Part shown: positions 1 through 64,000 of the stretch, in pieces
Position numbering within the stretch: position 1 is the stretch's first letter
Layout of the letters: every line of letters begins with the position of its first letter
Source of the DNA: Nymphaea colorata
Lineage: Eukaryota; Streptophyta; Magnoliopsida; Nymphaeales; Nymphaeaceae
NCBI RefSeq assembly: GCF_008831285.2
Contig: NC_045150.1
Span: 13,933,868-13,997,867 of the forward strand
Length of the DNA: 64,000 nucleotides
Direction: 5' to 3'
Position numbers and translations under genes: made by a program
The notes under the pieces: model-generated
Seen by the model: only the letters and a program-made list of their open reading frames with translations
Told to the model about the DNA's origin: nothing
The model's database searches: none

Positions 1-905
1 GCCTCCATCATCATGTGCCATCCAGAAGAATGTGCTGTTCGCACTAAAAAATGAACACAAGCAAGTCACAGACATGAGATACACAAGAATAACGACAAGC
101 AACCTACAAGGATTGACATTAAAATGCTAACTTAGATATCTCAGTTCCAGGATTTGGAAACATTTTGGTGTTTGCGAACAATCTCCATCATTTGATCGTT
201 AGTCATTGGCCATGGAAAATGAGTTGGTACTATCCACTAGAAAGCCACCTACAAGGAGTTAGAAATGCAGATTAGAAAGGGAATGCAACGTGGAAGGTAA
301 AAATTCTTCCAGATATCTATAGAAGAGAACAAATGCTCTACGAGCCCGAGACACAGGGTTAGTGGAAGAGTAGCTTTCCTTAGCCTAGTCAAAGAGAACA
401 ATGGTTGCATTTTCGAGAGCAGAGAAGCCATTGTTGAGGTTTTCAATAATGTATAACTCCTAGGTGAAGACAACACATCGCCATCAAAAGCCCTACCAAT
501 GTGCTGGGAACTGGGGACAGCCATATCCAAGCTTCCAAAAGTGTTGGAGTATCAGGAGATTAATCAACTCAGATAAAAGGACCAGGAATGCGGCCAGAAA
601 TGGCGTCTCCCATTTTTTGGCTCCTCATAAGAATCATCTTCTCACGTACGCGTGAAGGATTCTCACCGTGGGCATATTACTTTCTCATGTCCCGCAGCAA
701 GCAGGAGAAAAGTGGATACCTCGTGGGCGGGGTCCCCTTTTTAATTGTGAGAGGTACGGTTTCATGCCAACAATCTGGGAGCTGATCGTCCTCCCAGACG
801 CGGTTTTCAGGGGTGGAGCTCGGGCATAATGATTTTCCAGCCACCGTAATTCACAAAGGCATCGAGAATGTGGGCCTTCCCAAGGTGGTTCCGCTTAGTG
901 CTTAC
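1..905. other. left edge, no assignable gene
   Basis: No family was recognised. An open stretch on the minus strand at about 249-530 reads as protein-like sequence (serine/leucine rich, including SSQHIGRAFDGD) and could be a later exon of the candidate first exon at 906-1025, but I could not find a convincing acceptor or any domain. Treat as unassigned. Confidence 0.3.
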
Positions 906-1025
906 CTCCGGCAACAGCGAGGAGGAGGACGGAGCGCCGTCGTCCGGCGGAGAAGGAGGATGCACGCGGGAAGAATGGTCGCCGGAGAGGAATGGGAAGC
1001 CGGACGCCCTTCCTACATCGACCAT
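906..1025 (-). CDS. possible first coding exon of an unidentified minus-strand gene
   Basis: On the minus strand an ATG at 1025 opens exactly 40 codons, starting MVDVGRASGFPFLSGD and ending in a serine run plus LLPE, followed at once by a strong plant donor, GGAG|GTAAGC, with GT at 905-904. The exon is much more GC-rich than its surroundings, as plant first exons often are. The product would be a low-complexity Pro/Ser-rich N-terminus, with no domain I recognise. The gene would continue to the left, partly beyond the window. The opposite strand is also open here, so the strand rests mainly on the donor and ATG. Confidence 0.3.
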
Positions 1026-1435
1026 CGTGCTTCGCGGGGATGATAAATGGTGACAAGTGAATCTTCAGGGTCCAATATTTTTCATTTAATTCATAAAGGG
1101 GCCAATGTATTTTAAAATGTCTGAATAAAGGTTGTCAACAGTTTTACGCTTTCTTCGAGTGTTATTCCATTTCACCTATATTGCTTGATTTAGGCATGGC
1201 TTAAAGGCTTTTGATGGGGATAACATTATGTTCTTAAAACAAATGTTCCAAGATCATCATATTCTGCTGCCAAAAAAATATGAGATGATTATAAATGTTT
1301 TTCTTACATCCAACAGCAAATCCAAACATTACTACACAGTGGTTTATTGAAATAAGAACATGGTGTTCTTGGAATGTGCATTCTACGAACATGTGTTCCA
1401 ACAACTCAATATTGACCAGTTGATGCAGGTAATTA

Positions 1436-1660
1436 ACTACATAAAATATTTTCCCTTCTTTCTTCTTCTTTTTGTCTGTCTCAAAGTTTTTTCTTTTTGT
1501 CTGTCTCAAACTCAAAGTTTTATGTAAAGAATATGAGCATTACATCAGATGAGAAATGTTGACAATATAATATTTTTCCTTCTTTCTTCTTCTTTTTGTC
1601 TGTCTCAAACTCAAAGTTTTATGTAAACAATATGAGCATTACATCAGATGGGAAATGTTG
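1436..1660. repeat. 99-bp tandem duplication, pyrimidine-rich
   Basis: A block with TTTTTGTCTGTCTCAAACTC followed by TATGAGCATTACATCAGATG occurs twice (the GAGCATTACATC word at 1535 and 1634, offset 99 bp). The left copy has an additional partial TTTTTGTCTGTCTC repeat. Confidence 0.8.
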
Positions 1661-2740
1661 ACAACCATGTGCACTCTGTAGAAAATAGAGGGGAATATGG
1701 CATATGAATGTTGCATTCAATCTTATTACTTGAGAAATGTTATTTTTTGTCTCTATTTCAAAGATAACCACTTATGGAACATGTAGTCATGCATAAGACA
1801 CATGTAGCACTCTCCCATGTTATGAAACGTGAACCAAGTACAGTAAATTATTGTCCATGTCGCACTATTGAGCATCACATGCACACTTAGCTAGTACCTG
1901 ACTGTAGTGTCCCGAACCACCCACTTTAGCTGAGGATAACGCTTAGAAACTATATCATACTCAGGGGTCGTTTTGATGATTTTTATCTTATCCTTTTTCA
2001 GGCATCCCACAACCGGTCTGACACTCATTGGCATCGACCTACTTTTCTTCTCTCCGCTGCGACCCTGCTAGGGGATCTCCCCTAATTTTTATTGACAAAC
2101 TCGAATCTGCACAAAATAGACAACAAGAAAGAGGGACCTCACAGTTATCGCACCTCATTTCGTCTTAGAGTCCTCAAAACAGGGATCCATGAAGTGCTTG
2201 ACAACCTGTGCAGGCGGATTACAATTACAAAAACTTCCTAAGAAGAAAGAAATATCATGAAGCCAAGAAGTGATTCGGTTGACCTTTGCTTAGGATCAAC
2301 CCTTTCCTCTAGGAAATTGGTCCTTGAATCAGTCGAACACCCTTGCATGCATTGGGGATCAACATTAATATGTGGTCCAAAATCTCCCAACTTCCTGCAC
2401 TGCTAGTTTTACTAGAAAATTTTCATCCGTAGCAGACCTACTCCTCATTGTTGGTCTTGATGACGAAACCCCATGAGATCTGTTTGTGTTGCTCCTAACA
2501 GCAAGGCCAATGTCAAAAATTCCTTTGCAAGGGGTGGCCATGGATTTGGGAGAATTCTAGTAAATGGCCACAAGGTCGTTGCCTCCCTCAATGAATTAGA
2601 AGCATTCTTGGAAAGCAAAAACATCTTCACATCAAACCAAGATGGGATGTTAACCTTTCTAGTTTGTGTAACAGCGGAATCATCTCCTTTTTCAAGTTGG
2701 CAGGAGTACAAGTCTATTCTCTGAACATCCGACTTTTTGA
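1661..2740. other. no feature seen
   Basis: AT-rich sequence. Both strands have an open stretch at about 2445-2768, but neither translation shows a recognisable motif or convincing splice signals, so no gene is called. Confidence 0.4.
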
Positions 2741-2880
2741 ATGTGGAACCACCAGTAGCTACGGTCACATAGTTTCTTGTTAGTCTCCAATCAGCAATCC
2801 GGCAAGTGCATGTGAACCACCAGTAGCTACCGTCACATAGTTCCTTGTTAGTCTCTAATCAGCAATAGAATGTTCATTCT
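2741..2880. repeat. 68-bp tandem duplication
   Basis: The word AACCACCAGTAGCTAC starts at 2747 and again at 2815. The copies extend through TTAGTCTC(C/T)AATCAGCAAT and differ by a few bases. A third partial unit (TTCTTGTTAGTCTCCAAT) follows at about 2878. Confidence 0.85.
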
Positions 2881-3929
2881 TGTTAGTCTCCAATGAAATA
2901 ATTTGGAACTATAAACAAGTTAAATCTTAACTATCCATACCACTGACAATGAGATGGAGATGTTGGCATCTTTAGTGTCTAGTTCAAGATCAAATCCAAT
3001 GAGTATATATGTAGATTGGATGGGTTTAAATGTTTAATCAGCATTCAATCTACAGTTATTCATCCAAGTCTGAGAACCTGACAGGATGAGTCTGAATCCC
3101 AATTAGAATCTCATTTGGTAGAAACTTGGTGAATCTGGTTTCCCATTTGTGTGAAACTTCACTTACTTAGAACAGGGAACTTTCTTCTTACATTGTTCAT
3201 TTTCACTTCCCCTTCTGTCGTTTCATTTCTTTCTTTGTTTTATCTTTTTTTCTTAATGTACCTTGTGATTTTTTACCGTATCATAAATGACATTATCTTG
3301 TTATAGGTGTACAATTAATTTTCCATCAACTTTTTTGTCACTTACTACCTACTTTCAGGTTTTTTAATTATTACCACCACTTTAATGTTCATATTTTTGC
3401 CTATACAATTATCACCACCATCTCGCTCTCACTTCGTAGCAATTTTGTCTGTCTGTTTCCTTGCTTGTTTCCTTGCTTCTATTTCCATTACATTGTTCCA
3501 TGTATCCATTTTGCTTCTTTTGCTTCTTGGTTGCTGTGGTCTAACGCCTATGTCTGACAACATACGAATGACAAAGAACTAAGGCAAATCTAAGAGTTTC
3601 CTACGTCAGTTCTGCTATTTGCTTCGATATCCAACAAATGTAGATGAAAATCTGATCAAATTTCACCACCACCTTTTGTCTAATCTGTCGATGGCCATAC
3701 CAATTGGCTCTTAGGACCAACAGAACCTGCATTGATCCAAGGGATTAAATTATTTAAGTTTTCTTCTCAAACTTCCATCATTTTTCAAAAGAAAAAATGG
3801 GTTACATTCCCACACGTGCCATACTTTCTTATTATTTTGTACGCCTATCCATAGAGAAAGCACAACTCCAATCATCTACCAAATTGCACCTAAACAAAAA
3901 TGTCTAGTAGACCATTAAAATTGTTGGCA
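2881..3929. other. no feature seen
   Basis: AT-rich, T-rich on the plus strand, with short chance open frames only. It lies just downstream of the dehydrogenase stop codon (minus strand), so part may be its 3' untranslated region. Confidence 0.4.
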
Positions 3930-4366
3930 TCAGTTGACAAACTCTATTCCTGTCAATGGTGTTCCAGCATGCAAGTGAAGAGCACAATCTCCAACAACCT
4001 GCACCACGATCACCATTAATTAGAAAAACAAGAACTACAATTATTTCCATGCAAGAGAAAAAGAGAGAGAGAGAGAGAAAAGAAGGGGGCGTGGTTGTTC
4101 AGGCATGAAAGAATACATGATAACGTTCCAAATTGACTTGCCAATAATCAAACCTTTGCCATAGATCTGTAGGAATATTCAGTAACTCCAGCAATATGAG
4201 GTGTGATCAGCACATTAGGATGCTTAAGAATTGGATCATCTGGATCAAATGGCTCAGTCCATGCAACGTCAATTCCCAGACCACCCAAATGTCCAGATTC
4301 AGGAGAGGATTTAACAGCTTTATAGTCTAGGAGGCCACCATGAGCAACATTGACCAGAATAACACC
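3930..4366 (-). pseudogene. D-isomer-specific 2-hydroxyacid dehydrogenase, last two exons only
   Basis: Family role: NAD(P)-dependent oxidoreductases of the D-2-hydroxyacid dehydrogenase superfamily (phosphoglycerate dehydrogenase/hydroxypyruvate reductase-like). The penultimate exon is 4366..4154 (71 codons, phase 0) and the last is 3998..3930 (22 codons plus TGA); the AG acceptors and GT donor are canonical. Visible blocks are the end of the nucleotide-binding domain (NVAHGGLLD), the conserved SGHLGGLGIDVAWTEPFDP stretch, the TPH catalytic-histidine motif (NVLITPHIAGVTEYSYRSM) and the terminal LTGIEFVN, matching the plant clade of single-copy proteins that end this way. Odd: the near-invariant catalytic Arg of the N-x-(A/S)-R-G-x-L-V-D motif is His (CAT where CGT is expected, one G-to-A change). 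No upstream exons with the Rossmann GxGxxG were found to the right, where repeats begin. It is probably a truncated gene copy; a gene with a very long intron is the alternative. Confidence 0.8.
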
Positions 4367-4619
4367 CTTGAGATAAAACAACAGTTTGTGAATGATATGA
4401 AAGTAATTACAATCACTCAAAGGTGCTAATTAGAACAAGTTTTTTACTTCAAAATTTATGATTCTGGAATATCTTTAACGAGAAATATGTCAGGTAAAAT
4501 TATATCTTTAACAGATGTTCTTATTTCTTAATAAGTGCACCTCGGATTACAAGCTTGATTGCAAGTCACTAAAATTATATTCTTAACAGATGTTCTTATT
4601 TCTTAGTAAGTACACCTTG

Positions 4620-4745
4620 GATTACAAGCTTGATGTTTATGTTTTCTTTGCTCAAGAGGTCAGGGATATATAAACCAGAATGCTGGGTCAGGGATAAAAA
4701 CTTGGCGTTTTAATCTTGATGTTTATGTTATTCTTGCTCATGACC
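4620..4745 (-). repeat. terminal fragment(s) of the GGTCAGGGATAA MITE family
   Basis: Two nearby words GGTCAGGGATA (about 4660 and 4690) and the stretch GCGTTTTAATCTTGATGTTTATGTT are the reverse complement of the right end of the MITE unit seen at 12971-13285 and 39037-39360. The 4540-4640 neighbourhood also contains a short direct duplication (CTTAACAGATGTTCTTATTTC). Confidence 0.6.
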
Positions 4746-4757
4746 TGTCAGCATCAT

Positions 4758-5277
4758 CACTAAAAATGTTATTCACTGACGGTATGAAAATGACCCGTCA
4801 ATAAAAGTAAAGTTTCACTTCGTTCAAGAGCTGTCTTGCTTACTTGACTCTCAACCGCTTAATGAACGATCATGTAAATTGGTCCATATGAATTTATTTA
4901 CGGTCAAAATTGGCAGGCAGCATTCGCCAGCGAGATCCATCTAAAGTTGGAATCCCGCTTGCCAAAAACTTCGAAAATTTTGAATCCCCAACTTCGGAGC
5001 ACTGCATTGACGAAGCCGCAGCCCTCGCTACTTATTAGGAACCTCCTTTAGGTTTCAAGTTTCGAGTAGCTGTTTCGCCTCATGAGTTTAATGAAGGAAA
5101 CTGGAGATTGTTGTTTGTAAATAGTGAAGTCACATCAGCATTATATGGATGTCTGCCTATTCAGGCAAGTATTGAATCATCATCTTCTTAAGACTGTGTC
5201 CATCTTTGTCCACTCCAGCTGTAATTTAACACCCACATTATAAAGAGCGAGAAAGACAGAGTGCGTCTTAAGAGAGA

Positions 5278-5315
<38 letters not shown>

Positions 5316-5600
5316 AATACATACTTCCACTGCTTTCTTATTAACCTGTATGCATAAGACCAGTCTATAAAAAGAAAGTTTCACCAACGAGGTTCAAGAG
5401 CTGTCAATGAATAACATTTTCAGCGATGGTGCTGACAGGTCATTAGAAAACTTTTACATCATTGAGTTTCCGAAAAAATTTCATGAGTAAAGTCCTTTTA
5501 CTGACGGCAGGTTGTCTTGTCAATTATTTGTGTTGAAACTCAACTTTTATTGACAGCTAGCTGTCAGTTATAAATTTATAGGAGTATCACGGACAAACTT
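4758..5600 (+). mobile_element. CACTA-like (En/Spm) remnant with subterminal repeats
   Basis: Starts with CACTA and carries the subterminal word CACTGACGGTATGAAAATGAC, shared with the CACTACAAGAA terminus at 52087. A second shared block (AGCGATGGTGCTGACAGGTCA, about 5428) also matches 52190. Further CTGACGGC/TGACAGC words lie at 5500-5570. In the 52-kb copy the two blocks are contiguous; here about 530 bp, including an (AT)n run at 5280-5311, separate them. No transposase and no matching 3' TAGTG end were found, so this is a degraded non-autonomous piece. Confidence 0.5.
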
Positions 5601-5960
5601 GGTCTAAGTAAAAGCTGTTGATTAACAACAACTCATACCAGAATGTGGTCGAAGGTCAGGTGTTAATGCCCTTGTTATTTTTGTTCTTACGGAGATTGTT
5701 TTCCCCTTTTTTTGCTCGAGCGCCCCATACCTCGATTTCGTCTGATCATTGTTACTTTTTTGTTCTTATAGAGAGAGATTCCACTTTTTGTTGTTCAGGG
5801 AGTATTTTGGGGGTTTAGGCCACCAGTATTAAGTATAAGTATGAATTAACCCCATCACCATTTAAAACGTATTACTTTAATGTAAGTTTTTTTATATAAT
5901 TAACTCTTAAGAATAATTTGATATATATGAGAGGTGTGTTATTTTGATATATATTAAACA
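5600..5960 (+). repeat. dispersed repeat ending in WAT1 intron-1-like sequence
   Basis: About 260 bp are clearly similar to 51720-51985 (shared CGATTTCGTCTGATCAT, TTTTTTGTTCTTATAGAGAG, TATTTTGGGGGTTTAGG). The distal part (TATGAATTAACCCCATCACC then TTTAAAACGTATTACTTTAA) also matches the start of intron 1 of the WAT1 exon at 30723-30830. It therefore links this site, the 51.9-kb site and the WAT1 locus as duplicated material. Confidence 0.65.
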
Positions 5961-6190
5961 TGTGGTGTGTTCCTACCTAGGAATTAAATGTATTCTTTCA
6001 ATCATCAAATATTAATAGCTTCTAGAATATATTGAAATTTTCAGCAGTATAAAAATCAACATTTTTTCTGAGCATAGCTTGAATTTAATCATAAGTACAT
6101 GCGTTATATAGCATGTCCATCTTTTTATCTAGAATATCTTTCAAGACGAATTCTTGTTGGACTAGAAATGTATGGTATGGGATAAATATT

Positions 6191-6222
<32 letters not shown>

Positions 6223-6838
6223 CCGTCGGCCCCACCGCCCGCCCGTCTCTCCGTCTGCCCCCACCGCCCGCTCGTCCGGCCTCCTCGCCTGCCCGTCCGG
6301 CCTCCTCTCCCGCCCCTCCTTGCCGACAGACCGCCCTTCTCTCCCGCCGCCCGTCTCCCTGGTTTCGCCCGCCCATCCTCGCCGCCCGACCGCCCTCCTC
6401 TCTCACCCGACCGCCCTCCTCTCTCGCCCGCCTGACCACTCACTCTCCTTTCTCGCCCGCCCGTCCTCGCCGACCGTCCTCCTGCTCCTCCAGCTCTTCC
6501 CCCTGCTCCTCACTCACTCTCTCTCTCTCCCGTCGGCCCCACCGCCCGCCCGTCTCTCCGTCTGCCCCCACCGCCCGCCCGTCCGGGCCTCCTCTCCCGC
6601 CCCTCTTTGCCGACCGACCGCCCTTCTCTCCCGCACCCGTCTCCCTGGTTTCGCCTGCCCGTCCTCGCCGCCCGACCGACCGCCCTTCTCTCCCGCACCC
6701 GTCTCCCTGGTTTCGCCTGCCCGTCCTCGCCGCCCGACCGCCCTCCTCTCTCGCCTGCCCGTCCTCGCCGCCCGACCGCCCTCCTCTCTCGCCCGCCCGT
6801 CCTCGCCGACTGTCTGGGGCTCCTCTCCCCAAACGAGA
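6223..6838 (+). repeat. 307-bp tandem units with internal minisatellite, LINE 5' end
   Basis: The word CCGTCGGCCCCACCGCCCGC begins at 6223 and again at 6530, exactly 307 bp apart, each preceded by a CT run and followed by the same order of GC-rich blocks. Inside each unit a short motif (CCGTCCTCGCCGCCCGACCG) recurs several times, notably at 6655-6800. The arrangement resembles the tandem promoter monomers at the 5' end of some mammalian L1s; a promoter role is inference. Open frames through this block are by-products of its composition. Confidence 0.8.
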
Positions 6839-7086
6839 CCGGCGCCCTCCTGCACGACGTCCCCCATTCCCCAAGCGAGCAGCTCCTCTCCCCAAGCGCG
6901 ATCGGCGCCCTCCCGCACGGCGTCCCCCTTTCCCCGAGCAATGCAGCTCTTCCCCCTGCTCTCTCTGTCGCTTGGGGCGCGCTGGAGCCATGGGATGTCT
7001 CTCCCTACACCTTGAGCGAGCTGCACTGTAACTGTTTGTTGAATAGCCTGTGAGAAACAGGTTCCTTTTTCCTTTACTCTTGCACT

Positions 7087-8545
7087 GTGGGGGGTGTCAT
7101 GGCAGCCCTTCCTCCTCCCCCGCCTTTGCGACCGCCCTCGGGGGCTTGGGTTGGGGGTCCTAGTCTTTGTGGTATCAGGCCGGGTAACCCCCTCCCTCTT
7201 AATCGCTTGCTTTGTCGTGCGGCGATCGGTTTTCTTTGCTCGCCTGAGGGGGTCCGTCAAGCTAGGGCATTGTCTTTCAGTTGGCAGTCTACTATCTTCA
7301 ATTGCGTTTTCGCCAGCACACTTCAGTTGACAAATGCTCACGGACTCCTCCAGGCCTTCCTCCCGCCAGCGCGTTGTTGTTTTCTCCTTTTGCAGATGGG
7401 TGACTGTTCCTTGTGGCCGAGGCTCCCCAAGGTGGTCTCTGTTGGTAGGCCAGCCCCCTCACCGTGGTGTGTCCCCTCTTCTCGGCATGCTTCTAGGCTT
7501 CGTCACCTTCTCCGGTCTGTCGCTTCTATCTGTGTCAGATGGGGCCAGTGGTGGTGTCAGAGGTGTGCTTCCTTGAACGGCTGCCGGGCCGTCACGTGTT
7601 CTCGATGTCGTTTTCCTGCTTGTCAGAATGATCGTCGCCTTTTTGCTCGACGGCATGGTTTTGCAGTGGTCACTGCTTCCTTCTGGGTCCATGTTCCTCT
7701 GCAAGTTGTTCAGCGGTCACCTTCTTCGGGCGAGAGCTCTATGTTCTTTGGCTCTATCAGACTTCCTTGGTATGGGCCTACTTGTCCTGGTATGCAGGGT
7801 CCTCCTTTTTCGGTACAGGTTCCGCAGGTTTTCAGCCCAAGTGATCCGCCGCACCAGTGCTCTTCGGTGGTAGAGCTACCACCTTCTCAGCTTCCGCCCT
7901 TGCTTCCCTCACCGCGGGCGCCAGCCTCTCCTCAGCGAAGGAGTCTAGCCTGCTTTCTGCCACGCTCCTCTGAGGTACCCTACTCGCCCTTTTGTTTTCC
8001 TGCTTTGCGAGCTTGGGCTCCACGCGAGTCCACCTCGCGATGCCCCGACCCGATGCTGGTTGCTGCTCAGTCTGACATTGGCGACGTCCGGTCGTCCGCA
8101 CCGTCTCTTTCGGCTGCCCGCCCGTCGGCAGGGGTCTTCCCCTTGAGGCTGCTGTTGTTGCTCGCTGTCGTCCGACTACGGCCTGCGTTGTCTTGGCCTC
8201 TGGAGTCTCGGCACCCCTAGTCAGTCGTTCTCCCTCTGTTGCCTGTACGTTGCTCTTTACCTTGGTTACTGGCCCCCCTATGCCCCCTCTAACACCCGGA
8301 CCTCCTCCTTTGCCTATCTGCCTTGGGTTTTTTCTGTTTCTTTTGACAGTAGCTTTAGCTCTTACTGACCTTCCCTGCATATTCTACTCCCTAGACTCAG
8401 TCGCTGCTCGCCTCTAAACCCCACCTACCTGCCTCTCCCACCGGTTAGCCCTGCCCTCTTCCGCATCCTTTATGTTGGCTCTTTTTCCCATGCCCTGCGG
8501 TCTGAGTCTGCGTTCACCTCTGCCCCCTCGTCCTCCCCTGTTCAG
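7087..8545 (+). pseudogene. LINE ORF1 region, N-terminal part, frame unclear
   Basis: ORF1 of plant LINEs encodes an RNA-binding protein. This GC-rich stretch has a long frame (7087-8220, Pro/Ser-rich) and shorter frames in the other two registers (for example 8193-8417), none with a clear CCHC knuckle or RNA-recognition motif. Reading back from the well-behaved ORF1 C-terminus, that frame is closed by a stop at 8366-8368 and again near 8144. I read this as a degenerate ORF1 whose frame has been shifted more than once. Confidence 0.45.
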
Positions 8546-8860
8546 TTGTCTGGCCCCACCACGAGTCCTGTGGGTCGTCACTCCCTGCCCGATAGGTTGC
8601 CACCTGTTGCCCCCTTGTTGGATGCTGAGTTGGGCATCTCCCTCCCGGATGCGCTTGATGCTCTTAAGGTCTCTCTTTCACCTGAGCAACTTGAGTTGTT
8701 GCGTTCCTCTTTTGCTGTCGCTGTGGCACCGGTCTCCCGCTCCAGCCTGGCCAGGTTGCGGCAGGAGTTGCGTAGGATTGGGGCTTCTGCAGCCTCCGTC
8801 CTCCCTCCTGGTGCCGCCAGGGTGGCCAGACGTTCGTCGTTTCACGTGGTTTTCCCATGA
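8546..8860 (+). CDS. LINE ORF1, C-terminal part
   Basis: The open frame gives a helical, Leu/Ala-rich segment (ALDALKVSLSPEQLELLRSS, then SSLARLRQELRRIGA) and ends VVFP-stop. The frame stays open upstream to about 8369, so the ATG at 8546 is not necessarily the real start. Its TGA (8858-8860) overlaps the ORF2 ATG (8857-8859) as ATGA, which is what identifies this as ORF1 of the same element and suggests coupled translation. No named domain is visible. Confidence 0.6.
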   Translation: MSGPTTSPVGRHSLPDRLPPVAPLLDAELGISLPDALDALKVSLSPEQLELLRSSFAVAVAPVSRSSLARLRQELRRIGASAASVLPPGAARVARRSSFHVVFP

Positions 8861-11800
8861 GGGTTGCATGTTGGAATGTGCGGGGCCTCAGTGCCCGTTA
8901 TCGGCATAGGTATCTCTCTTCTTGGATCCGTCAACATGGGCCTTCGGTGCTTATTGTGGTTGAGACCAAGATGTCTGTCATCTCTCACGCTTGTGTTCGT
9001 ACTTTGTTGCGCCAACCGTCCTTTGGGTTCCTTCCAGCTTGTGGAGCAGCTGGCGGCATCCTGCTAGCTTGGTCTCCACCCCTTACGGGGGTTGTTGTGC
9101 ATGTCGGAAGGTACTCTATCTCTGCTTCTCTCAGCGGATTCTGGCCTAATGGTCCGGTCTTGGTTACTGCGGTTTATGGCCCTTGCGTTGGGGCTTTGCG
9201 TGGGCAGCTGTGGGCTGAGCTGCATCAGGTTCACCAGCTTGCAGCTTCCCCTTGGTTTCTGGCAGGAGACTTCAACTGTTTGCTTAGCCCTGCTGACTCA
9301 TCCTCCCCTGTCACTTCTGGCCCGTCTATGTCTGCTTTTCGATCATTCGTTGATGAGTTCGGTCTTTTTGACGTGTCTTCGACTAACGGTATGTTTACTT
9401 GGTCTAATAATAGGAACCCTCCGATCCTTCGTAGGTTGGACCATATCTTCCTCTCGCCTGAGTTGTTCTCTGCTTTTCCTTCATCCTCCTTGGTTCTTGG
9501 TCTGAGGCACCTGTGTGATCATGTTCCGCTGCTCATTTCCCTTCTTCGGTGTAGGGCTGGTATCGGGCACGCCAGGTTTCGTTTTGAGATTTGGTGGCTC
9601 CGTGATGAATCCTTTGTAGCTACCGTCCCTAATTGGTGGGCTCGTGCAGTCAATGGTAGGTGGGCTGCTTTCAGGCTCTCGCGGAAGTTGCACTCCATCA
9701 GGAGGGAGGCGCTCGCCTGGAAGCGCATTTTCTGGAGCAGCAAATTTTTGGAAGTGGCCGATTGGGATGAGGAGATCATGTCCCTTCAGGCCTCTGATAA
9801 TATTTCTGCAGATCAGTCTTCCCGTCTCCTTTGTCTGCAGTGTCTTGCCCAGGAGTGGCAGATTAGGGAGTCTATCCATTGGCAGCAACGTTCTAGGCTG
9901 GATTGGCTCGCGCACAGGGACCAGAACTCTAGATTCTTCCACTTGGCCGCCTCTCAGAGGCGCCGTCAGACGTTGCTCCAGTCCATGGGTATCGGGGGCA
10001 GGATTTTTCTTGGTGATGACATCCTCCCGACCTTGAGCGCTCATTTCCAGGATTTCTACTCTAAACCTCTTCGCTTCCGTGCCACGCTGGCGGATTTTCA
10101 CCTCTCCTCTCTCTCTGTCTCTTGTGTGATCGCTCTTGAGTGGCCCTTCCAACACCAAGAGATCAAGAACGCGGTCTGAGCCCTTGGCTCTGGTAAGGCG
10201 CCCGACATTGATGGTTTCCCAGTCGAATTTTTTCGTACTTTTTGGGAGGTTTGTAGCGCGGATGTGTTTGCGTTTTGTGATGAGTTCGCCTCCAATTTTG
10301 TTTTCCTAAAGGAATTCAATCAAGTTACCTGCGTCCTGGTGCCTAAGCGCCCTAACCCTATGGACGTCACCCACTTTCGCCCGATCTCCATCCTAGGCAC
10401 GCCTTACAAGATTATTGCTAAGTTGCTCTCTTTGCAGCTTGCGCCTGTCATGCCTTCAGTCATTAACCCCTTCCAGGTTGCTTTCGTCAAGGGTCGGCGT
10501 CTGCAGGACGTGGTTGTCCTAGCCAATGAGGTTGTTCACTCCCTTTACTGTCTACGGCTACCTTCATTCATCCTGAAGTTGGACATCTCTAAGGCTTTTG
10601 ACTCGGTTAGTTGGGAGTTCCTTTCTGACCTCCTCGCCCGTCTTGCGTTTGGTCCTTCGTTTAGGCAGTGGATCATGTCGCTTGTCACTGGGACCCAGCT
10701 TGCGGTCTCCTTCAATGGGAAGTGTGGTGATTTCTTCTGTCTCGAGCGTGGCCTCCGTCAAGGTTGCCCGTTATCGCCCTTACTTTTCAATTTGGTTGCT
10801 GAGAGCTTTTCTGCGCTTTTCCATCACGCAACGGTCGTTGGCTTCCTCACACCCCATTCGCTCCCCCACTTACCGTCCTTCTCCACCCTTCAGTATGCTG
10901 ATGATTTTTTCCTGTTCGACAGTGCTTCCCGCCAGCAGATTGTGAGAACGTGGCTCATCCTTCGGGTCTTTGAGCTCATCTCAGGTCTTTCTATCAATTC
11001 CACCAAGTGTCACCTCTCCCTCATTCATGCGGATCCGACCACGGTACTTCTCGCGGAAGCTCGCTTTGGGTGTAAGGCTACTAGCCTGCCCATGGACTAT
11101 CTGGGGCTTCAGATTACGTTGTCGCCTCCTGCTCCCTCTTTTTGGGATGGGGTGGAGCATAAGCTTACGGATCGCCTTCAGTGTTGGCAGGGAAAGCTGC
11201 TTTCTCTTCCAGGTCGGATTACTCTGGCTAAGCACTGCCTTGCGTCGGTTCCTCTCCATGCTTTGTCTGTCTTTCGGCCTCCTGTGGCTGTTTTGCGTAG
11301 GTTTGATAAGCTTATTCGTAAGTTTGTTTGGGATGGTGATCGACCTTCAGATCGCCTTGCGCATTAGAATGTAGTTGTCTTTCCGCGTCTTCTTGGGGGT
11401 GCTGGGGTTACCAACCTCAGTCGGGCTTGCGAGTCTTCCATGTGTTCTTGGTGGTGGCAGTTAACAACTGAACATTCTCCCATCACCCAATTCATTAGTT
11501 CAAAATTCAACATGCCTTCCCCTAGCGTCTGGCATAGTTCTATCTCTCACACCTCCCCCTCTCACTTTTGGTCTGACATGCTTTCTGTCCTTCCTCTTTT
11601 CCTATGCCTTGCTGACCTCTCATCGTCCACGTCCCCATCCTGGCCCCTTTCACTACCTGTGAGTTCACTTTTTCTTCTTGCTACCTGGCCCCTTTCACTA
11701 CCCGTGAGTTCACTTTTTCTTCTTGCTACCTGGCCTCCTTTGGTCCTTCTGTCGCGTCACTCCTCCCCCGGTCTCTTTGGTCTCCTGGCCCATCTCCTCG

Positions 11801-12236
11801 AGCCATTGCTTTTGTCTGGCTTCTTCTGACTGGCCATATCAACACTTTTGATCACCTACAGCACCTTGACATCAGTTTGGCTAACCAGCGTCCCCTATGT
11901 CTTGTTGCGACTGAGTCTCGGGTCCACCTTTTTACTTCTTGCCATTTTTTCTCTAGTGTCCTTGCTTCTACTTGGCCTTCCCTTGTTAGTAATCTTTCAA
12001 ACCCACCATCCATTCGTCTTTTCTTCCTCTTTTGTCCTTCCCCCCACCTGACTGCTTCCTGGGGTCATGTCTGGAGGCCGTGGCTCATTTCAGCTTGGTG
12101 GCGCATTTGGGTGGAGCGCAACAACAGGGTCTTGAGGGGCACCTTCTCTTCACCAGATTCTGTGGCTCGTCTTGTGCAAGGGGATATCCAGTTCGCCATT
12201 CGGTTAAAGCGTCCCCGCCTGACTGTGGTTGGGTGA
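8857..12236 (+). pseudogene. LINE ORF2: AP-type endonuclease, reverse transcriptase, zf-RVT
   Basis: Starts MRVACWNVRGLS, the standard start of an endonuclease/exonuclease/phosphatase (EEP) domain. EEP landmarks: VETK near 8965, AGDFNC (9262-9279), LDHIFLS, and CDH (9514-9522). The RT domain follows: FRPISILGTPYKIIAK, QVAFVKGRR, LKLDISKAFDSV, GLRQGCPLSPLLFN and the catalytic YADD (10894-10905). Lesions: TGA at 10177-10179 between EEP and RT; TAG at 11365-11367 where the family has Trp (H-W-N); a register change near 11616-11640. The true frame then continues through FVWLLLTGHINTFDHLQ to WWRIWVERNNRVLRG and ends at 12236. Domain order and length are normal for plant L1-type ORF2, so only point lesions inactivate it. 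Confidence 0.93.
11641..11730 (+). repeat. 45-bp in-frame tandem duplication inside ORF2
   Basis: TGGCCCCTTTCACTACC(T/C)GTG and the bases that follow are present twice, at 11641-11685 and 11686-11730, with one mismatch. Being 15 codons it does not change the frame. It sits just after the ORF2 frameshift. Confidence 0.95.
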
Positions 12237-12402
12237 CTGTGCCATTTCGTCTTTCCTCTTATCTCCTATTTTTCTGTGCATTGTATTGTATATTTGTTCT
12301 TCCTGCTTGCGTTTTTTGCATTATTTTTGTTTTTTGCGGATTGTTTTTGTATTTAGGGGACCTCTTGTCCCCAAATTTTGTTATATATTCCCATTTTATC
12401 GG

Positions 12403-12408
12403 CTCTCT

Positions 12409-12486
<78 letters not shown>
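12403..12486. repeat. compound microsatellite (CT)n(CA)n(AT)n, LINE tail
   Basis: About 28 bp of CT, then CA, then AT repeats directly after the LINE 3' untranslated region; probably the element's simple-sequence tail. Confidence 0.9.
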
Positions 12487-12488
<2 letters not shown>

Positions 12489-12509
12489 TAATTTGTAAAT
12501 CCGAGAAAA

Positions 12510-12852
12510 CTAGGGCAGGGATTAAGCTAAAACTAAACCCCTCAAAATAGATGGTTTAGAACTTTTGCACCAACCATATTGATATGATGTAAAGAAGGCT
12601 TTAATGAAATATGCATATTAAGTTAATTATTCTTTTGAGTCAAATGGTGCTTTCATAGTAATTGAAAAATCAATTACTTTTATAACATCAAAATTTTACT
12701 AGTAGAAAAACTAATATTTTTTTGAATAACAACTTATATTAAGACTTCCTTTATGACTAATTAGTATTTACAGAAATGTTAGGATGTCCATATTTTGTTT
12801 AAATACATTTTAATGAAAAATTCAGTCGTCATATCTCTCTCTCTCTCTCTTA

Positions 12853-12931
<79 letters not shown>

Positions 12932-13285
12932 TTGAGAGAGGGAGAGGGAGAGATTAGTAGAAAGTAGATGCTTAGGTCAGGGATAACCAAACCTATTTTT
13001 TTGCTAAAAATGATTTTTATATAAAATGTAAACATATTAATATATTTATAAAATCATGCTTTGATTTAAGTTGTTTTAGGAAAATGTAGATTTTATTTAT
13101 TGTCAAAATGTTGCTGTTATGAGGGCCATTCATTTTTTTCTTATTATAAAAACATACTTGCAGCCTAACAAAGCCTAACAAATGATCAACTTAACATATG
13201 TTTTGGATCAACCTATTCTTGAGATCATATCAGTGCAATTAAATTGCAAAAAAAACATAAACATCAAGATTAAAACGCCTAGTGT
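12510..13285 (+). mobile_element. two-unit MITE, copy 1
   Basis: Unit 1 (about 12510-12830) opens TAGGGCAGGGATTAAG; unit 2 (about 12971-13285) opens TTAGGTCAGGGATAACC and closes with CATCAAGATTAAAACGCCTAG. Between them is a microsatellite (CT, AT, then GA; 12834-12950). The same order is found at 38589-39360 and, with an internal deletion, at 34327-34774. The ends are short imperfect inverted repeats (GG-CAGGGACAAAA / TTTTGTCCCTGACC). AT-rich, non-coding. Confidence 0.75.
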
Positions 13286-13289
13286 CCAC

Positions 13290-14520
13290 AAATCTCTCTC
13301 TCTCACTCTCTCTTTCAATTATCTTCAACAGGGAAGTTCTCGTGTTATGCAAAAAGGCTGTTAAAACTATTTTTACCAACTTCTTTCTGGTTCGCCAACT
13401 AGTAGCAGGATTCCCTCACAAGGTAACTTCTAGGCTCCCTACTGGGCTCGTCACCACTGCTAAATTGTTAAAAGACTTGCAACACTCTAGCAATCCCTCT
13501 AGGCACCACATTGTTTCGACGGTTGCTTAGAAAGGAAAGGCTACAGGTTTTCTTTTTTGTAAATGGACTCTAATTTGATTTGGCCTACTGTCTTGCTATT
13601 TGAGGCATTAATTTTACTATATCCATGTCACTCATCTTTTCTACCTTTCACTTTTAATCTTTTCTACGAGAACAATAAAAAAGTAACAACGTACACCTTG
13701 GGTAATAACTATAGCACTAACAGTTTCAACACTTGGATGTTAAAGTATGACATTTGGAAGTGACTCAGTTTGTAATGGAAAAGCTATTGCGATATAAAAT
13801 GTTTCAGTTCTACAATGGTAAAGTTTGTCTCAATAATTTACTTGTGAAATGGGGTTTGTGTTTCAAACCCACTTTGAGGGCATGTAGACGACATCGAAAC
13901 TGGGTTTATAGGTGTTTTGGAACCCCCTAAAAATGATTAATGGGCGTTTTGATGACGCCCTCAAGAACATAGTTTTGTAGAAACTAGCTCTTGCGAAAGG
14001 TAAGTTTTTTAATAAGTTTTTAAGAACTAGCTCTTTATTGGGTAACACACCTAAAACACATTTTCTTTTTTGTTTTGAATAACTTAGGGAAAAGTGGCTA
14101 TTTGGTCGTTCACTCTTCGTTTGAAAGCGGCTCTTATCAAAAATATGTTTTCTTAAGCTCAAGTGTCATCCAAACACTTCCGTGGATTTTTCATCCAAAA
14201 CATTGCGCTCATCCATATTGTGAGGGAATGATGGTAGTTGAGCAAAATGGAAGGAAGAGGTTGTTTGTGTTTGAGAAAGATCGGGAGCCAAAAAAATGAG
14301 GAGAAGTTTAGATTGTCAACAATGTTACTCAACTGCATGTTGAAGAGAAGAAACCATGTTGTTGAGGTGACAGAGACAAAACATACATGTTTGAGGTAAT
14401 GTACTGGTTGCAATCTCGATGTCCTTGAAGGAAATGAATGATGTACTGCAGGGCCGTGAACCAAGGTAAATCCAAATTCCTCTTCCACAGTGAAGAAAAA
14501 AATGAATTTCATGCATAGTT
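13290..14520. other. no assignable gene
   Basis: AT-rich. A short open frame at about 13340-13530 (including RQLVAGFPHKVTSRLP) and minus-strand frames at 13863-14512 look like chance or unrecognised fragments; no motif or exon structure supports them. Confidence 0.35.
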
Positions 14521-14523
14521 GCC

Positions 14524-14650
14524 TGACTCAACGAGCTCGGAAATCGCCCGAGTCAATATGTATAGTTAGAAAACCTGGCCCCGAGTCAAGGTTGACTCGA
14601 CTAGCTTTTGACTCGGCCTGACTCCCTGCTTGACTCACCCTTGACTCAGT
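14524..14650. promoter_or_regulatory. cluster of eight TGACTC/GAGTCA words
   Basis: Within about 127 bp the word TGACTC (either strand) occurs eight times, including TGACTCA at 14524-14530 and further copies between 14550 and 14650. TGA(G/C)TCA is the known GCN4-like site of plant bZIP factors. No gene start is seen next to it, so it may equally be a degenerate short repeat. Confidence 0.3.
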
Positions 14651-16388
14651 CTTGTTAAGCAAAAAGGCTGTTAAATCCTGTTAATAAACATTGTTGATCC
14701 GTGTTAAACAACAAAAAAGTTATTTTTTTATATAGGTGTCTTATAATCATTTAGTTATGCCCCATGAGAAATGAAAATTTTTACAACAATGTCCCTTAGC
14801 CAAAAAAATTCTCGCTACGCCATGCCATGGCTTTGACCTCACATGTTAAAGCATCATGAAGCTGAATAGTGGGACTACGAACATAGTCTACGCAACCAAA
14901 CATTTATAGTTGAGTCACACTTTTTTGTGAAAGTATAATATCAGTGTCAATATTATGTTAAAACTTCAAGGATGTTAAAACTTGAAGTCAGCATTTGAAG
15001 TATGGTTTTTTTTCATCGTGCTTGAATTGGCACACTATGAGAACTGAACAATTTGGCCTAGTTACCATGAAATATCTGGAGGCATTGTTAATTTTAGCAA
15101 ATTTCCTGCCTTCGATGTAAACAAAATTCTTATGCTACAGAAAATGTACCGTGATGTTTCATAACTGGTCCCATATGTGTAGAGTATTATCAAGTGTAAA
15201 TTTGCCCTTGGTTTAGGAATACCCATGTATGTCACATTGCAACTTCTAACCGCAAAAAGTATTTGAACTTGCCAAGACCTTAAGTTGAACTTGAGAGTGC
15301 AAATATGATTTCAAACATATAATTCATCGACCATAGTTGTTTGCAGTGATCGTATAATTGTTAGTGTATACATGTAGAATGGTGATTTGTCCATTAATTC
15401 TCTAAATGTACACAGTATAACTTAGAAGTAAGATCATGGTCCGAAGCTAGTCGAGGCAATACAAGGTCATGGGCATGCAATTTCTCCCGAGTGTGTGGGG
15501 GAACACAATTTCATAAAACATGTGAGTTATGAAATATTTTATATTTTTTTAAGATCACATATCTATGGTTATGTTGACCATATAAATATCGGATAAACAA
15601 ACATTAGTTAACACAAGAAGATAATTTTCTGAAGGTTTACGTCATGGACAAGATAAATAATCAAGAGCTCTTAAATCTATACTTTGGTAGATGCCTAAAG
15701 CCTTTTCACACCCAAAATACACATGCAAATGTAACTAATGAAATGTGCAACTATAATAATATACAGGAAGTTTTGTCATAAAATCTTAAATAAAGCTTCC
15801 GCAACTTCGGGAAGATGCCTATGCTTCCATAAGTGAGGAATAAATGCGAAAAATTAACTCTGAAATAAAATTTGGAATGATAGAACATAAGATTTTCAGG
15901 AAAGACAACATTGAACATCTCAAGTCTGAAAAAGCAGTTAAAGAAAAAAGTTATTTTACATTTGGTGGCAGAAGATGGGACAGATACTCTTCATGTAGTG
16001 GAAAAGAAAATTAAACTTAGGGCGACATGATTATTTTTCCTTCAAAAAAATATGGTGTCGTTAAATCAGGCGCAGCAATTTAACGTTAAAAACTAAAATA
16101 CTTCCGTTAATGGTAGGGCGGTTTCGAAGTTGGGAGTGAGGACTGAGGAGTGATCACATAAAGAGAAAAGGTATTCACAGTTTTCACAGGAAAGGAAATA
16201 ATCAGAACCGTCCACGTCATCAAGATGGGCGGTGGACATGCAGAGCCAGTTCTCCCCATTCATTTGGGACATTTTTACCCTCAAATGGTCAAATTCCTTC
16301 CCCACTAAAGCGGACCCTACGTGAGATGAAAAGAGACAAAAGAGCATTTTCTGTAAATAACGCGGTATAAATAATCATTGGCCTGCTC
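14651..16388. other. no feature seen
   Basis: AT-rich intergenic sequence without a supported gene, RNA or repeat. The last 300 bp become slightly richer in GC and could hold the promoter of the candidate gene starting at 16389. Confidence 0.4.
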
Positions 16389-17555
16389 ATGCCTCCATTT
16401 CCGACTCTCTCCGAGAGGGAGAGGAAGCGGAGATGGTGGACGCAAAAGGGAAGGGCAAGGAGATTGCCGTCCGGCAATAGGAAGTCCTCACGCCCTCCCG
16501 ACGACCAAGCATTTGGCTCTCAAAAACACAGGCAATCCGGGGCGCTGCAATTCTTCGATCACATTGCCAACGATACGAAGATTATGATAGCAATTCTGGT
16601 AAAATCTACTGTTGTTCTTGTCATTTATACATGTAATGGGAGAAACCCTAGTTGCTTTGTGGTTCTAGTTTGATGAACGTGGTGCTGCATTTAGCTTATT
16701 TTCATTTTTGGTGTGTGGGTCTGCTTTTCTCTTTGCGGAACTAATGGGTAATGCTTTTATTGTTATGTCGTTGGTGCTATGAGAGGTTAGAAGCGATAGA
16801 AGCGACTCATTGTTCGTTTCTTTCTGCATGTCCTATTCGTTTTGGATAAGCAGCCGTTTATTTAGCGCCAGGGGGTGGCATTGGAGGTTTCCCGTTCATA
16901 GATACCGAAGTGGGTGACACTTCTACTTGATATACAGATTCTGTTTACGGTTAGGGTTCTAGTTTCATGGTTACTTTTGCTTCAAAGAAAGCTGGAATTC
17001 ACTACAACTGCCGTCTAGTTGGTGGAAACTCTGAAGTGTAGATGGAGGTCCTGCCACGTGTTCCTGTTAGGGCTTTCAAGTAGAAGTGTGCTTTTCTCTG
17101 TACTAGATGGGGAAATGGGAAGAGAGCTTCATTAATTCGTCGCTTAACGTAAGCCAACAACTGGAAATGGTTTCACGCGGTCTGCCATGGTTAATGTGTA
17201 CCTTCTAACCATATGGGATCAATGGGAATGATCAGTTTGCAGAATGGGCTAATCTTCATAAAATGATCAGTTTGATATGGTAGATCCGTAACTTAGCTTC
17301 TTAGCAGGGAAGAGGCTTCATGCAAATGAATAATCTCAGAGGAATGGGAGGCGGTTATGGAACACACAGTTAAGCTCGTTCGCTTTCTTGACCTTTCATT
17401 TTTCAAACAGCATCATTCCTGATTATTCTTTTCTTGCTTTTACTGAGATTTTCTTTTTGAAGCTCTTGTGCTGTTAGATTTTTGAGGACTTCATGCCTGA
17501 AGGCCATGTTGATTTAAAGCAGTTGAAGCAGAACAAAGAGTGGAAACACAGTTAA
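16389..17555 (+). CDS. possible small two-exon gene, unidentified
   Basis: Exon 1 runs from ATG 16389 to 16598 (70 codons) and ends at a canonical donor (ATTCTG|GTAAAAT). It includes a basic N-terminal part and SGALQFFDHIANDTKIMIAI. A second piece, 17478-17555, follows a CTGTTAG acceptor, reads IFEDFMPEGHVDLKQLKQNK and stops with TAA. Both junctions are phase 0, so they splice to a 95-residue protein; extra exons between them are possible. An alternative N-terminus, MVDAKGKGKEIAVRQ (16433), runs into a stop, so a frameshift near 16480 is possible. I do not recognise the family. It could be the 5' end of the MOM1-like locus that follows or a separate gene. Confidence 0.3.
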
Positions 17556-18420
17556 AATACATAAGCTGAACATTTTTTGTGTAAACTGTGCTTGTAAATT
17601 TATCTTAAGATTAATTTAGTGCGAAGGCATTTTAAGTTGGTAATTTTCAACTTTAAATGTGTTTTCTGAGTTATAAAAAACCAATGGCTCTTATAACACC
17701 AGTAAATGATGGTAAAAATTTTTCAATAAAATCAATTTTAACTAAAATATGTTTTCTAATAGATAAGCCATGATAAACACATTCACATATCCAAATTGAA
17801 TTAAAGATAAGTTTAAGTATATAACTTGGGCTGCCTGTTTTTTGTCGCTGATCTAATTTGTTTGAGAGGTACCAATTATATATGTATTTATGTATGTGTG
17901 TGTGTGTTCTAGAATATGATTACACCCTATTAGTGCTAATTATGCACTAACTTGGATATACTTAGAAGGAAATGTCAACTCAATTGGAAATTGCAAACCC
18001 ATAAAAGTGAATAACTAGTCAATTTTTTGCAAAGCTAGTTTTGGTCTGCTTGTTTGTATGCCTCCCTATGATATCAATCAGATGTTGCTTCATAGTCGAG
18101 ATCATAGTCACAAATAACATCTTAGAGTTCTAACGGCGAGTTTTTTCTTGGGTATAATACGGTGGGCTTGAAAAATACTGGAACAAATGGTATTTTTTAA
18201 ATTAAAACAATTAAAAATAGGAAAAAATAAAATAAGTGAGAAATAATGCCACAAACATCAAAAGATAAGTAGATTTGCAACAAATAAAAAATAGAAAATG
18301 AAAAAAAAAACTGTGACATTAAAAAATGAAAAAATGAAAAAAAAGAGTAAAGAATGCGTTTTATTTTCTTGGCATTTTATTTAAAAGACATTTTATTTTC
18401 TCACATTATGATATGAAGTT
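17556..18420. other. no feature seen
   Basis: AT-rich, ending in an A-rich run (18290-18350). No gene evidence. Confidence 0.4.
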
Positions 18421-18842
18421 ATGAACAACAACAAAAAGATCATTGTTCATTCTTGAAAGTTGAAACAAACAATGGAACATATAAACAGATACAGGACACA
18501 ATGAGTTACCAAAAAATATGTTATCCCTATGAGAATCTTGATCTCTACAAGCAAACGCACTCTGGAAAAAATCAATTACTTCATGAGAATTAGACGCCCA
18601 ACCTTTGCAGTGCTTTGACAACACATAGCTCTCTTCACTTACTGATGAATGTGGGTCACCTTTAGCATTTTGAATATCAACTTACAGTCTGCACTTTCAC
18701 TGTCATTCTGAAGACTAATTTCTGTCACTGGGATGGACTTCACTATAATTTTACCACTGCGTAATCTGCAAAAATTTCCATTTTCCTCATCTCCCTTAAC
18801 ATAATTGCCTCCAGGGTCCATGTTCCCGTGACCGACATTTGC
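18421..18842 (-). repeat. left arm of a 422-bp inverted duplication (exon-derived)
   Basis: Reverse complement of 19390-19810, roughly nine bases in ten identical by eye over the full length with nearly equal arm sizes. On the minus strand it reads NYVKGDEENGNFCRLRSGKI and then KSIPVTEISLQNDSESADCK, the same peptide as the right arm. Spacer to the right arm is 547 bp and contains paired GT and CA microsatellites (about 19102-19142 and 19212-19230). Transcription across both arms would give a long hairpin. Confidence 0.9.
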
Positions 18843-19389
18843 AAAGAGAAAATAACGTGTTTTTTGTGACTATGGTCCAAAGTGCTAGTGGCAGCTAGGT
18901 ATGTGCAAAACAGTAAATGATAGGGGAGAAGGACAGGAGGAGGACTAAGGATAAGAAGAAAAACGTAATAAAATTTTAAAATAAAAGTAGAAAAAGGAGG
19001 AAAAAGAACAAACTTTACGGCATTGCCTAGGTGGCCCAGACTAGTTGGAAATGTGGCTACCTAGTGCCCAAGCAGGTGGCACAACACACTTTTGATTGTT
19101 GTGCATGTGTGTGTGTGTGTGTGTGTGAGAGGGAGAGAGAGAGTGCCACCCACCATGCATCCCTTCTTGAGCAAAGGGAACAGACACAGCTCTCTCACTC
19201 CCTATCTCGTGCACACACACACACACATGTGTTTGTCTATGTTATCCGTTTTCCATTGCTATGAGCTTTTAATCACATTTCATTAGAAGATGGGATGTTA
19301 GCTTGTCTCCAATTGCTGGTATAGGTCAATCTTCTCACATGATCAGAGATGGGTGTAATGAAAGTGTTGCTTATGATGAAGTGAAGAGT

Positions 19390-19810
19390 GCAAATGTCGG
19401 TCACGGGAACATGGCCCCTGCAGGCAGTTATGTTAAGGGAGATGAGGAAAATGGAAATTTTTGCAGATTACGCAGTGGTAAAATTATAATGAAGTCCATC
19501 CCAGTGACAGAAAATAGTCTTTAGAATGACAGTGAAAGTGCAGAACTGTAAGCTGGTATTCATAATGCTAAAGGTGACCCACATCCATCAGTAAGTGAAG
19601 AGAGCTATGTGTTGTCAGAACACTGCAAAGGTTGGGCGTCTATTCTCAGGAAGTTATTGATTTCTCCCAGAGTGTGTTTGCTTGTAGAGATCAAGACTCT
19701 CATAGGGATAACATATTTTTTGGTAACTCATTGTGTACAACATATGTTTATAGGTTCCACTATTTGTTTCAACTTTCAAGAATGAACATTGATTTTTTTT
19801 ATGTTGTTCA
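19390..19810 (+). repeat. right arm of the inverted duplication
   Basis: Plus-strand partner of 18421-18842, reading SYVKGDEENGNFCRLRSGKI, then a stop at the end of VTENSL, and VSEESYVLSEHCKGWAS in another register. The right arm runs directly into exon-like sequence of the downstream locus (acceptor CAG at 19809-19811), so this arm is probably the original and the left arm the inverted copy. Confidence 0.85.
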
Positions 19811-19811
19811 G

Positions 19812-20197
19812 ATCATAAGCTTCCACGAATCCATCTTCAAATGGCTCTCCCCTGTGAGAATGATAAAATACCAAGCATAGGCATCATGGAAAGTCCTGAG
19901 AGAAATTCACTTGTTGATGAGGCACAATATGATGGTAAATATCTTGCTATTCACATGGTTTAGCTTTTTTAATCATGATTCAAAGTCTCTCTGATGTCTT
20001 TACAGATGCAGTCCTTTCAAATTCTACTGGTGCGGAAGCTAAAAATTCTGGTGAGAGGTCCCAAATTGTTGCTGCTGATTCACATAGTTCCCAGACGAAT
20101 AAGAACTTATTAGACTCTCATACTTCAAAGGGAGGCTTAGATGCCATGCTGAGTCCTCAGAGGGATTCAACTCAGGCAGATTTGCAGTTATATGATG
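19812..20197 (+). CDS. two symmetric phase-1 exons of the MOM1-like locus
   Basis: Exon 19812-19934 (123 bp) and exon 20006-20197 (192 bp) have AG acceptors and GT donors, and both start and end in phase 1. They carry similar modules: SPERNSLVDEAQYD in the first and SPQRDSTQADLQLYD in the second; NSGERSQIVAADSHSS in the second resembles HSGEKSHIAAAS just downstream (about 20320). This looks like exon tandem duplication in a low-complexity Ser/Asp/Glu-rich linker. Confidence 0.5.
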
Positions 20198-22800
20198 GTA
20201 ATAACTTGCAAGAATCTACTCTAAGACATAGTTGCAAAAGTTGTGATGTCCTTACTGTTAGAGTATTCTCTGATACTATAAGCCTGAAGAAAGACTTCCC
20301 AGAAACTGGGCATTCGGGCGAGAAATCCCACATTGCGGCTGCTAGTCTTGGTACGTGTTTTTCTATTTGGCAACAAGAGAGATAGATGTGAAGAGACATT
20401 GGAGAGCTGTGGCAATGATAACGCTATTTGTGGAATTGAGAGCTCGAAGAAGTCCAGGTATTGGCAGTAGCAATTGCTCGTCAGTTTTTCTTTTTTGAGT
20501 TTTGTCCTTATCCGTTCAATGATTTTTAAAATCTGTGCTTTTAAATCTGAAAATAGAAACCTTGCCGGGAGAAGCTGGAGTCTGTTCCATGTTGGACTAT
20601 GATAAATGACATATTTATGCATGCTTCCGCCATTAAAATTGTTGGATGAGTTGTTAGTTTCAAATATAAAGTGGAACTTGGATTTTTTATGCTTTTACAA
20701 ATGCATGTTTGTACCAAATTGTGAAAATTTTTGAACTTCTCAAAAACTTCAGATTTGTATCTTAGGAAATATATCTAACAATACCTAGTGAAATCATAAA
20801 CAAATATCACATAATATGATAGCCTCCTTTTGAAATGATAGGAGATGGTCCCCATACATAGGAATGAACAAGCTCAAAAGGAACTTCTCTGTCCAAAAGA
20901 TAATAATTTCATTTTTTCATGTATGCAATCATTATATTTAAAGTTCTCAATACAAATATCCTTGGTAGGACTTATCATAGACAATTTTCTAATGTTTGGA
21001 TGACCTAATCTTTGGTGCCAAACATTGATGCCCACATTTTCAACATAGTGACAAAACTTTTCTTTCGGGATACATAAATTGTCCATGTAGTAAAGGTTCC
21101 CTTTTCTAAAACTTTATTCAATCAATCTTCTGGTTTGGTGATCATACACCAAACATTTATTTGATGACAAAACTATGTCAAAACCAAGATATGAGATTTG
21201 TGATACAGAAAGTAAGTTAAGATTAAATCTAGGGACATAACTTTTGAAACAAAAAATTTTTGTTTTCCAAATTTTTTTCAAAATTCCCAATCCCTTTAAC
21301 ACTCAAAGATGTTCCATCAGCGGTAACTACAATTGATTTCTTTTCTTGTTTGTTCAAAATTGGTCAAAGATGATATATTTGATGTCATATGAAAAGATGC
21401 ACCAGAGTTTAAAAGCCGAGAAAACATACCAGGAGTTTTGGAGGTGGATGCCGTTGTTGCTAGTGCTTCGGAATTTGACTTCTTGATCATGGGTTGAAGG
21501 GCCGTCATGATTTGATTCAACGTTGTGAAGATTGATGAAAGATCACATCTTTCATTTGCAACATTTGCAGCCTTTTTTTGATCAAATTGTCTAGTATTGC
21601 ATTATCCACCTTGAGGATATGAAATTCCAGTTGTGTTGCCCTCCTTGAGGATATGAAACTCCTCTTTTGAGAAAATTTCCTCCATAGTTTTATGATTGTC
21701 CTTCATTGTTGTTTAACTTTGGACAACTAGGTCTTATGTGACCCGGTTCATGACAAAAGTGGCAAACAACTTTATATTCTCCTTTATTTTGATGTTCAAA
21801 GTGAGGAGGTCTAAAAGATTTGATGTTGTTTTCGAGTCTAGAGGCGGCTAAGACTTTTTTTTCTTCTTGTTTTGAAATAAGAACACTATCCTTATCCATT
21901 TCTTTGGATAATTTCATTCTAGTTTCTTCTCCACTTAACATTGTAAGGTGTTCATGGATGGGTGGAAGAGAGGCTAAGGAAAGAAGGACTGACCTTATTT
22001 GTACAAATTCAGGTCGTAATCCTTGAAGAAATTGAAAAAGCTTAAATTCATCGACTTCATTTCTTCTAATTTCATGGCACTTGCAATCCATCCCTAGTTT
22101 GGGATTAGGTTGATCTAACTCATTCCACACACTAGAGATTTTCATAAAATATTCTCTCACATTTTTCACTCATTGTTTGATACTTTGGGTTTTTTGAATC
22201 AAAAAATACTTTTGGGCCATATCTTTTTGGGTAAACATTCCCTTGAATATTCCAAAACTTCACTAGCTTTTTTATAATACATAAAATTTTGGGCAATCCT
22301 AGGTTCAATACTTTCTTATATCCATTCTTTAATCCTAGAATTCTTGGCTTCCCAATCGTCCAATTTTTTAGAATATTCATTCATGGCATTTTGTCTTTCA
22401 TCCCCATCTAATTCTTTCTCAATCCCATTTTCTACTTTGGTAACTTAAGAGAAGGAGGGATAGACGTACTTCTTATGAAGCCCCATAAATATTTTTTTTA
22501 TATGCATTTGCAAGCATTTTACCCATAGCGTGTAATTGGTTCCATCAAACTTATATGGAGCATGATAACTTCCTCCTTCGATTGAAACTTTGGAGTCCTC
22601 CATGAGAGCAATATTTTAAATAATAATCTCCAAGAAAGTCAAGAAGAAATCCTTTTGAAAGTTTCACCAAACAGTTGGTGAGCAGCTACAGCAATAGTCT
22701 TCAATAGATGATGATCAGCAACAAAAAAAATTCCTTCAACAGACCAGCAACTCAAAATAATAATAACAGTCTCTAATAAGGCTTCAATAAGCAGCCCAAT

Positions 22801-22813
22801 GACTCTGATACCA
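22801..22813 (-). promoter_or_regulatory. primer-binding site, initiator Met-tRNA type
   Basis: Minus strand TGGTATCAGAGTC directly after the LTR terminal CA; TGGTATCAGAG is the usual plant copia primer site complementary to the 3' end of initiator tRNA-Met. Confidence 0.9.
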
Positions 22814-23188
22814 TGTAAAAGTTGACTATAACAGTTACAAAAGAAGCATATAGCAATAAAAGGCACTAAGGCGAAGTGGAGAAGAATAAATCTCATTCAA
22901 TTGAATACATGAAGGTTGTAAAACACAGCTTACTATTGCAAGAGACTGTTACAAATATTTATACAAGAAAGAATAAGGAGGAAGGGGCTGAACTAGCCAT
23001 TGGGCTGGTTCCAACGACTCTTAATAGAGCCGTTGGAACTGCCAACGGCTAGCTCAGTTAAACAAATAAAAAAATAAAAAATAAAAAATAAGAAATAAAA
23101 ATAAAACAAAAAAGGAAAAATAAACTAAATTCTAAGGTAATACCTATCTAAGAGGTAACAACTAACTTAGAAATCCTATTTCTTAACA
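22814..23188 (-). repeat. 5' LTR of the copia element, 375 bp
   Basis: On the minus strand it begins TGTTAAGAAATAGGATTTC and ends CTTTTACA, i.e. TG...CA borders. The primer-binding site lies directly downstream. No second copy exists in the window, so age cannot be read from LTR divergence. Confidence 0.75.
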
Positions 23189-23979
23189 AAAACACGTTGA
23201 TAGGTTCAAAAGCAGTTAAAAATACATCAATCTTTGGGTCTATAGATGCGCTTGAATCGACCAAGCAGGACAACCAAACAGATGCTGTCATGAGACCAAT
23301 GAAGTCTAATATACTCATGAAGGAAAATCATGTCACTCCAATGGAGTCAGAGCCAAACAGTGTTCGTGGAATGATTGAAACATGGATTTATTCTAGAATT
23401 GAAGATCAGAATGGAACAACAGCTGGTTCATTACAGCAGAAAAGTGGTTCAACTTCTCAAATGTCTGATAGGTTGAGATCAGAGCTTTGACATGAGCAGG
23501 TGAGTTTCGTACTACGTATATGCATATCGAGTCTTTTTTGCATCCTAAATTCTGTAAGTTGTTTTGCTTGTGGTTCTCAATATGCACTATATCATTATTT
23601 ATTTTGAGCCACTTAACATGCATTTCATAGTTAGTCTCACTAGGATGTATAGCTGAATGCTTGTGTGTTAGTTTAAACTATTTAAGCTCCCTGACTTAAC
23701 ATACTTATTCATCTTTAATCAAAGTTGGTAAGTTCTATTATGAAACCTTTTAGGCCTTCTAAGAAATGTCGCTTTGATCTGATCCTGCCTCAGTCCCTTT
23801 GTTGTGCTAGTCAAGCATGTTTAGTATTGGGTCTTGCTTCAAATGCTGATCCTTACTGTTGCTGAATTGCATATTCAGGTGTCTTCTGTGGATCCTGGTG
23901 AAAAGTCTGCACCTCCCGGAACAAAAAGTAATCATGACAATGAAGTTATTGAACGGGATATTCTTCCTCAGGCATGAGT

Positions 23980-24600
23980 TTCAGTACAGCAACCACTTGA
24001 TGCCGCTTCTTCATCAGCTGTACAGGTTCATGTTTCCAGAATGGATCTTGAAAGTCCTACATTTGCGGAAATGGAAGGATATACTGAATTGGGTTCACTT
24101 TCTCAGGATAGAGTTTCACCCCGTCACTGGATGCTTTCCCTTCATCAGCTAGGCAGGTTGGTCAGACATGCTCTGCCAGTTCTGATGAAAGATCTACTTC
24201 TGTAGAGGTAGCGAGGGAATTTGATCATGGAATCACTGGATTGGAGCCTTTTCCAGAGGCTAGTGCTCCAGTACTGCAGCCACTTGATGCTTTGCCTTCA
24301 TCGACTAAGCAAGTTGTTGAGCCATCATCCTGTATGGATTCTAGTCGAGGACTCACATGTGCAGAAACAATGAGAGAACATGATCATGGTCTTGTTTTGG
24401 AGTCTCCTTCTCATGCCAGGGGTCCAGTACAGCAACCACTTGGTACCTTTCATGTATCAGCTGAATAGGTTCAGGTTTCGTCTGCAAATCCTGATGAGAG
24501 GTCCTCATCTGCAGAATCGACAAGAGAAAGTGGGCATGCAGTGGCCATGTTGGATTCTCTTTCCTCATATGAGAGTTTCTCTCCAGCAACCACATGATGT
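23980..24600 (+). repeat. degenerate ~50-residue coding repeats in the MOM1-like locus
   Basis: Three to four related modules of the type xSVQQPLDAxxSS...Q(V) followed by a Glu/Ser-rich stretch: VSVQQPLDAASSSAVQVHVS (about 23990), VLQPLDALPSSTKQVVEP (about 24270), GPVQQPLGTFHVSAE (about 24420) and a partial FSPATT unit (about 24580). Stops interrupt the frame in at least two modules. Confidence 0.6.
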
Positions 24601-25491
24601 TGAGTGTGTTGTTCCTACCGCTCTGTCTTGTTGCCTGCTACACCACTGCTGCCCCCTGTGGCTAGCCAATCCATTGCTTCAGCAAATATAAGGGGAAGAA
24701 CTATAGGTTCAGAGTCTGGTGAGCAAAACTCCAGACTGCTACTCCAATTTTTCATGCCCCTGTCATGAATTGTCTTGACCCGCTCTACCACGAGATAGCC
24801 AGAATGTACAATGAAGAGGAGCAAACCAAGAAGTTCTATGAAGACGTGGTCCGTGACTTAAACCTAAGTTCTTATGTTTCACTCTTTTGGTTTATCTTAT
24901 GTCTTTAGTTTTTCTTTTCAATTAGGAAGTACGTCTTCCTGCAGAACGTGATAAAAAAATTGATGAAGTAAAATAGAAGTGTGCGAAGCTGCTCCAAGAT
25001 GCAGAGTCGAGATACTCACCAACTAAAAGGACACTGGAGGATAACATGATGAAGGTCATGCTTAACCGCTTTCTTGCAGTAGCTTTCAAGTTTCTTGATC
25101 CTAGAGCACAACATATGGTTGTGCAGCCAGGTAATTATGAAGGCCTAATGTTGTGCATGCATCATTTTGTCGTTTACTTTTGCATTTTATAGTCTAATTG
25201 TTTCAGCTTTTTTTTTTTGTGAAAAGCATGCATGAACTTGTATGCCATAATCATAGGCATTTTATGTTCATTTTGCTTCTGTTTATCTTGGTTTGTTTGT
25301 GAACTTTGTCAAATGAGCATACATTTGTTATATGAGCTACATAAGTCATGCATCCTTGTGCTTAAGCAGTTCCAAGCAGTTGGTAACTTGGTTGTGACAC
25401 TTCATGTTACCAACATAATCATCTTAGTTAGCAATTTACATGCTTTGTGGATTTTATTCTTAAAACTCTTAGCAGGTTTCTTTTGCTTCAG

Positions 25492-25704
25492 GAAATATTT
25501 CCACCCTGGCACTGTTCCAGCAATCTGGAATCGGTCCATTTGGTAATGGTAGTGGACCTTCATTGTGGCCCCTCCAAGTGTTGGAGAGTCGGAGACCTCC
25601 AGGTGCCATGCACAAGCCTGAATCTGAAACCTGTAATGCCAGTGCCATTCCAGCCATCGGCTGCAAATCCTGCTGTTCTTGTATATTTGTCTGACATTGA
25701 TTAA
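25492..25704 (+). pseudogene. last exon of MOM1-like gene, frameshifted
   Basis: Acceptor CTTCAG|GAAATATTTCC. The exon starts NISTLALFQQSGIGPFG and ends LVYLSDID-stop, but a one-base loss and a short insertion relative to the 52362-52600 copy put start and end in different frames. About 250 bp of following 3' untranslated sequence (to about 25955) is also shared with the 52-kb copy. Confidence 0.75.
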
Positions 25705-25959
25705 TTTTCCATTGACTAATTTCATGTCCAAATGAAGGCTGACTGTTGGAGATACCTAGCATTCTGGTCTTTGCATGATTGGTCTCGTGCCATTGAAGGA
25801 TTAGTGAGCTCTATTGGGTGGACAGGCTAAAGCACTGAGAGGATGATGGCTATGTATATAGTGTACAATATTCAAATGTAATTTCTTAATGATATATAGT
25901 GCAATTTTGATCCCTGGAGTCGAGGTTGTTGCAGCCACTGCTGTAGAATTTCAGGAATC

Positions 25960-27970
25960 AGCTAATAGAGGACTCGTTCTTTTTCTTACGTTGAGATTTT
26001 GTGGTTTTCGTATGGACACAGATACGAGTTTGTTCTTGTTCCTTTGTGTGCATATCTACCTGGATGGTGGTTCTGTCTAAAGAACCACATTGCGTGATAG
26101 CCAACCCAAGTACCAGGCAACCATGTGACCAGTGAATAAAAATTTTGAAAATTTTTAACGGGGGTCAACCCTTATTTAATTCTAAGCCAAAATTTTGAAA
26201 AAAATTTAATAGCTAAATTTTATATTTGGCCAACCCCCTCCCTATGAGAAGGATCTCTGTTTTCATATATAATTCGATATCTGATCTAGGTTTAGAGTTG
26301 AGGGTTCGAGCTTCAGTATTTCATCTATTTGTCAGACTTGATACAATTAGATCCGGAAAGAAAATTAGCATCCTATTAGTAATCAGGAGCGGGTGTTGTA
26401 TGGAGCTTTTCTAACTCAATACGATACATATCAGACATTTGAGGAGATCCGAATGCAGAAATCTGAATTTGGTTTTTAATAACTTTTATATTAATTGTAT
26501 ACCAATCCATTTCCAAATCAACTTATGCAACATAAAAAAGACAGGATATGGTAATTGCTGTATCGGATTTGAATCCAATCCTTCGACATCCTCGTTCTTC
26601 TCTAAATCTTATGATTTATGCTAGTGTGATATTTTTCAAAGTGTCCGTCTCCTGCTTTTGCATCCGGTATTGCTTCCCTATTTTTTTTTCTTCACATCTA
26701 AAGGTAGCAGTATATGATTTATATACAAGACTGTCAAGCACTCTTGTCGGAGTCGGTTTAAAGCTGTATCGGTGAGGCTCCCAATTCAGTTGAATCTGTT
26801 GGGAATCGGTAAAGAGAATCTAAAAATTAATCTCTCGTAAAAATAAAAAATATTAAAAATAAGAAATTTGTTAAAATATTTAAAAACAAGATGTGAATGA
26901 CAGGCTTAGTTAGAATATTTAAATATTTAAAAAAGGCTGATTTTAATGACATTTTATTGTTAACCTTTTTTTGTCCATCTTTTGTTTTATTCTTTAAAAA
27001 TAATTGCAAGTTTAAAAGGTATCGTTTGTTCAAGGGGTCCGGTCTTTTGACCGTGAAAGAAGCAACTAATTTTAGAACTCCAGGGGTAATATTAAAATAG
27101 AAATATGAAAACCATGTTTTACGAATATGGCTTAAAGATTGGGGTAGATCCGGAAACATTGCTTTCTAGTGTTTTAATAACTTAGATATAATGGGAGAGA
27201 ACATCTACTGTGATGGCAAAATTTGAAAAAAGAAATAAGAAAATCATCTAGTGAGTAGACATTTTTCTTATTACCTTGGTATGAAAGACATTTTGTGCAC
27301 TTCCACAAAAATAATTCTCCTTCTTTAGAAATTTGAATTTGCAAATGGACAATAAACTTGTGGGTAGATATTTTTAACTTAATTGTGCTTTGCCAACACC
27401 TCAATTCTTACCCATCTTGATGCTGACATCAAGAAGATGTGATATTCTAGAACATGTTTCCAATTTAGCGAAAGTTTTGGAATAATTGCTATTTTTCAAA
27501 CCTCATCTCCATTTTTCTAACTTAAGTCTTTATTTGTTGACCAAATGAACATAAAAAAATGAAAATTCACCTCCCATGTCATGAACTTTACTTTCACCAT
27601 CAAACACATTGGAAGTCAATTATATTCCATGAGAAGATGCCAGTTGTCAAGGAATATATGGCAAGGAACGTGGTGAAATACTTTGTTAATAAATGATTTT
27701 CTGTGGAGAAGGCATCTGCAAGAGAATTTGACGTAGGAAGAACATGTTACATTGCATTTTCCAAATTTCACTAAAGAAAATCAAGTGTTAACAAGCATTA
27801 AAATAAGAAAGTGCCAGGAAACCTTCACTTGCACAAAGAAAATAATGCATTACAGAACAGATGATGAGGATGCATGTAACAACCCAGCCAACTCTGGTAT
27901 CGGGCACGGGCTCCTTGTTCGATGGATCTCAACATACTTCATGCTAGATTTAGTTCCAATACAAAAACGG
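25960..27970. other. AT-rich, no gene; pieces of a dispersed ATCC-rich repeat
   Basis: No gene supported. The 26230-26800 part contains words such as GATCCGAATGCAGAAATCTG and GAATCCAATCC reminiscent of the AATCC-rich MITE at 36190, 36765 and 42028, but heavily diverged. Confidence 0.35.
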
Positions 27971-28225
27971 CTAGAAATTAGGATAATCATTATTTAAATA
28001 GTTGTCTCATAAGTCTCTTAAGATTCTTCATAATCTTATATATGAGACTAAACTTTTAAGGTGGTACAATCTACCACCTTAAGGTAATTTAGTTTTAATA
28101 AAAAAAAAAACTAGAAATTAAGATAATTATTTAAATAGCCGTCTCATAAGTCTCTTAAGATTGTTCATAATCTTACTATATCAGACTAAACTTTTAAGGT
28201 GGTACAATCTACCACCTTAGGGTAA
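27971..28225. repeat. 140-bp tandem duplication
   Basis: CTAGAAATTA starts at 27971 and 28111; both units continue through GTCTCATAAGTCTCTTAAGA and GGTGGTACAATCTACCACCT. The last phrase is itself an inverted repeat (AGGTGGTA-CAATC-TACCACCTT), so each unit has its own stem-loop. Confidence 0.9.
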
Positions 28226-29095
28226 ACACATATCCCTACACTAAGCTCGAGCCTCCAATTTGATGGATCTCAACCCAGTTTCTTGAGCACCTTAGGTTCC
28301 AATCCCCAAAAGAATAAGAACCATGACAGGCAATCACTTAAGTAAACCCCCTTTTAAATCACTCGTAATTCTTCACAATCATGCACATAAAACCAAACTT
28401 TCACAATGTTATAGTGCATTTGATTACCCCTCACTGATCTAAGATATCTGAGGTTTGAGGGCCATGGATTTAATCTCTAAAATATCCTCTGGTAAAGTAC
28501 GGGCCAAATGGAATTACGAAAAAATCACATTCCTTTGTCATGTCATCTACTCGAGGACCCAAAGGGGAATTTTTTTTTTAGGCTAAACATTACTAAAAAA
28601 TTATAACTAATAGCAACAGTAAAAAAAATTATATAGCAAGAGTCCAAGAATTCAAAAAAAAAAAAAATTTCTTTTTCTTCTTCAAGTTCAAAAGTTCATT
28701 GTTGGAGGTCCATTGATGCTATCTCCGGTGGTGGACCTGGACCTAGCTAAAGTTTAAGTTTCTCATATTCGATGTGGCCATCTATCAGTGGTCGTACCGC
28801 AAGATACTAAAACCATATATAATGACAAAGGTAAGGAAGGTGTGGAAAGTGAAGGGAACTACCAAATCTATCATGGGCGATAATATGCAAGCTTAGTTAA
28901 AGGTGACCATAGTGAAATATCTAGATCCACAATCAAAAGCAATACAATCAAAAGGAATATATGCTTTTTATTTATGACATGATTATCTACTACTTGAAAT
29001 TTGTCTTAAATTGAAGCCCTCGCCCGTCCTTTTACTCTTAGGTATAGGGTTGCTTTTCAGACCTCGGTGCACTCATGATACGCTTATCAACTAAA
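28226..29095. other. no feature seen
   Basis: AT-rich with A and T homopolymers (28570, 28655); no gene evidence. Confidence 0.4.
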
Positions 29096-29104
29096 GTGTT
29101 GCAG

Positions 29105-29285
29105 TAGGGGCGGAGGGAGTGGGGGGGCCGCCCGGGTGAGCCCAGAAAAAAAAAAAATTTATATGTAAAAAATCAAATTTTTTTAGTTTGGCCCGACCCG
29201 TCGCTCCTCTTGGCCTTACCGTCGCTCCTGGCATGACCCACGGATGGTTTGGCCCGTCCCTAAAAAAAATCCTAGCTCCGCTCCT
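29105..29285. mobile_element. hAT-type MITE with target-site duplication
   Basis: A 181-bp insert starting TAGGGGCGGAGG and ending CTAGCTCCGCTCCT (imperfect terminal inverted repeat AGG(G/A)GCGGAG), flanked by the direct repeat GTGTTGCAG at 29096-29104 and 29286-29294. An 8-bp-class duplication and this terminus are typical of hAT MITEs. Related ends are used by the GGGGTGGAGCC family elsewhere in the window. Confidence 0.8.
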
Positions 29286-29311
29286 GTGTTGCAGTATCAC
29301 CGTTTGTAGTA

Positions 29312-29500
29312 GAAGTGGGCATTGGGCCGGTAGGGGCTTGGTACCCGGCTCGTAACAGGCCTCAGTCTGGGCCTGAAAAATTGGGCCCGACCCGGCCCGT
29401 TAATATTAAAAAAACTATTTTTTATTATATTTAAAATTTCATTATATATTTTTATTATTTAAAATACAATTTATATTCAAAAAAAATTATTCCACCATCC
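29312..29500. repeat. GGGCATCGGGCC-type repeat, left part
   Basis: GC-rich end (GTGGGCATTGGGCCGG ... GGGCCCGACCCGGCCCG) running into an AT-rich middle (TTATTTAAAATACAATTTATA) shared with 50700-50770. The right GC-rich end is missing here. Confidence 0.6.
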
Positions 29501-30290
29501 TCTCACTATAATCAAAGTTTGACAAAGCTTGCTTTGTAACCCATTATGATAAAAAGAAAAATATTGAGATGTGGCAAACGACCACATCAAGATTTAAACC
29601 CAAATTCCTTATAAGGTGGACCGTGTTACTGCTGAATGTGTTACACCTCCTCAAAGTTAGAATTTTCAAAAAGAAATGTATTAATGAAATTTTATATATT
29701 TAGAATTTTTCTTTTTTGAAATGACTGCACTTACTGTTGACAGTGAAAAACTAATGCCCATGCCCTTTCCCACTAAGAAGGCCAAGTGTGATGTGAACAT
29801 TGTGAAGTGCTTTTCCATGCAAGGCTAGTATACGTTGATGGTGGACCCTCTGTAGGACACGTGCTGCTTCCAATCACGTAGAGCTGCACTGCACTTTACA
29901 CATAAGTGGGTCTGTTGCCACGCACCAAGTTGTCGGCATCGGCACCCAAACCGTATCGCAACACGGTGAATCGGAGCTCTCACGAACCGGTTTTGCTTTT
30001 TATTATGTTATATAAAAGGCATAACTTAGCTTAACTTATTTGAGTCTATCTTTTCCTTTTTACATATGTCTCAGACATTTTTCACAAATTAACTGACTCC
30101 ATAGATCAAATTCTATAAGATAATCATAATAAACATGTCACAAAATTGGCCGGCTTGGACTGCCGTATAGGTTAGCAAAACCGATACACATCGATACTAA
30201 CGCTTATAGGACTGGTGACGTTTTGCAACTTCTATTGCTTACTCTCCTAGGAAAGGTAAGAAAAACATTACTCACCACCTGTTTCTCTAT
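29501..30290. other. no gene; upstream region of a WAT1 exon
   Basis: AT-rich. About 30065-30155 (CTCAGACATTTTTCACAAAT, TAATCATAATAAACATGTCA) is repeated at 62345-62425, so part of this upstream region was also duplicated to the right end of the window. Confidence 0.4.
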
Positions 30291-30294
30291 GATC

Positions 30295-30304
30295 TATAAA
30301 TATA
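30295..30304 (+). promoter_or_regulatory. possible TATA box
   Basis: TATAAATATA about 160 bp before the ATG at 30464 of the WAT1-related first exon, a reasonable distance for a core promoter plus leader. Not tested by any other signal. Confidence 0.35.
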
Positions 30305-30463
30305 ACCCCGTATGACATATCTTTCATCTCATTTCAGTGCTGATTTTGAGATTGGCAGCTTCAGCCTGTTTGCATCTTCTTTTCTATGCAATATCGTTGG
30401 TGAAAAGAAGCAGAAGCAAAAGGACTAATTCAAGGAAAGAGAGAGAGTTGTCAAATATATATT

Positions 30464-30722
30464 ATGGAGGAGAAATACGCGAGTGATCAGCAGCCTGAAG
30501 AGAGCAAATCAAATAATAATGAAAATTATTATAGTTGAGAAGGAGAAGGGTGGGATGGACGAAGGTGGTGCTGTGCATGGTGGTGGCCCAAGCGGCGGTA
30601 CCGGGGATAACCATCCTCTACAAGATCTCCGCAGACCGAGGGATGAGCCTCCAAGTCCTCATCGCCTACCGCTACATTTTCGGGGCCACCCTCCTCTGCC
30701 CTCTTGCCTTTTTATTGGAGAG
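30464..30722 (+). pseudogene. WAT1-related (nodulin MtN21/EamA) transporter, exon 1, copy A
   Basis: WAT1-related proteins are ten-helix EamA-type membrane transporters. The frame 30541-30722 reads VVLCMVVAQAAVPGITILYK, SADRGMSLQVLIAYRYIF and CPLAFLLER, i.e. the first two membrane helices and the family signature, ending at the conserved LLER|GT splice (GAGAG|GTATGC). The nearest plausible start, ATG 30464 (MEEKYASDQQPEESKSNNN), is in another frame and runs into a TGA, so an indel separates the N-terminus from the body. It has no adjacent exon 2; the next one on the plus strand is at 34810. Confidence 0.85.
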
Positions 30723-30819
30723 GTATGCGTATGAATTAACCCGATCACCATTTAAAACATATTACTTTAATGTATTTTTTTGACTAGCTTATAGATATGA
30801 TCTAATTAACTCTTAAGAA

Positions 30820-30985
30820 TATAGGCCGAATTAAAGTTTTTAAATTTTAACAGGAGCCGAAATACCATTTTTCAAAATTTTTATGTTGGACAAGTAAAGT
30901 TTTCTAAATTTTACATGTAAATTTAGATTTTTTTTTTAAGGTAGGGCTAGGGCCCATGCGGCCCCGCTTAGCTCCACCCCTAGAT
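30820..30985. repeat. GGGGTGGAGCC MITE family, copy in WAT1 intron 1
   Basis: Contains ATTTTTCAAAATTTTTATGT, TTTACATGTAAATTTAGA and closes GGGCCCATGCGGCCCC...TTAGCTCCACCCCTAG. Related copies at 51198, 52857, 53790, 55770, 56098 and 58237. Confidence 0.7.
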
Positions 30986-31237
30986 CCACCTTCAGTTATA
31001 AATATTCTTGAGGTGAATCTAAACTCTTTTTTTTTAATGTTCACTTGGGAGAAACCATTTTTTTTTCTTAAAAACTTCATGGTTAAACCTTCCTGCCTCC
31101 AAGGTTTTGGAGAGGTATGCTTGAAGAAGAGCATACCTCACGTCAATGTGAAGTTCTCTCGTGGACTTAGGCAAACAAGATGCAAAAATCTTGGTAGATT
31201 TAGAGAGGGAGATCAGTAGTGACGGTGGTGGCCATTA

Positions 31238-31360
31238 ATGGAGGTAAGTGGAAGGGATAGGAGGGAGGGGATGAAGGCAGTGCTGTGCATGGTGGTGGTG
31301 CATGTAATAGTTGCAGGAATGAACATCCTTTACAAGCTTTCCGTAGATGACAATTATTTT
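31238..31360 (+). pseudogene. second WAT1-related exon 1, 3'-truncated
   Basis: ATG 31238 opens MEVSGRDRREGMKAVLCMVV, then HVIVAGMNILYKLSVDDNYF. This start is cleaner than that of the 30.5-kb exon. Homology to exon 1 breaks after YKLSVDD (about 31345), before GMS-VLIAYRYIF and the donor. The break sequence CTTTCCG(T/C)AGATGACAATT recurs at about 32035. Confidence 0.75.
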
Positions 31361-31855
31361 TCGTGTAAAAGAATCGGAGCCTATTTCTTGTTCTTTTCCA
31401 ATTTGTTATTATGAATATGAGGACCGGAGAAAAGAGGAAGTCTATTATTAAATTCTCCAATGTCAATGTGAAGTTTCTCATTTACTTTTACCAAGAAAGG
31501 CAAGAATAGAACGTGAAAAACCAGGTGAAGGAATTGGATGTGAATGTAGAGAAGTTATTACTGTCCAATTAGAATTTCTGCTTAATGCGGAGAGTGAATT
31601 TATTCTTTAGATTCCACATATGCCTATATATATATATAAGTACATATATGAACACCTACCACATGTACTCGCCATTTGACCCATTTTATCTTTTTGTATT
31701 TATTTAAATATAGATTAAATCCGACAAGAAGGAATGAATTTGACCCAACTAAAAGCAAAACATATTCACAATGTAACCGGGCAGACTTAGTCTAATTTGT
31801 GACCCAGATGTCTTCGTTAGGTTGTAGGAACACTTAAGAATAAAGTTTATATAAA
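31340..31855 (+). repeat. WAT1-locus sequences duplicated elsewhere
   Basis: 31340-31620 matches 38017-38280 closely (GAGAAAAGAGGAAGTCTATT; CCAAGAAAGGCAAGAATA). 31670-31855 matches 60150-60340 (AACCGGGC(A/G)GACTTAG). These are non-coding segments that travelled with the WAT1 exons. Confidence 0.85.
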
Positions 31856-32199
31856 AACAATACTGACAACACTGTGCCCTAAGAATGTAGTTCCCAACGG
31901 TTCATTTGATCATATAATAACAAACATATTTAAACGAGCTTAAATATTCCTGAGGTGAACCTAAACTTTTTTTTTTTTTAATGTTCACTTAGGAGAAACG
32001 ATCTTTTTTTCTTAAAACCTTCCTGTCTACAAGCTTTCCGCAGATGACAATTTTCATTTGATCCAATTCAAGGGTCCAGGCGACAAGAAGATAGGTTTAA
32101 TCATGTATCATATAAAACAACCAAAACAAATGTAGGATTTGGACACGCTGCTTCAAGATCGGTGTTGGTAGAGGCATTAGCGACCATTGTTGTAGCAGT

Positions 32200-34300
32200 T
32201 TCCCTACAAGATTGTATTTGTGCTCATGTGATAACCTCCGCAGCATAGCGATGTTGGTTGAAAAACAGACCGAAGGTATTGTGTTGAACTTGAATGCCTA
32301 AAAAATAATGTAATTCTCCAAGATCGTTCATAGCAAAGGTATGCAATGATCTTGGAAGGAGGCAAGAAAAAATGAACAGCTGCCAGTAAAAATAATATCA
32401 TCCACATATAATAAAAGTATAGTAACTGTTGAATCTTGGAGGCGAACAAACAGCGAGGGATCAGTGGAGCTAGCTTGAAAATTGTGAGAAAATAAAAACT
32501 AGGCAAAACGATCATACCAAGCTCTTGGGAACTGTTTAAGGCCATATAGTGCCCAATTTAACTTGCAAAAATGATGAGGAAAGTGTGTATCTTTGAATCC
32601 AGGAGGCTACTCAATAAAAATAGTTTCAGTCAAATAACCATTTAAGAATGCATTCTTAACATCCAGTTGTTTAAGAGGCCAGCTATTCATGAGAGCAATG
32701 GAAAGAATGATCTGAATAGTTGCTGGTTTAAGAACTGGAGAGAAAGTTTCAAGAAAATCCACGCCTTCAACTTGTGTATAGCCATGTGCGACCAACCGCG
32801 CTTTAAGTCTGTCAACCTGACTAGCACTGTTCAATTTTGTTTTGTAAATCTATCGGCAGCCAATAATGTGCATGGAGGGGCTCTAGGAACCAAAGTCCAT
32901 GTCTTATTAGCGATCAAAGCTGCCATTTCGTCTGTCATAGCTTTTCTCTAACCAGGGTACTTTAGAGCAATAGTATAATGTTTTGGTTTGGTGGGAACAT
33001 AGGTAGTTAAGAGATATTTGGTATTGGGTTTAACAATACCATGTTGAGAATGTGTAGCCATAGGATGAGAACTTCTAGTAGAAGGATCATGTAAAGGAGG
33101 AGGTGGTATTGGAGAAGGCGAGAGAGGGAATGGTGAAGACGAGGGAGGAGATGGTGAGGTTGGGGTAGGTGGGTCTGATGGGAAGGGGGTTAAAGGCATG
33201 ATGGCTAATGATTGGGGATAAGAATTGGTCGGATGTGGTTCAAGTTCACTGTTATGAAGTCGAGCAAGATCATGAGGGTTCACGACAGAAGAAGCTGATG
33301 TTTTAGTTTGAGTATCGGTAGAAGAAAATGACACAAGATCATGAGCAAGGCGATAATCTAGTGATGCTCTAGTAGACCCTTGATTGAAAGGAAAGCAATG
33401 TTCATCAAACACAACGTGTCTTGAAATATAAACATGATTTGTCAGGGGATAGAGGCAACAATATCCTTTGTTGTAACTCTTAATGTAGGAAAAACACCTA
33501 TACCCGAAGGTCCGTAGACACGAATAATCTGGTGGTTTTAGAAATAAGCTTTCATATGTGCATTACATTTGCAGCGTGGACATCGGTAGCCGATTTATGA
33601 GCCACACAGCCATTGAAAAAGTCTCTACCCAATAATTTGCGGGTAAGATACTGTGAAAAAGGAGAGTTAATCCAAGTCAGTGATTGACCTGTGTTTCCGC
33701 TCCACCAACCCATTCTGTTTGAGTGTTTTAGACAAGCCTTCACATGTTGATTCCATGTTCTCTTGAATAAGAGAAATGCAGCACTATTAAATTCTCCACC
33801 CTCATCACTTCAAAATTTTTTTACAGATCTTCCGAATTGCATTGCCACGATTTTATGAAATTCCATAAACTTTGTATTAAAATCAGACTTTGTTTTTAAT
33901 TGATAGATCCAGGAATATCTAGAATGTTGATAAACAAAAAGAGCATAATATCGAAATTGTAGACAAGAATCAAGAGGTGCTGGTCCACAAAGATCACAAT
34001 GTACTTTCTCAAAAGGTTCATAATATTCATCATCTAGGGGAAGAAATGGCAAATGCGTTGCTTTTTTCAATTGACAACTTTGACAAATTGAAAAAGTAGA
34101 CGTTTTTGTCATTAATTTTATGCTACCCTTGGACGACAAAAACTCAATGATCTTAGCAGACGGATGCCCAAAGTCGACTAAGCCAAACTTCTGAAGTTGC
34201 TGCCCTGAAACGATCAGAAAAAAATACTGGCTTTGGTCTAGTCTTGAGAGCATTCAAATCTTCTTCTCTAGTTCCTTTGGCAATCACCGGCTGGTTTCTT
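32200..34300 (-). mobile_element. Ty1/copia pol remnant, no LTRs
   Basis: Minus strand, right to left: pre-integrase/integrase (FGHPSAKIIEFLSSKGSI, CQSCQLKKATHLPF, VHCDLCGPAP, LKTKSDFNTKFMEFHKIV; 34253-33810), integrase C-terminal part with frameshifts (33743-33552), the KGYCCLYPLTNHVYISRHVV segment (about 33470-33410), a Pro/Ser-rich linker (33400-33000), RT ([30 protein letters not shown]; 32834-32607) and the RT catalytic YVDD (32408-32397). gag, protease, RNase H and both LTRs are absent. Its right end abuts a truncated MITE (34327), so it probably entered WAT1 intron 1 near that MITE before deletion. Confidence 0.9.
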
Positions 34301-34326
34301 TGTCCTTAATCACAAACAAAGCAAAC

Positions 34327-34774
34327 ATATTGATATGATCTAAAGAAGGCTTTAATGAAATACACATATTAAGTTAATTATTCTTTTGAGTCAAATAGTG
34401 CTTTCCTAGTAATTGAAAAATCAATTACTTTTAGTTGATTAGCAGAAACTGGATGCTTAGGTCAGGGATAACCAAACATTTTAATTTTTCGCTAAAAATG
34501 ATTTTTAAATAAAATATTAATACATTTATTAGAACATGCTTGGATTTAAGTAGTTTTAGGAAAAATGTAGATTTTATTTATTATCAAAATGTTGTTGTTA
34601 TGAGGGCCATTCATTTTTTTCTTATTATAAAAAAATACTTACTGTCTAACAAATGATCAACTTAACATATGTTTTTCATCAACCTATTGTTGAGATCATA
34701 TCAGTGCAATTAAATTGCAAAAAAAAGAACAACACAAACATCAAGAATAAAACTCCTAGATTTTGTCCCTGACC
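34327..34774 (+). mobile_element. two-unit MITE, copy 2 (internally deleted)
   Basis: Unit 1 lacks its left end (starts at CATATTGATATGATCTAAAG). It jumps from AATCAATTACTTTTA to GATTAGCAGAAACTGGATGC, skipping the microsatellite junction; a TAGCAGAAA word is present on both sides of the missing segment in copy 3. It ends TTTTGTCCCTGACC. WAT1 copy B lacks this insert at the same place (about 40285). Confidence 0.8.
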
Positions 34775-34816
34775 ACACAAATTTTTTATAATGTGATGGA
34801 ATTTTGCAGGGCAACA

Positions 34817-35115
34817 CTGAACCAGAATATGTACGTCCCCTCAGTCAAGATGGGTTCGGCGACGCTTGCTGCTGCAATTTCCAATTTGCTCCCTGCCTTC
34901 ACCTTCATTTTGGGCGGGGGACACCTTAATTTTCCACATGAGAATTTGGGACAATCATTATCAATTTCTGAACCAGAATCTGTACATCGCCTCAGACAAG
35001 ATGGGTTCGGCGACGCTTGCTGTTGCAATTTCCAATTTGCTCCCCCCCCCCGCCTTCACCTTCGTTTTGGCCGGGGAACACCTTAATTTTCCACGAGAAT
35101 TTGGGACAATCATTA
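34817..35115 (+). repeat. 151-bp tandem duplication of WAT1 exon 2
   Basis: CTGAACCAGAAT starts at 34817 and 34968; both units run through the exon to GAATTTGGGACAATCATTATCAAT. In both, the exon end plus GT donor (present in copy B as CTATTCAG|GTGAAC) is replaced by a G-rich junction, so the deletion preceded the duplication. The second unit also has a 10-C run. Confidence 0.9.
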
Positions 35116-35292
35116 TCAATTGTTTATTTATACATATAGTTGGATGAATTAATATGATCTGAAGGCCGAATTTTTTTTTCCAAATTAAGTTGAAGTTCTA
35201 TGGAATAATTTCTGATGTGAAAAGTTGTATAGTATATTTTCATTTCATATAGCCCCTAGATTGAATGTATGTACGAGAAAGGTAAAGCTATG

Positions 35293-35298
<6 letters not shown>

Positions 35299-35346
<48 letters not shown>
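35299..35346. repeat. (AT)n microsatellite, WAT1 A intron 2
   Basis: Uninterrupted AT repeat followed by ACACAC; absent or shorter at the equivalent place in copy B (about 40694-40712). Confidence 0.95.
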
Positions 35347-36189
35347 TAGATACATTCACCTTAACTGAAAAAATGGCATTTTTCAAAAGTACATACTAGA
35401 ATATGATGATAAATTGGTTTTAGAGGCACAATGATCTTGCCTCATTGTTAAGGGGTCATGATTTGAAACAAATTGGAAAAGCTACAAATGAGGAGCCGAC
35501 CAAGACAGGCGAAGGTGATTGGGACCTTCATAGGGATGGGTGGAGCTGCGCTACTCACCATCTGCACAGCTCTGGTCCATTCACGCTCTTGGCTACAGCC
35601 AACACTTTGTGTTGTGCCATATGGTTCATAATCCAGGCAATGAATTACTACTCCCTAAAGCGTATCCACCAAATCAATTACGTTCCATTTCTTTCTTCTA
35701 ACAAGAATAGAATTAATTAACTTAGTTGTTTAATTAAATTAATCTATAACGACAGGAAAAGATGACCCGCACCCATATACGAGCACTGCGATACTCAATC
35801 TGATTGCAGCCATCCAGTACACATGCATTGCAGCCATTACTGAGAGAGATGCATCTGCATGGAAGCGCCGTTGGGATGTTAAACTCTCCACTTCACTGCC
35901 CTCTAAATGGTTTACCTCTTTTCCTCCTTTGTGTCATTTATAATTAGGTCATTTTCATATATTTTCTGCTTAATTTTGTGGATGGGCTTGCAGGGGTTGT
36001 AATATTAGGGATGGTGTTGCTACTTATGCCATGGGGCATCAATAAGAGAGCACCTTTGTTTGTATCTGTGTTTAACCCCTTGTCTCTTATCATCCTCACC
36101 CTGTTTGGATCCGTATTGCTTGAGGGGCCTCCTCTTGATTTGGGAAGGTAAACTGTGGATTGTTACACGAGAAAATCACTATCAGTAGG

Positions 36190-36975
36190 GATGTCAACAT
36201 ATCAGATTCAAATGGGATATACTCTTAACTGTATCTCCTTTTTCAAATATTCATGTATTAGGATTCGAACGAGAATGAAGGAAAAGCCACTTTTGAATCC
36301 AAATCCAAATTTTTGAACTGAATCCGGTTAATTTCCAAAATATAAGAACATTCGATATAGTAAATCCAACCCAAATCCCACTGTATATTTATTTTCATAT
36401 CCGATTTTTAGAACAGATATCCAATTCAAATGAGATATATAAGTTTTTGAGCCAAAATTTTATGCTTACCATCTCTACAATCCTTTATTTAATGAACATT
36501 GAGTGCGGCAGAGTTTTACAATGACTGTATCATAACCTTGATTAATTGGCTGTGTTGTGGGGCAAAGGGAAAGAAATTGAGGAGCTTCATAGGCTTCAAA
36601 TGCAAAACGGGCGGCCGGAAAAGGAGCCAAAGCAGGTTTGGACGGTGTGTACCCAGAGCCTCCGGGTGGAAGGCCAGAATTGTGCAGCAGAAAGGAAGAA
36701 AAAGACGCTGTTAATCAATTTGCTGGTGGATTACAAAGCATTCATGATGCTGTTCATGATTTCCAAAATATATGAACATTCAATATAGTAAATCCAACCC
36801 AAATCCGATTGGATATTGATGTATGTCTGAATCTAAATCCTTCCAGATGTTGTCATTTCTAAAATATGAATTTGATCTGATTTTTAATTGGATATAAAAT
36901 TTGTTCCACATTCGATTCTTTTGGAACTGTTTGGTCAGATATCCAATTCAAATGATATATTAACATCCTCAGAAA
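36190..36975. repeat. AATCC-rich MITE in two pieces around WAT1 A exon 6
   Basis: 36190-36478 (TAGGGATGTCAACATATCAG ... TTGAATCCAAATCCAAAT) and 36765-36975 (AACATTCAATATAGTAAATC ... ATATTAACATCCTCAG) are overlapping parts of the element complete at 42028-42385. Exon 6 lies between them, so the region was rearranged by partial duplication. Confidence 0.7.
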
Positions 36976-37227
36976 GAAATAAGTATTTGAGCCAAAACTT
37001 TGTGCTTATCAACTCTACTCCTTTATTTCTTTGATGAAGATTGACTGCAGCTTCCAATAAGTAGGCACAACAAAGGTCACAACTATTAGACTGCCAGAGA
37101 TTACATTTTATCACCAATGTTCATCACCCAGAGTTCCATCACTCCATAGCTCCCCCTTTTGCAGCTATGGAGGCCGGATCGTCCCTTGCCCCAACGATTA
37201 GTCCCTTCGCCCATTTATTTCCTCAGA

Positions 37228-37358
37228 AATGGGGTTCTTTCCTATCAACGGCAAATAGCTGTTGATGTAAGCCGCAATGGGGTTCTCTTCAGTCTGTTGA
37301 TGTCACTCGGAAGGGGTTGTCTTCCGGCCAACGGCAAGCAGCGGTCGATGTCACCAGG
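37228..37358. repeat. 48-bp minisatellite, three units
   Basis: Units 37228-37275, 37276-37310 (13-bp internal deletion) and 37311-37358 share AA(T/G)GGGGTT(C/G)T and (T/C)GATGT; diverged but clearly tandem. Confidence 0.7.
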
Positions 37359-37359
37359 A

Positions 37360-38016
37360 AGGTGGTTTGTGAACATCCATGAACAGATGGCGGAAATCAA
37401 GAATCTCTCTCTGTCGGTTTGCTTCTGTGTCTCTGTTCCACCTAGCCCTCTCTCTGTGTCTCTCTCTCTTCCACCTAGCAGCGTGGACGCCGGAGAAACC
37501 CCTTCCCGTTATGGTGTTAAAGTGTGCGATGATCTTATGACTTGAAATGGTTCGAAATATCAATCTTTTCCTCTACGAGAACACCATTGCTGTGCTCGGT
37601 GCCATGGCAAACGGCGTTACCCCTTATGTTTGTTCTGTTCTATTTGATGATTGAAGTTTTGTTTTTTGGGTGGTTAAGTTCATAATTCGCCTATTTGAAA
37701 TTTACATTTTTTTTGGTTGTTTTATATGTTACACGATTAGTCCTATCTTCTTGTCACCTGGACCCTTGAATTGGATCAAATGAAACAATCTACTGAAAAG
37801 CCAGTTTAGCTCAGTTCGTTTTAATTGATTTGCCATTTTCCATACCAAGAATTGATTGTGCTTAAACGATTGATTGTGCACTTTCCCTTGTCGAATTCTA
37901 CTTGCTCTTTTACTCCAAAACTACCCTTTTTATTGGATTAAAAGTATCCTAAATTTCTATTCCTACAACCACAAAAAACCCATTGCAGATTGTCCATCTA
38001 ATTGTTGGAACAGAAC
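37360..38016. other. no gene seen
   Basis: CT-rich stretch (37405-37480) then AT-rich sequence. About 37740-37790 is the inverted form of about 32045-32095 (words CTTCTTGTC and GGGTCCAGG), another shuffled fragment. Confidence 0.4.
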
Positions 38017-38280
38017 AATTATTTTCCGTGTCAAAGAATCATAACCTATTTCTTCTTCTTTTCCAATTTGTTACTATGAATACGAGGACTGGAGAAAAGA
38101 GGAAGTCTATTATTAAATTCTCCAATGTCAATGTGAAGTTTCTCATTTCCTTTTACCAAGAAAGGCAAGAATAAAAAGTGAAAAACCAGGTGAAGAAGTT
38201 AGACTGTGAATGTAGAAAGGTATTACTGTCCAATTAGAATTCCTGCTTAATGCGGAAAGCGAATTTATTCTTTAGATAAA
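38017..38280 (+). repeat. duplicate of 31340-31620
   Basis: Near-identical order of bases with scattered substitutions. It lies upstream of copy B as 31340 lies in copy A, indicating duplication of a WAT1 block. Confidence 0.85.
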
Positions 38281-38527
38281 ATAAGTAACCTGATATGCTT
38301 AATGCGTCGTCTCATTCACACACCCTAAAAAGAAATTAGCTTTCTTCGCAAAAAAGTGAGAGTCCATTTGAATCAGCTCTCTCTCTCTCTAAGGGCACTA
38401 ACAACTTTGTGTTCACATATAGAGGTTTTGGAAAGTGAAGAGAGATCACATATGCACTCCTCGCTTATACGTCTGGCTCAGCTACAATGCTTGCATGTGC
38501 ACACGCATAAATTATTAGGTGCACACA

Positions 38528-38567
<40 letters not shown>

Positions 38568-38588
38568 ATATTAATAAATCCCAGACAA

Positions 38589-38949
38589 CTAGGGCAGGGA
38601 CAAAACTAAAACTAAAGTCTTGAAAATAGATGGTTTAGAGTTTTTTTGCACAAACCAATCACAATGATATAATCTAAAGAAGGCTTTAATGAAATAGACA
38701 TATTAAGTTAATTATTTTTTGAGTCAAATTGTGCTTTCGTAGTAATTGAAAAATCAATTACCTTTATAACATCAAAATTTTACTAGCAGAAAAACATTTT
38801 TTTGAAAAACAACTTAAATTAAGACTTCTTTTATGATAAATTAGTATTTACAGAAATTTTAGGATGTGCATATTCTATTTAAAATACATTTTCATAAAAA
38901 AATTATTGGTCTGGTCTTTATCCCTGACTTCTCTCTGTCGCTTTCTGTA

Positions 38950-39016
<67 letters not shown>

Positions 39017-39360
39017 TAGCAGAAACTAGACGCTTAGGTCAGGGATAACCAGACCCTTTATTTTTTTTGCTAAGAATGATTTTTAAATAAAATATAAACA
39101 TATTAATATATTTATAAAAACATACTTTGATTTAAGTTGTTTTAGGAAAAATGTAGATTTTATTTATTATCAAAATGCTGATGTTATGAGGGCCATTCAT
39201 TTTTTTCTTATCATAAAAACATACTTACCATCTAACAAATGATCAACTTAACATATGTTTTGCTTCAACCTATTCTTAGATCATACAGTGCAATTAAATT
39301 GCAAAAAAAAAAAAGAAAACATAAACATCAAGATTAACGCCTAGTTTTTATTCTTGACCC
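38589..39360 (+). mobile_element. two-unit MITE, copy 3 (most complete)
   Basis: Unit 1 38589-38930 opens CTAGGGCAGGGACAAAACTA and closes GGTCTTTATCCCTGAC; unit 2 about 39037-39360 opens GGTCAGGGATAACCAGAC and closes TTTTTATTCTTGACCC. A microsatellite (AT then GA, 38948-39019) separates them. Each unit therefore has its own GGTCAGGGATAA-type inverted ends. Flanking AT microsatellites at 38527-38573 and about 39372-39402. Confidence 0.8.
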
Positions 39361-39368
39361 AACAGTTT

Positions 39369-39407
<39 letters not shown>

Positions 39408-39768
39408 GCTTGATTTCTGCTCCAATCGTCAGAATTATGCACCTACAATTTCTTTAATGGTTGATGTGATTGTTTAATTTAGGAAGATTCAGGCGACCAT
39501 GAGCTGGGTTGTTCTTGGCCAGGCTTTATGCTGTTCCCTTTTTGGGTGAGCCACATACATACCTTATGTAGAGAGAGAGAGAGAGAGAGAGGAGGGGAAA
39601 AGAGAGGGGGACAAGAACCGACCTACTTGGCCTCACAATAACACCCCAAATCTGAATATCCACACTAATGCTCAATACCATTAAAATAATACCCTTCAAG
39701 AATCAAACTGAGGCTATAACACACCACACAGTTGCGGTATTCATCACTTGGTACCTTACTGATACAGA

Positions 39769-39803
<35 letters not shown>

Positions 39804-40335
39804 TAATAGTGCTGCTTTTCGTGTTAGTGAATAGTGCTCCTCTGAGCTGTTACTCTTCACATTTACCATCCTTTTTTTTTTCCTTTTTGTGTCCTCCACC
39901 CACTGAGCCTTTAGACCCACACCATTCAAGCAACCCAATTGGGGAGTTGAAAAAAAAATACGTTGATTTGTTTTACACTTGGTTCACACTCCCCTTGACT
40001 TGAGTTTATTCAATTGAGCTCATGAGTTCCATCGTTCTTTGTGGAGCTCGGGCCCATGTCTTTCCCATCTTTATTCAATCGAGCCATCTTTAAGAAGTTT
40101 CTTGACAAACACAACATGGATTTGCTCTTGGAACACATGTTATTATAATAACGTGTTTTAAGGAGCAGTTTAGCAACAGTAACACATACATTGATACTGT
40201 CTCAAAGATGTGCCCTGAAAAAATGAAGCATATTCATAAAACACTTGTTAAACTGTTTCATGAATGTGCACGCCTTACTTTTTTAAAATATCATCTGACC
40301 ACATGAATTTGTTATAATGTGAGGGAATTGTGCAG
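39361..40335. other. no gene; WAT1 intron-like and GA repeats
   Basis: Contains GA microsatellites (39571-39590, 39768-39803). 39460-39545 (GATTCAGGCGACCATGAGCT) has no recognised role. A WAT1 exon 1 for copy B was looked for here and not found. Confidence 0.4.
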
Positions 40336-40914
40336 GGCAACACTGAACCAGAATCTGTACATCGCCTCAGTCAATATGGGTTCTGCAATGCTTGCTGTTG
40401 CAATTTCCAATTTGCTCCCTGCCTTCACCTTCATTTTGGCCGTCCTATTCAGGTGAACACCTTAATTAACCACATGAGAATTTGGAACAATCATTATCAG
40501 TTGTTTAATTACACATATAATTGGATGAATTAATATGATCTGCTGCCTGAAAAAAAATATTTTTCAAATTAAGTCGAAGTTGTACGGTATAATTGCTGAT
40601 GTGAAAAGTTGTATAGTATATTTTCATTTCATATAGCCTGCTCGATCGAATGTATGCATAAGTAAGGTAAAGCTATCATGGGTGGAATCTTATATATGTA
40701 TATATATATATATAACCTTCATTGTTAAGGGGCCATGATTTGAAACAGATTGGAGAAGCTACAAATGAAGAGCCGAGCAAGCCAGGTGAAGGTGATTGGT
40801 ACCTTCATAGGGATGGGTGGAGCTGCAGTGCTCACCTTCTGCAAAGGGCACAAGACTCCAGCTCTGGCCCATTCATGCCCACCTGGTGTGCCGGCAGGCT
40901 GGGTCGCCAGAGCT

Positions 40915-41073
40915 GGGCAACCTAGCGCTGGGATCGCTCTTGGCTACAGCAAACACTTTGTGCTGTGCCATATGGTTCATCATCCATGTAATGTGGGCAA
41001 CCTAGCGCTGGGATCGCTCTTGGCTACAGCAAACACTTTGTGCTGTGCCATATGGTTCATCATCCATGTAATG
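40915..41073 (+). repeat. 80-bp tandem duplication in WAT1 B exon 3
   Basis: GGGCAACCTAGCGCTGGGAT begins at 40915 and 40995; the copies are essentially identical, including the ATCATCCATGTAATG end with the exon donor. Eighty bases shift the reading frame and duplicate the splice donor. Confidence 0.95.
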
Positions 41074-41426
41074 ATTTACTACTCCCTCAAGCATATCAAT
41101 CAATTATGTTCCATTTTTTCTTCTAACAAAAATAGAATTAAGTAAATTAATTATTTAATTAAACTGATCTCTAATGACAGGGGAAGAGGAGCGAGAGGTA
41201 CCCAGACCCGTATACGAGCACTACGTTACTCAATCTGATTGCAGCCGTCCAGTGCACATGCATTGCAGCCATTACTGAGAGAGATGCATCTGCATGGAAG
41301 CTCCATTGGGATGTTAATCTCTTCACTGCCCTCTACGTGGTATGCCTTCTTTCCGCTTTTTTCTCATCTAATTCTCTACTTTGGCCTCTCATTAAATGGA
41401 AATTTTATTTAGAAAAATTGTATATA

Positions 41427-41432
41427 TATATA

Positions 41433-41503
<71 letters not shown>
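41427..41503. repeat. (AT)n microsatellite, WAT1 B intron 4
   Basis: About 77 bp of nearly pure AT repeat in the intron between exons 4 and 5. Confidence 0.95.
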
Positions 41504-41506
<3 letters not shown>

Positions 41507-42027
41507 CAGAAATCCTCTCTCCATCTTGAACTTCATCTAATCACAACCACCTATTTATACAGAAGCTGGTGTATTTGCGACAAAAATTATGTATATGAGT
41601 GTGCAACGACCAAAACACCTCCCGCATACATACTTGTTGCATGCACAAAAACTCAATCTATATTTACATTGGGCCAGGTACCAGGTGGTACGGTGCTGAA
41701 GTAACCCACACCATGCTCTCATACTCGAAACCATAGCTTGGTTACCACCCCTCCCCCGGGAATGCATTGAGGCAAGAACCCATTCATAATTAGGCCATTT
41801 ACATATATTTTCTACTTAATTTTGTGGATGGGCTCGCTGGGGGTTGTGATATCAGGGATGGTGCTGTTAGTCATGCTATGGGGCATCCAAAAGAGAGGAC
41901 ATTTGTTTGTCTCTGTGTTTACCCCCTTGCCTCTCATCATTGTCACCCTGTTTGGATCCATATTGATTGAGGAGCCTCTTCATTTGGGAAGGTAAACTGT
42001 GAATCGTTACATGAGAAAATCACTGTC

Positions 42028-42385
42028 AGTAGGGATGTTCAGATTCAAATCGGATATACTCTTAACTGTATCTACTTTTTCATATATGCATGTATACAGA
42101 TTCAAATAATAATGAAGGAAAAGTCATTTTTGAATCCAAATCCAAATTTTTGAACCGAATCCGGCTGATTTTCAAAATATAAGAACATTCGATATAGTAA
42201 ATCCAGCCCAAATCCAATTGAGTATTTATGTATATCTGAATCTAAATCCTTCCATATGTTGTCATTTCTTAAATCTGAATCTGATCTGACTTTTAATCGG
42301 ATATAAATTTTTTTCCACATCCGATTTTTTGAAATGGTTCGGTCAGATATCCAATAAAAATGAGATACATTAACATCCCTAGCTA
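42028..42385. mobile_element. AATCC-rich MITE in WAT1 B intron 5
   Basis: Opens AGTAGGGATGTTCAGATTC and closes ATTAACATCCCTAGCT; the ends TAGGGATGT / ACATCCCTA are inverted. Interior rich in GAATCC/AATCC words. Related broken copies in copy A (36190, 36765). Confidence 0.7.
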
Positions 42386-42828
42386 TCAGAAATAAGTATT
42401 TGAGCCAAAACTTTGTGCTTATCATCTCTACTCCTTTATTTGATGAAGATTGACTGCGGCCTCCTATAAGTAGGCACAACAAACTACACAATTATTAGAC
42501 TGCTGGAACTTACTTTTTATCACCAATATTCAACACCTAGAGTTTTACACTGACTGTATCATAATCTTGATTAATTGACTATAGTGTGTTGGGCACCGGA
42601 TTGATCATCATGGGCCTGTACACTGTGTTGTGGGGCAAAGGGAAAGAGATTGAGGGGCTTGGTAGGCTTCCAACACAAAAGTCAGTGGCTGGAGAAGGAG
42701 CCAAAGCAGGTTTGGATGGTGTGCACCCAAAGCCTCCGGGAGGAAGGCCAGAAGAGAGCAGAAAGGAAGAAAAAGATGCTGTTGATCAATTTGCTGGTGG
42801 ATTACAAAGCATTCATGGTTCTCTCTAA

Positions 42829-45372
42829 CTAGCAGTCACCGAATACAATGAGGAGAGCCATTGGAATTTATCAGAGTAAGGTGTAGTCCATGGAAACCTA
42901 GCTGGATAATATATGTGGATATTGTAGTTCGGTGACCATGTTGGACACAAGTCCAATTGAATTTGAATGTTAACTAAAATCAAATCTACTTAATATCAGT
43001 TTCGACCTTTATGTCATCGGAAAAGTTGAACTCCAACTAGTTGGAGATGTTCAAGTGAGTGGAAGGAGAACTAAGATAGGGTTTAGAGCTGCGTCGGTAT
43101 TAGAGAACGTGGCTGTGCTGCATGCCGAGAATGAAGGATCTGATCCAGATCTGGTGCTGTGTAAGACAGGTTGTTTGTTCAGGCAGGAACACATGTTTTG
43201 CCCATTCATGGTTCTCTTTTGAGCTTACCTTAGCTTGCTGTCAGCCATAAATTTTTTGGTCGAGGAGCACTAATAAGCAAAACAGTGTAGGTAGGTGGGG
43301 GCCCTGTGGAGCGAGCATGTGCCCCACGGATCTCATTATATAAAAGTTAAAATTAGTGGTTGAATTTGGGTGAATCTGGTCCAGTTAAATAGGACAGTCG
43401 TACACGACTCAGGTCACTAATGACCTCAAAGCCAATCGAAAATTTGTTAACTATAAACTTCATGCTCAATGAAAAAAAAATGGGGTACCTTGAACATATA
43501 TATATATATATATATATATATGGTAATAAAGTCAGTTAAATTTGTTTGCCTCCACTATGAAAATGGTACAGATCTTTCCCTGTATCTGTCACCAAAATAT
43601 TCATGCTTTTATTTTATTATGCCATTAAACATATATCGCTTTATTGTGTGATAAAATTTTCAAGTTTCTGTGATATGATGTTTTATAGCTTACCCAATAA
43701 GGTGGAGGTGGTACTATCAGGCAGGACCAGTTGCTTGGACCATATCTGGTCTAGTTAATTCACACATGGTAGATATAGTCCAAACAAAAGCTAACGTGAA
43801 CCCAATTCATACTCGTGTATGCCTTTCTTGTTTTCTTGATCAAGGCCCCTACCCCCTAGTTAACGGAAAAAACGTTTCTCCTCCATAAAGGTCTACACCT
43901 GCAAGATGTTAAGCTGTGTCCTGGTGTACAGCTAGTTTGCAAAAACAGGTATTTAAATTTGATAAGAGTTCAACATGATTCCGAACCAGCGAGTTTTATT
44001 AGCCTTGCATGGCAACAAAACATTAGGATCTTTTCAAGACTAAATTTCCTTTAAGCTTTATATCATTTCTGGTGGTTTGAGTTCTCCTAATAACAAAGAT
44101 GACAGTAAAATCCTTCAGAAAAGGGGTGAAGATCCAGCAAGCACCATATACCATTATTAGTTGCCAAATTTATAATTTTATAACTTTTGGGTACCACGAG
44201 ATTCTCGGAAGTTTCCTCTCCACATGAAATGCACATTTCTTACTTGCCATAAATTTCCTTCATGCGTCCAATTTCACTTATGGTTACCACAATTTTATAG
44301 ATAGCAAAGTAGATAGCTGGTCTTGGCCTTTTTTCTGCTATCCATGCTTTTGTTCAATAAGTATTTTAACTGTTTGCTTGTTCATAGGGTTAGCACTCTT
44401 CACTATTAAAGGGTCTGTTAATGGGTCTTGAAAATTTGAGACAATATAGTGTTTAAAGTGTATTGTTGTCCGACTTTTTTCACACTTTGCACATAAACAC
44501 TTCATGCCAGGCATGGAGATTATCATATCCTTTTCGGAAAGAAGGGGTAACCATTCATTTTTTAGCTTCCACTTCCATTCATGAGACATTATCACACTCT
44601 AAGAATCTCATCCTTCCATGTTTAACAATGGATGGTAAATGGGGATATGCTTTATGCCTGGGTTGTTCTTGAATCAGACTAAATATAATGCAGTTTGTCA
44701 GCTTGAATATTTGGCCCTTAATAATTCTAGTTTTACATCCTTTGAGAGAATGTCCTAAGCAAATCCTTCTAAATGAGTCTTATCGGTCTTAAGTCTTAAC
44801 AAGTTTCTGACCAGTTCTTCCATGTACTTCAGTATTACAGGTCAAGGGCCACTTTGTTATCTGTTGGTTTCTTACTTTTTGAGCCAGAACATCATACTGG
44901 AAACCATTTCTCATCTAATGGAAGTTCATCTTTATTGAGTCTTTAAGTTAAATATTGGAAAAATGAAGTGAAAAATCTGATCATGTAAAGCAGTAGATTT
45001 CTACATTAGATTGCTTCTATTGTCCTTGGTTTTGCTATAACATTATTTCTTGAAGTGCACTAGTGTTAGCCTCTGGCTTACAAGGTTAGATGCAAGAAGA
45101 TACAGCACACTCATAAACTCCTCAAACTCACCCACTCAAACCCTAATCCTAGATTAGGGTTCCTTCCTCCCAGAGCAATGGCCTTCTAATGGATGTGCTG
45201 CCCCCTAATTACAACAGCCGACTACCTTTATAGTTGATACCAGGTCAGTCCCATGGACCCAATCCTAGAGGCTCTCAGTCCCACCCTCCACCATATCTTT
45301 CATAGTTTCTTCACATGGCCTGCTTTGAGTATCATAGTTAGTAAAATTATGGGCCTCAGCCTTGATGTAGTT
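42829..45372. other. no gene supported
   Basis: AT-rich with an (AT)n run at 43495-43521. Short frames on either strand (for example about 44338-44595, minus) carry no recognised motif. A small inverted telomere-like palindrome is at 45139-45161. Confidence 0.4.
45139..45161. repeat. telobox-containing palindrome
   Basis: AACCCTAATC (45139-45148), CTA, GATTAGGGTT (45152-45161): perfect 10-bp arms each containing the plant telobox core AACCCTAA/TTAGGGTT. Confidence 0.85.
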
Positions 45373-46817
45373 TCACATCTCCACAAAATTCAGGGCCAGG
45401 AAAGTAATGTTGAAAACACTACGGGGCTCAATGTCTTTCTTTTCCATCTGGTGAAAAGGGGAAACTATGTTCACTCTACCTAGGTGTTCTGCATTATGAG
45501 TTGCTGCCATCTCGGCCTCAGGTTTCTTAACCTCAACTAGAGTGAAAAGGAATTGCCAATTCAACTGCAAGAGTTCAATCATGTCTATATTTACACCCTT
45601 ACGGATTTGGTTACAATCCTTCAATCTGGTTTCTTGCAATACTCTTTTGTATGTCAGTCTGCATCCAAGTTAAAACTTGTCATGATCAGCATTCAACAGT
45701 CCATCACTTGATCCCATGTAGATAAGGAACAAGGCCTCTTCGCCAACACAATAGGGCTTATATGGGAATGCTTTTCCATTACCCCAAAAGGAAATATATC
45801 CTACAGATATGGAGGCAGTGTGGCATGCCCCTAACGTTGGTGGTTGTAACAAGCTACCTTGTACATAAGGTGCCGGTTTGGTTCCCTCATAGTATTCAAT
45901 CATTGGTCTGCCATATGCACGTGAATATAGCCATATGTCATTATTGATGTTTGAGGATTCACTTGTGGAGCCAAAGGCCTTGATGCTACTTCCATCAAAT
46001 TCTATCATGCATTAGAACTTCTCCAAGATTTCACTACAGTAGGGATGGTCCCTAGGCTAGTAAAGCATGTGTCCCTCCTTGTGGAATGAAGCTGTTGTTC
46101 TGTAGAAATTTTCCCATGAACACCCTCTGCTACTTCTAGCACATACCTGTCTTTTACCATGGCAACATAAGCATCTAAACCATCTCTAGGTGATTTGTTA
46201 TGTTCCTCCAAATATCCCATTAACTCAGTCTCAATTTCAGCATCAGCCAACGCTTTTTTGAAACATATCAAAATAGGTTCAGTGTCCAGGTGTATTGAGG
46301 TAGTTGGGGGCCAGCCGTCAACGATGACACTAAGTATAGCACATGATTGAACCATCATTTGGCAGCTGCATAGAGTCATACTAAAGCCATTGCTATGTCT
46401 TTTGGAAACATCCTCCCCAAGGCTAACTCCATGATAATTGTTTCTTTCACTAGCCTCGATGTTGGCAAGGAGACAAGCAACCCAACACCACACCACTGAG
46501 GAGCTTCCAATATTCTCAAAATTCTTAAGATTCCCCTGAGTGTAGGCAACCCAAACTTCTATATTTGAGATCAAATCATTGACCACAGGACTCTCTATAT
46601 CATCCAACAGCACCTTTTCAGTTTCATAGCTGGGCACCTTAGTGTTCGCATCCCCAAATTTCTTTGGTTTTGGTTTTTGGAGTGCTCCAAAAAAATGAAG
46701 TTTTGTTTTGAAAATGAGAGAAAAGGGCTCGCTCGTTGGTACGGAGATCGACCGTTTCCGGCACCTTGACCAGGGATAATCCACCCAAAGGCTATGTTTA
46801 TTATTGATGCATTTCAC
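45373..46817 (-). pseudogene. unidentified coding-like block, frames broken
   Basis: Three successive minus-strand frames in order: 46817-46005 (270 residues; includes NGFSMTLCSCQMMVQ, VDGWPPTTSIHLDTEP, SPRDGLDAYVAMVKDRYVLE), 46008-45670 (112 residues; NNDIWLYSRAYGRPMIEYYE, GACHTASISVGYISFWGNGK) and 45639-45373 (88 residues; VKKPEAEMAATHNAEHLGR). The second begins at the stop of the first, so a single frameshift would join them. The amino-acid composition is protein-like throughout and no introns are obvious, suggesting one long exon or a processed copy. I do not recognise the family. A retroelement gag-like region was considered but there is no zinc knuckle or LTR. Confidence 0.45.
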
Positions 46818-48179
46818 TTTCGCTTGAACATCTTTTCTATTTTATATGCAGTGTAGAAAAATATTGAAAGTTTGATACTTCAAACTTTTAAAAAGGTTCT
46901 TGAACAATTACTTGAGAATGTGAACTATTTTAGGGAAAACTAGAATTGGGAAATCATTGTAAATATCATGTGGCAAGCTTGAGAAATCATTTTGAAATCA
47001 TTTTAGTGTTCTCTTAAGATTTTAAGTAAGTTTGAGTTTTTTTCTAATTCGGTTACTACATAGCTAGAGCTTCATCTCATCTTGCTTAAATTCTGTTGAA
47101 GAGGTGCTTGTGATCATAAGTGATATCAAGTGAGTGTAAATACATAAATGCATTGATCCTATATGATTGGAAAGGAAAATGATTCATTCCTACCATAACA
47201 TTCATCTAAGGGCATTCGTACCATAACATACATCTAAGATTTTTGTTTTGATAACTATCGTATATAAGAAGGAAAAACTGAACAACTATGCATGGATAAT
47301 ATGTAAGAAATATTCAAGGAAAGAAGAGAGTATGACTTAACTATGAAATGAGATATTATCTCATCTTCTCATGCTCCCGGCGCACTTGAACATAGCCCCT
47401 TGACTCTAAAATAGAGATTGAGAGCTATCTCATATGACCACGGAAAATGAGGAAGAGAAAATAGGAGAAGCAAAACAAGAGTATATTCAAGAAATAAGAT
47501 AACATGATTTAAGCATAAAATGAAATATCACTTCACCTTCTCATGCTCTCGGTGCACTTAAGAATAGCCAACGAATGAAAGGAATGGAGAAGGATGTTAG
47601 TTACATACCTCTATAGAGAATAATTTGAGGAAAAAATGATCACCCTTTCTTTGGAATGATCTTAGCCTCACCTTGAATGAAGTTCTAAGATGATGAAGAG
47701 GAGGCCTCCAAGAGATCTTCGTGCTCCCTTGAAAGTTTGTAGTTTGATGAACCTTGCTCCAAATAGGAGAAGCAGAAGAAGAATGAGAAGGAAAGAAGAA
47801 GAAGAAAATGGAGGAAAGAGCTAAATCTCTAAGTCCTCAAGTGAAAATGTACTAGAGCTTCTCCAAGGGCTAGCACATGCCCAAAAGGGGGGGGGGGGGG
47901 GGGGGAAATGAGGGTTTTTATAGTTTTGGAGCCAAAAATCGAAATTTGAATTTTTTTGAATTTCACAACATTTTCATCTGAATTTCAAATAATTTTGAAT
48001 TATTTTCAAAATTTTTCAGAAAAATAGGTTTTGACTAAGTGGGATTGACCATTAAACCTACAAACACCATTTTGGGGTGTGGGCAGGGCTAATGCCCACC
48101 CTAGAATACCAAAACTACCCTCCAAGGGGTGGTTTTAGGCATGAAAATGAAGGGGGAGGGTGCATGCCACGCGCAGAGC
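46818..48179. other. no gene; repeated AT-rich sequence and a 19-G run
   Basis: Contains two similar stretches around 47320-47400 and 47490-47570 (ATGAAATGAGATATTATCTC / ATGAAATATCACTTCACC, then CTTCTCATGCTC), a diverged direct repeat of about 170-bp spacing. An uninterrupted G run of 19 lies at 47887-47905. Confidence 0.5.
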
Positions 48180-48270
48180 ATGTCAATGTGCGACACGCCA
48201 CAAGCGCTGCGCGTGAGCGGGCGCTCGCTTGCGAGCGCTCGCTCAAGCGAGCACTTACTCGAGCGCTCAC
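48180..48270. repeat. GC-rich palindrome cluster
   Basis: GCGCTCGC-TT-GCGAGCGC (8-bp arms, about 48219-48236) is followed directly by GCTCGCT-CA-AGCGAGC (7-bp arms) and then CACTTACTCGAGCGCTC. All are built from the word GCGCTCG/CGAGCGC, in sharp contrast to the AT-rich flanks. Confidence 0.7.
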
Positions 48271-48279
48271 ACTTCCAGG

Positions 48280-50640
48280 CGCATGCTCCTTCCCTCATCA
48301 TTTTTTTTTTAAATTTAGATAAAATCTAATATTATAAAAATTGTTATTTATATAGGAAGCATAAAATATTTTTATTTAAAATGTAAAACAAAAGGTTTTA
48401 TTGTTGAAAATGGGCAACTGACTCCATTTTGAGCTACTCCGGGCTCGTTTTGAATCTAGATTTGATTCAATTAGCCACTGACGTGTTCAAAGCTTCATAA
48501 ACATATTTTGGTGCGAGGATAAAGTATAAAACAAGAGAAAGATCTGTGCACGTGCGCGTGACGCTTATAGCACGAGACCTTGTCTTTTTGAACTTGATTT
48601 TTTATTTTGAGTTTGAAACGCTAGATTTGGATCTAAACTTAGTTTACAAATTCATTTTGGATTGAATAGTCACAAATTTGCTTTAAATCCAAATAATAAA
48701 ATAATGGCATTTTTTTTTGAAAAATTTGGGGTGATAACACTTAGAAGGTTTAGTCCATTCGATCGGCTTCAACTTCATGGACATCGACCACAAGGTGGGA
48801 CGTCCTTTGCCACTATCAAACTTCTCAGGTGTGAACTTGATGATGGGGGCACCAGTTTGACCAACACTTGAATTTACTATATCATCTTTAGCCAACAATT
48901 GAACGTGAAGACGTGATTAACATTTATGCCTATGGTGTTGTGCACTGGGTAGCTGTTTTAATTGCATGGAATTTTTTTTCTTCATGGTTTTGGTTGTTGG
49001 AGTTCACGTACTGATTTGAATAGGATCTGCTGAACTGACTGCTACAAGTTTACTTCTCCATGTAGTTCTCTTTCGGCAAATCAGTATACTAGAACATCCC
49101 AACCACCTTAGGAGAGGTAACTCCTTTGACTGACATGTTTGTTACGGTCTGGTTTTCTCTTGAAAAGTAATGCTTGTACTTTTGTTCTCTTTGACAGGAT
49201 TTTAGTTGGTTGAGCTGTTGAAATGTGATGAGATAAAAAGGTGTGTCATGAAGAATCCACCTGTTTTGATATTTTTGTACAGAGAAACCCTACTTAGGAG
49301 ATAGTTAACCATATTAGAGTGCAATATTTCTCCTGCATTTCTCTTTCACGTTCTAGGCAGGAAAGAAATAAAAGGAAGGAGAAAGAAAGTGAAGAAAGAA
49401 CTTCAATTAGGGGCAGAGAGATGAAACCAAGTGCAAGCATCTGTTTAGGTATGTAATGTTCTTTTTTTTTTTTTTATCAATATCATAAAATGCATGTTAT
49501 GAGTAAGATGCTTGTTAGATCATCAAGTTGTAACTAAATTGCGTAAGATCAAAGTATTGATTCCAAACATTGTTTCACATTTACTTCATTAACAAGTCAT
49601 GACATGGTAAATAGCTAAAAGTACTCCAGCATGCTTGAGTGACTTGTTTTTTTAACATTATAGTGGTAGGTATTAAACTCTTTGATCGATGCATTAGTTA
49701 CTCTAACAAGCGGACAAACTTGCTTTGCGAATGGCAATATGCTGCAGGCAGCAGCAACATGTAGCTTGCGCAAATGGAGATAGTGCTTTCTGCTATTTTT
49801 ATTGGCATATATTAAATGGTGGCCAAACTCAAGTCCCTCCCAAACCAGCACATGGCCAATGCTGGTGGGGTGCCAGGAGAGTGCACTTAATAAACGCCGG
49901 GAAAGGTTATGTTCTATAAGATATGGGATGATTTGATGTTTGTATTACTTCTGTCGTAATAACTTACTACTATAATTTCTGTTGTAAGTGCATCTATGGA
50001 GTTGGGCTAAATGATGGGTGATTCTTTCTGGATTGGCTGATTGACTCTCAAGTCAGGCTTCTACAAAAAATTGGTGGATTTTTTGGACTCTTGGACTTGA
50101 CCCTTGCATCTGATTGAGTTTTTTTCGCCAATTCATGCTGATTTGGACCAATTCTTATTGCAATGGGTGCCACCATGTTGGCATAAATTGGGGGGGGGGG
50201 GGGGGGGGGTTCTGCCTAACTCTAATTTGCTAGCTAAAAAAAAGGACAAGAGAGCCTTCTTAATTTCCATGCACTTTTTGTTCACTTTCTGTGCATAGGA
50301 TTTTTTTTGCACAGTTGCCCAATTTCATTGATTTGGATGTACTTTCAAATTTTAGCCAACAATTCATAGTATTAGTTTTCACCTTTCCACATTTATCCTT
50401 ATATGAGGCAGTATCGACTCTTGCTTATCTGAGGCATTTTAGTCATTTGGCACCCGTGCATCGAACACTAAATTTGTTTCAGCGTGTGGTCTCTCTTTGA
50501 CAATGGTAAGTGAGACAAAGTCTTGCTTTCTTACTCCGTTTCATATGAAATTCGGATTAAGTGCAAGGGACAGGTGGGACGCCACAAATTGGCCTATGTG
50601 GGCAACTGCCCACACAGACCCATTGGTGCTGAAGTAAGAA
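48280..50640. other. no gene supported; 20-G run
   Basis: AT-rich. Short frames (for example 49725-49919 plus) show no family. A G run of 20 lies at 50190-50209. Confidence 0.4.
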
Positions 50641-50644
50641 CGAA

Positions 50645-50915
50645 CCCCAATGGGCCGGCCTGGGTCAGCCCGATGGGGCTAGATCCATAATATTAAAAAC
50701 ATACATTTTTAATTTAATAATATATATTTATTATTTAAAATACAATTTCGATTCAAAAAATAATTTATAATTTTTTTTTATTATAACCGAGATGGGCCAT
50801 GTCAGGACCGGCCCAGACCCTATACCTGAATAACATGCCCGGGCCCGATACGGGAACAGGCCCGAATTTCGGGTTGTTGGGCTCGACCCGGCCCGACCCG
50901 ATGCCCACCTCTAAT
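50645..50915. mobile_element. GGGCATCGGGCC-type MITE, copy 2
   Basis: GC-rich left end (CAATGGGCCGGCCTGGGTCA), AT-rich middle (TATTTATTATTTAAAATACA), GC-rich right end (CGACCCGGCCCGACCCGATG, then CCCA). The ends are inverted relative to each other. Confidence 0.65.
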
Positions 50916-51043
50916 AACAAAGCCTAAACAACGTATGACACCTGGTGCTAATATATTGGTTTGTGAATTGAATTGATTTTTCACCAGCCTCCGGTTTAAA
51001 CCGTGGCGGAACCACTTGTCTGACTTAAATTAATTTTTTTTAA

Positions 51044-51049
<6 letters not shown>

Positions 51050-51118
<69 letters not shown>
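51050..51118. repeat. (AT)n microsatellite
   Basis: About 69 bp of pure AT repeat. Confidence 0.95.
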
Positions 51119-51120
<2 letters not shown>

Positions 51121-51197
51121 TGCTGATTTACATATGAGTATTTCTATATGAGTGATTTTTCTCTCTCCACCACTGGATTTAACTCATTTTCTCTTCA

Positions 51198-51324
51198 CAC
51201 GGGCTGAAATATCGTTTTTTCAAAATTTTAATATACGACAAGTAAAATTTTATACGTAAATCTAAATTTTTTTTTTTGAGGTGGGGTCAAGGCCCATGAG
51301 GGCCCCCCTTGGCTCCGCCCCTGT
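51198..51324. repeat. GGGGTGGAGCC MITE family member
   Basis: CGGGCTGAAATATCG, TTCAAAATTTTAATATACGA and the closing GCCCCCCTTGGCTCCGCCCC match 58237-58425. Confidence 0.7.
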
Positions 51325-51710
51325 TTAATTCCTCACCTACTCATTGCACACTTGCTCACTCCTTTCATCCATTCTTTGCTTTTTACCGAGGTGGGTAAGA
51401 ATTTAGATGCCCGCATAAGGAGAAACACCAGAGTGCTATGTCTTCAAGTCCTAGTTAACTAATACAGGCCAACAATAAGATTCTATTCTCAGGAATAACA
51501 ACAACAATAATGGGAACGGAATTACAACATTTTTGTACTCTAGTTACCCTCTCTCGTTCCAAGGAATTTTCATTTTTCTTTCTAAAACATCATGATTTTA
51601 TCAGGATATATATGTTTGCATAAAGAAACTAAAATAGTTTGTAATTTTTTTCTTAAAAAAATAAAACTTATGTCGCCTTATTAAAAACATTGGTTATAGT
51701 AAATGTATTC
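51320..51710 (+). repeat. segmental duplicate of 58430-58850
   Basis: Shared long words include AACACCAGAG(T/C)GC, TTCTTCAAGTCCTAG, GGCCAACAATAAGA, TTTTATCAGGATATATAT and GAAACTAAAATAGTTTGTAA. Direct orientation, about 7.1 kb apart; each copy is preceded by a MITE of the same family, so the unit is MITE plus about 400 bp. Confidence 0.85.
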
Positions 51711-51719
51711 CTTCTTTTT

Positions 51720-51985
51720 TTTTATTAACAACAAATCATACAAGAACTCGGTCAAAGGCCATGTGTTAATTCCCTTGTTAATTTTGTTCTTATGGAAAGT
51801 GTTCTCCCCTTTTTTTTGCTCGAGCCCTCTCGAGCCCCATACATCGATTTCGTCTGATCATAGTTACTTTTTTGTTCTTATAGAGAGAGATTCCATTTTT
51901 TCTTGTTAAGTGGTATTTTGGGGGTTTAGGTCACCAGTAATAAGTATACTTAACCCGATCACCATTTAAAATGTATTCCCATGGC
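51720..51985 (+). repeat. duplicate of the 5.6-kb repeat with WAT1 intron-1 end
   Basis: See 5600-5960: same order (GATTTCGTCTGATCAT, TTATAGAGAGAGATTCCA, TATTTTGGGGGTTTAGG), ending in CCCGATCACCATTTAAAA as in WAT1 intron 1 at 30740. Confidence 0.7.
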
Positions 51986-52086
51986 TTAATGTATCAAACC
52001 AGTTCTGTCCCACCTCCTAATTACTCCTAATTAACTGCTGGTATCTGAATCCCAATTCAACCTACCAGGCAAAATGACAAATATAC

Positions 52087-52216
52087 CACTACAAGAACAT
52101 GAGGTTTACTGACGGCATGAAAATGACCCGTCAATAAAAAGAAAGTTTCACCTACGAAGTTCAAGAGCTATTAGTGAATAACTTTTTAGCGATGGTGCTG
52201 GCAGGTCATTAGAAAA
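52087..52216 (+). mobile_element. CACTA element left terminus
   Basis: CACTACAAGAACATGAGG is a canonical plant CACTA end, followed by subterminal TTTACTGACGGCATG, ATGACCCGTCAATA and AGCGATGGTGCTGGCAGGTC. No right end (TTCTTGTAGTG-like) was found. The MOM1-like last exon lies 146 bp inside this terminus. Confidence 0.65.
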
Positions 52217-52361
52217 CTTTTGATCTGTTTTCTTTACTCTAAATATGTGGTCAGGTTTATGCATTCTATTTCCGTGTTTGTTCATATCTAAAATTAAAAA
52301 AATTAAACTGAAGGTGCGCAATAAATGATTAAAATGGCAAGCTCTTATTCTTTTGCTGTAG

Positions 52362-52600
52362 GAAATATTTCCACCCTAGCACCGTTCCAGCAATCTGGAA
52401 ATGGTCCATATGGTTCTGCAGCTTATCACACACACCCAATATTAAATAGCCGTAGTGGACCTTCCTTTGTGCCCCTTCCAAGTGTTGGAGAACTCCAGAT
52501 GCCATGCACAAGCCTGAATCTGAGACCTGTAATGCCGGTGCCATCCTATCCATCGGCTGCAAATCCTGCTGCTCTTGTATACTTGTCTGACGATGATTAA
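52362..52600 (+). pseudogene. duplicated last exon of the MOM1-like gene, open
   Basis: Follows an acceptor (TTGCTGTAG|G). The frame is open through NISTLAPFQQSGNGPYGSAA, PILNSRSGPSFVPLPSVGEL, MPCTSLNLRPVMPVPSYPSA and ends ALVYLSDDD-TAA. It has 14 residues (YHTHPILNSR region) missing from the 25.5-kb copy and none of its frameshifts. Homology includes the intron acceptor and about 250 bp of 3' flank, so it was copied as DNA, not from mRNA. No other exon of the gene is nearby, so it cannot encode the protein by itself. Confidence 0.75.
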
Positions 52601-52856
52601 TTTTCCATTAACTAATTTCATGTCCAAATGAAGGCTGACTGCTGGAGATACCTCGCGTTTTGATCTTTGCATGGTTGGTCTCATGCCATTGAAGGATTAG
52701 TGCGCTCTGTCGGGTGGACAGGCTGCTGCACTGAGGTGATGAAGGCTCTGTATATAGTGTACAATATTCAAATGTAATTTGTTAATCATATTTAGTGCCA
52801 TTTTGATCCCTAGAGTCGAGGTTGGTGCAGCCGCTGTAGGTTTGATTTGTAGAATT

Positions 52857-52985
52857 TAAGGGGCCGAAATATCATTTTTCAAAATTTTTATATATGACAT
52901 GTGAAATTTTCTAAAATTTACATGTGATTTTTTTTTTTTTAGGTGGGGATAGGGCCCATGCCGGCCCCCCTTGGCTCCACCCCTG
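52857..52985. repeat. GGGGTGGAGCC MITE family member
   Basis: GGGGCCGAAATATCATTTTT ... CCCCCCTTGGCTCCACCCCT; right end very well preserved. Confidence 0.75.
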
Positions 52986-53340
52986 GATCCATCCTTCTCT
53001 GATCTCTGTAGGAAATCATGCACTTGCTTTCAGTACTATCTCGCATGATGCTCTCGCTATGTTTCAACTTGTGTATCGGTGTCCCTCCTTTTGCAGCACA
53101 AGGAGTTGATTCTATAGGAGCTCAAAATGAAGAAGCTAGCCTACATAGCCCCTGCTCTATCCGTCGCACTAACCTCCTCAAGGATACTGCGACTTTTTTT
53201 TACCCCATTTGGGCTGCAATGAATTTATCGGTGAAGCAATGGTTATAATATGAGATTGCTTCCAATTATACGCATATATGTATCAGATATGTAGATCTGT
53301 TTTTTAATAATTAAAGAACACTTGCTTCTTTTGAGAAGTA
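52986..53340 (+). repeat. segmental duplicate of 56291-56640
   Basis: Words such as TGTAGGAAATCATGCA, GTTTCAACTTGTGTAT, GAGTTGAT(T/C)CTATAGGAGC and TATATGTATCAGATATGTA are shared in the same order. Both copies directly follow a GGGGTGGAGCC MITE. No coding function recognised (first part open at 53018-53248 in this copy only). Confidence 0.85.
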
Positions 53341-53789
53341 TTTCAGTCTTTTGAGAAGCAAACAAGATATTGGCTCATTTACGACTCTTGTTTTTCAACA
53401 CTTTTCTTACATGCTAATGCTTAATGTTGTACTCTTTCTAAGTGCATGGAAAAACTGTCTGTGGGAGCTGTATTCTCCTGACTTAATTACTATCTGAATC
53501 CAGTTTAGTTGCTTCTCCAGCAGACCTGTGTGCCAGAAGCTGGACAAGTTCCTTCTCCTTTTTTCCTTTGCCCCACAGCATAGTGTACAGTCCTAAGATG
53601 ATCAATCTAGCATCAAGCACACTGAAACCACAAGGTGTTTCTGCTTACTGCATATCATTTCAAATTTCCATTCTGCATCTTGGTAACTTTATTTTATTGG
53701 AACCATATATTACATATAACTTGAACCAAATAATATAATATATGACCATACATTATATATACATCTTCATATATCACCATCTCATGAGG

Positions 53790-53950
53790 TTGGGTCAAAT
53801 TAAAGTTTCTAAATTTTGACAGAAGCCGAAATATCATTTTTCAAAATATTTATGTAAGACAAGTAAAATCTTCTAAACTTTACACTTAAATTAAAAAAAA
53901 AAATCAGTTGGGGCCAAGGCACATGCAACCCCCCTGGCTCCAACCCTGGT
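53790..53950. repeat. GGGGTGGAGCC MITE family member
   Basis: GAAGCCGAAATATCATTTTTC ... ACCCCCCTGGCTCCAACCCTGG, diverged. Confidence 0.65.
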
Positions 53951-54330
53951 TGTATGCTTGTATTATATATGCTGTAAATTAAAAACGTAAATACCTATAG
54001 TTATTATTTATAATAAAGTTGAAATTTCAGAATGTCTGTTATAAGGAAGCCGAGAAGAAATTAAGTAAAATCTATCAAATAGGAATGGAGAATAATTTAA
54101 GATGGCATTTGACAACATGAAAAATATATTTTTGGAGCATAGTCTTTCATGACTGCATTCTAATGCGTAAATAACGGAGCATTCCTGTGGTTGAGGAAAC
54201 TAAGGACAAAGTCGTTGAGCAAGTTGAGGACACTATCACTATGCTTGCATTTGACAGATCTGGAATCCGAGGCTGTATAAAAAGGGTGTATTTTGGAAGT
54301 TCCTCAGTTTAAACAAACTGAGGATTAAGC
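53951..54330. other. no feature seen
   Basis: AT-rich. 54280-54325 (AAAAAGGGTGTATTTTGG, GTTTAAAC) resembles 55130-55170, a small direct repeat. Confidence 0.4.
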
Positions 54331-54331
54331 A

Positions 54332-54595
54332 TGGGCATCGGGCCGGCTCAGTCCGGCCTGACGCCCGAAACCTGAGCCCGAGCCAAGCCCCAGGCCTAAA
54401 ACCGGAACCTGGGCCTAGCCCGGTTAAAATAAAAAAAACATTTTTTAAAATATAAAAATATTTTTTTGAATATAAAATATATTTTTAATAATATATATAT
54501 ATATTATTAAATAAAAATAATATGAAAAATAAATCAGACCGAATCGGGCAGACCCGGGCCCAGGCTCTACTAGACCTGGGCATAACCGATGCCCA
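54332..54595. mobile_element. GGGCATCGGGCC-type MITE, complete copy
   Basis: TGGGCATCGG at the left and CCGATGCCCA at the right are exact inverted ends; GC-rich arms enclose an AT-rich core (TTAATAATATATATATATAT). Best-defined of three copies (others at 29312 and 50645). Confidence 0.8.
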
Positions 54596-55209
54596 AGCTT
54601 ACTCAGGATCATGGTAGCTGAATTTTAAATTCATGTACATGTTAAAAACCACAGGTTTGGGAGGGTGGGGGTGGGGGAACCTTAAATTCATAAACGTAAG
54701 ATCACTGCATATTTCAAATCCGAAGTGAAACAAACAAAGCCATGAAAGAGAGGCCTAAACACGCATGCGTACACACACACACACATTCTTGCTCTCTCTC
54801 TCTCTCTTTTACCCAAAAAGTCCACTGCATTTCTATATAGAAGTACAATCCTAGTCAGCTTCATCCTGCCCTCCCTGCGTGCATCATAGGAATCATATAT
54901 TAAGTCATGAATCATTTTCAAGTTCAGGTTTATTCTTTAAACGATAAATAATGTACTGTTCTGGCAACGTCAAAACTTTTGCAGTAAAAAGATTCAACAA
55001 TTTTCATGAAACAACTTAAATTATAGCACGTTTAATTCATATCTATATATTAAATCAGTATTATTCATAATCATGTCTATATTTTAACTAAACACTATGG
55101 TTGCATTTAATATATAAGATTCAAGACTGCATAAAAAGGTGTGTTTTGGGAGATCGGCAGTTTAAACACTAGCAAGGATTTGAAATCCATTTTACATGTA
55201 TGAGCGTAC
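54596..55209. other. no gene; short CA/CT repeats
   Basis: Contains (CA)n at 54772-54784 and (CT)n at 54795-54808; otherwise AT-rich. Lies 3' of the minus-strand WAT1 exon and may include its intron 1. Confidence 0.4.
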
Positions 55210-55387
55210 CTTTCTAATAAGAAGGCAATAGGGCAAATAAAGGCAGAGCAAAAAATGTAGCGGTAAGCGATGAGCACGAGGTGGCTCATCCCTCAGTCTA
55301 CTGCCAGCTTGTAGTGGATGTTCATTCCGGCCAATGCCACATGCACCACCACCATGGCCACTGCCGGCATCGCCCCTTCCACTCCAT
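55210..55387 (-). pseudogene. WAT1-related exon 1, copy C, nonsense codon
   Basis: Minus strand: ATG 55387 (MEWKGR), an indel, then MPAVAMVVVHVALAGMNIHY, KLAVD, stop, GMSHLVLIAYRYIF, CPIAFLLER|GTACGC. The TGA (55295-55293) replaces the CGA Arg codon of SADRGMS seen at 30.6 kb, a C-to-T change. The donor is intact. On this strand exon 2 of the copy lies upstream (58.1 kb) rather than downstream, so the two belong to different or rearranged copies. Confidence 0.85.
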
Positions 55388-55769
55388 TACTACAGTTTGT
55401 CAGCTTCTCCTCCTTTTACTAGTACTACTACAGCAAGCTTTTCTTCTTCTTCTTCAAGGAAGAATTGGAAGATGGAAAGACTGCTTCGGCCTAAGTAAAG
55501 TATATATAGGCTTATAAGTGTTCTTCTAACTCCTCATTGGTTGGTGCAGGTCCCTTTGACAGGCGGCTCCTTGGGGATCCAGATCTTCACTCCCAAGTTG
55601 ACCATCTTCTGATATAATTGTTTGGGAGCATATATCTCGTGTATTGCTTACACACTCAACTGGATTCTATATGCAGTGGCAGATTCAGTAAAGAATCCAT
55701 GAGCTCAGGAGTAGAGTTGCTTTCATGTACTGAAATCTAACTCATATAAGTAGGAGTGGAGTTGGGAAA

Positions 55770-55930
55770 TTTTCGTTGCAGGAGCTAAACTATAGTTTCA
55801 AAAATTTTAATAAGGGTTGAAATAGAAATTTTCAACTTTTTTTATATATGTTGCATGGAATTGAAATTTACATATAAATTTTTGAATTTTTTTAAATTTG
55901 AATGGGCCAAGGACCCTGCCTCCACCCTTC
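55770..55930. repeat. GGGGTGGAGCC MITE family member, diverged
   Basis: TTTCAAAAATTTTAATAAGG ... GGGCCAAGGACCCTGCCTCC; right end degraded. Confidence 0.5.
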
Positions 55931-56097
55931 CTTATATGCAACTTGTAGTACGTAGATACGTAAAAGTACAAAATCATAGCATTTATATTGTTGTAATCAT
56001 AAAAACCACGCTCATTATTAACTTGTAAAGAGTATGATTTTTTGAGGGTTAGTAGGAAAAGTATTTCATCCTATCGCCAGGCTTGAGAACCGTTCCA

Positions 56098-56290
56098 CCC
56101 AAGGGTGGAGCCTGAAAATTTTCATAAGGAGGACAGAATTAAAGTTTCTAAATTTTGATAGGGGCTGAAATATCATTTTTCAAAATTTTAATGTAGGACA
56201 AGTGAAATTTTCTAAAATTTACATGTAATTTTTTTAAAAAAACAATTTGAGGTGGGGTTACCCCCTTGGCTCTGTCCCTAGATCCACCCT
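56098..56290. repeat. GGGGTGGAGCC MITE family member
   Basis: Both ends visible: AAGGGTGGAGCCTGAAAAT at the left and CCCTTGGCTCTGTCCCTAG at the right, imperfect inverted repeats. Confidence 0.75.
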
Positions 56291-56640
56291 TCTCTGATCT
56301 TTGTAGGAAATCATGCAATTGCTTTCACTACTATCTTGGATGATGCTATCGTTATGTTTCAACTTGTGTATTAGTGTCCCTCTTTTTGCAGCACTTGGAG
56401 TTGATCCTATAGGAGCTCGAAATGCCTACATAGCCCTGCTCTATCCATCGCATTAAACTCCTCAAGGACAGTGTGACTTTTTCAAAAACCCATTTGGACT
56501 ACAATGAATTTATCTGTAGAAATTATTGAAGCAATGGTTAAAATATGAGACTGCTTCCAATTATATGCATATATGTATCAGATATGTACGTCTGTTTTTC
56601 AATAATTAAAGAACACTTGCTTCTTTTGAGAAGTATTTGA
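56291..56640 (+). repeat. segmental duplicate of 52986-53340
   Basis: Direct orientation, about 3.3 kb from its partner, with small deletions (for example within GAAATGCCTACATAGCCC). Confidence 0.85.
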
Positions 56641-58007
56641 GTATTTTGAAAAAAATACTTTATTTCCATATTTTCAACATAATCTCCACCATTTGATGTA
56701 CTTAGAATCGACAAGTGGTATCATTCCCATCAAATATGGTATATAAAGGTACAGTAACTACATATTTTCAATAACAAACATGTTTTTTTTTAAGTGCCAA
56801 ATTGAGTTTGAAGTAGAGGATTCCTAATCTAACTTTCCTCTTGTAAAACTGTTTTTTGTTTTTCAAAGAGCGAAATTGTCATTTTATCTTTTTTTGAAAG
56901 TTTTAAACAGAAGAGCTAATAGCTGATGGGGAGTGGTTGACAAAGGCAAACAAAAACATATGGAAGAACAGTGGTAACAACAACTCTTGTAAAGCAGGAA
57001 TCATTTTATAAAAACATATAAAGAACTTTAAAATGAAGAGAGAATGGAAGCACAACTAATTGGAACTTGATTGACTTTCCTCAACTTATTTAGAATTTTT
57101 AGGGCATAGTTAAATAAATTGGTCCTGTTATTTAGAGTTACAACCATGTAGGATCAATGACAACAAAATAAAAGATAAATAATACTGTGTGACACATACA
57201 TGGCATCTCTGTATTGGCCAACGTACTGAATTGAATCAGTTTGGACTGCCATTAATTTGATACGAATCGATCGATTCAAGCCACTTTTCACAACGCTGCT
57301 AGAGATCAGAATCATTTTCAAGGCGGCCTCATTTTTCATTAATATCCATCTGAAGAAATTAAACATTACAAGCTGCCTCAAAGGGCATCATAGCACAGCT
57401 GGTCGGACAGACGGACATATATAATGTATGTTGCATTTCGATTCCTGTGGGCACTATTCTCTTAAACCGTTAAAGGTGGAATCATGACACTCAAATTGAA
57501 GGGTGTAACGTACACACCTAGGTTCTGACATAGAATTAAACCTCTGAGGCAAGAAAAATGAAGAGGGGAAGGGGGGGACACTTTTTGACACTTTTTCATT
57601 AAAATATTAAAGAGCCTGTCTGCAATGGGTCGCCAATTTACAGTCACAACCATCAAATGAGGGCCAACGACTCCCCCATAATTAGAGGGCCATCATATAT
57701 GCTGAACAGAAGAACATAATCTATTTTTATGCTTTGTCAAGACCGTGCATTCAATCTACGCTCTTTTATTGATTCTAAATTTTATGGAGGGTGGACTAAT
57801 GAACCGGCCATTCAAGTGGCTCAGCTGAACAGGTTGCGAATCAGCCAAAAAAAATATATATATCCGTACACTTAAAAGAAACCATGAACCAGGATGATTT
57901 GAAGTTATCCAATAATTAATTGAATTCAAGAGAGAACCTTATTGGCATGAATGAAAGAAAAAAAGAAGAACAAGATGGTAAAGATAAGGAATTAAGTGAA
58001 AAGCCAC
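56641..58007. other. no feature seen
   Basis: AT-rich; a short minus-strand frame at about 57154-57381 has no recognised motif. Confidence 0.4.
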
Positions 58008-58124
58008 CGAAACATGGCTGCGAGCATGAAGGTGAAGGCAGGTAGCAGGTTGGCCATTGCACAAACGAACGTCGCTGAAGTCATTTTCATTGAGATTTTG
58101 TAGAAAATTTGATTCAGTGTTGCC
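58008..58124 (-). pseudogene. WAT1-related exon 2, copy C, structurally intact
   Basis: Minus strand, 117 bp like copy B exon 2, with acceptor CTACAG and donor TTTCG|GTGGC: ATLNQIFYKISMKMTSATFV, CAMANLLPAFTFMLAAMF. It encodes a membrane segment of the EamA domain. No neighbouring exon 1 or 3 in the right order and strand. Confidence 0.85.
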
Positions 58125-58236
58125 CTGTAGAGAATGATAATGTAAGTTACATATTCAAATGTCACCATCCATGCAGCAAGATACTGATCGAAGAAATCTT
58201 TCATAAAATTCAAACTCTCATAACATTATGGTTGTA

Positions 58237-58425
58237 GTAAGGGGTGGAGCCAGAAAATTTTAATGAAGAGAGCCAAATTAATTTTTTTAAATTTTGACAT
58301 GGGCTAAAATATCATTTTTCAAAATTATTATATACGATAAGTAAATTTTTATAAAATTAGCAGGTAAATTTAAAAAAAAAATTGAAGTGGGGCCAAGGCC
58401 CAGGAGGGGCCCCCCCTTGGATCTG
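58237..58425. repeat. GGGGTGGAGCC MITE family member, near complete
   Basis: AGGGGTGGAGCCAGAAAATT at the left; GGCCCCCCCTTGGATCTGCC at the right; interior TTTTTCAAAATTATTATATA. Confidence 0.75.
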
Positions 58426-58429
58426 CCCG

Positions 58430-58850
58430 TGTTAAATTTCTCACCTACCCAAAACACAAACACACTTGCTCAACCCATTTATCCATTCATTGCTTTTCAC
58501 CGTGGTGGGCAAGAATTTTGATGCCTGCTTGCATAAGGTAAAACACCAGAGCGCCATTTCTTCAAGTCCTAGCAAGCTAGTACTGGCCAACAATAAGACT
58601 CTATTCTCAGGAATAATAACAATAATGGGAATGAAATTACAATATTTTTGTACTCTAGTACCCTCTCTCTCTATCTCACTTCTAGGTGCCAAGGAATTTT
58701 CATTTTACTTTAAAACATCCTGATTTTATCAGGATATATATTTGCATAAAGAAACTAAAATAGTTTGTAATTTTTTATTAAAAAAATAAAATTTATGTAG
58801 CCTTCTTAAAAAAAGCAAGATTCCAAGCATTGGTGACGGTAAATATAATG
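58430..58850 (+). repeat. segmental duplicate of 51320-51710
   Basis: See 51320-51710; the same MITE-plus-tail arrangement in direct orientation. Confidence 0.85.
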
Positions 58851-58914
58851 AATTTGCTTAAATATATTCAGATTTGTCACTGAGACCATTGGATTGCCCA
58901 CATAAATTGCCTTA

Positions 58915-59505
58915 GACTCCAGCTCTGGTCCATTCACACCCACCTGGTGCGCCAGCATGCAGGGTTGTCGGAGCTGGGCAACCTAGCACTGGGCTCGCTC
59001 TTGGCTACAGGAAACACTTTGTGCTGTGCCATATGGTTCATGGTCTAGGTAATGGATTCCTACTCCCTTAAGCATATCCACCAAATCAATTATGTTCCAT
59101 TGATTCTTCTAACAAGAATATAATTAATTAACTTAATTTTTTTATTAAATTGATCTCTAATGAGAGGCGAAGATGAGCCAGAGGTACCCGCACCCTTACA
59201 CAAGCACTGCGTCACTCAATCTGATTGCAGCCGTCCAGTGCACATGCATTGCAGCCAATACTGAGAGAGATGCATCTGCATCTGCAATTGCAGCCAATGC
59301 AGTGCTTGTGTATGGGTGCGGGTACCTCTCGCTCATCTTCACTTTTCATTAGAGATCAATTTAATCAAACAATTAGTTTAATTAATTCTTTTCTTGTTAG
59401 AAGAAAAAAATGGAACATAATTGCTTTGATGGATATGCTTAAGGGAATAGTAATCCATTACCTGGATGATGAACCATATGGCACAGCACAAAGTGTTGGC
59501 TGAGC
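58915..59505. repeat. WAT1 exon 3/4 foldback: 198-bp inverted arms
   Basis: Plus strand: exon 3 end (LGNLALGSLLATGNTLCCAI, about 58970-59050), intron 3, then exon 4 start (YPHPYTSTASLNLIAAVQC, about 59168-59270). From 59299 the same material returns in reverse complement. Arms 59013-59210 and 59299-59497, loop 59211-59298. The arm identity is high by eye, with the two arms differing by about as much as separate paralogs do (GTAATGG versus TTACCTGGATGATG at the exon 3 donor). So the foldback came from joining two copies, or from an old inversion. Transcribed, it would make a long WAT1-matching hairpin. Confidence 0.9.
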
Positions 59506-59694
59506 TAGGAAAGTGGACTTATTTGCGATTGGGTTCGGATCGATTAATGGAGAAAGATGAAATTTCCAGCAGGCTATTAGATGGAACGCAGAATTCATGG
59601 CTTATAATGCAACAAATAGTTTGCAGTATTTATAGCTACCATTTATACAACATTGAGCAGATTTGAAGCTTCCCATATATGTGTGCATCCAAAC

Positions 59695-59696
59695 AC

Positions 59697-59759
<63 letters not shown>
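59695..59759. repeat. (GT)n(GA)n microsatellite
   Basis: GT repeat followed by about 40 bp of GA repeat. Confidence 0.95.
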
Positions 59760-59763
<4 letters not shown>

Positions 59764-59773
59764 TATACTAATC

Positions 59774-60130
59774 TAAATGCATTCACTAGAATTCCATCGC
59801 AATGATCTGGCCTCTAAAACCAATTTATCATCATATTCTAGTATGTACTTTTGAAAAATGTCATTTTTTCAGTTAAGGTGAGAATGTATCTATTATTTGT
59901 GTATATATATACCCATCATAGCTTTACCTTTCTTGTACATACATTCGATCTATGGGGCTATATGGAATGAAATTATACTATACAACTTCGACTTAATTTG
60001 AAAAAAAAAATCTTTTCAGTCAGCAGATCATATTAATTCATCCAATTATATGTATAATTAAACAACTGATAATGATTGTTCTGAATTCTCATGTGGGAAA
60101 TTAAGGTGTTCAATGGAATGGGGCGGCCAA
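59774..60130 (-). repeat. WAT1 intron 2 fragment in reverse orientation
   Basis: Reverse complement of the copy A segment 35080-35430 (shared words TCATATTCTAGTATGTACTT, AACAACTGATAATGATTGTT read on the plus strand). It continues the minus-oriented half of the foldback, separated from it by about 190 bp of unrelated sequence and a microsatellite. Confidence 0.85.
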
Positions 60131-60149
60131 ATTGAGAATGGCAAACTTG

Positions 60150-60340
60150 CCATTTGAGCCATTTTACCTTTTTGTATTTATTTAATACAGATTAAGTCCG
60201 ACAAAAACAAATCAATTTGAACTAACTAAAAGCAAAGCATATTCTTGACCATATTCACAATATAACCGGGCGGACTTAGACTAACTTGTGATCCGGACTT
60301 CGTTAGGTTCTAGGCACACTTAAGAATAAAGTTTATATAT
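60150..60340 (+). repeat. duplicate of 31670-31855
   Basis: CATTTGA(G/C)CCATTTTA, AACTAAAAGCAAA(G/A)CATATTC and ATAACCGGGCGGACTTAG match the WAT1 A block in order. Confidence 0.85.
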
Positions 60341-60449
60341 ATACATAATTTGATCGCAACATGTACGTCAATTAGAAAGCTTTTAACGCCTACTCGTTCG
60401 TGATTAATCTCCAAATCTACAGACATGGCTTTACCACTCTTAGCTAATC

Positions 60450-61875
60450 AATATTAAAAGAAGTGAATTGACAAATATATCACAACAGTCTTTGAAAAAT
60501 TTCTAAAAATATCCGGTTGCATCGTCTCATTCACACACCCTATAAGGAGACCTTGGAAGTGCATGATGAGGACTTGAGGAACTCATCTCTAATCCATTGA
60601 AGCCACCGTCAAAGATTCCCCTTTTACCTGGACGGCCAAGGTATCACCTCTCTTTTAATCTATTATTTTCAAGGTATGTAAATCTCTTTTCTTTTAGATT
60701 TCTCTTATCTCTTCTATTGAAAGCAAGTATTCTCCACGTATTTATTTTTTTATTAATTTTTTTCCCTTCCTTTTTAACCTATCTTTTTATCTTTTTAACT
60801 TGACTTTTCATTTTTTTAACTTGTTTTTTGTTTCAACTCATTTTTCTCTCATTTTTAACGTTTCTATCTTATATTTGAACTTCTCCCTCTTTACTTTATA
60901 CCAAGCTAATGAAGGTCTAGACCTTTTCGGAGGTAAGCATCTTTCTTAAAGCTCTAAAAGCATGACCAATGCAAGTTCCCTTTGCTTCTTTTTGTATTTA
61001 TTTCTCTATTTTTCTCTTTTTCCTGTCCCTCTTTCTATGTTTCTGTCTTTATTTTTACCTATCTCTTTTTCGCTCTTTTTAAATTGTTTTTCTATATTTT
61101 AAAATGTATTTCATTCTCTGACTCTCTCTTTTAAATCACTCTTCTCATAATTTCATTTATCTTCTTGATCTCTCCTCTTTTTATTTCTCTCTTCATTTCT
61201 CTCTCTCTCTCTCTCTCTCGCTAACATTACTCTCCCACTCATTTTCAAATTCTTCTTTTATTTTAACCTCTGCTTCTCTCATTTTAACTTCTCTTTCTCT
61301 TTTTACTTCCCTCTTTCTCTTTTTCTTTCATTAGCCATTCTCTTGAAATCTCTCTTTTGTTAATTTCTTTCTCATTTTATTTTATTAATATCTCTGTTGT
61401 TAATATCTCCCTCTCTTTTATAATCTCTCTTTATTTTTTTAATCTCTCCCTTTTATAATCTCTCTTTATTGTTACTACCTCTCTTTCCCTTTTTATTTGA
61501 TTAATCTCGGTTATCTTTATTTTAATTATTTATTTTTGTCCCTCTCTATTTTTTCTTTGTTTCTTACTTTCTCTCTCTCTCTCACATTGTCCATTTCATT
61601 CTCTCTACCTTGATGGCTTGATGATTTGTGATGCATTTTATAATGGTGAGGCGTTAGAGGGATGTTTTATTATTTTTATTATTTTTGAAGTTGGGACATA
61701 TCCAACCCAATAAACACCTAAATATGCTTGATGTACAGAATAATTTGCACTGAACATGTCATTTTTTATTTTTCAAACCAATATATAAAGAAGTGAATTG
61801 ACAAATATATCACAACAATCTTCAAAAAATTTCTAAAAATATCCGGTTGCATCGTCTCATTCACACACCCTAAAA
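60450..61875 (+). repeat. 1.2-kb pyrimidine tract between ~96-bp direct repeats
   Basis: Flanks 60450-60547 and 61780-61875 share AAGAAGTGAATTGACAAATA, TTTCTAAAAATATCCGGTTG and CATCGTCTCATTCACACACC. Between them, 60640-61620 is almost all C and T on the plus strand, built of CTCTTTTT-type words with a (CT)n core near 61199-61219. No open frame worth calling. The right flank also resembles 38300-38350. It may be an expanded simple-sequence insertion or slippage product. Confidence 0.75.
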
Positions 61876-61879
61876 GGAA

Positions 61880-62985
61880 ATTAGCTCTCTTCGCAAAGAA
61901 TTGAGGAACTTACTATGGTACCTGTTTTGCAAAAGGGCTTATTTTGACCTTTTTTTTTAGGATCTCCGTAACTTCTTTTCTTGTTTGTGCGTGCAGTCAA
62001 TGTTTGGTAAAAAATCCTTTCCATTCATACTTGTTTTTTATTTCAGCCCTTTGTTCTTATTATTATGATTTTTTTTAATGCTTCAAAAGGAAAATACTAA
62101 TCCCCTGATTCAGCTGGTCAGAGAACAAGGCATTGATGAAGAAATCAATTTCAATGATGATAATAAAATCACGATTGATGAACTTGAAGTGGGTAGTTCC
62201 TGTTTTACTGTTCGAACTTTGAAGTAATATTCAAGGTGGAGACATTGATTTAGAATCAGATATTTGATCAATGATACTGTTTTGAAAAAATCGGATGCAG
62301 AAAAAAATTTAATATTAGCTATTCTTAGCTGTTTGATTCCATAAGTCTGAGACATTTTTCACAATTAGCTGAATCCATAGATCAAATTGTATAAGATCAT
62401 CATAATAAACATATCACAAAATTGGCTGATGTACCCATTTGGTTCCATAGCCAATTCACGACATTGAATCAAACCACGAATAGATGCTCTATTAATTTAA
62501 AACAAATTGCTTATGGATGGGATTTTGTTACCATGGATAACTGATGCTAGCCATCAAACTTGCCCTGAGACTTATAGTGACATTAAATCAAGCAAACATA
62601 TGGCCGAAATGAGAGAAGGAGATACCTTGAAAAAGGTCAAAGTCCGTTCCGCTTTTCTCCTACCCTTGGGGTTCAGGGCTGCTTTATACATCGCCGAAAT
62701 GAGTATACAACCTTGACCATTAATGGTCAGCATATTGCATTGAGTTTGCATGTCATTTCAGCCACATGAAAAAACTCTCTTGTCTACATTTTAGTAAAAG
62801 AATGATAGAATGGTTCATGTCACTTATTAGGTCCAATTGTCCCAGGCACTGACAGGAAGGTCTACACTAAATTAATGTGATTTTGGATTTCTGTAATAAC
62901 CACTCTCTCTGATCAAGCTCTATGGATGTGTTTCAATACTGTGGAACTAGCATGGGTCCAGTCCCATACATCAACTAAGTTAATG
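61880..62985. other. no gene supported
   Basis: 62345-62425 repeats 30065-30155 from upstream of WAT1 A. Short coding-like stretches (about 62110-62190 and 62507-62716, including EMREGDTLKKVKVRSAFLLP) are not recognised. Confidence 0.4.
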
Positions 62986-63112
62986 TACACAAATAATAGA
63001 TGCATTCACCTTAACTGAAAGAATGACATTTTTCAAAAGTACATACTAGAATATGATGATAAATTGGTTTTAGAAGCTAGATCATTGCGATGTAATTCTA
63101 GTGAATGAATTT
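62986..63112 (+). repeat. WAT1 intron 2 fragment, inverted partner of 59774-59904
   Basis: ACATACTAGAATATGATGAT and AAATTGGTTTTAGAAGCTAG match 35380-35430 in direct, and 59774-59904 in inverted, orientation. The LINE fragment begins immediately after. Confidence 0.9.
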
Positions 63113-63129
63113 AAATGTCTCCTCTCTCT

Positions 63130-64000
63130 CTCTCTCTCTTCTTGGGTACATCAGCATGGACCTTCTTTGCTTATCGTGAGGAGACCAAATTGTCTGTGAT
63201 TTCTCACGCCTGCGTTCGTACTTTGTTGCGTCAACCGTCATTTGGGTTTCTTTCGACTAATACTGCTGCTGGCGGCATCTTGTTGGCCTGGACTCTGCCT
63301 CTTACGGGGGTTGTGGTGCATATTGGTAAATACTCTATCTCAGTCATTCTCAATGGTCTCTGGCCCAATGGCCCGATCTTAGTTACTGTGGTCTATGGCC
63401 CTTGCGTTGGGGCCTTGTGTGACCAACTTTGGGATGAACTACATCATGCTCGTCAGCTTGTTTCCTCACCTTGGCTTTTGGTAGGGGTCTTCAATTGTTT
63501 GCTTAGCCCTGCCAACTCTTCATCCCCTATCTCTTATGGTCCGTCTATGTCTGCTTTTCGCTCCTTCATTGATGAGTTCGGTCTTTTTGACGTGCCCTTG
63601 AGTAATGACAAGTTTACTTGGTCCAACAATAGGAATCCTTCGATTCTTCGTAGGTTGGACTGGGTCTTGATCTCACCTGAGTTGTTCTCTACCTTTCCTT
63701 CATCCGCCTTGGTTATTGGGCCGAGGCACTTGTCTAATCATGCTCCACTGCTCCTTTCCCTTCTTCGGGGTAGGGCTCGTATCTAGCGCGCCAGGTTCCG
63801 TTTTGAGCTTTGGTGACTCCGAGATGAGTCCTTTGTGACTGTGTCCCTAAATGGTGGGCTTGCACCATCAATGGTAGGTGGGCTGCTTTCAGGCTCTCCT
63901 AGAAGTTACACTCCATCAGGAGGGAGGTTTTTGCCTAAAAGCATATTTTCTGGAGCGGCAAGTTTTCTGAGGTGACCGGTTGGGATGAGGAGATCTTGTC
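63130..64000 (+). mobile_element. second LINE copy, 5'-truncated, endonuclease region
   Basis: Homologous to ORF2 8910-9780 of the 6.2-12.5 kb LINE: SVISHACVRTLLRQPSFGFL, GPSMSAFRSFIDEFGLFDVP, FTWSNNRNPSILRRLD. It begins inside the EEP domain at a CT run and runs off the window. An early indel (before ETKLS) and a TAG after GRARI (63784-63786) break the frame, and further stops follow. Two catalytic positions are changed: GDFN is GVFN (63484-63495) and the terminal SDH is SNH (63733-63741). Dead on arrival or decayed. Confidence 0.92.

Follow-up and report, generated by a model that had tools for sequence, protein, structure and literature searches.

A long inverted repeat in a MOM1-like pseudogene of Nymphaea colorata, probably formed by a MITE-borne gene fragment

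The stretch of DNA analyzed here (the window) comprises 64,000 nucleotides from Nymphaea colorata. It contains an inverted repeat with a left arm at 18422-18843 (minus strand) and a right arm at 19389-19810 (plus strand). The arms are identical at 391 of 421 aligned bases (92.9%) in a gapped alignment with two 1-nt gaps, and the spacer between them is 545 nt long. An earlier sequence-only reading had described this inverted duplication, and its estimates (about 90% identity, arms 547 bp apart) were close. In a repeat search, the arms appear as three collinear ungapped blocks that are 89-96% complementary. Among the best 25 of 33 window pairs, one such block (169 nt) is the longest inverted pair with arms less than 2 kb apart; the two longer pairs (170 and 179 nt) have arms more than 20 kb apart. 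Besides each other, the arms match nothing in the window (BLAST, E<=1e-3). Both encode the peptide GDEENGNFCRLRSGKI, which is the shared coding stretch that had been noticed before. The RNA fold, a check proposed in the same reading, has a predicted energy of -828.3 kcal/mol, whereas 12 dinucleotide shuffles fold at -361.4 +/- 7.0 kcal/mol (SD; lowest value -378.5). Along the stem, 92 windows of 21 bp are perfectly paired, and the longest perfect run is 61 bp. By arm alignment, fold and shuffles alike, the locus has the foldback with near-perfect arms that characterizes MIR and hairpin-siRNA loci.

A fuller locus homologous to the gene in which the arms lie was found on C7 (C7:4319446-4364849). 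Three domains exceed the curated Pfam cut-off (PF25029 MOM1-like, 1.4e-14; Chromo, 4.9e-8; Helicase_C, 2e-6), and three more fall below it (PHD, 1.7e-4; a second Chromo, 1.4e-4; SNF2, 0.0094). The first ORF (338 aa) has no Pfam match. The CMM2 piece matches 3VEM, the CMM2 of MOM1 (E=4.4e-5). The C7 gene has the conserved MOM1 motifs and the SNF2-type helicase that mark this family, as well as the PHD and chromodomains found in some homologs, although its SNF2 and PHD matches are weak. An origin of the arm peptide from an unrelated family can be rejected, because the C7 gene carries MOM1-like domains, and the proposed membership of the arms in a MOM1-like gene is supported by this homolog. The exon peptides of the window align to C7 without any stop in the latter. 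In its second CMM2 piece, one TAG was counted, at the first codon, which is read as an intron end. The 12 C7 ORFs are free of stops, but they were picked as open frames. We take the C7 locus for a MOM1-like gene that is apparently intact, such as the earlier reading had suggested seeking elsewhere in the genome.

The window copy itself (17549-26112, plus strand) is a paralog of C7:4320832-4364849, with 83-95% identity in the main blocks (blastn). It retains exon 2 to exon 4 and a C-terminal part including CMM2. An internal deletion, seen as a jump in the window from 22901 to 23189 that corresponds to C7 4336661 to 4361828, removes the PHD/chromo/helicase part. The C7 pieces for exon 1, PHD, chromo, SNF2a, SNF2b and Helicase_C have no match in the window (tblastn, 12 C7 ORFs, E<=1e-6). 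Homology to C7 starts at 17549 (blastn, query from 12001). As this start lies where it does and exon 1 of the parent is absent, control by the native promoter is argued against. Upstream of the pseudogene, at 16434-17556 (plus strand), there are exon-like stretches with a possible start and possible splice sites (by eye); they have no Pfam match and a single PDB match with E=0.3. These stretches could be a source of read-through transcription.

Exon 2 of the window copy is predicted at 19287-19630 (plus strand) and has two in-frame stops, a TAG at 19522 and a TAA at 19549. Its donor was set at 19631, because this position is in phase with exon 3. The alternative donor at 19549 was dropped, since that GT is absent from C7 and 19631 suits the phase of exon 3; neither donor is proved. 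The CMM2-like segment (24768-25130, plus strand) consists of two exon pieces with an in-frame stop. Its best PDB match is again 3VEM (E=1.4e-4), and Pfam gave no convincing match for its peptide. Pfam searches with the arm peptide and the other gene pieces of the window gave no useful match. A degenerate last exon with 3' flank (25478-25940, plus strand) is 82% identical to 52348-52836, and its frame is broken. With stops in several matched stretches, the reading frame is not intact. Judged by its stops and deletions, the window copy is a decayed MOM1-like paralog that lacks exon 1 and the PHD/chromo/helicase part. We infer that the C7 gene is its parent rather than a sister copy. Truncated MOM1 homologs have been described, namely MOM2 of Arabidopsis and PtMOM2/3 of poplar (PMC2507757). 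These, too, are MOM1-like copies without other parts of the gene, and MOM2 retains the C-terminal CMM2; the window copy, as compared to what is described there, differs in having in-frame stops and a MITE-borne inverted repeat.

Some related features were also noted. A further MOM1-like last exon is found at 52348-52840 of the window (plus strand), with an open frame ending in VYLSDDD; no CMM2 match lies near it within the window. It has 19 places in the genome, for example with 99% identity to C7:5052716 and 96% identity to C7:5152125. The idea that this copy was captured by a CACTA element was dropped, as only one exact end was found. A divergent CMM2-like remnant with stops (56-60% identity) lies at C9:7820026-7820230. 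A Copia-type fragment with a weak zinc knuckle (21690-22169, minus strand) is located in an intron of the pseudogene and is common to C7.

The right arm is collinear with C7 (C7:4321484-4322950, blastn) and represents the pseudogene's own copy of this region, with 242 bp of predicted exon 2 and 180 bp of intron 2. The left arm has a different setting. Relative to C7, which reads ...TTCATAGTCCAAAGTGC..., the window has 780 extra bases at 18098-18877. When 18000-18097 is joined to 18878-18990, the resulting sequence aligns to C7 without a gap at the junction (two 3-base gaps occur elsewhere). As judged from this alignment, C7 holds the empty site, and 18098-18877 is an insertion. It has the ends of a MITE, a hAT-like element at 18103-18874 (plus strand), with 772 bp made up of 350 bp of MITE and 422 bp of gene sequence. 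The terminal inverted repeats, CATAGTCACAAATAACA and CATAGTCACAAAAAACA, are alike at 16 of 17 positions. None of 60 shuffles reached the score of this pair. The score was reached in 18 of 1000 random placements in the window, of which 8 were over the same pair, 3 were over the arms and 7 started at 4.3-4.5 kb. This control also revealed another inverted pair, approximately at 4.3-5.0 kb and 5.2-5.7 kb. If up to 3 mismatches are allowed, the terminal motif occurs just twice in the window, both times in the MITE pair; by chance, a mean of 0.81 matches is expected, and at least two were obtained in 21 of 100 window shuffles, so that the motif alone is not rare. The right target-site duplication (18875-18882) is GTCCAAAG, which is the same as in the C7 empty site, where it is present once. 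The left one (18095-18102, GTCGAGAT) is degenerate and matches it at 5 of 8 positions by eye. This poor duplication is a point against the MITE model.

The element belongs to a family. A genome search with 18098-18421 yielded 2164 candidates, with 40 scored matches in addition to the query itself; such match counts are lower bounds. Thirty-nine of the scored matches begin at query base 1-19, most at 4-7, and hence at or near the terminal inverted repeat, and one piece begins at 102. Of 20 copies that were retrieved, 16 have a recognizable right end and are 337-486 bp long, the right end of the longest (486 bp) being doubtful; in the other 4, none was recognized. Without the arm, the window MITE has 350 bp, which is within this range. 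Target duplications of 8 bp, matching at 7 or more of 8 positions, were found in 4 of 16 true pairs of flanks but in 1 of 240 mismatched pairs. Two copies (L041 and L046) share their flanks and are not independent, and neither is among the four with duplications. The family thus has many dispersed copies and 8-bp target duplications, and duplications of 8 nt are described as a feature of hAT elements (PMC8903248). Based on the empty site, the terminal inverted repeats, the repeated family and its 8-bp duplications, the left arm is assigned as a gene fragment inside a hAT-like MITE. It corresponds, in inverted orientation, to the 3' part of exon 2 together with intron 2 of the MOM1-like pseudogene. 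The spacer of the foldback (18844-19388) consists of the last 31 bp of the MITE, the target duplication, what remains of intron 1 and the first part of exon 2 (alignment to C7). A host gene fragment that lies between terminal inverted repeats and is missing at the empty site is typical of Pack-TYPE elements. Like the Pack-TYPE and Pack-hAT elements described in PMC8903248 and PMC13317346, this is a nonautonomous element with terminal inverted repeats, 8-bp duplications in its family and a host gene fragment inside. Unlike those, as they are described there, a single loaded copy was found here, and its fragment is inverted beside the pseudogene's own copy, which results in a foldback.

These observations bear on how the repeat arose. 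The sequence-only reading had followed the model in which such loci arise by inverted duplication of their target gene. The locus is not, however, a simple inverted duplicate of a working gene. A duplication without a transposable element is rejected on the C7 empty site, and a hAT-like MITE of 772 bp in intron 1 of a decayed paralog harbors the left arm. A variant, in which the inverted duplication arose by break repair and the MITE is incidental, is the least probable of the explanations considered. At the junction between MITE and arm, there are bases that are absent from the other family copies (by eye), and these odd bases point to a repair event more than to a clean transposition. MITE ends are, however, found on the insertion as a whole (780 bp), and C7 lacks both the MITE and the arm at the empty site.

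In the explanation that we consider probable, a MITE made the foldback in a decayed MOM1-like copy, most simply by capturing the fragment in place, and any effect is mainly in cis. A MOM1-like chromatin-silencing gene on C7 would have been copied to C13, where the copy decayed. A hAT-like MITE of roughly 350 bp would have inserted into intron 1 of the decaying copy. The 422-bp inverted fragment, with the 3' part of exon 2 and intron 2, would then have been placed 31 bp from the right end of the MITE, most simply in a templated repair process that used sequence about 0.5 kb away. The 421-bp near-perfect inverted repeat is now composed of this MITE-borne fragment and the pseudogene's own copy.

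It may also be that the fragment was captured elsewhere, from a related copy, and that the loaded MITE then transposed beside its source; we regard this Pack-hAT insertion as a possible but clearly less likely course of events. Pack-hAT elements are reported from plants (PMC8903248), and the insertion can be removed cleanly in comparison to C7, as expected for a single event. Four places that match the arm were found in the 407.8-Mb assembly, namely the two arms, C7:4321992-4322406 and C13:11471915-11472279. Among these, only the left arm is MITE-borne, so that no other loaded MITE was found; as genome search counts are lower bounds, another one could be missed. Unless the element moved locally, its arrival at 0.5 kb from the source copy would be a coincidence. 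Two stop codons are instructive in this context. The TAG at 19522 is common to the right arm and the second C13 copy, but is absent from the left arm and from C7, which suits a capture elsewhere. The TAA at 19549, in contrast, is found in both arms, while the second C13 copy has AAA and C7 has GAA. This shared TAA is consistent with the local pseudogene as the template, or with a later conversion event involving the two arms. The present sequences do not separate capture in place from capture elsewhere followed by transposition; in-place capture, which appears to be the simpler course, is retained in our preferred explanation.

The two arms are more similar to each other (differences at 30 of 421 positions) than to C7 (38 of 415 for the left arm, 36 of 415 for the right arm); the right arm differs from the second C13 copy at 7 of 365 positions. 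In a four-sequence comparison, all 7 informative sites group the right arm with the second C13 copy. Taken together, the pairwise differences and the informative sites suggest that the split from C7 came first, followed by the MITE fragment and then by the duplication within C13; the internal branch of this tree is short. With assumed rates of 7e-9 to 1.5e-9, the JC distance of 0.075 between the arms would correspond to an age of 5 to 25 million years. Divergence between the arms is not clearly different in exon and intron (13 of 242 versus 19 of 181 columns, P=0.06); an earlier split that used the other donor gave 7 of 161 versus 25 of 262 (P=0.058). In the predicted exon, 11 ungapped codons are different in the two arms, and each of these differences changes the residue (one further codon is gapped). 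Hence, there is no sign of protein constraint in the arms.

The second C13 copy has the opposite orientation and is 97.5% identical to window 19446-20707. It ends inside exon 2 and is thus silent on whether the insertion was ever there. It is part of a large segmental duplication in inverted orientation within C13 (window 19446-34113 versus C13:11457233-11472279), the blocks of which, with gaps, have identities of about 92-98% in the part from 26.0 to 34.1 kb of the window. For the second C13 pseudogene, the last exon also forms an inverted pair (C13:11466659-11467117, minus strand, and C13:11473021-11473479, plus strand), the two copies being about 6 kb apart.

A foldback of this kind may give rise to small RNAs. 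According to the inverted-duplication model attributed to Allen et al. 2004, MIR genes are reportedly born from inverted copies of their targets. The usual MIR hairpin is far shorter than the 421-bp stem found here. As in the pseudogene- and TE-related variants of MIR birth treated in PMC3237417, there are close inverted gene segments with about 93% identity and exact 21-mers shared with the parent; the stem of 421 bp and the location of the MITE-borne fragment in a pseudogene set the locus apart from what is outlined there. Inverted pseudogene pairs in rice are reported to yield hairpin siRNAs (PMC2708354); they are alike in having paired inverted segments, a stem of more than 100 bp and a loop of less than 2 kb. 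Long endogenous inverted repeats such as IR71 of Arabidopsis are described as being diced by DCL2/3/4 (PMC12825306). The rice pairs have mapped small RNAs, and IR71, a long foldback of about 3 kb, is transcribed and diced, whereas the present locus is described from its sequence. Given read-through transcription, DCL2/DCL3/DCL4 might dice the foldback into siRNAs, which would mainly aid silencing of the pseudogene in cis. This cis silencing is proposed by analogy to the known inverted-repeat loci.

A second possible effect in cis concerns RNA processing. The foldback might mask the 5' splice site of intron 2 and block splicing or export. The donor predicted at 19631 falls within the right arm, and the stability of the hairpin is very high, but the pseudogene already has stops and this donor is a prediction; we consider such an effect unlikely.

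The original proposal was bolder. A young hairpin-siRNA or proto-MIR gene would yield 21/22-nt products that cut or silence the intact MOM1-like gene, resulting in a silencing feedback. Part of this stands, as a long hairpin is possible and exact 21-mers are shared with the C7 gene, but the hairpin has a MITE-borne origin. The stem with its perfect 21-bp windows would suit such a gene, and 65 left-arm 21-mers are exactly present in the predicted C7 exon 2 (48 if the shorter of the two predicted versions of this exon is used). There are precedents: miR820 of rice, which is of CACTA transposon origin, is reported to target DRM2 (PMC4211545), and a PHAS locus in strawberry is described as being overlapped by a gene annotated as MOM1 (PMC9454143). 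In miR820, as here, a transposon-borne sequence matches a silencing gene; miR820 is, however, an expressed miRNA with a tested target (PMC4211545), which goes beyond the sequence data that we have for the window locus. The foldback lies, moreover, in a pseudogene without exon 1 and the upstream region of its parent, about 180 of the 422 bp of an arm (43%) are predicted intron, and the coding part of the arms shows no trace of selection. Splicing would probably also remove the left arm together with intron 1. We consider it quite unlikely that the locus is such a gene. Feedback on MOM1 in trans is possible but unsupported, and it is even less likely that siRNAs from the foldback reduce the level of the C7 MOM1-like mRNA or direct methylation of the gene. 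If it were true, MITE-made siRNAs from a decayed copy of a silencing gene would weaken the silencing that restrains such elements.

Most likely, there is no important effect on the C7 gene, and the locus is a relic made by a transposable element that acts at most in cis; silencing of the pseudogene in cis ranks next. The locus is instructive as to how hairpin-siRNA or proto-MIR loci could originate. With the empty site preserved elsewhere in this genome, it shows within a small region how a long foldback results when a MITE carries a gene fragment next to the gene itself.

Further mobile elements are found in the window. A LINE-type element at 8776-11367 (plus strand) has matches to an endonuclease (2.5e-17) and a reverse transcriptase (2.3e-34), and part of a second LINE-type copy lies at the window end (63115-63786, plus strand). 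A search for LTRs of a Copia fragment gave nothing useful. The Copia-type fragment at 32948-34253 (minus strand) carries gag_pre-integrs and retroviral SH3-like domains.
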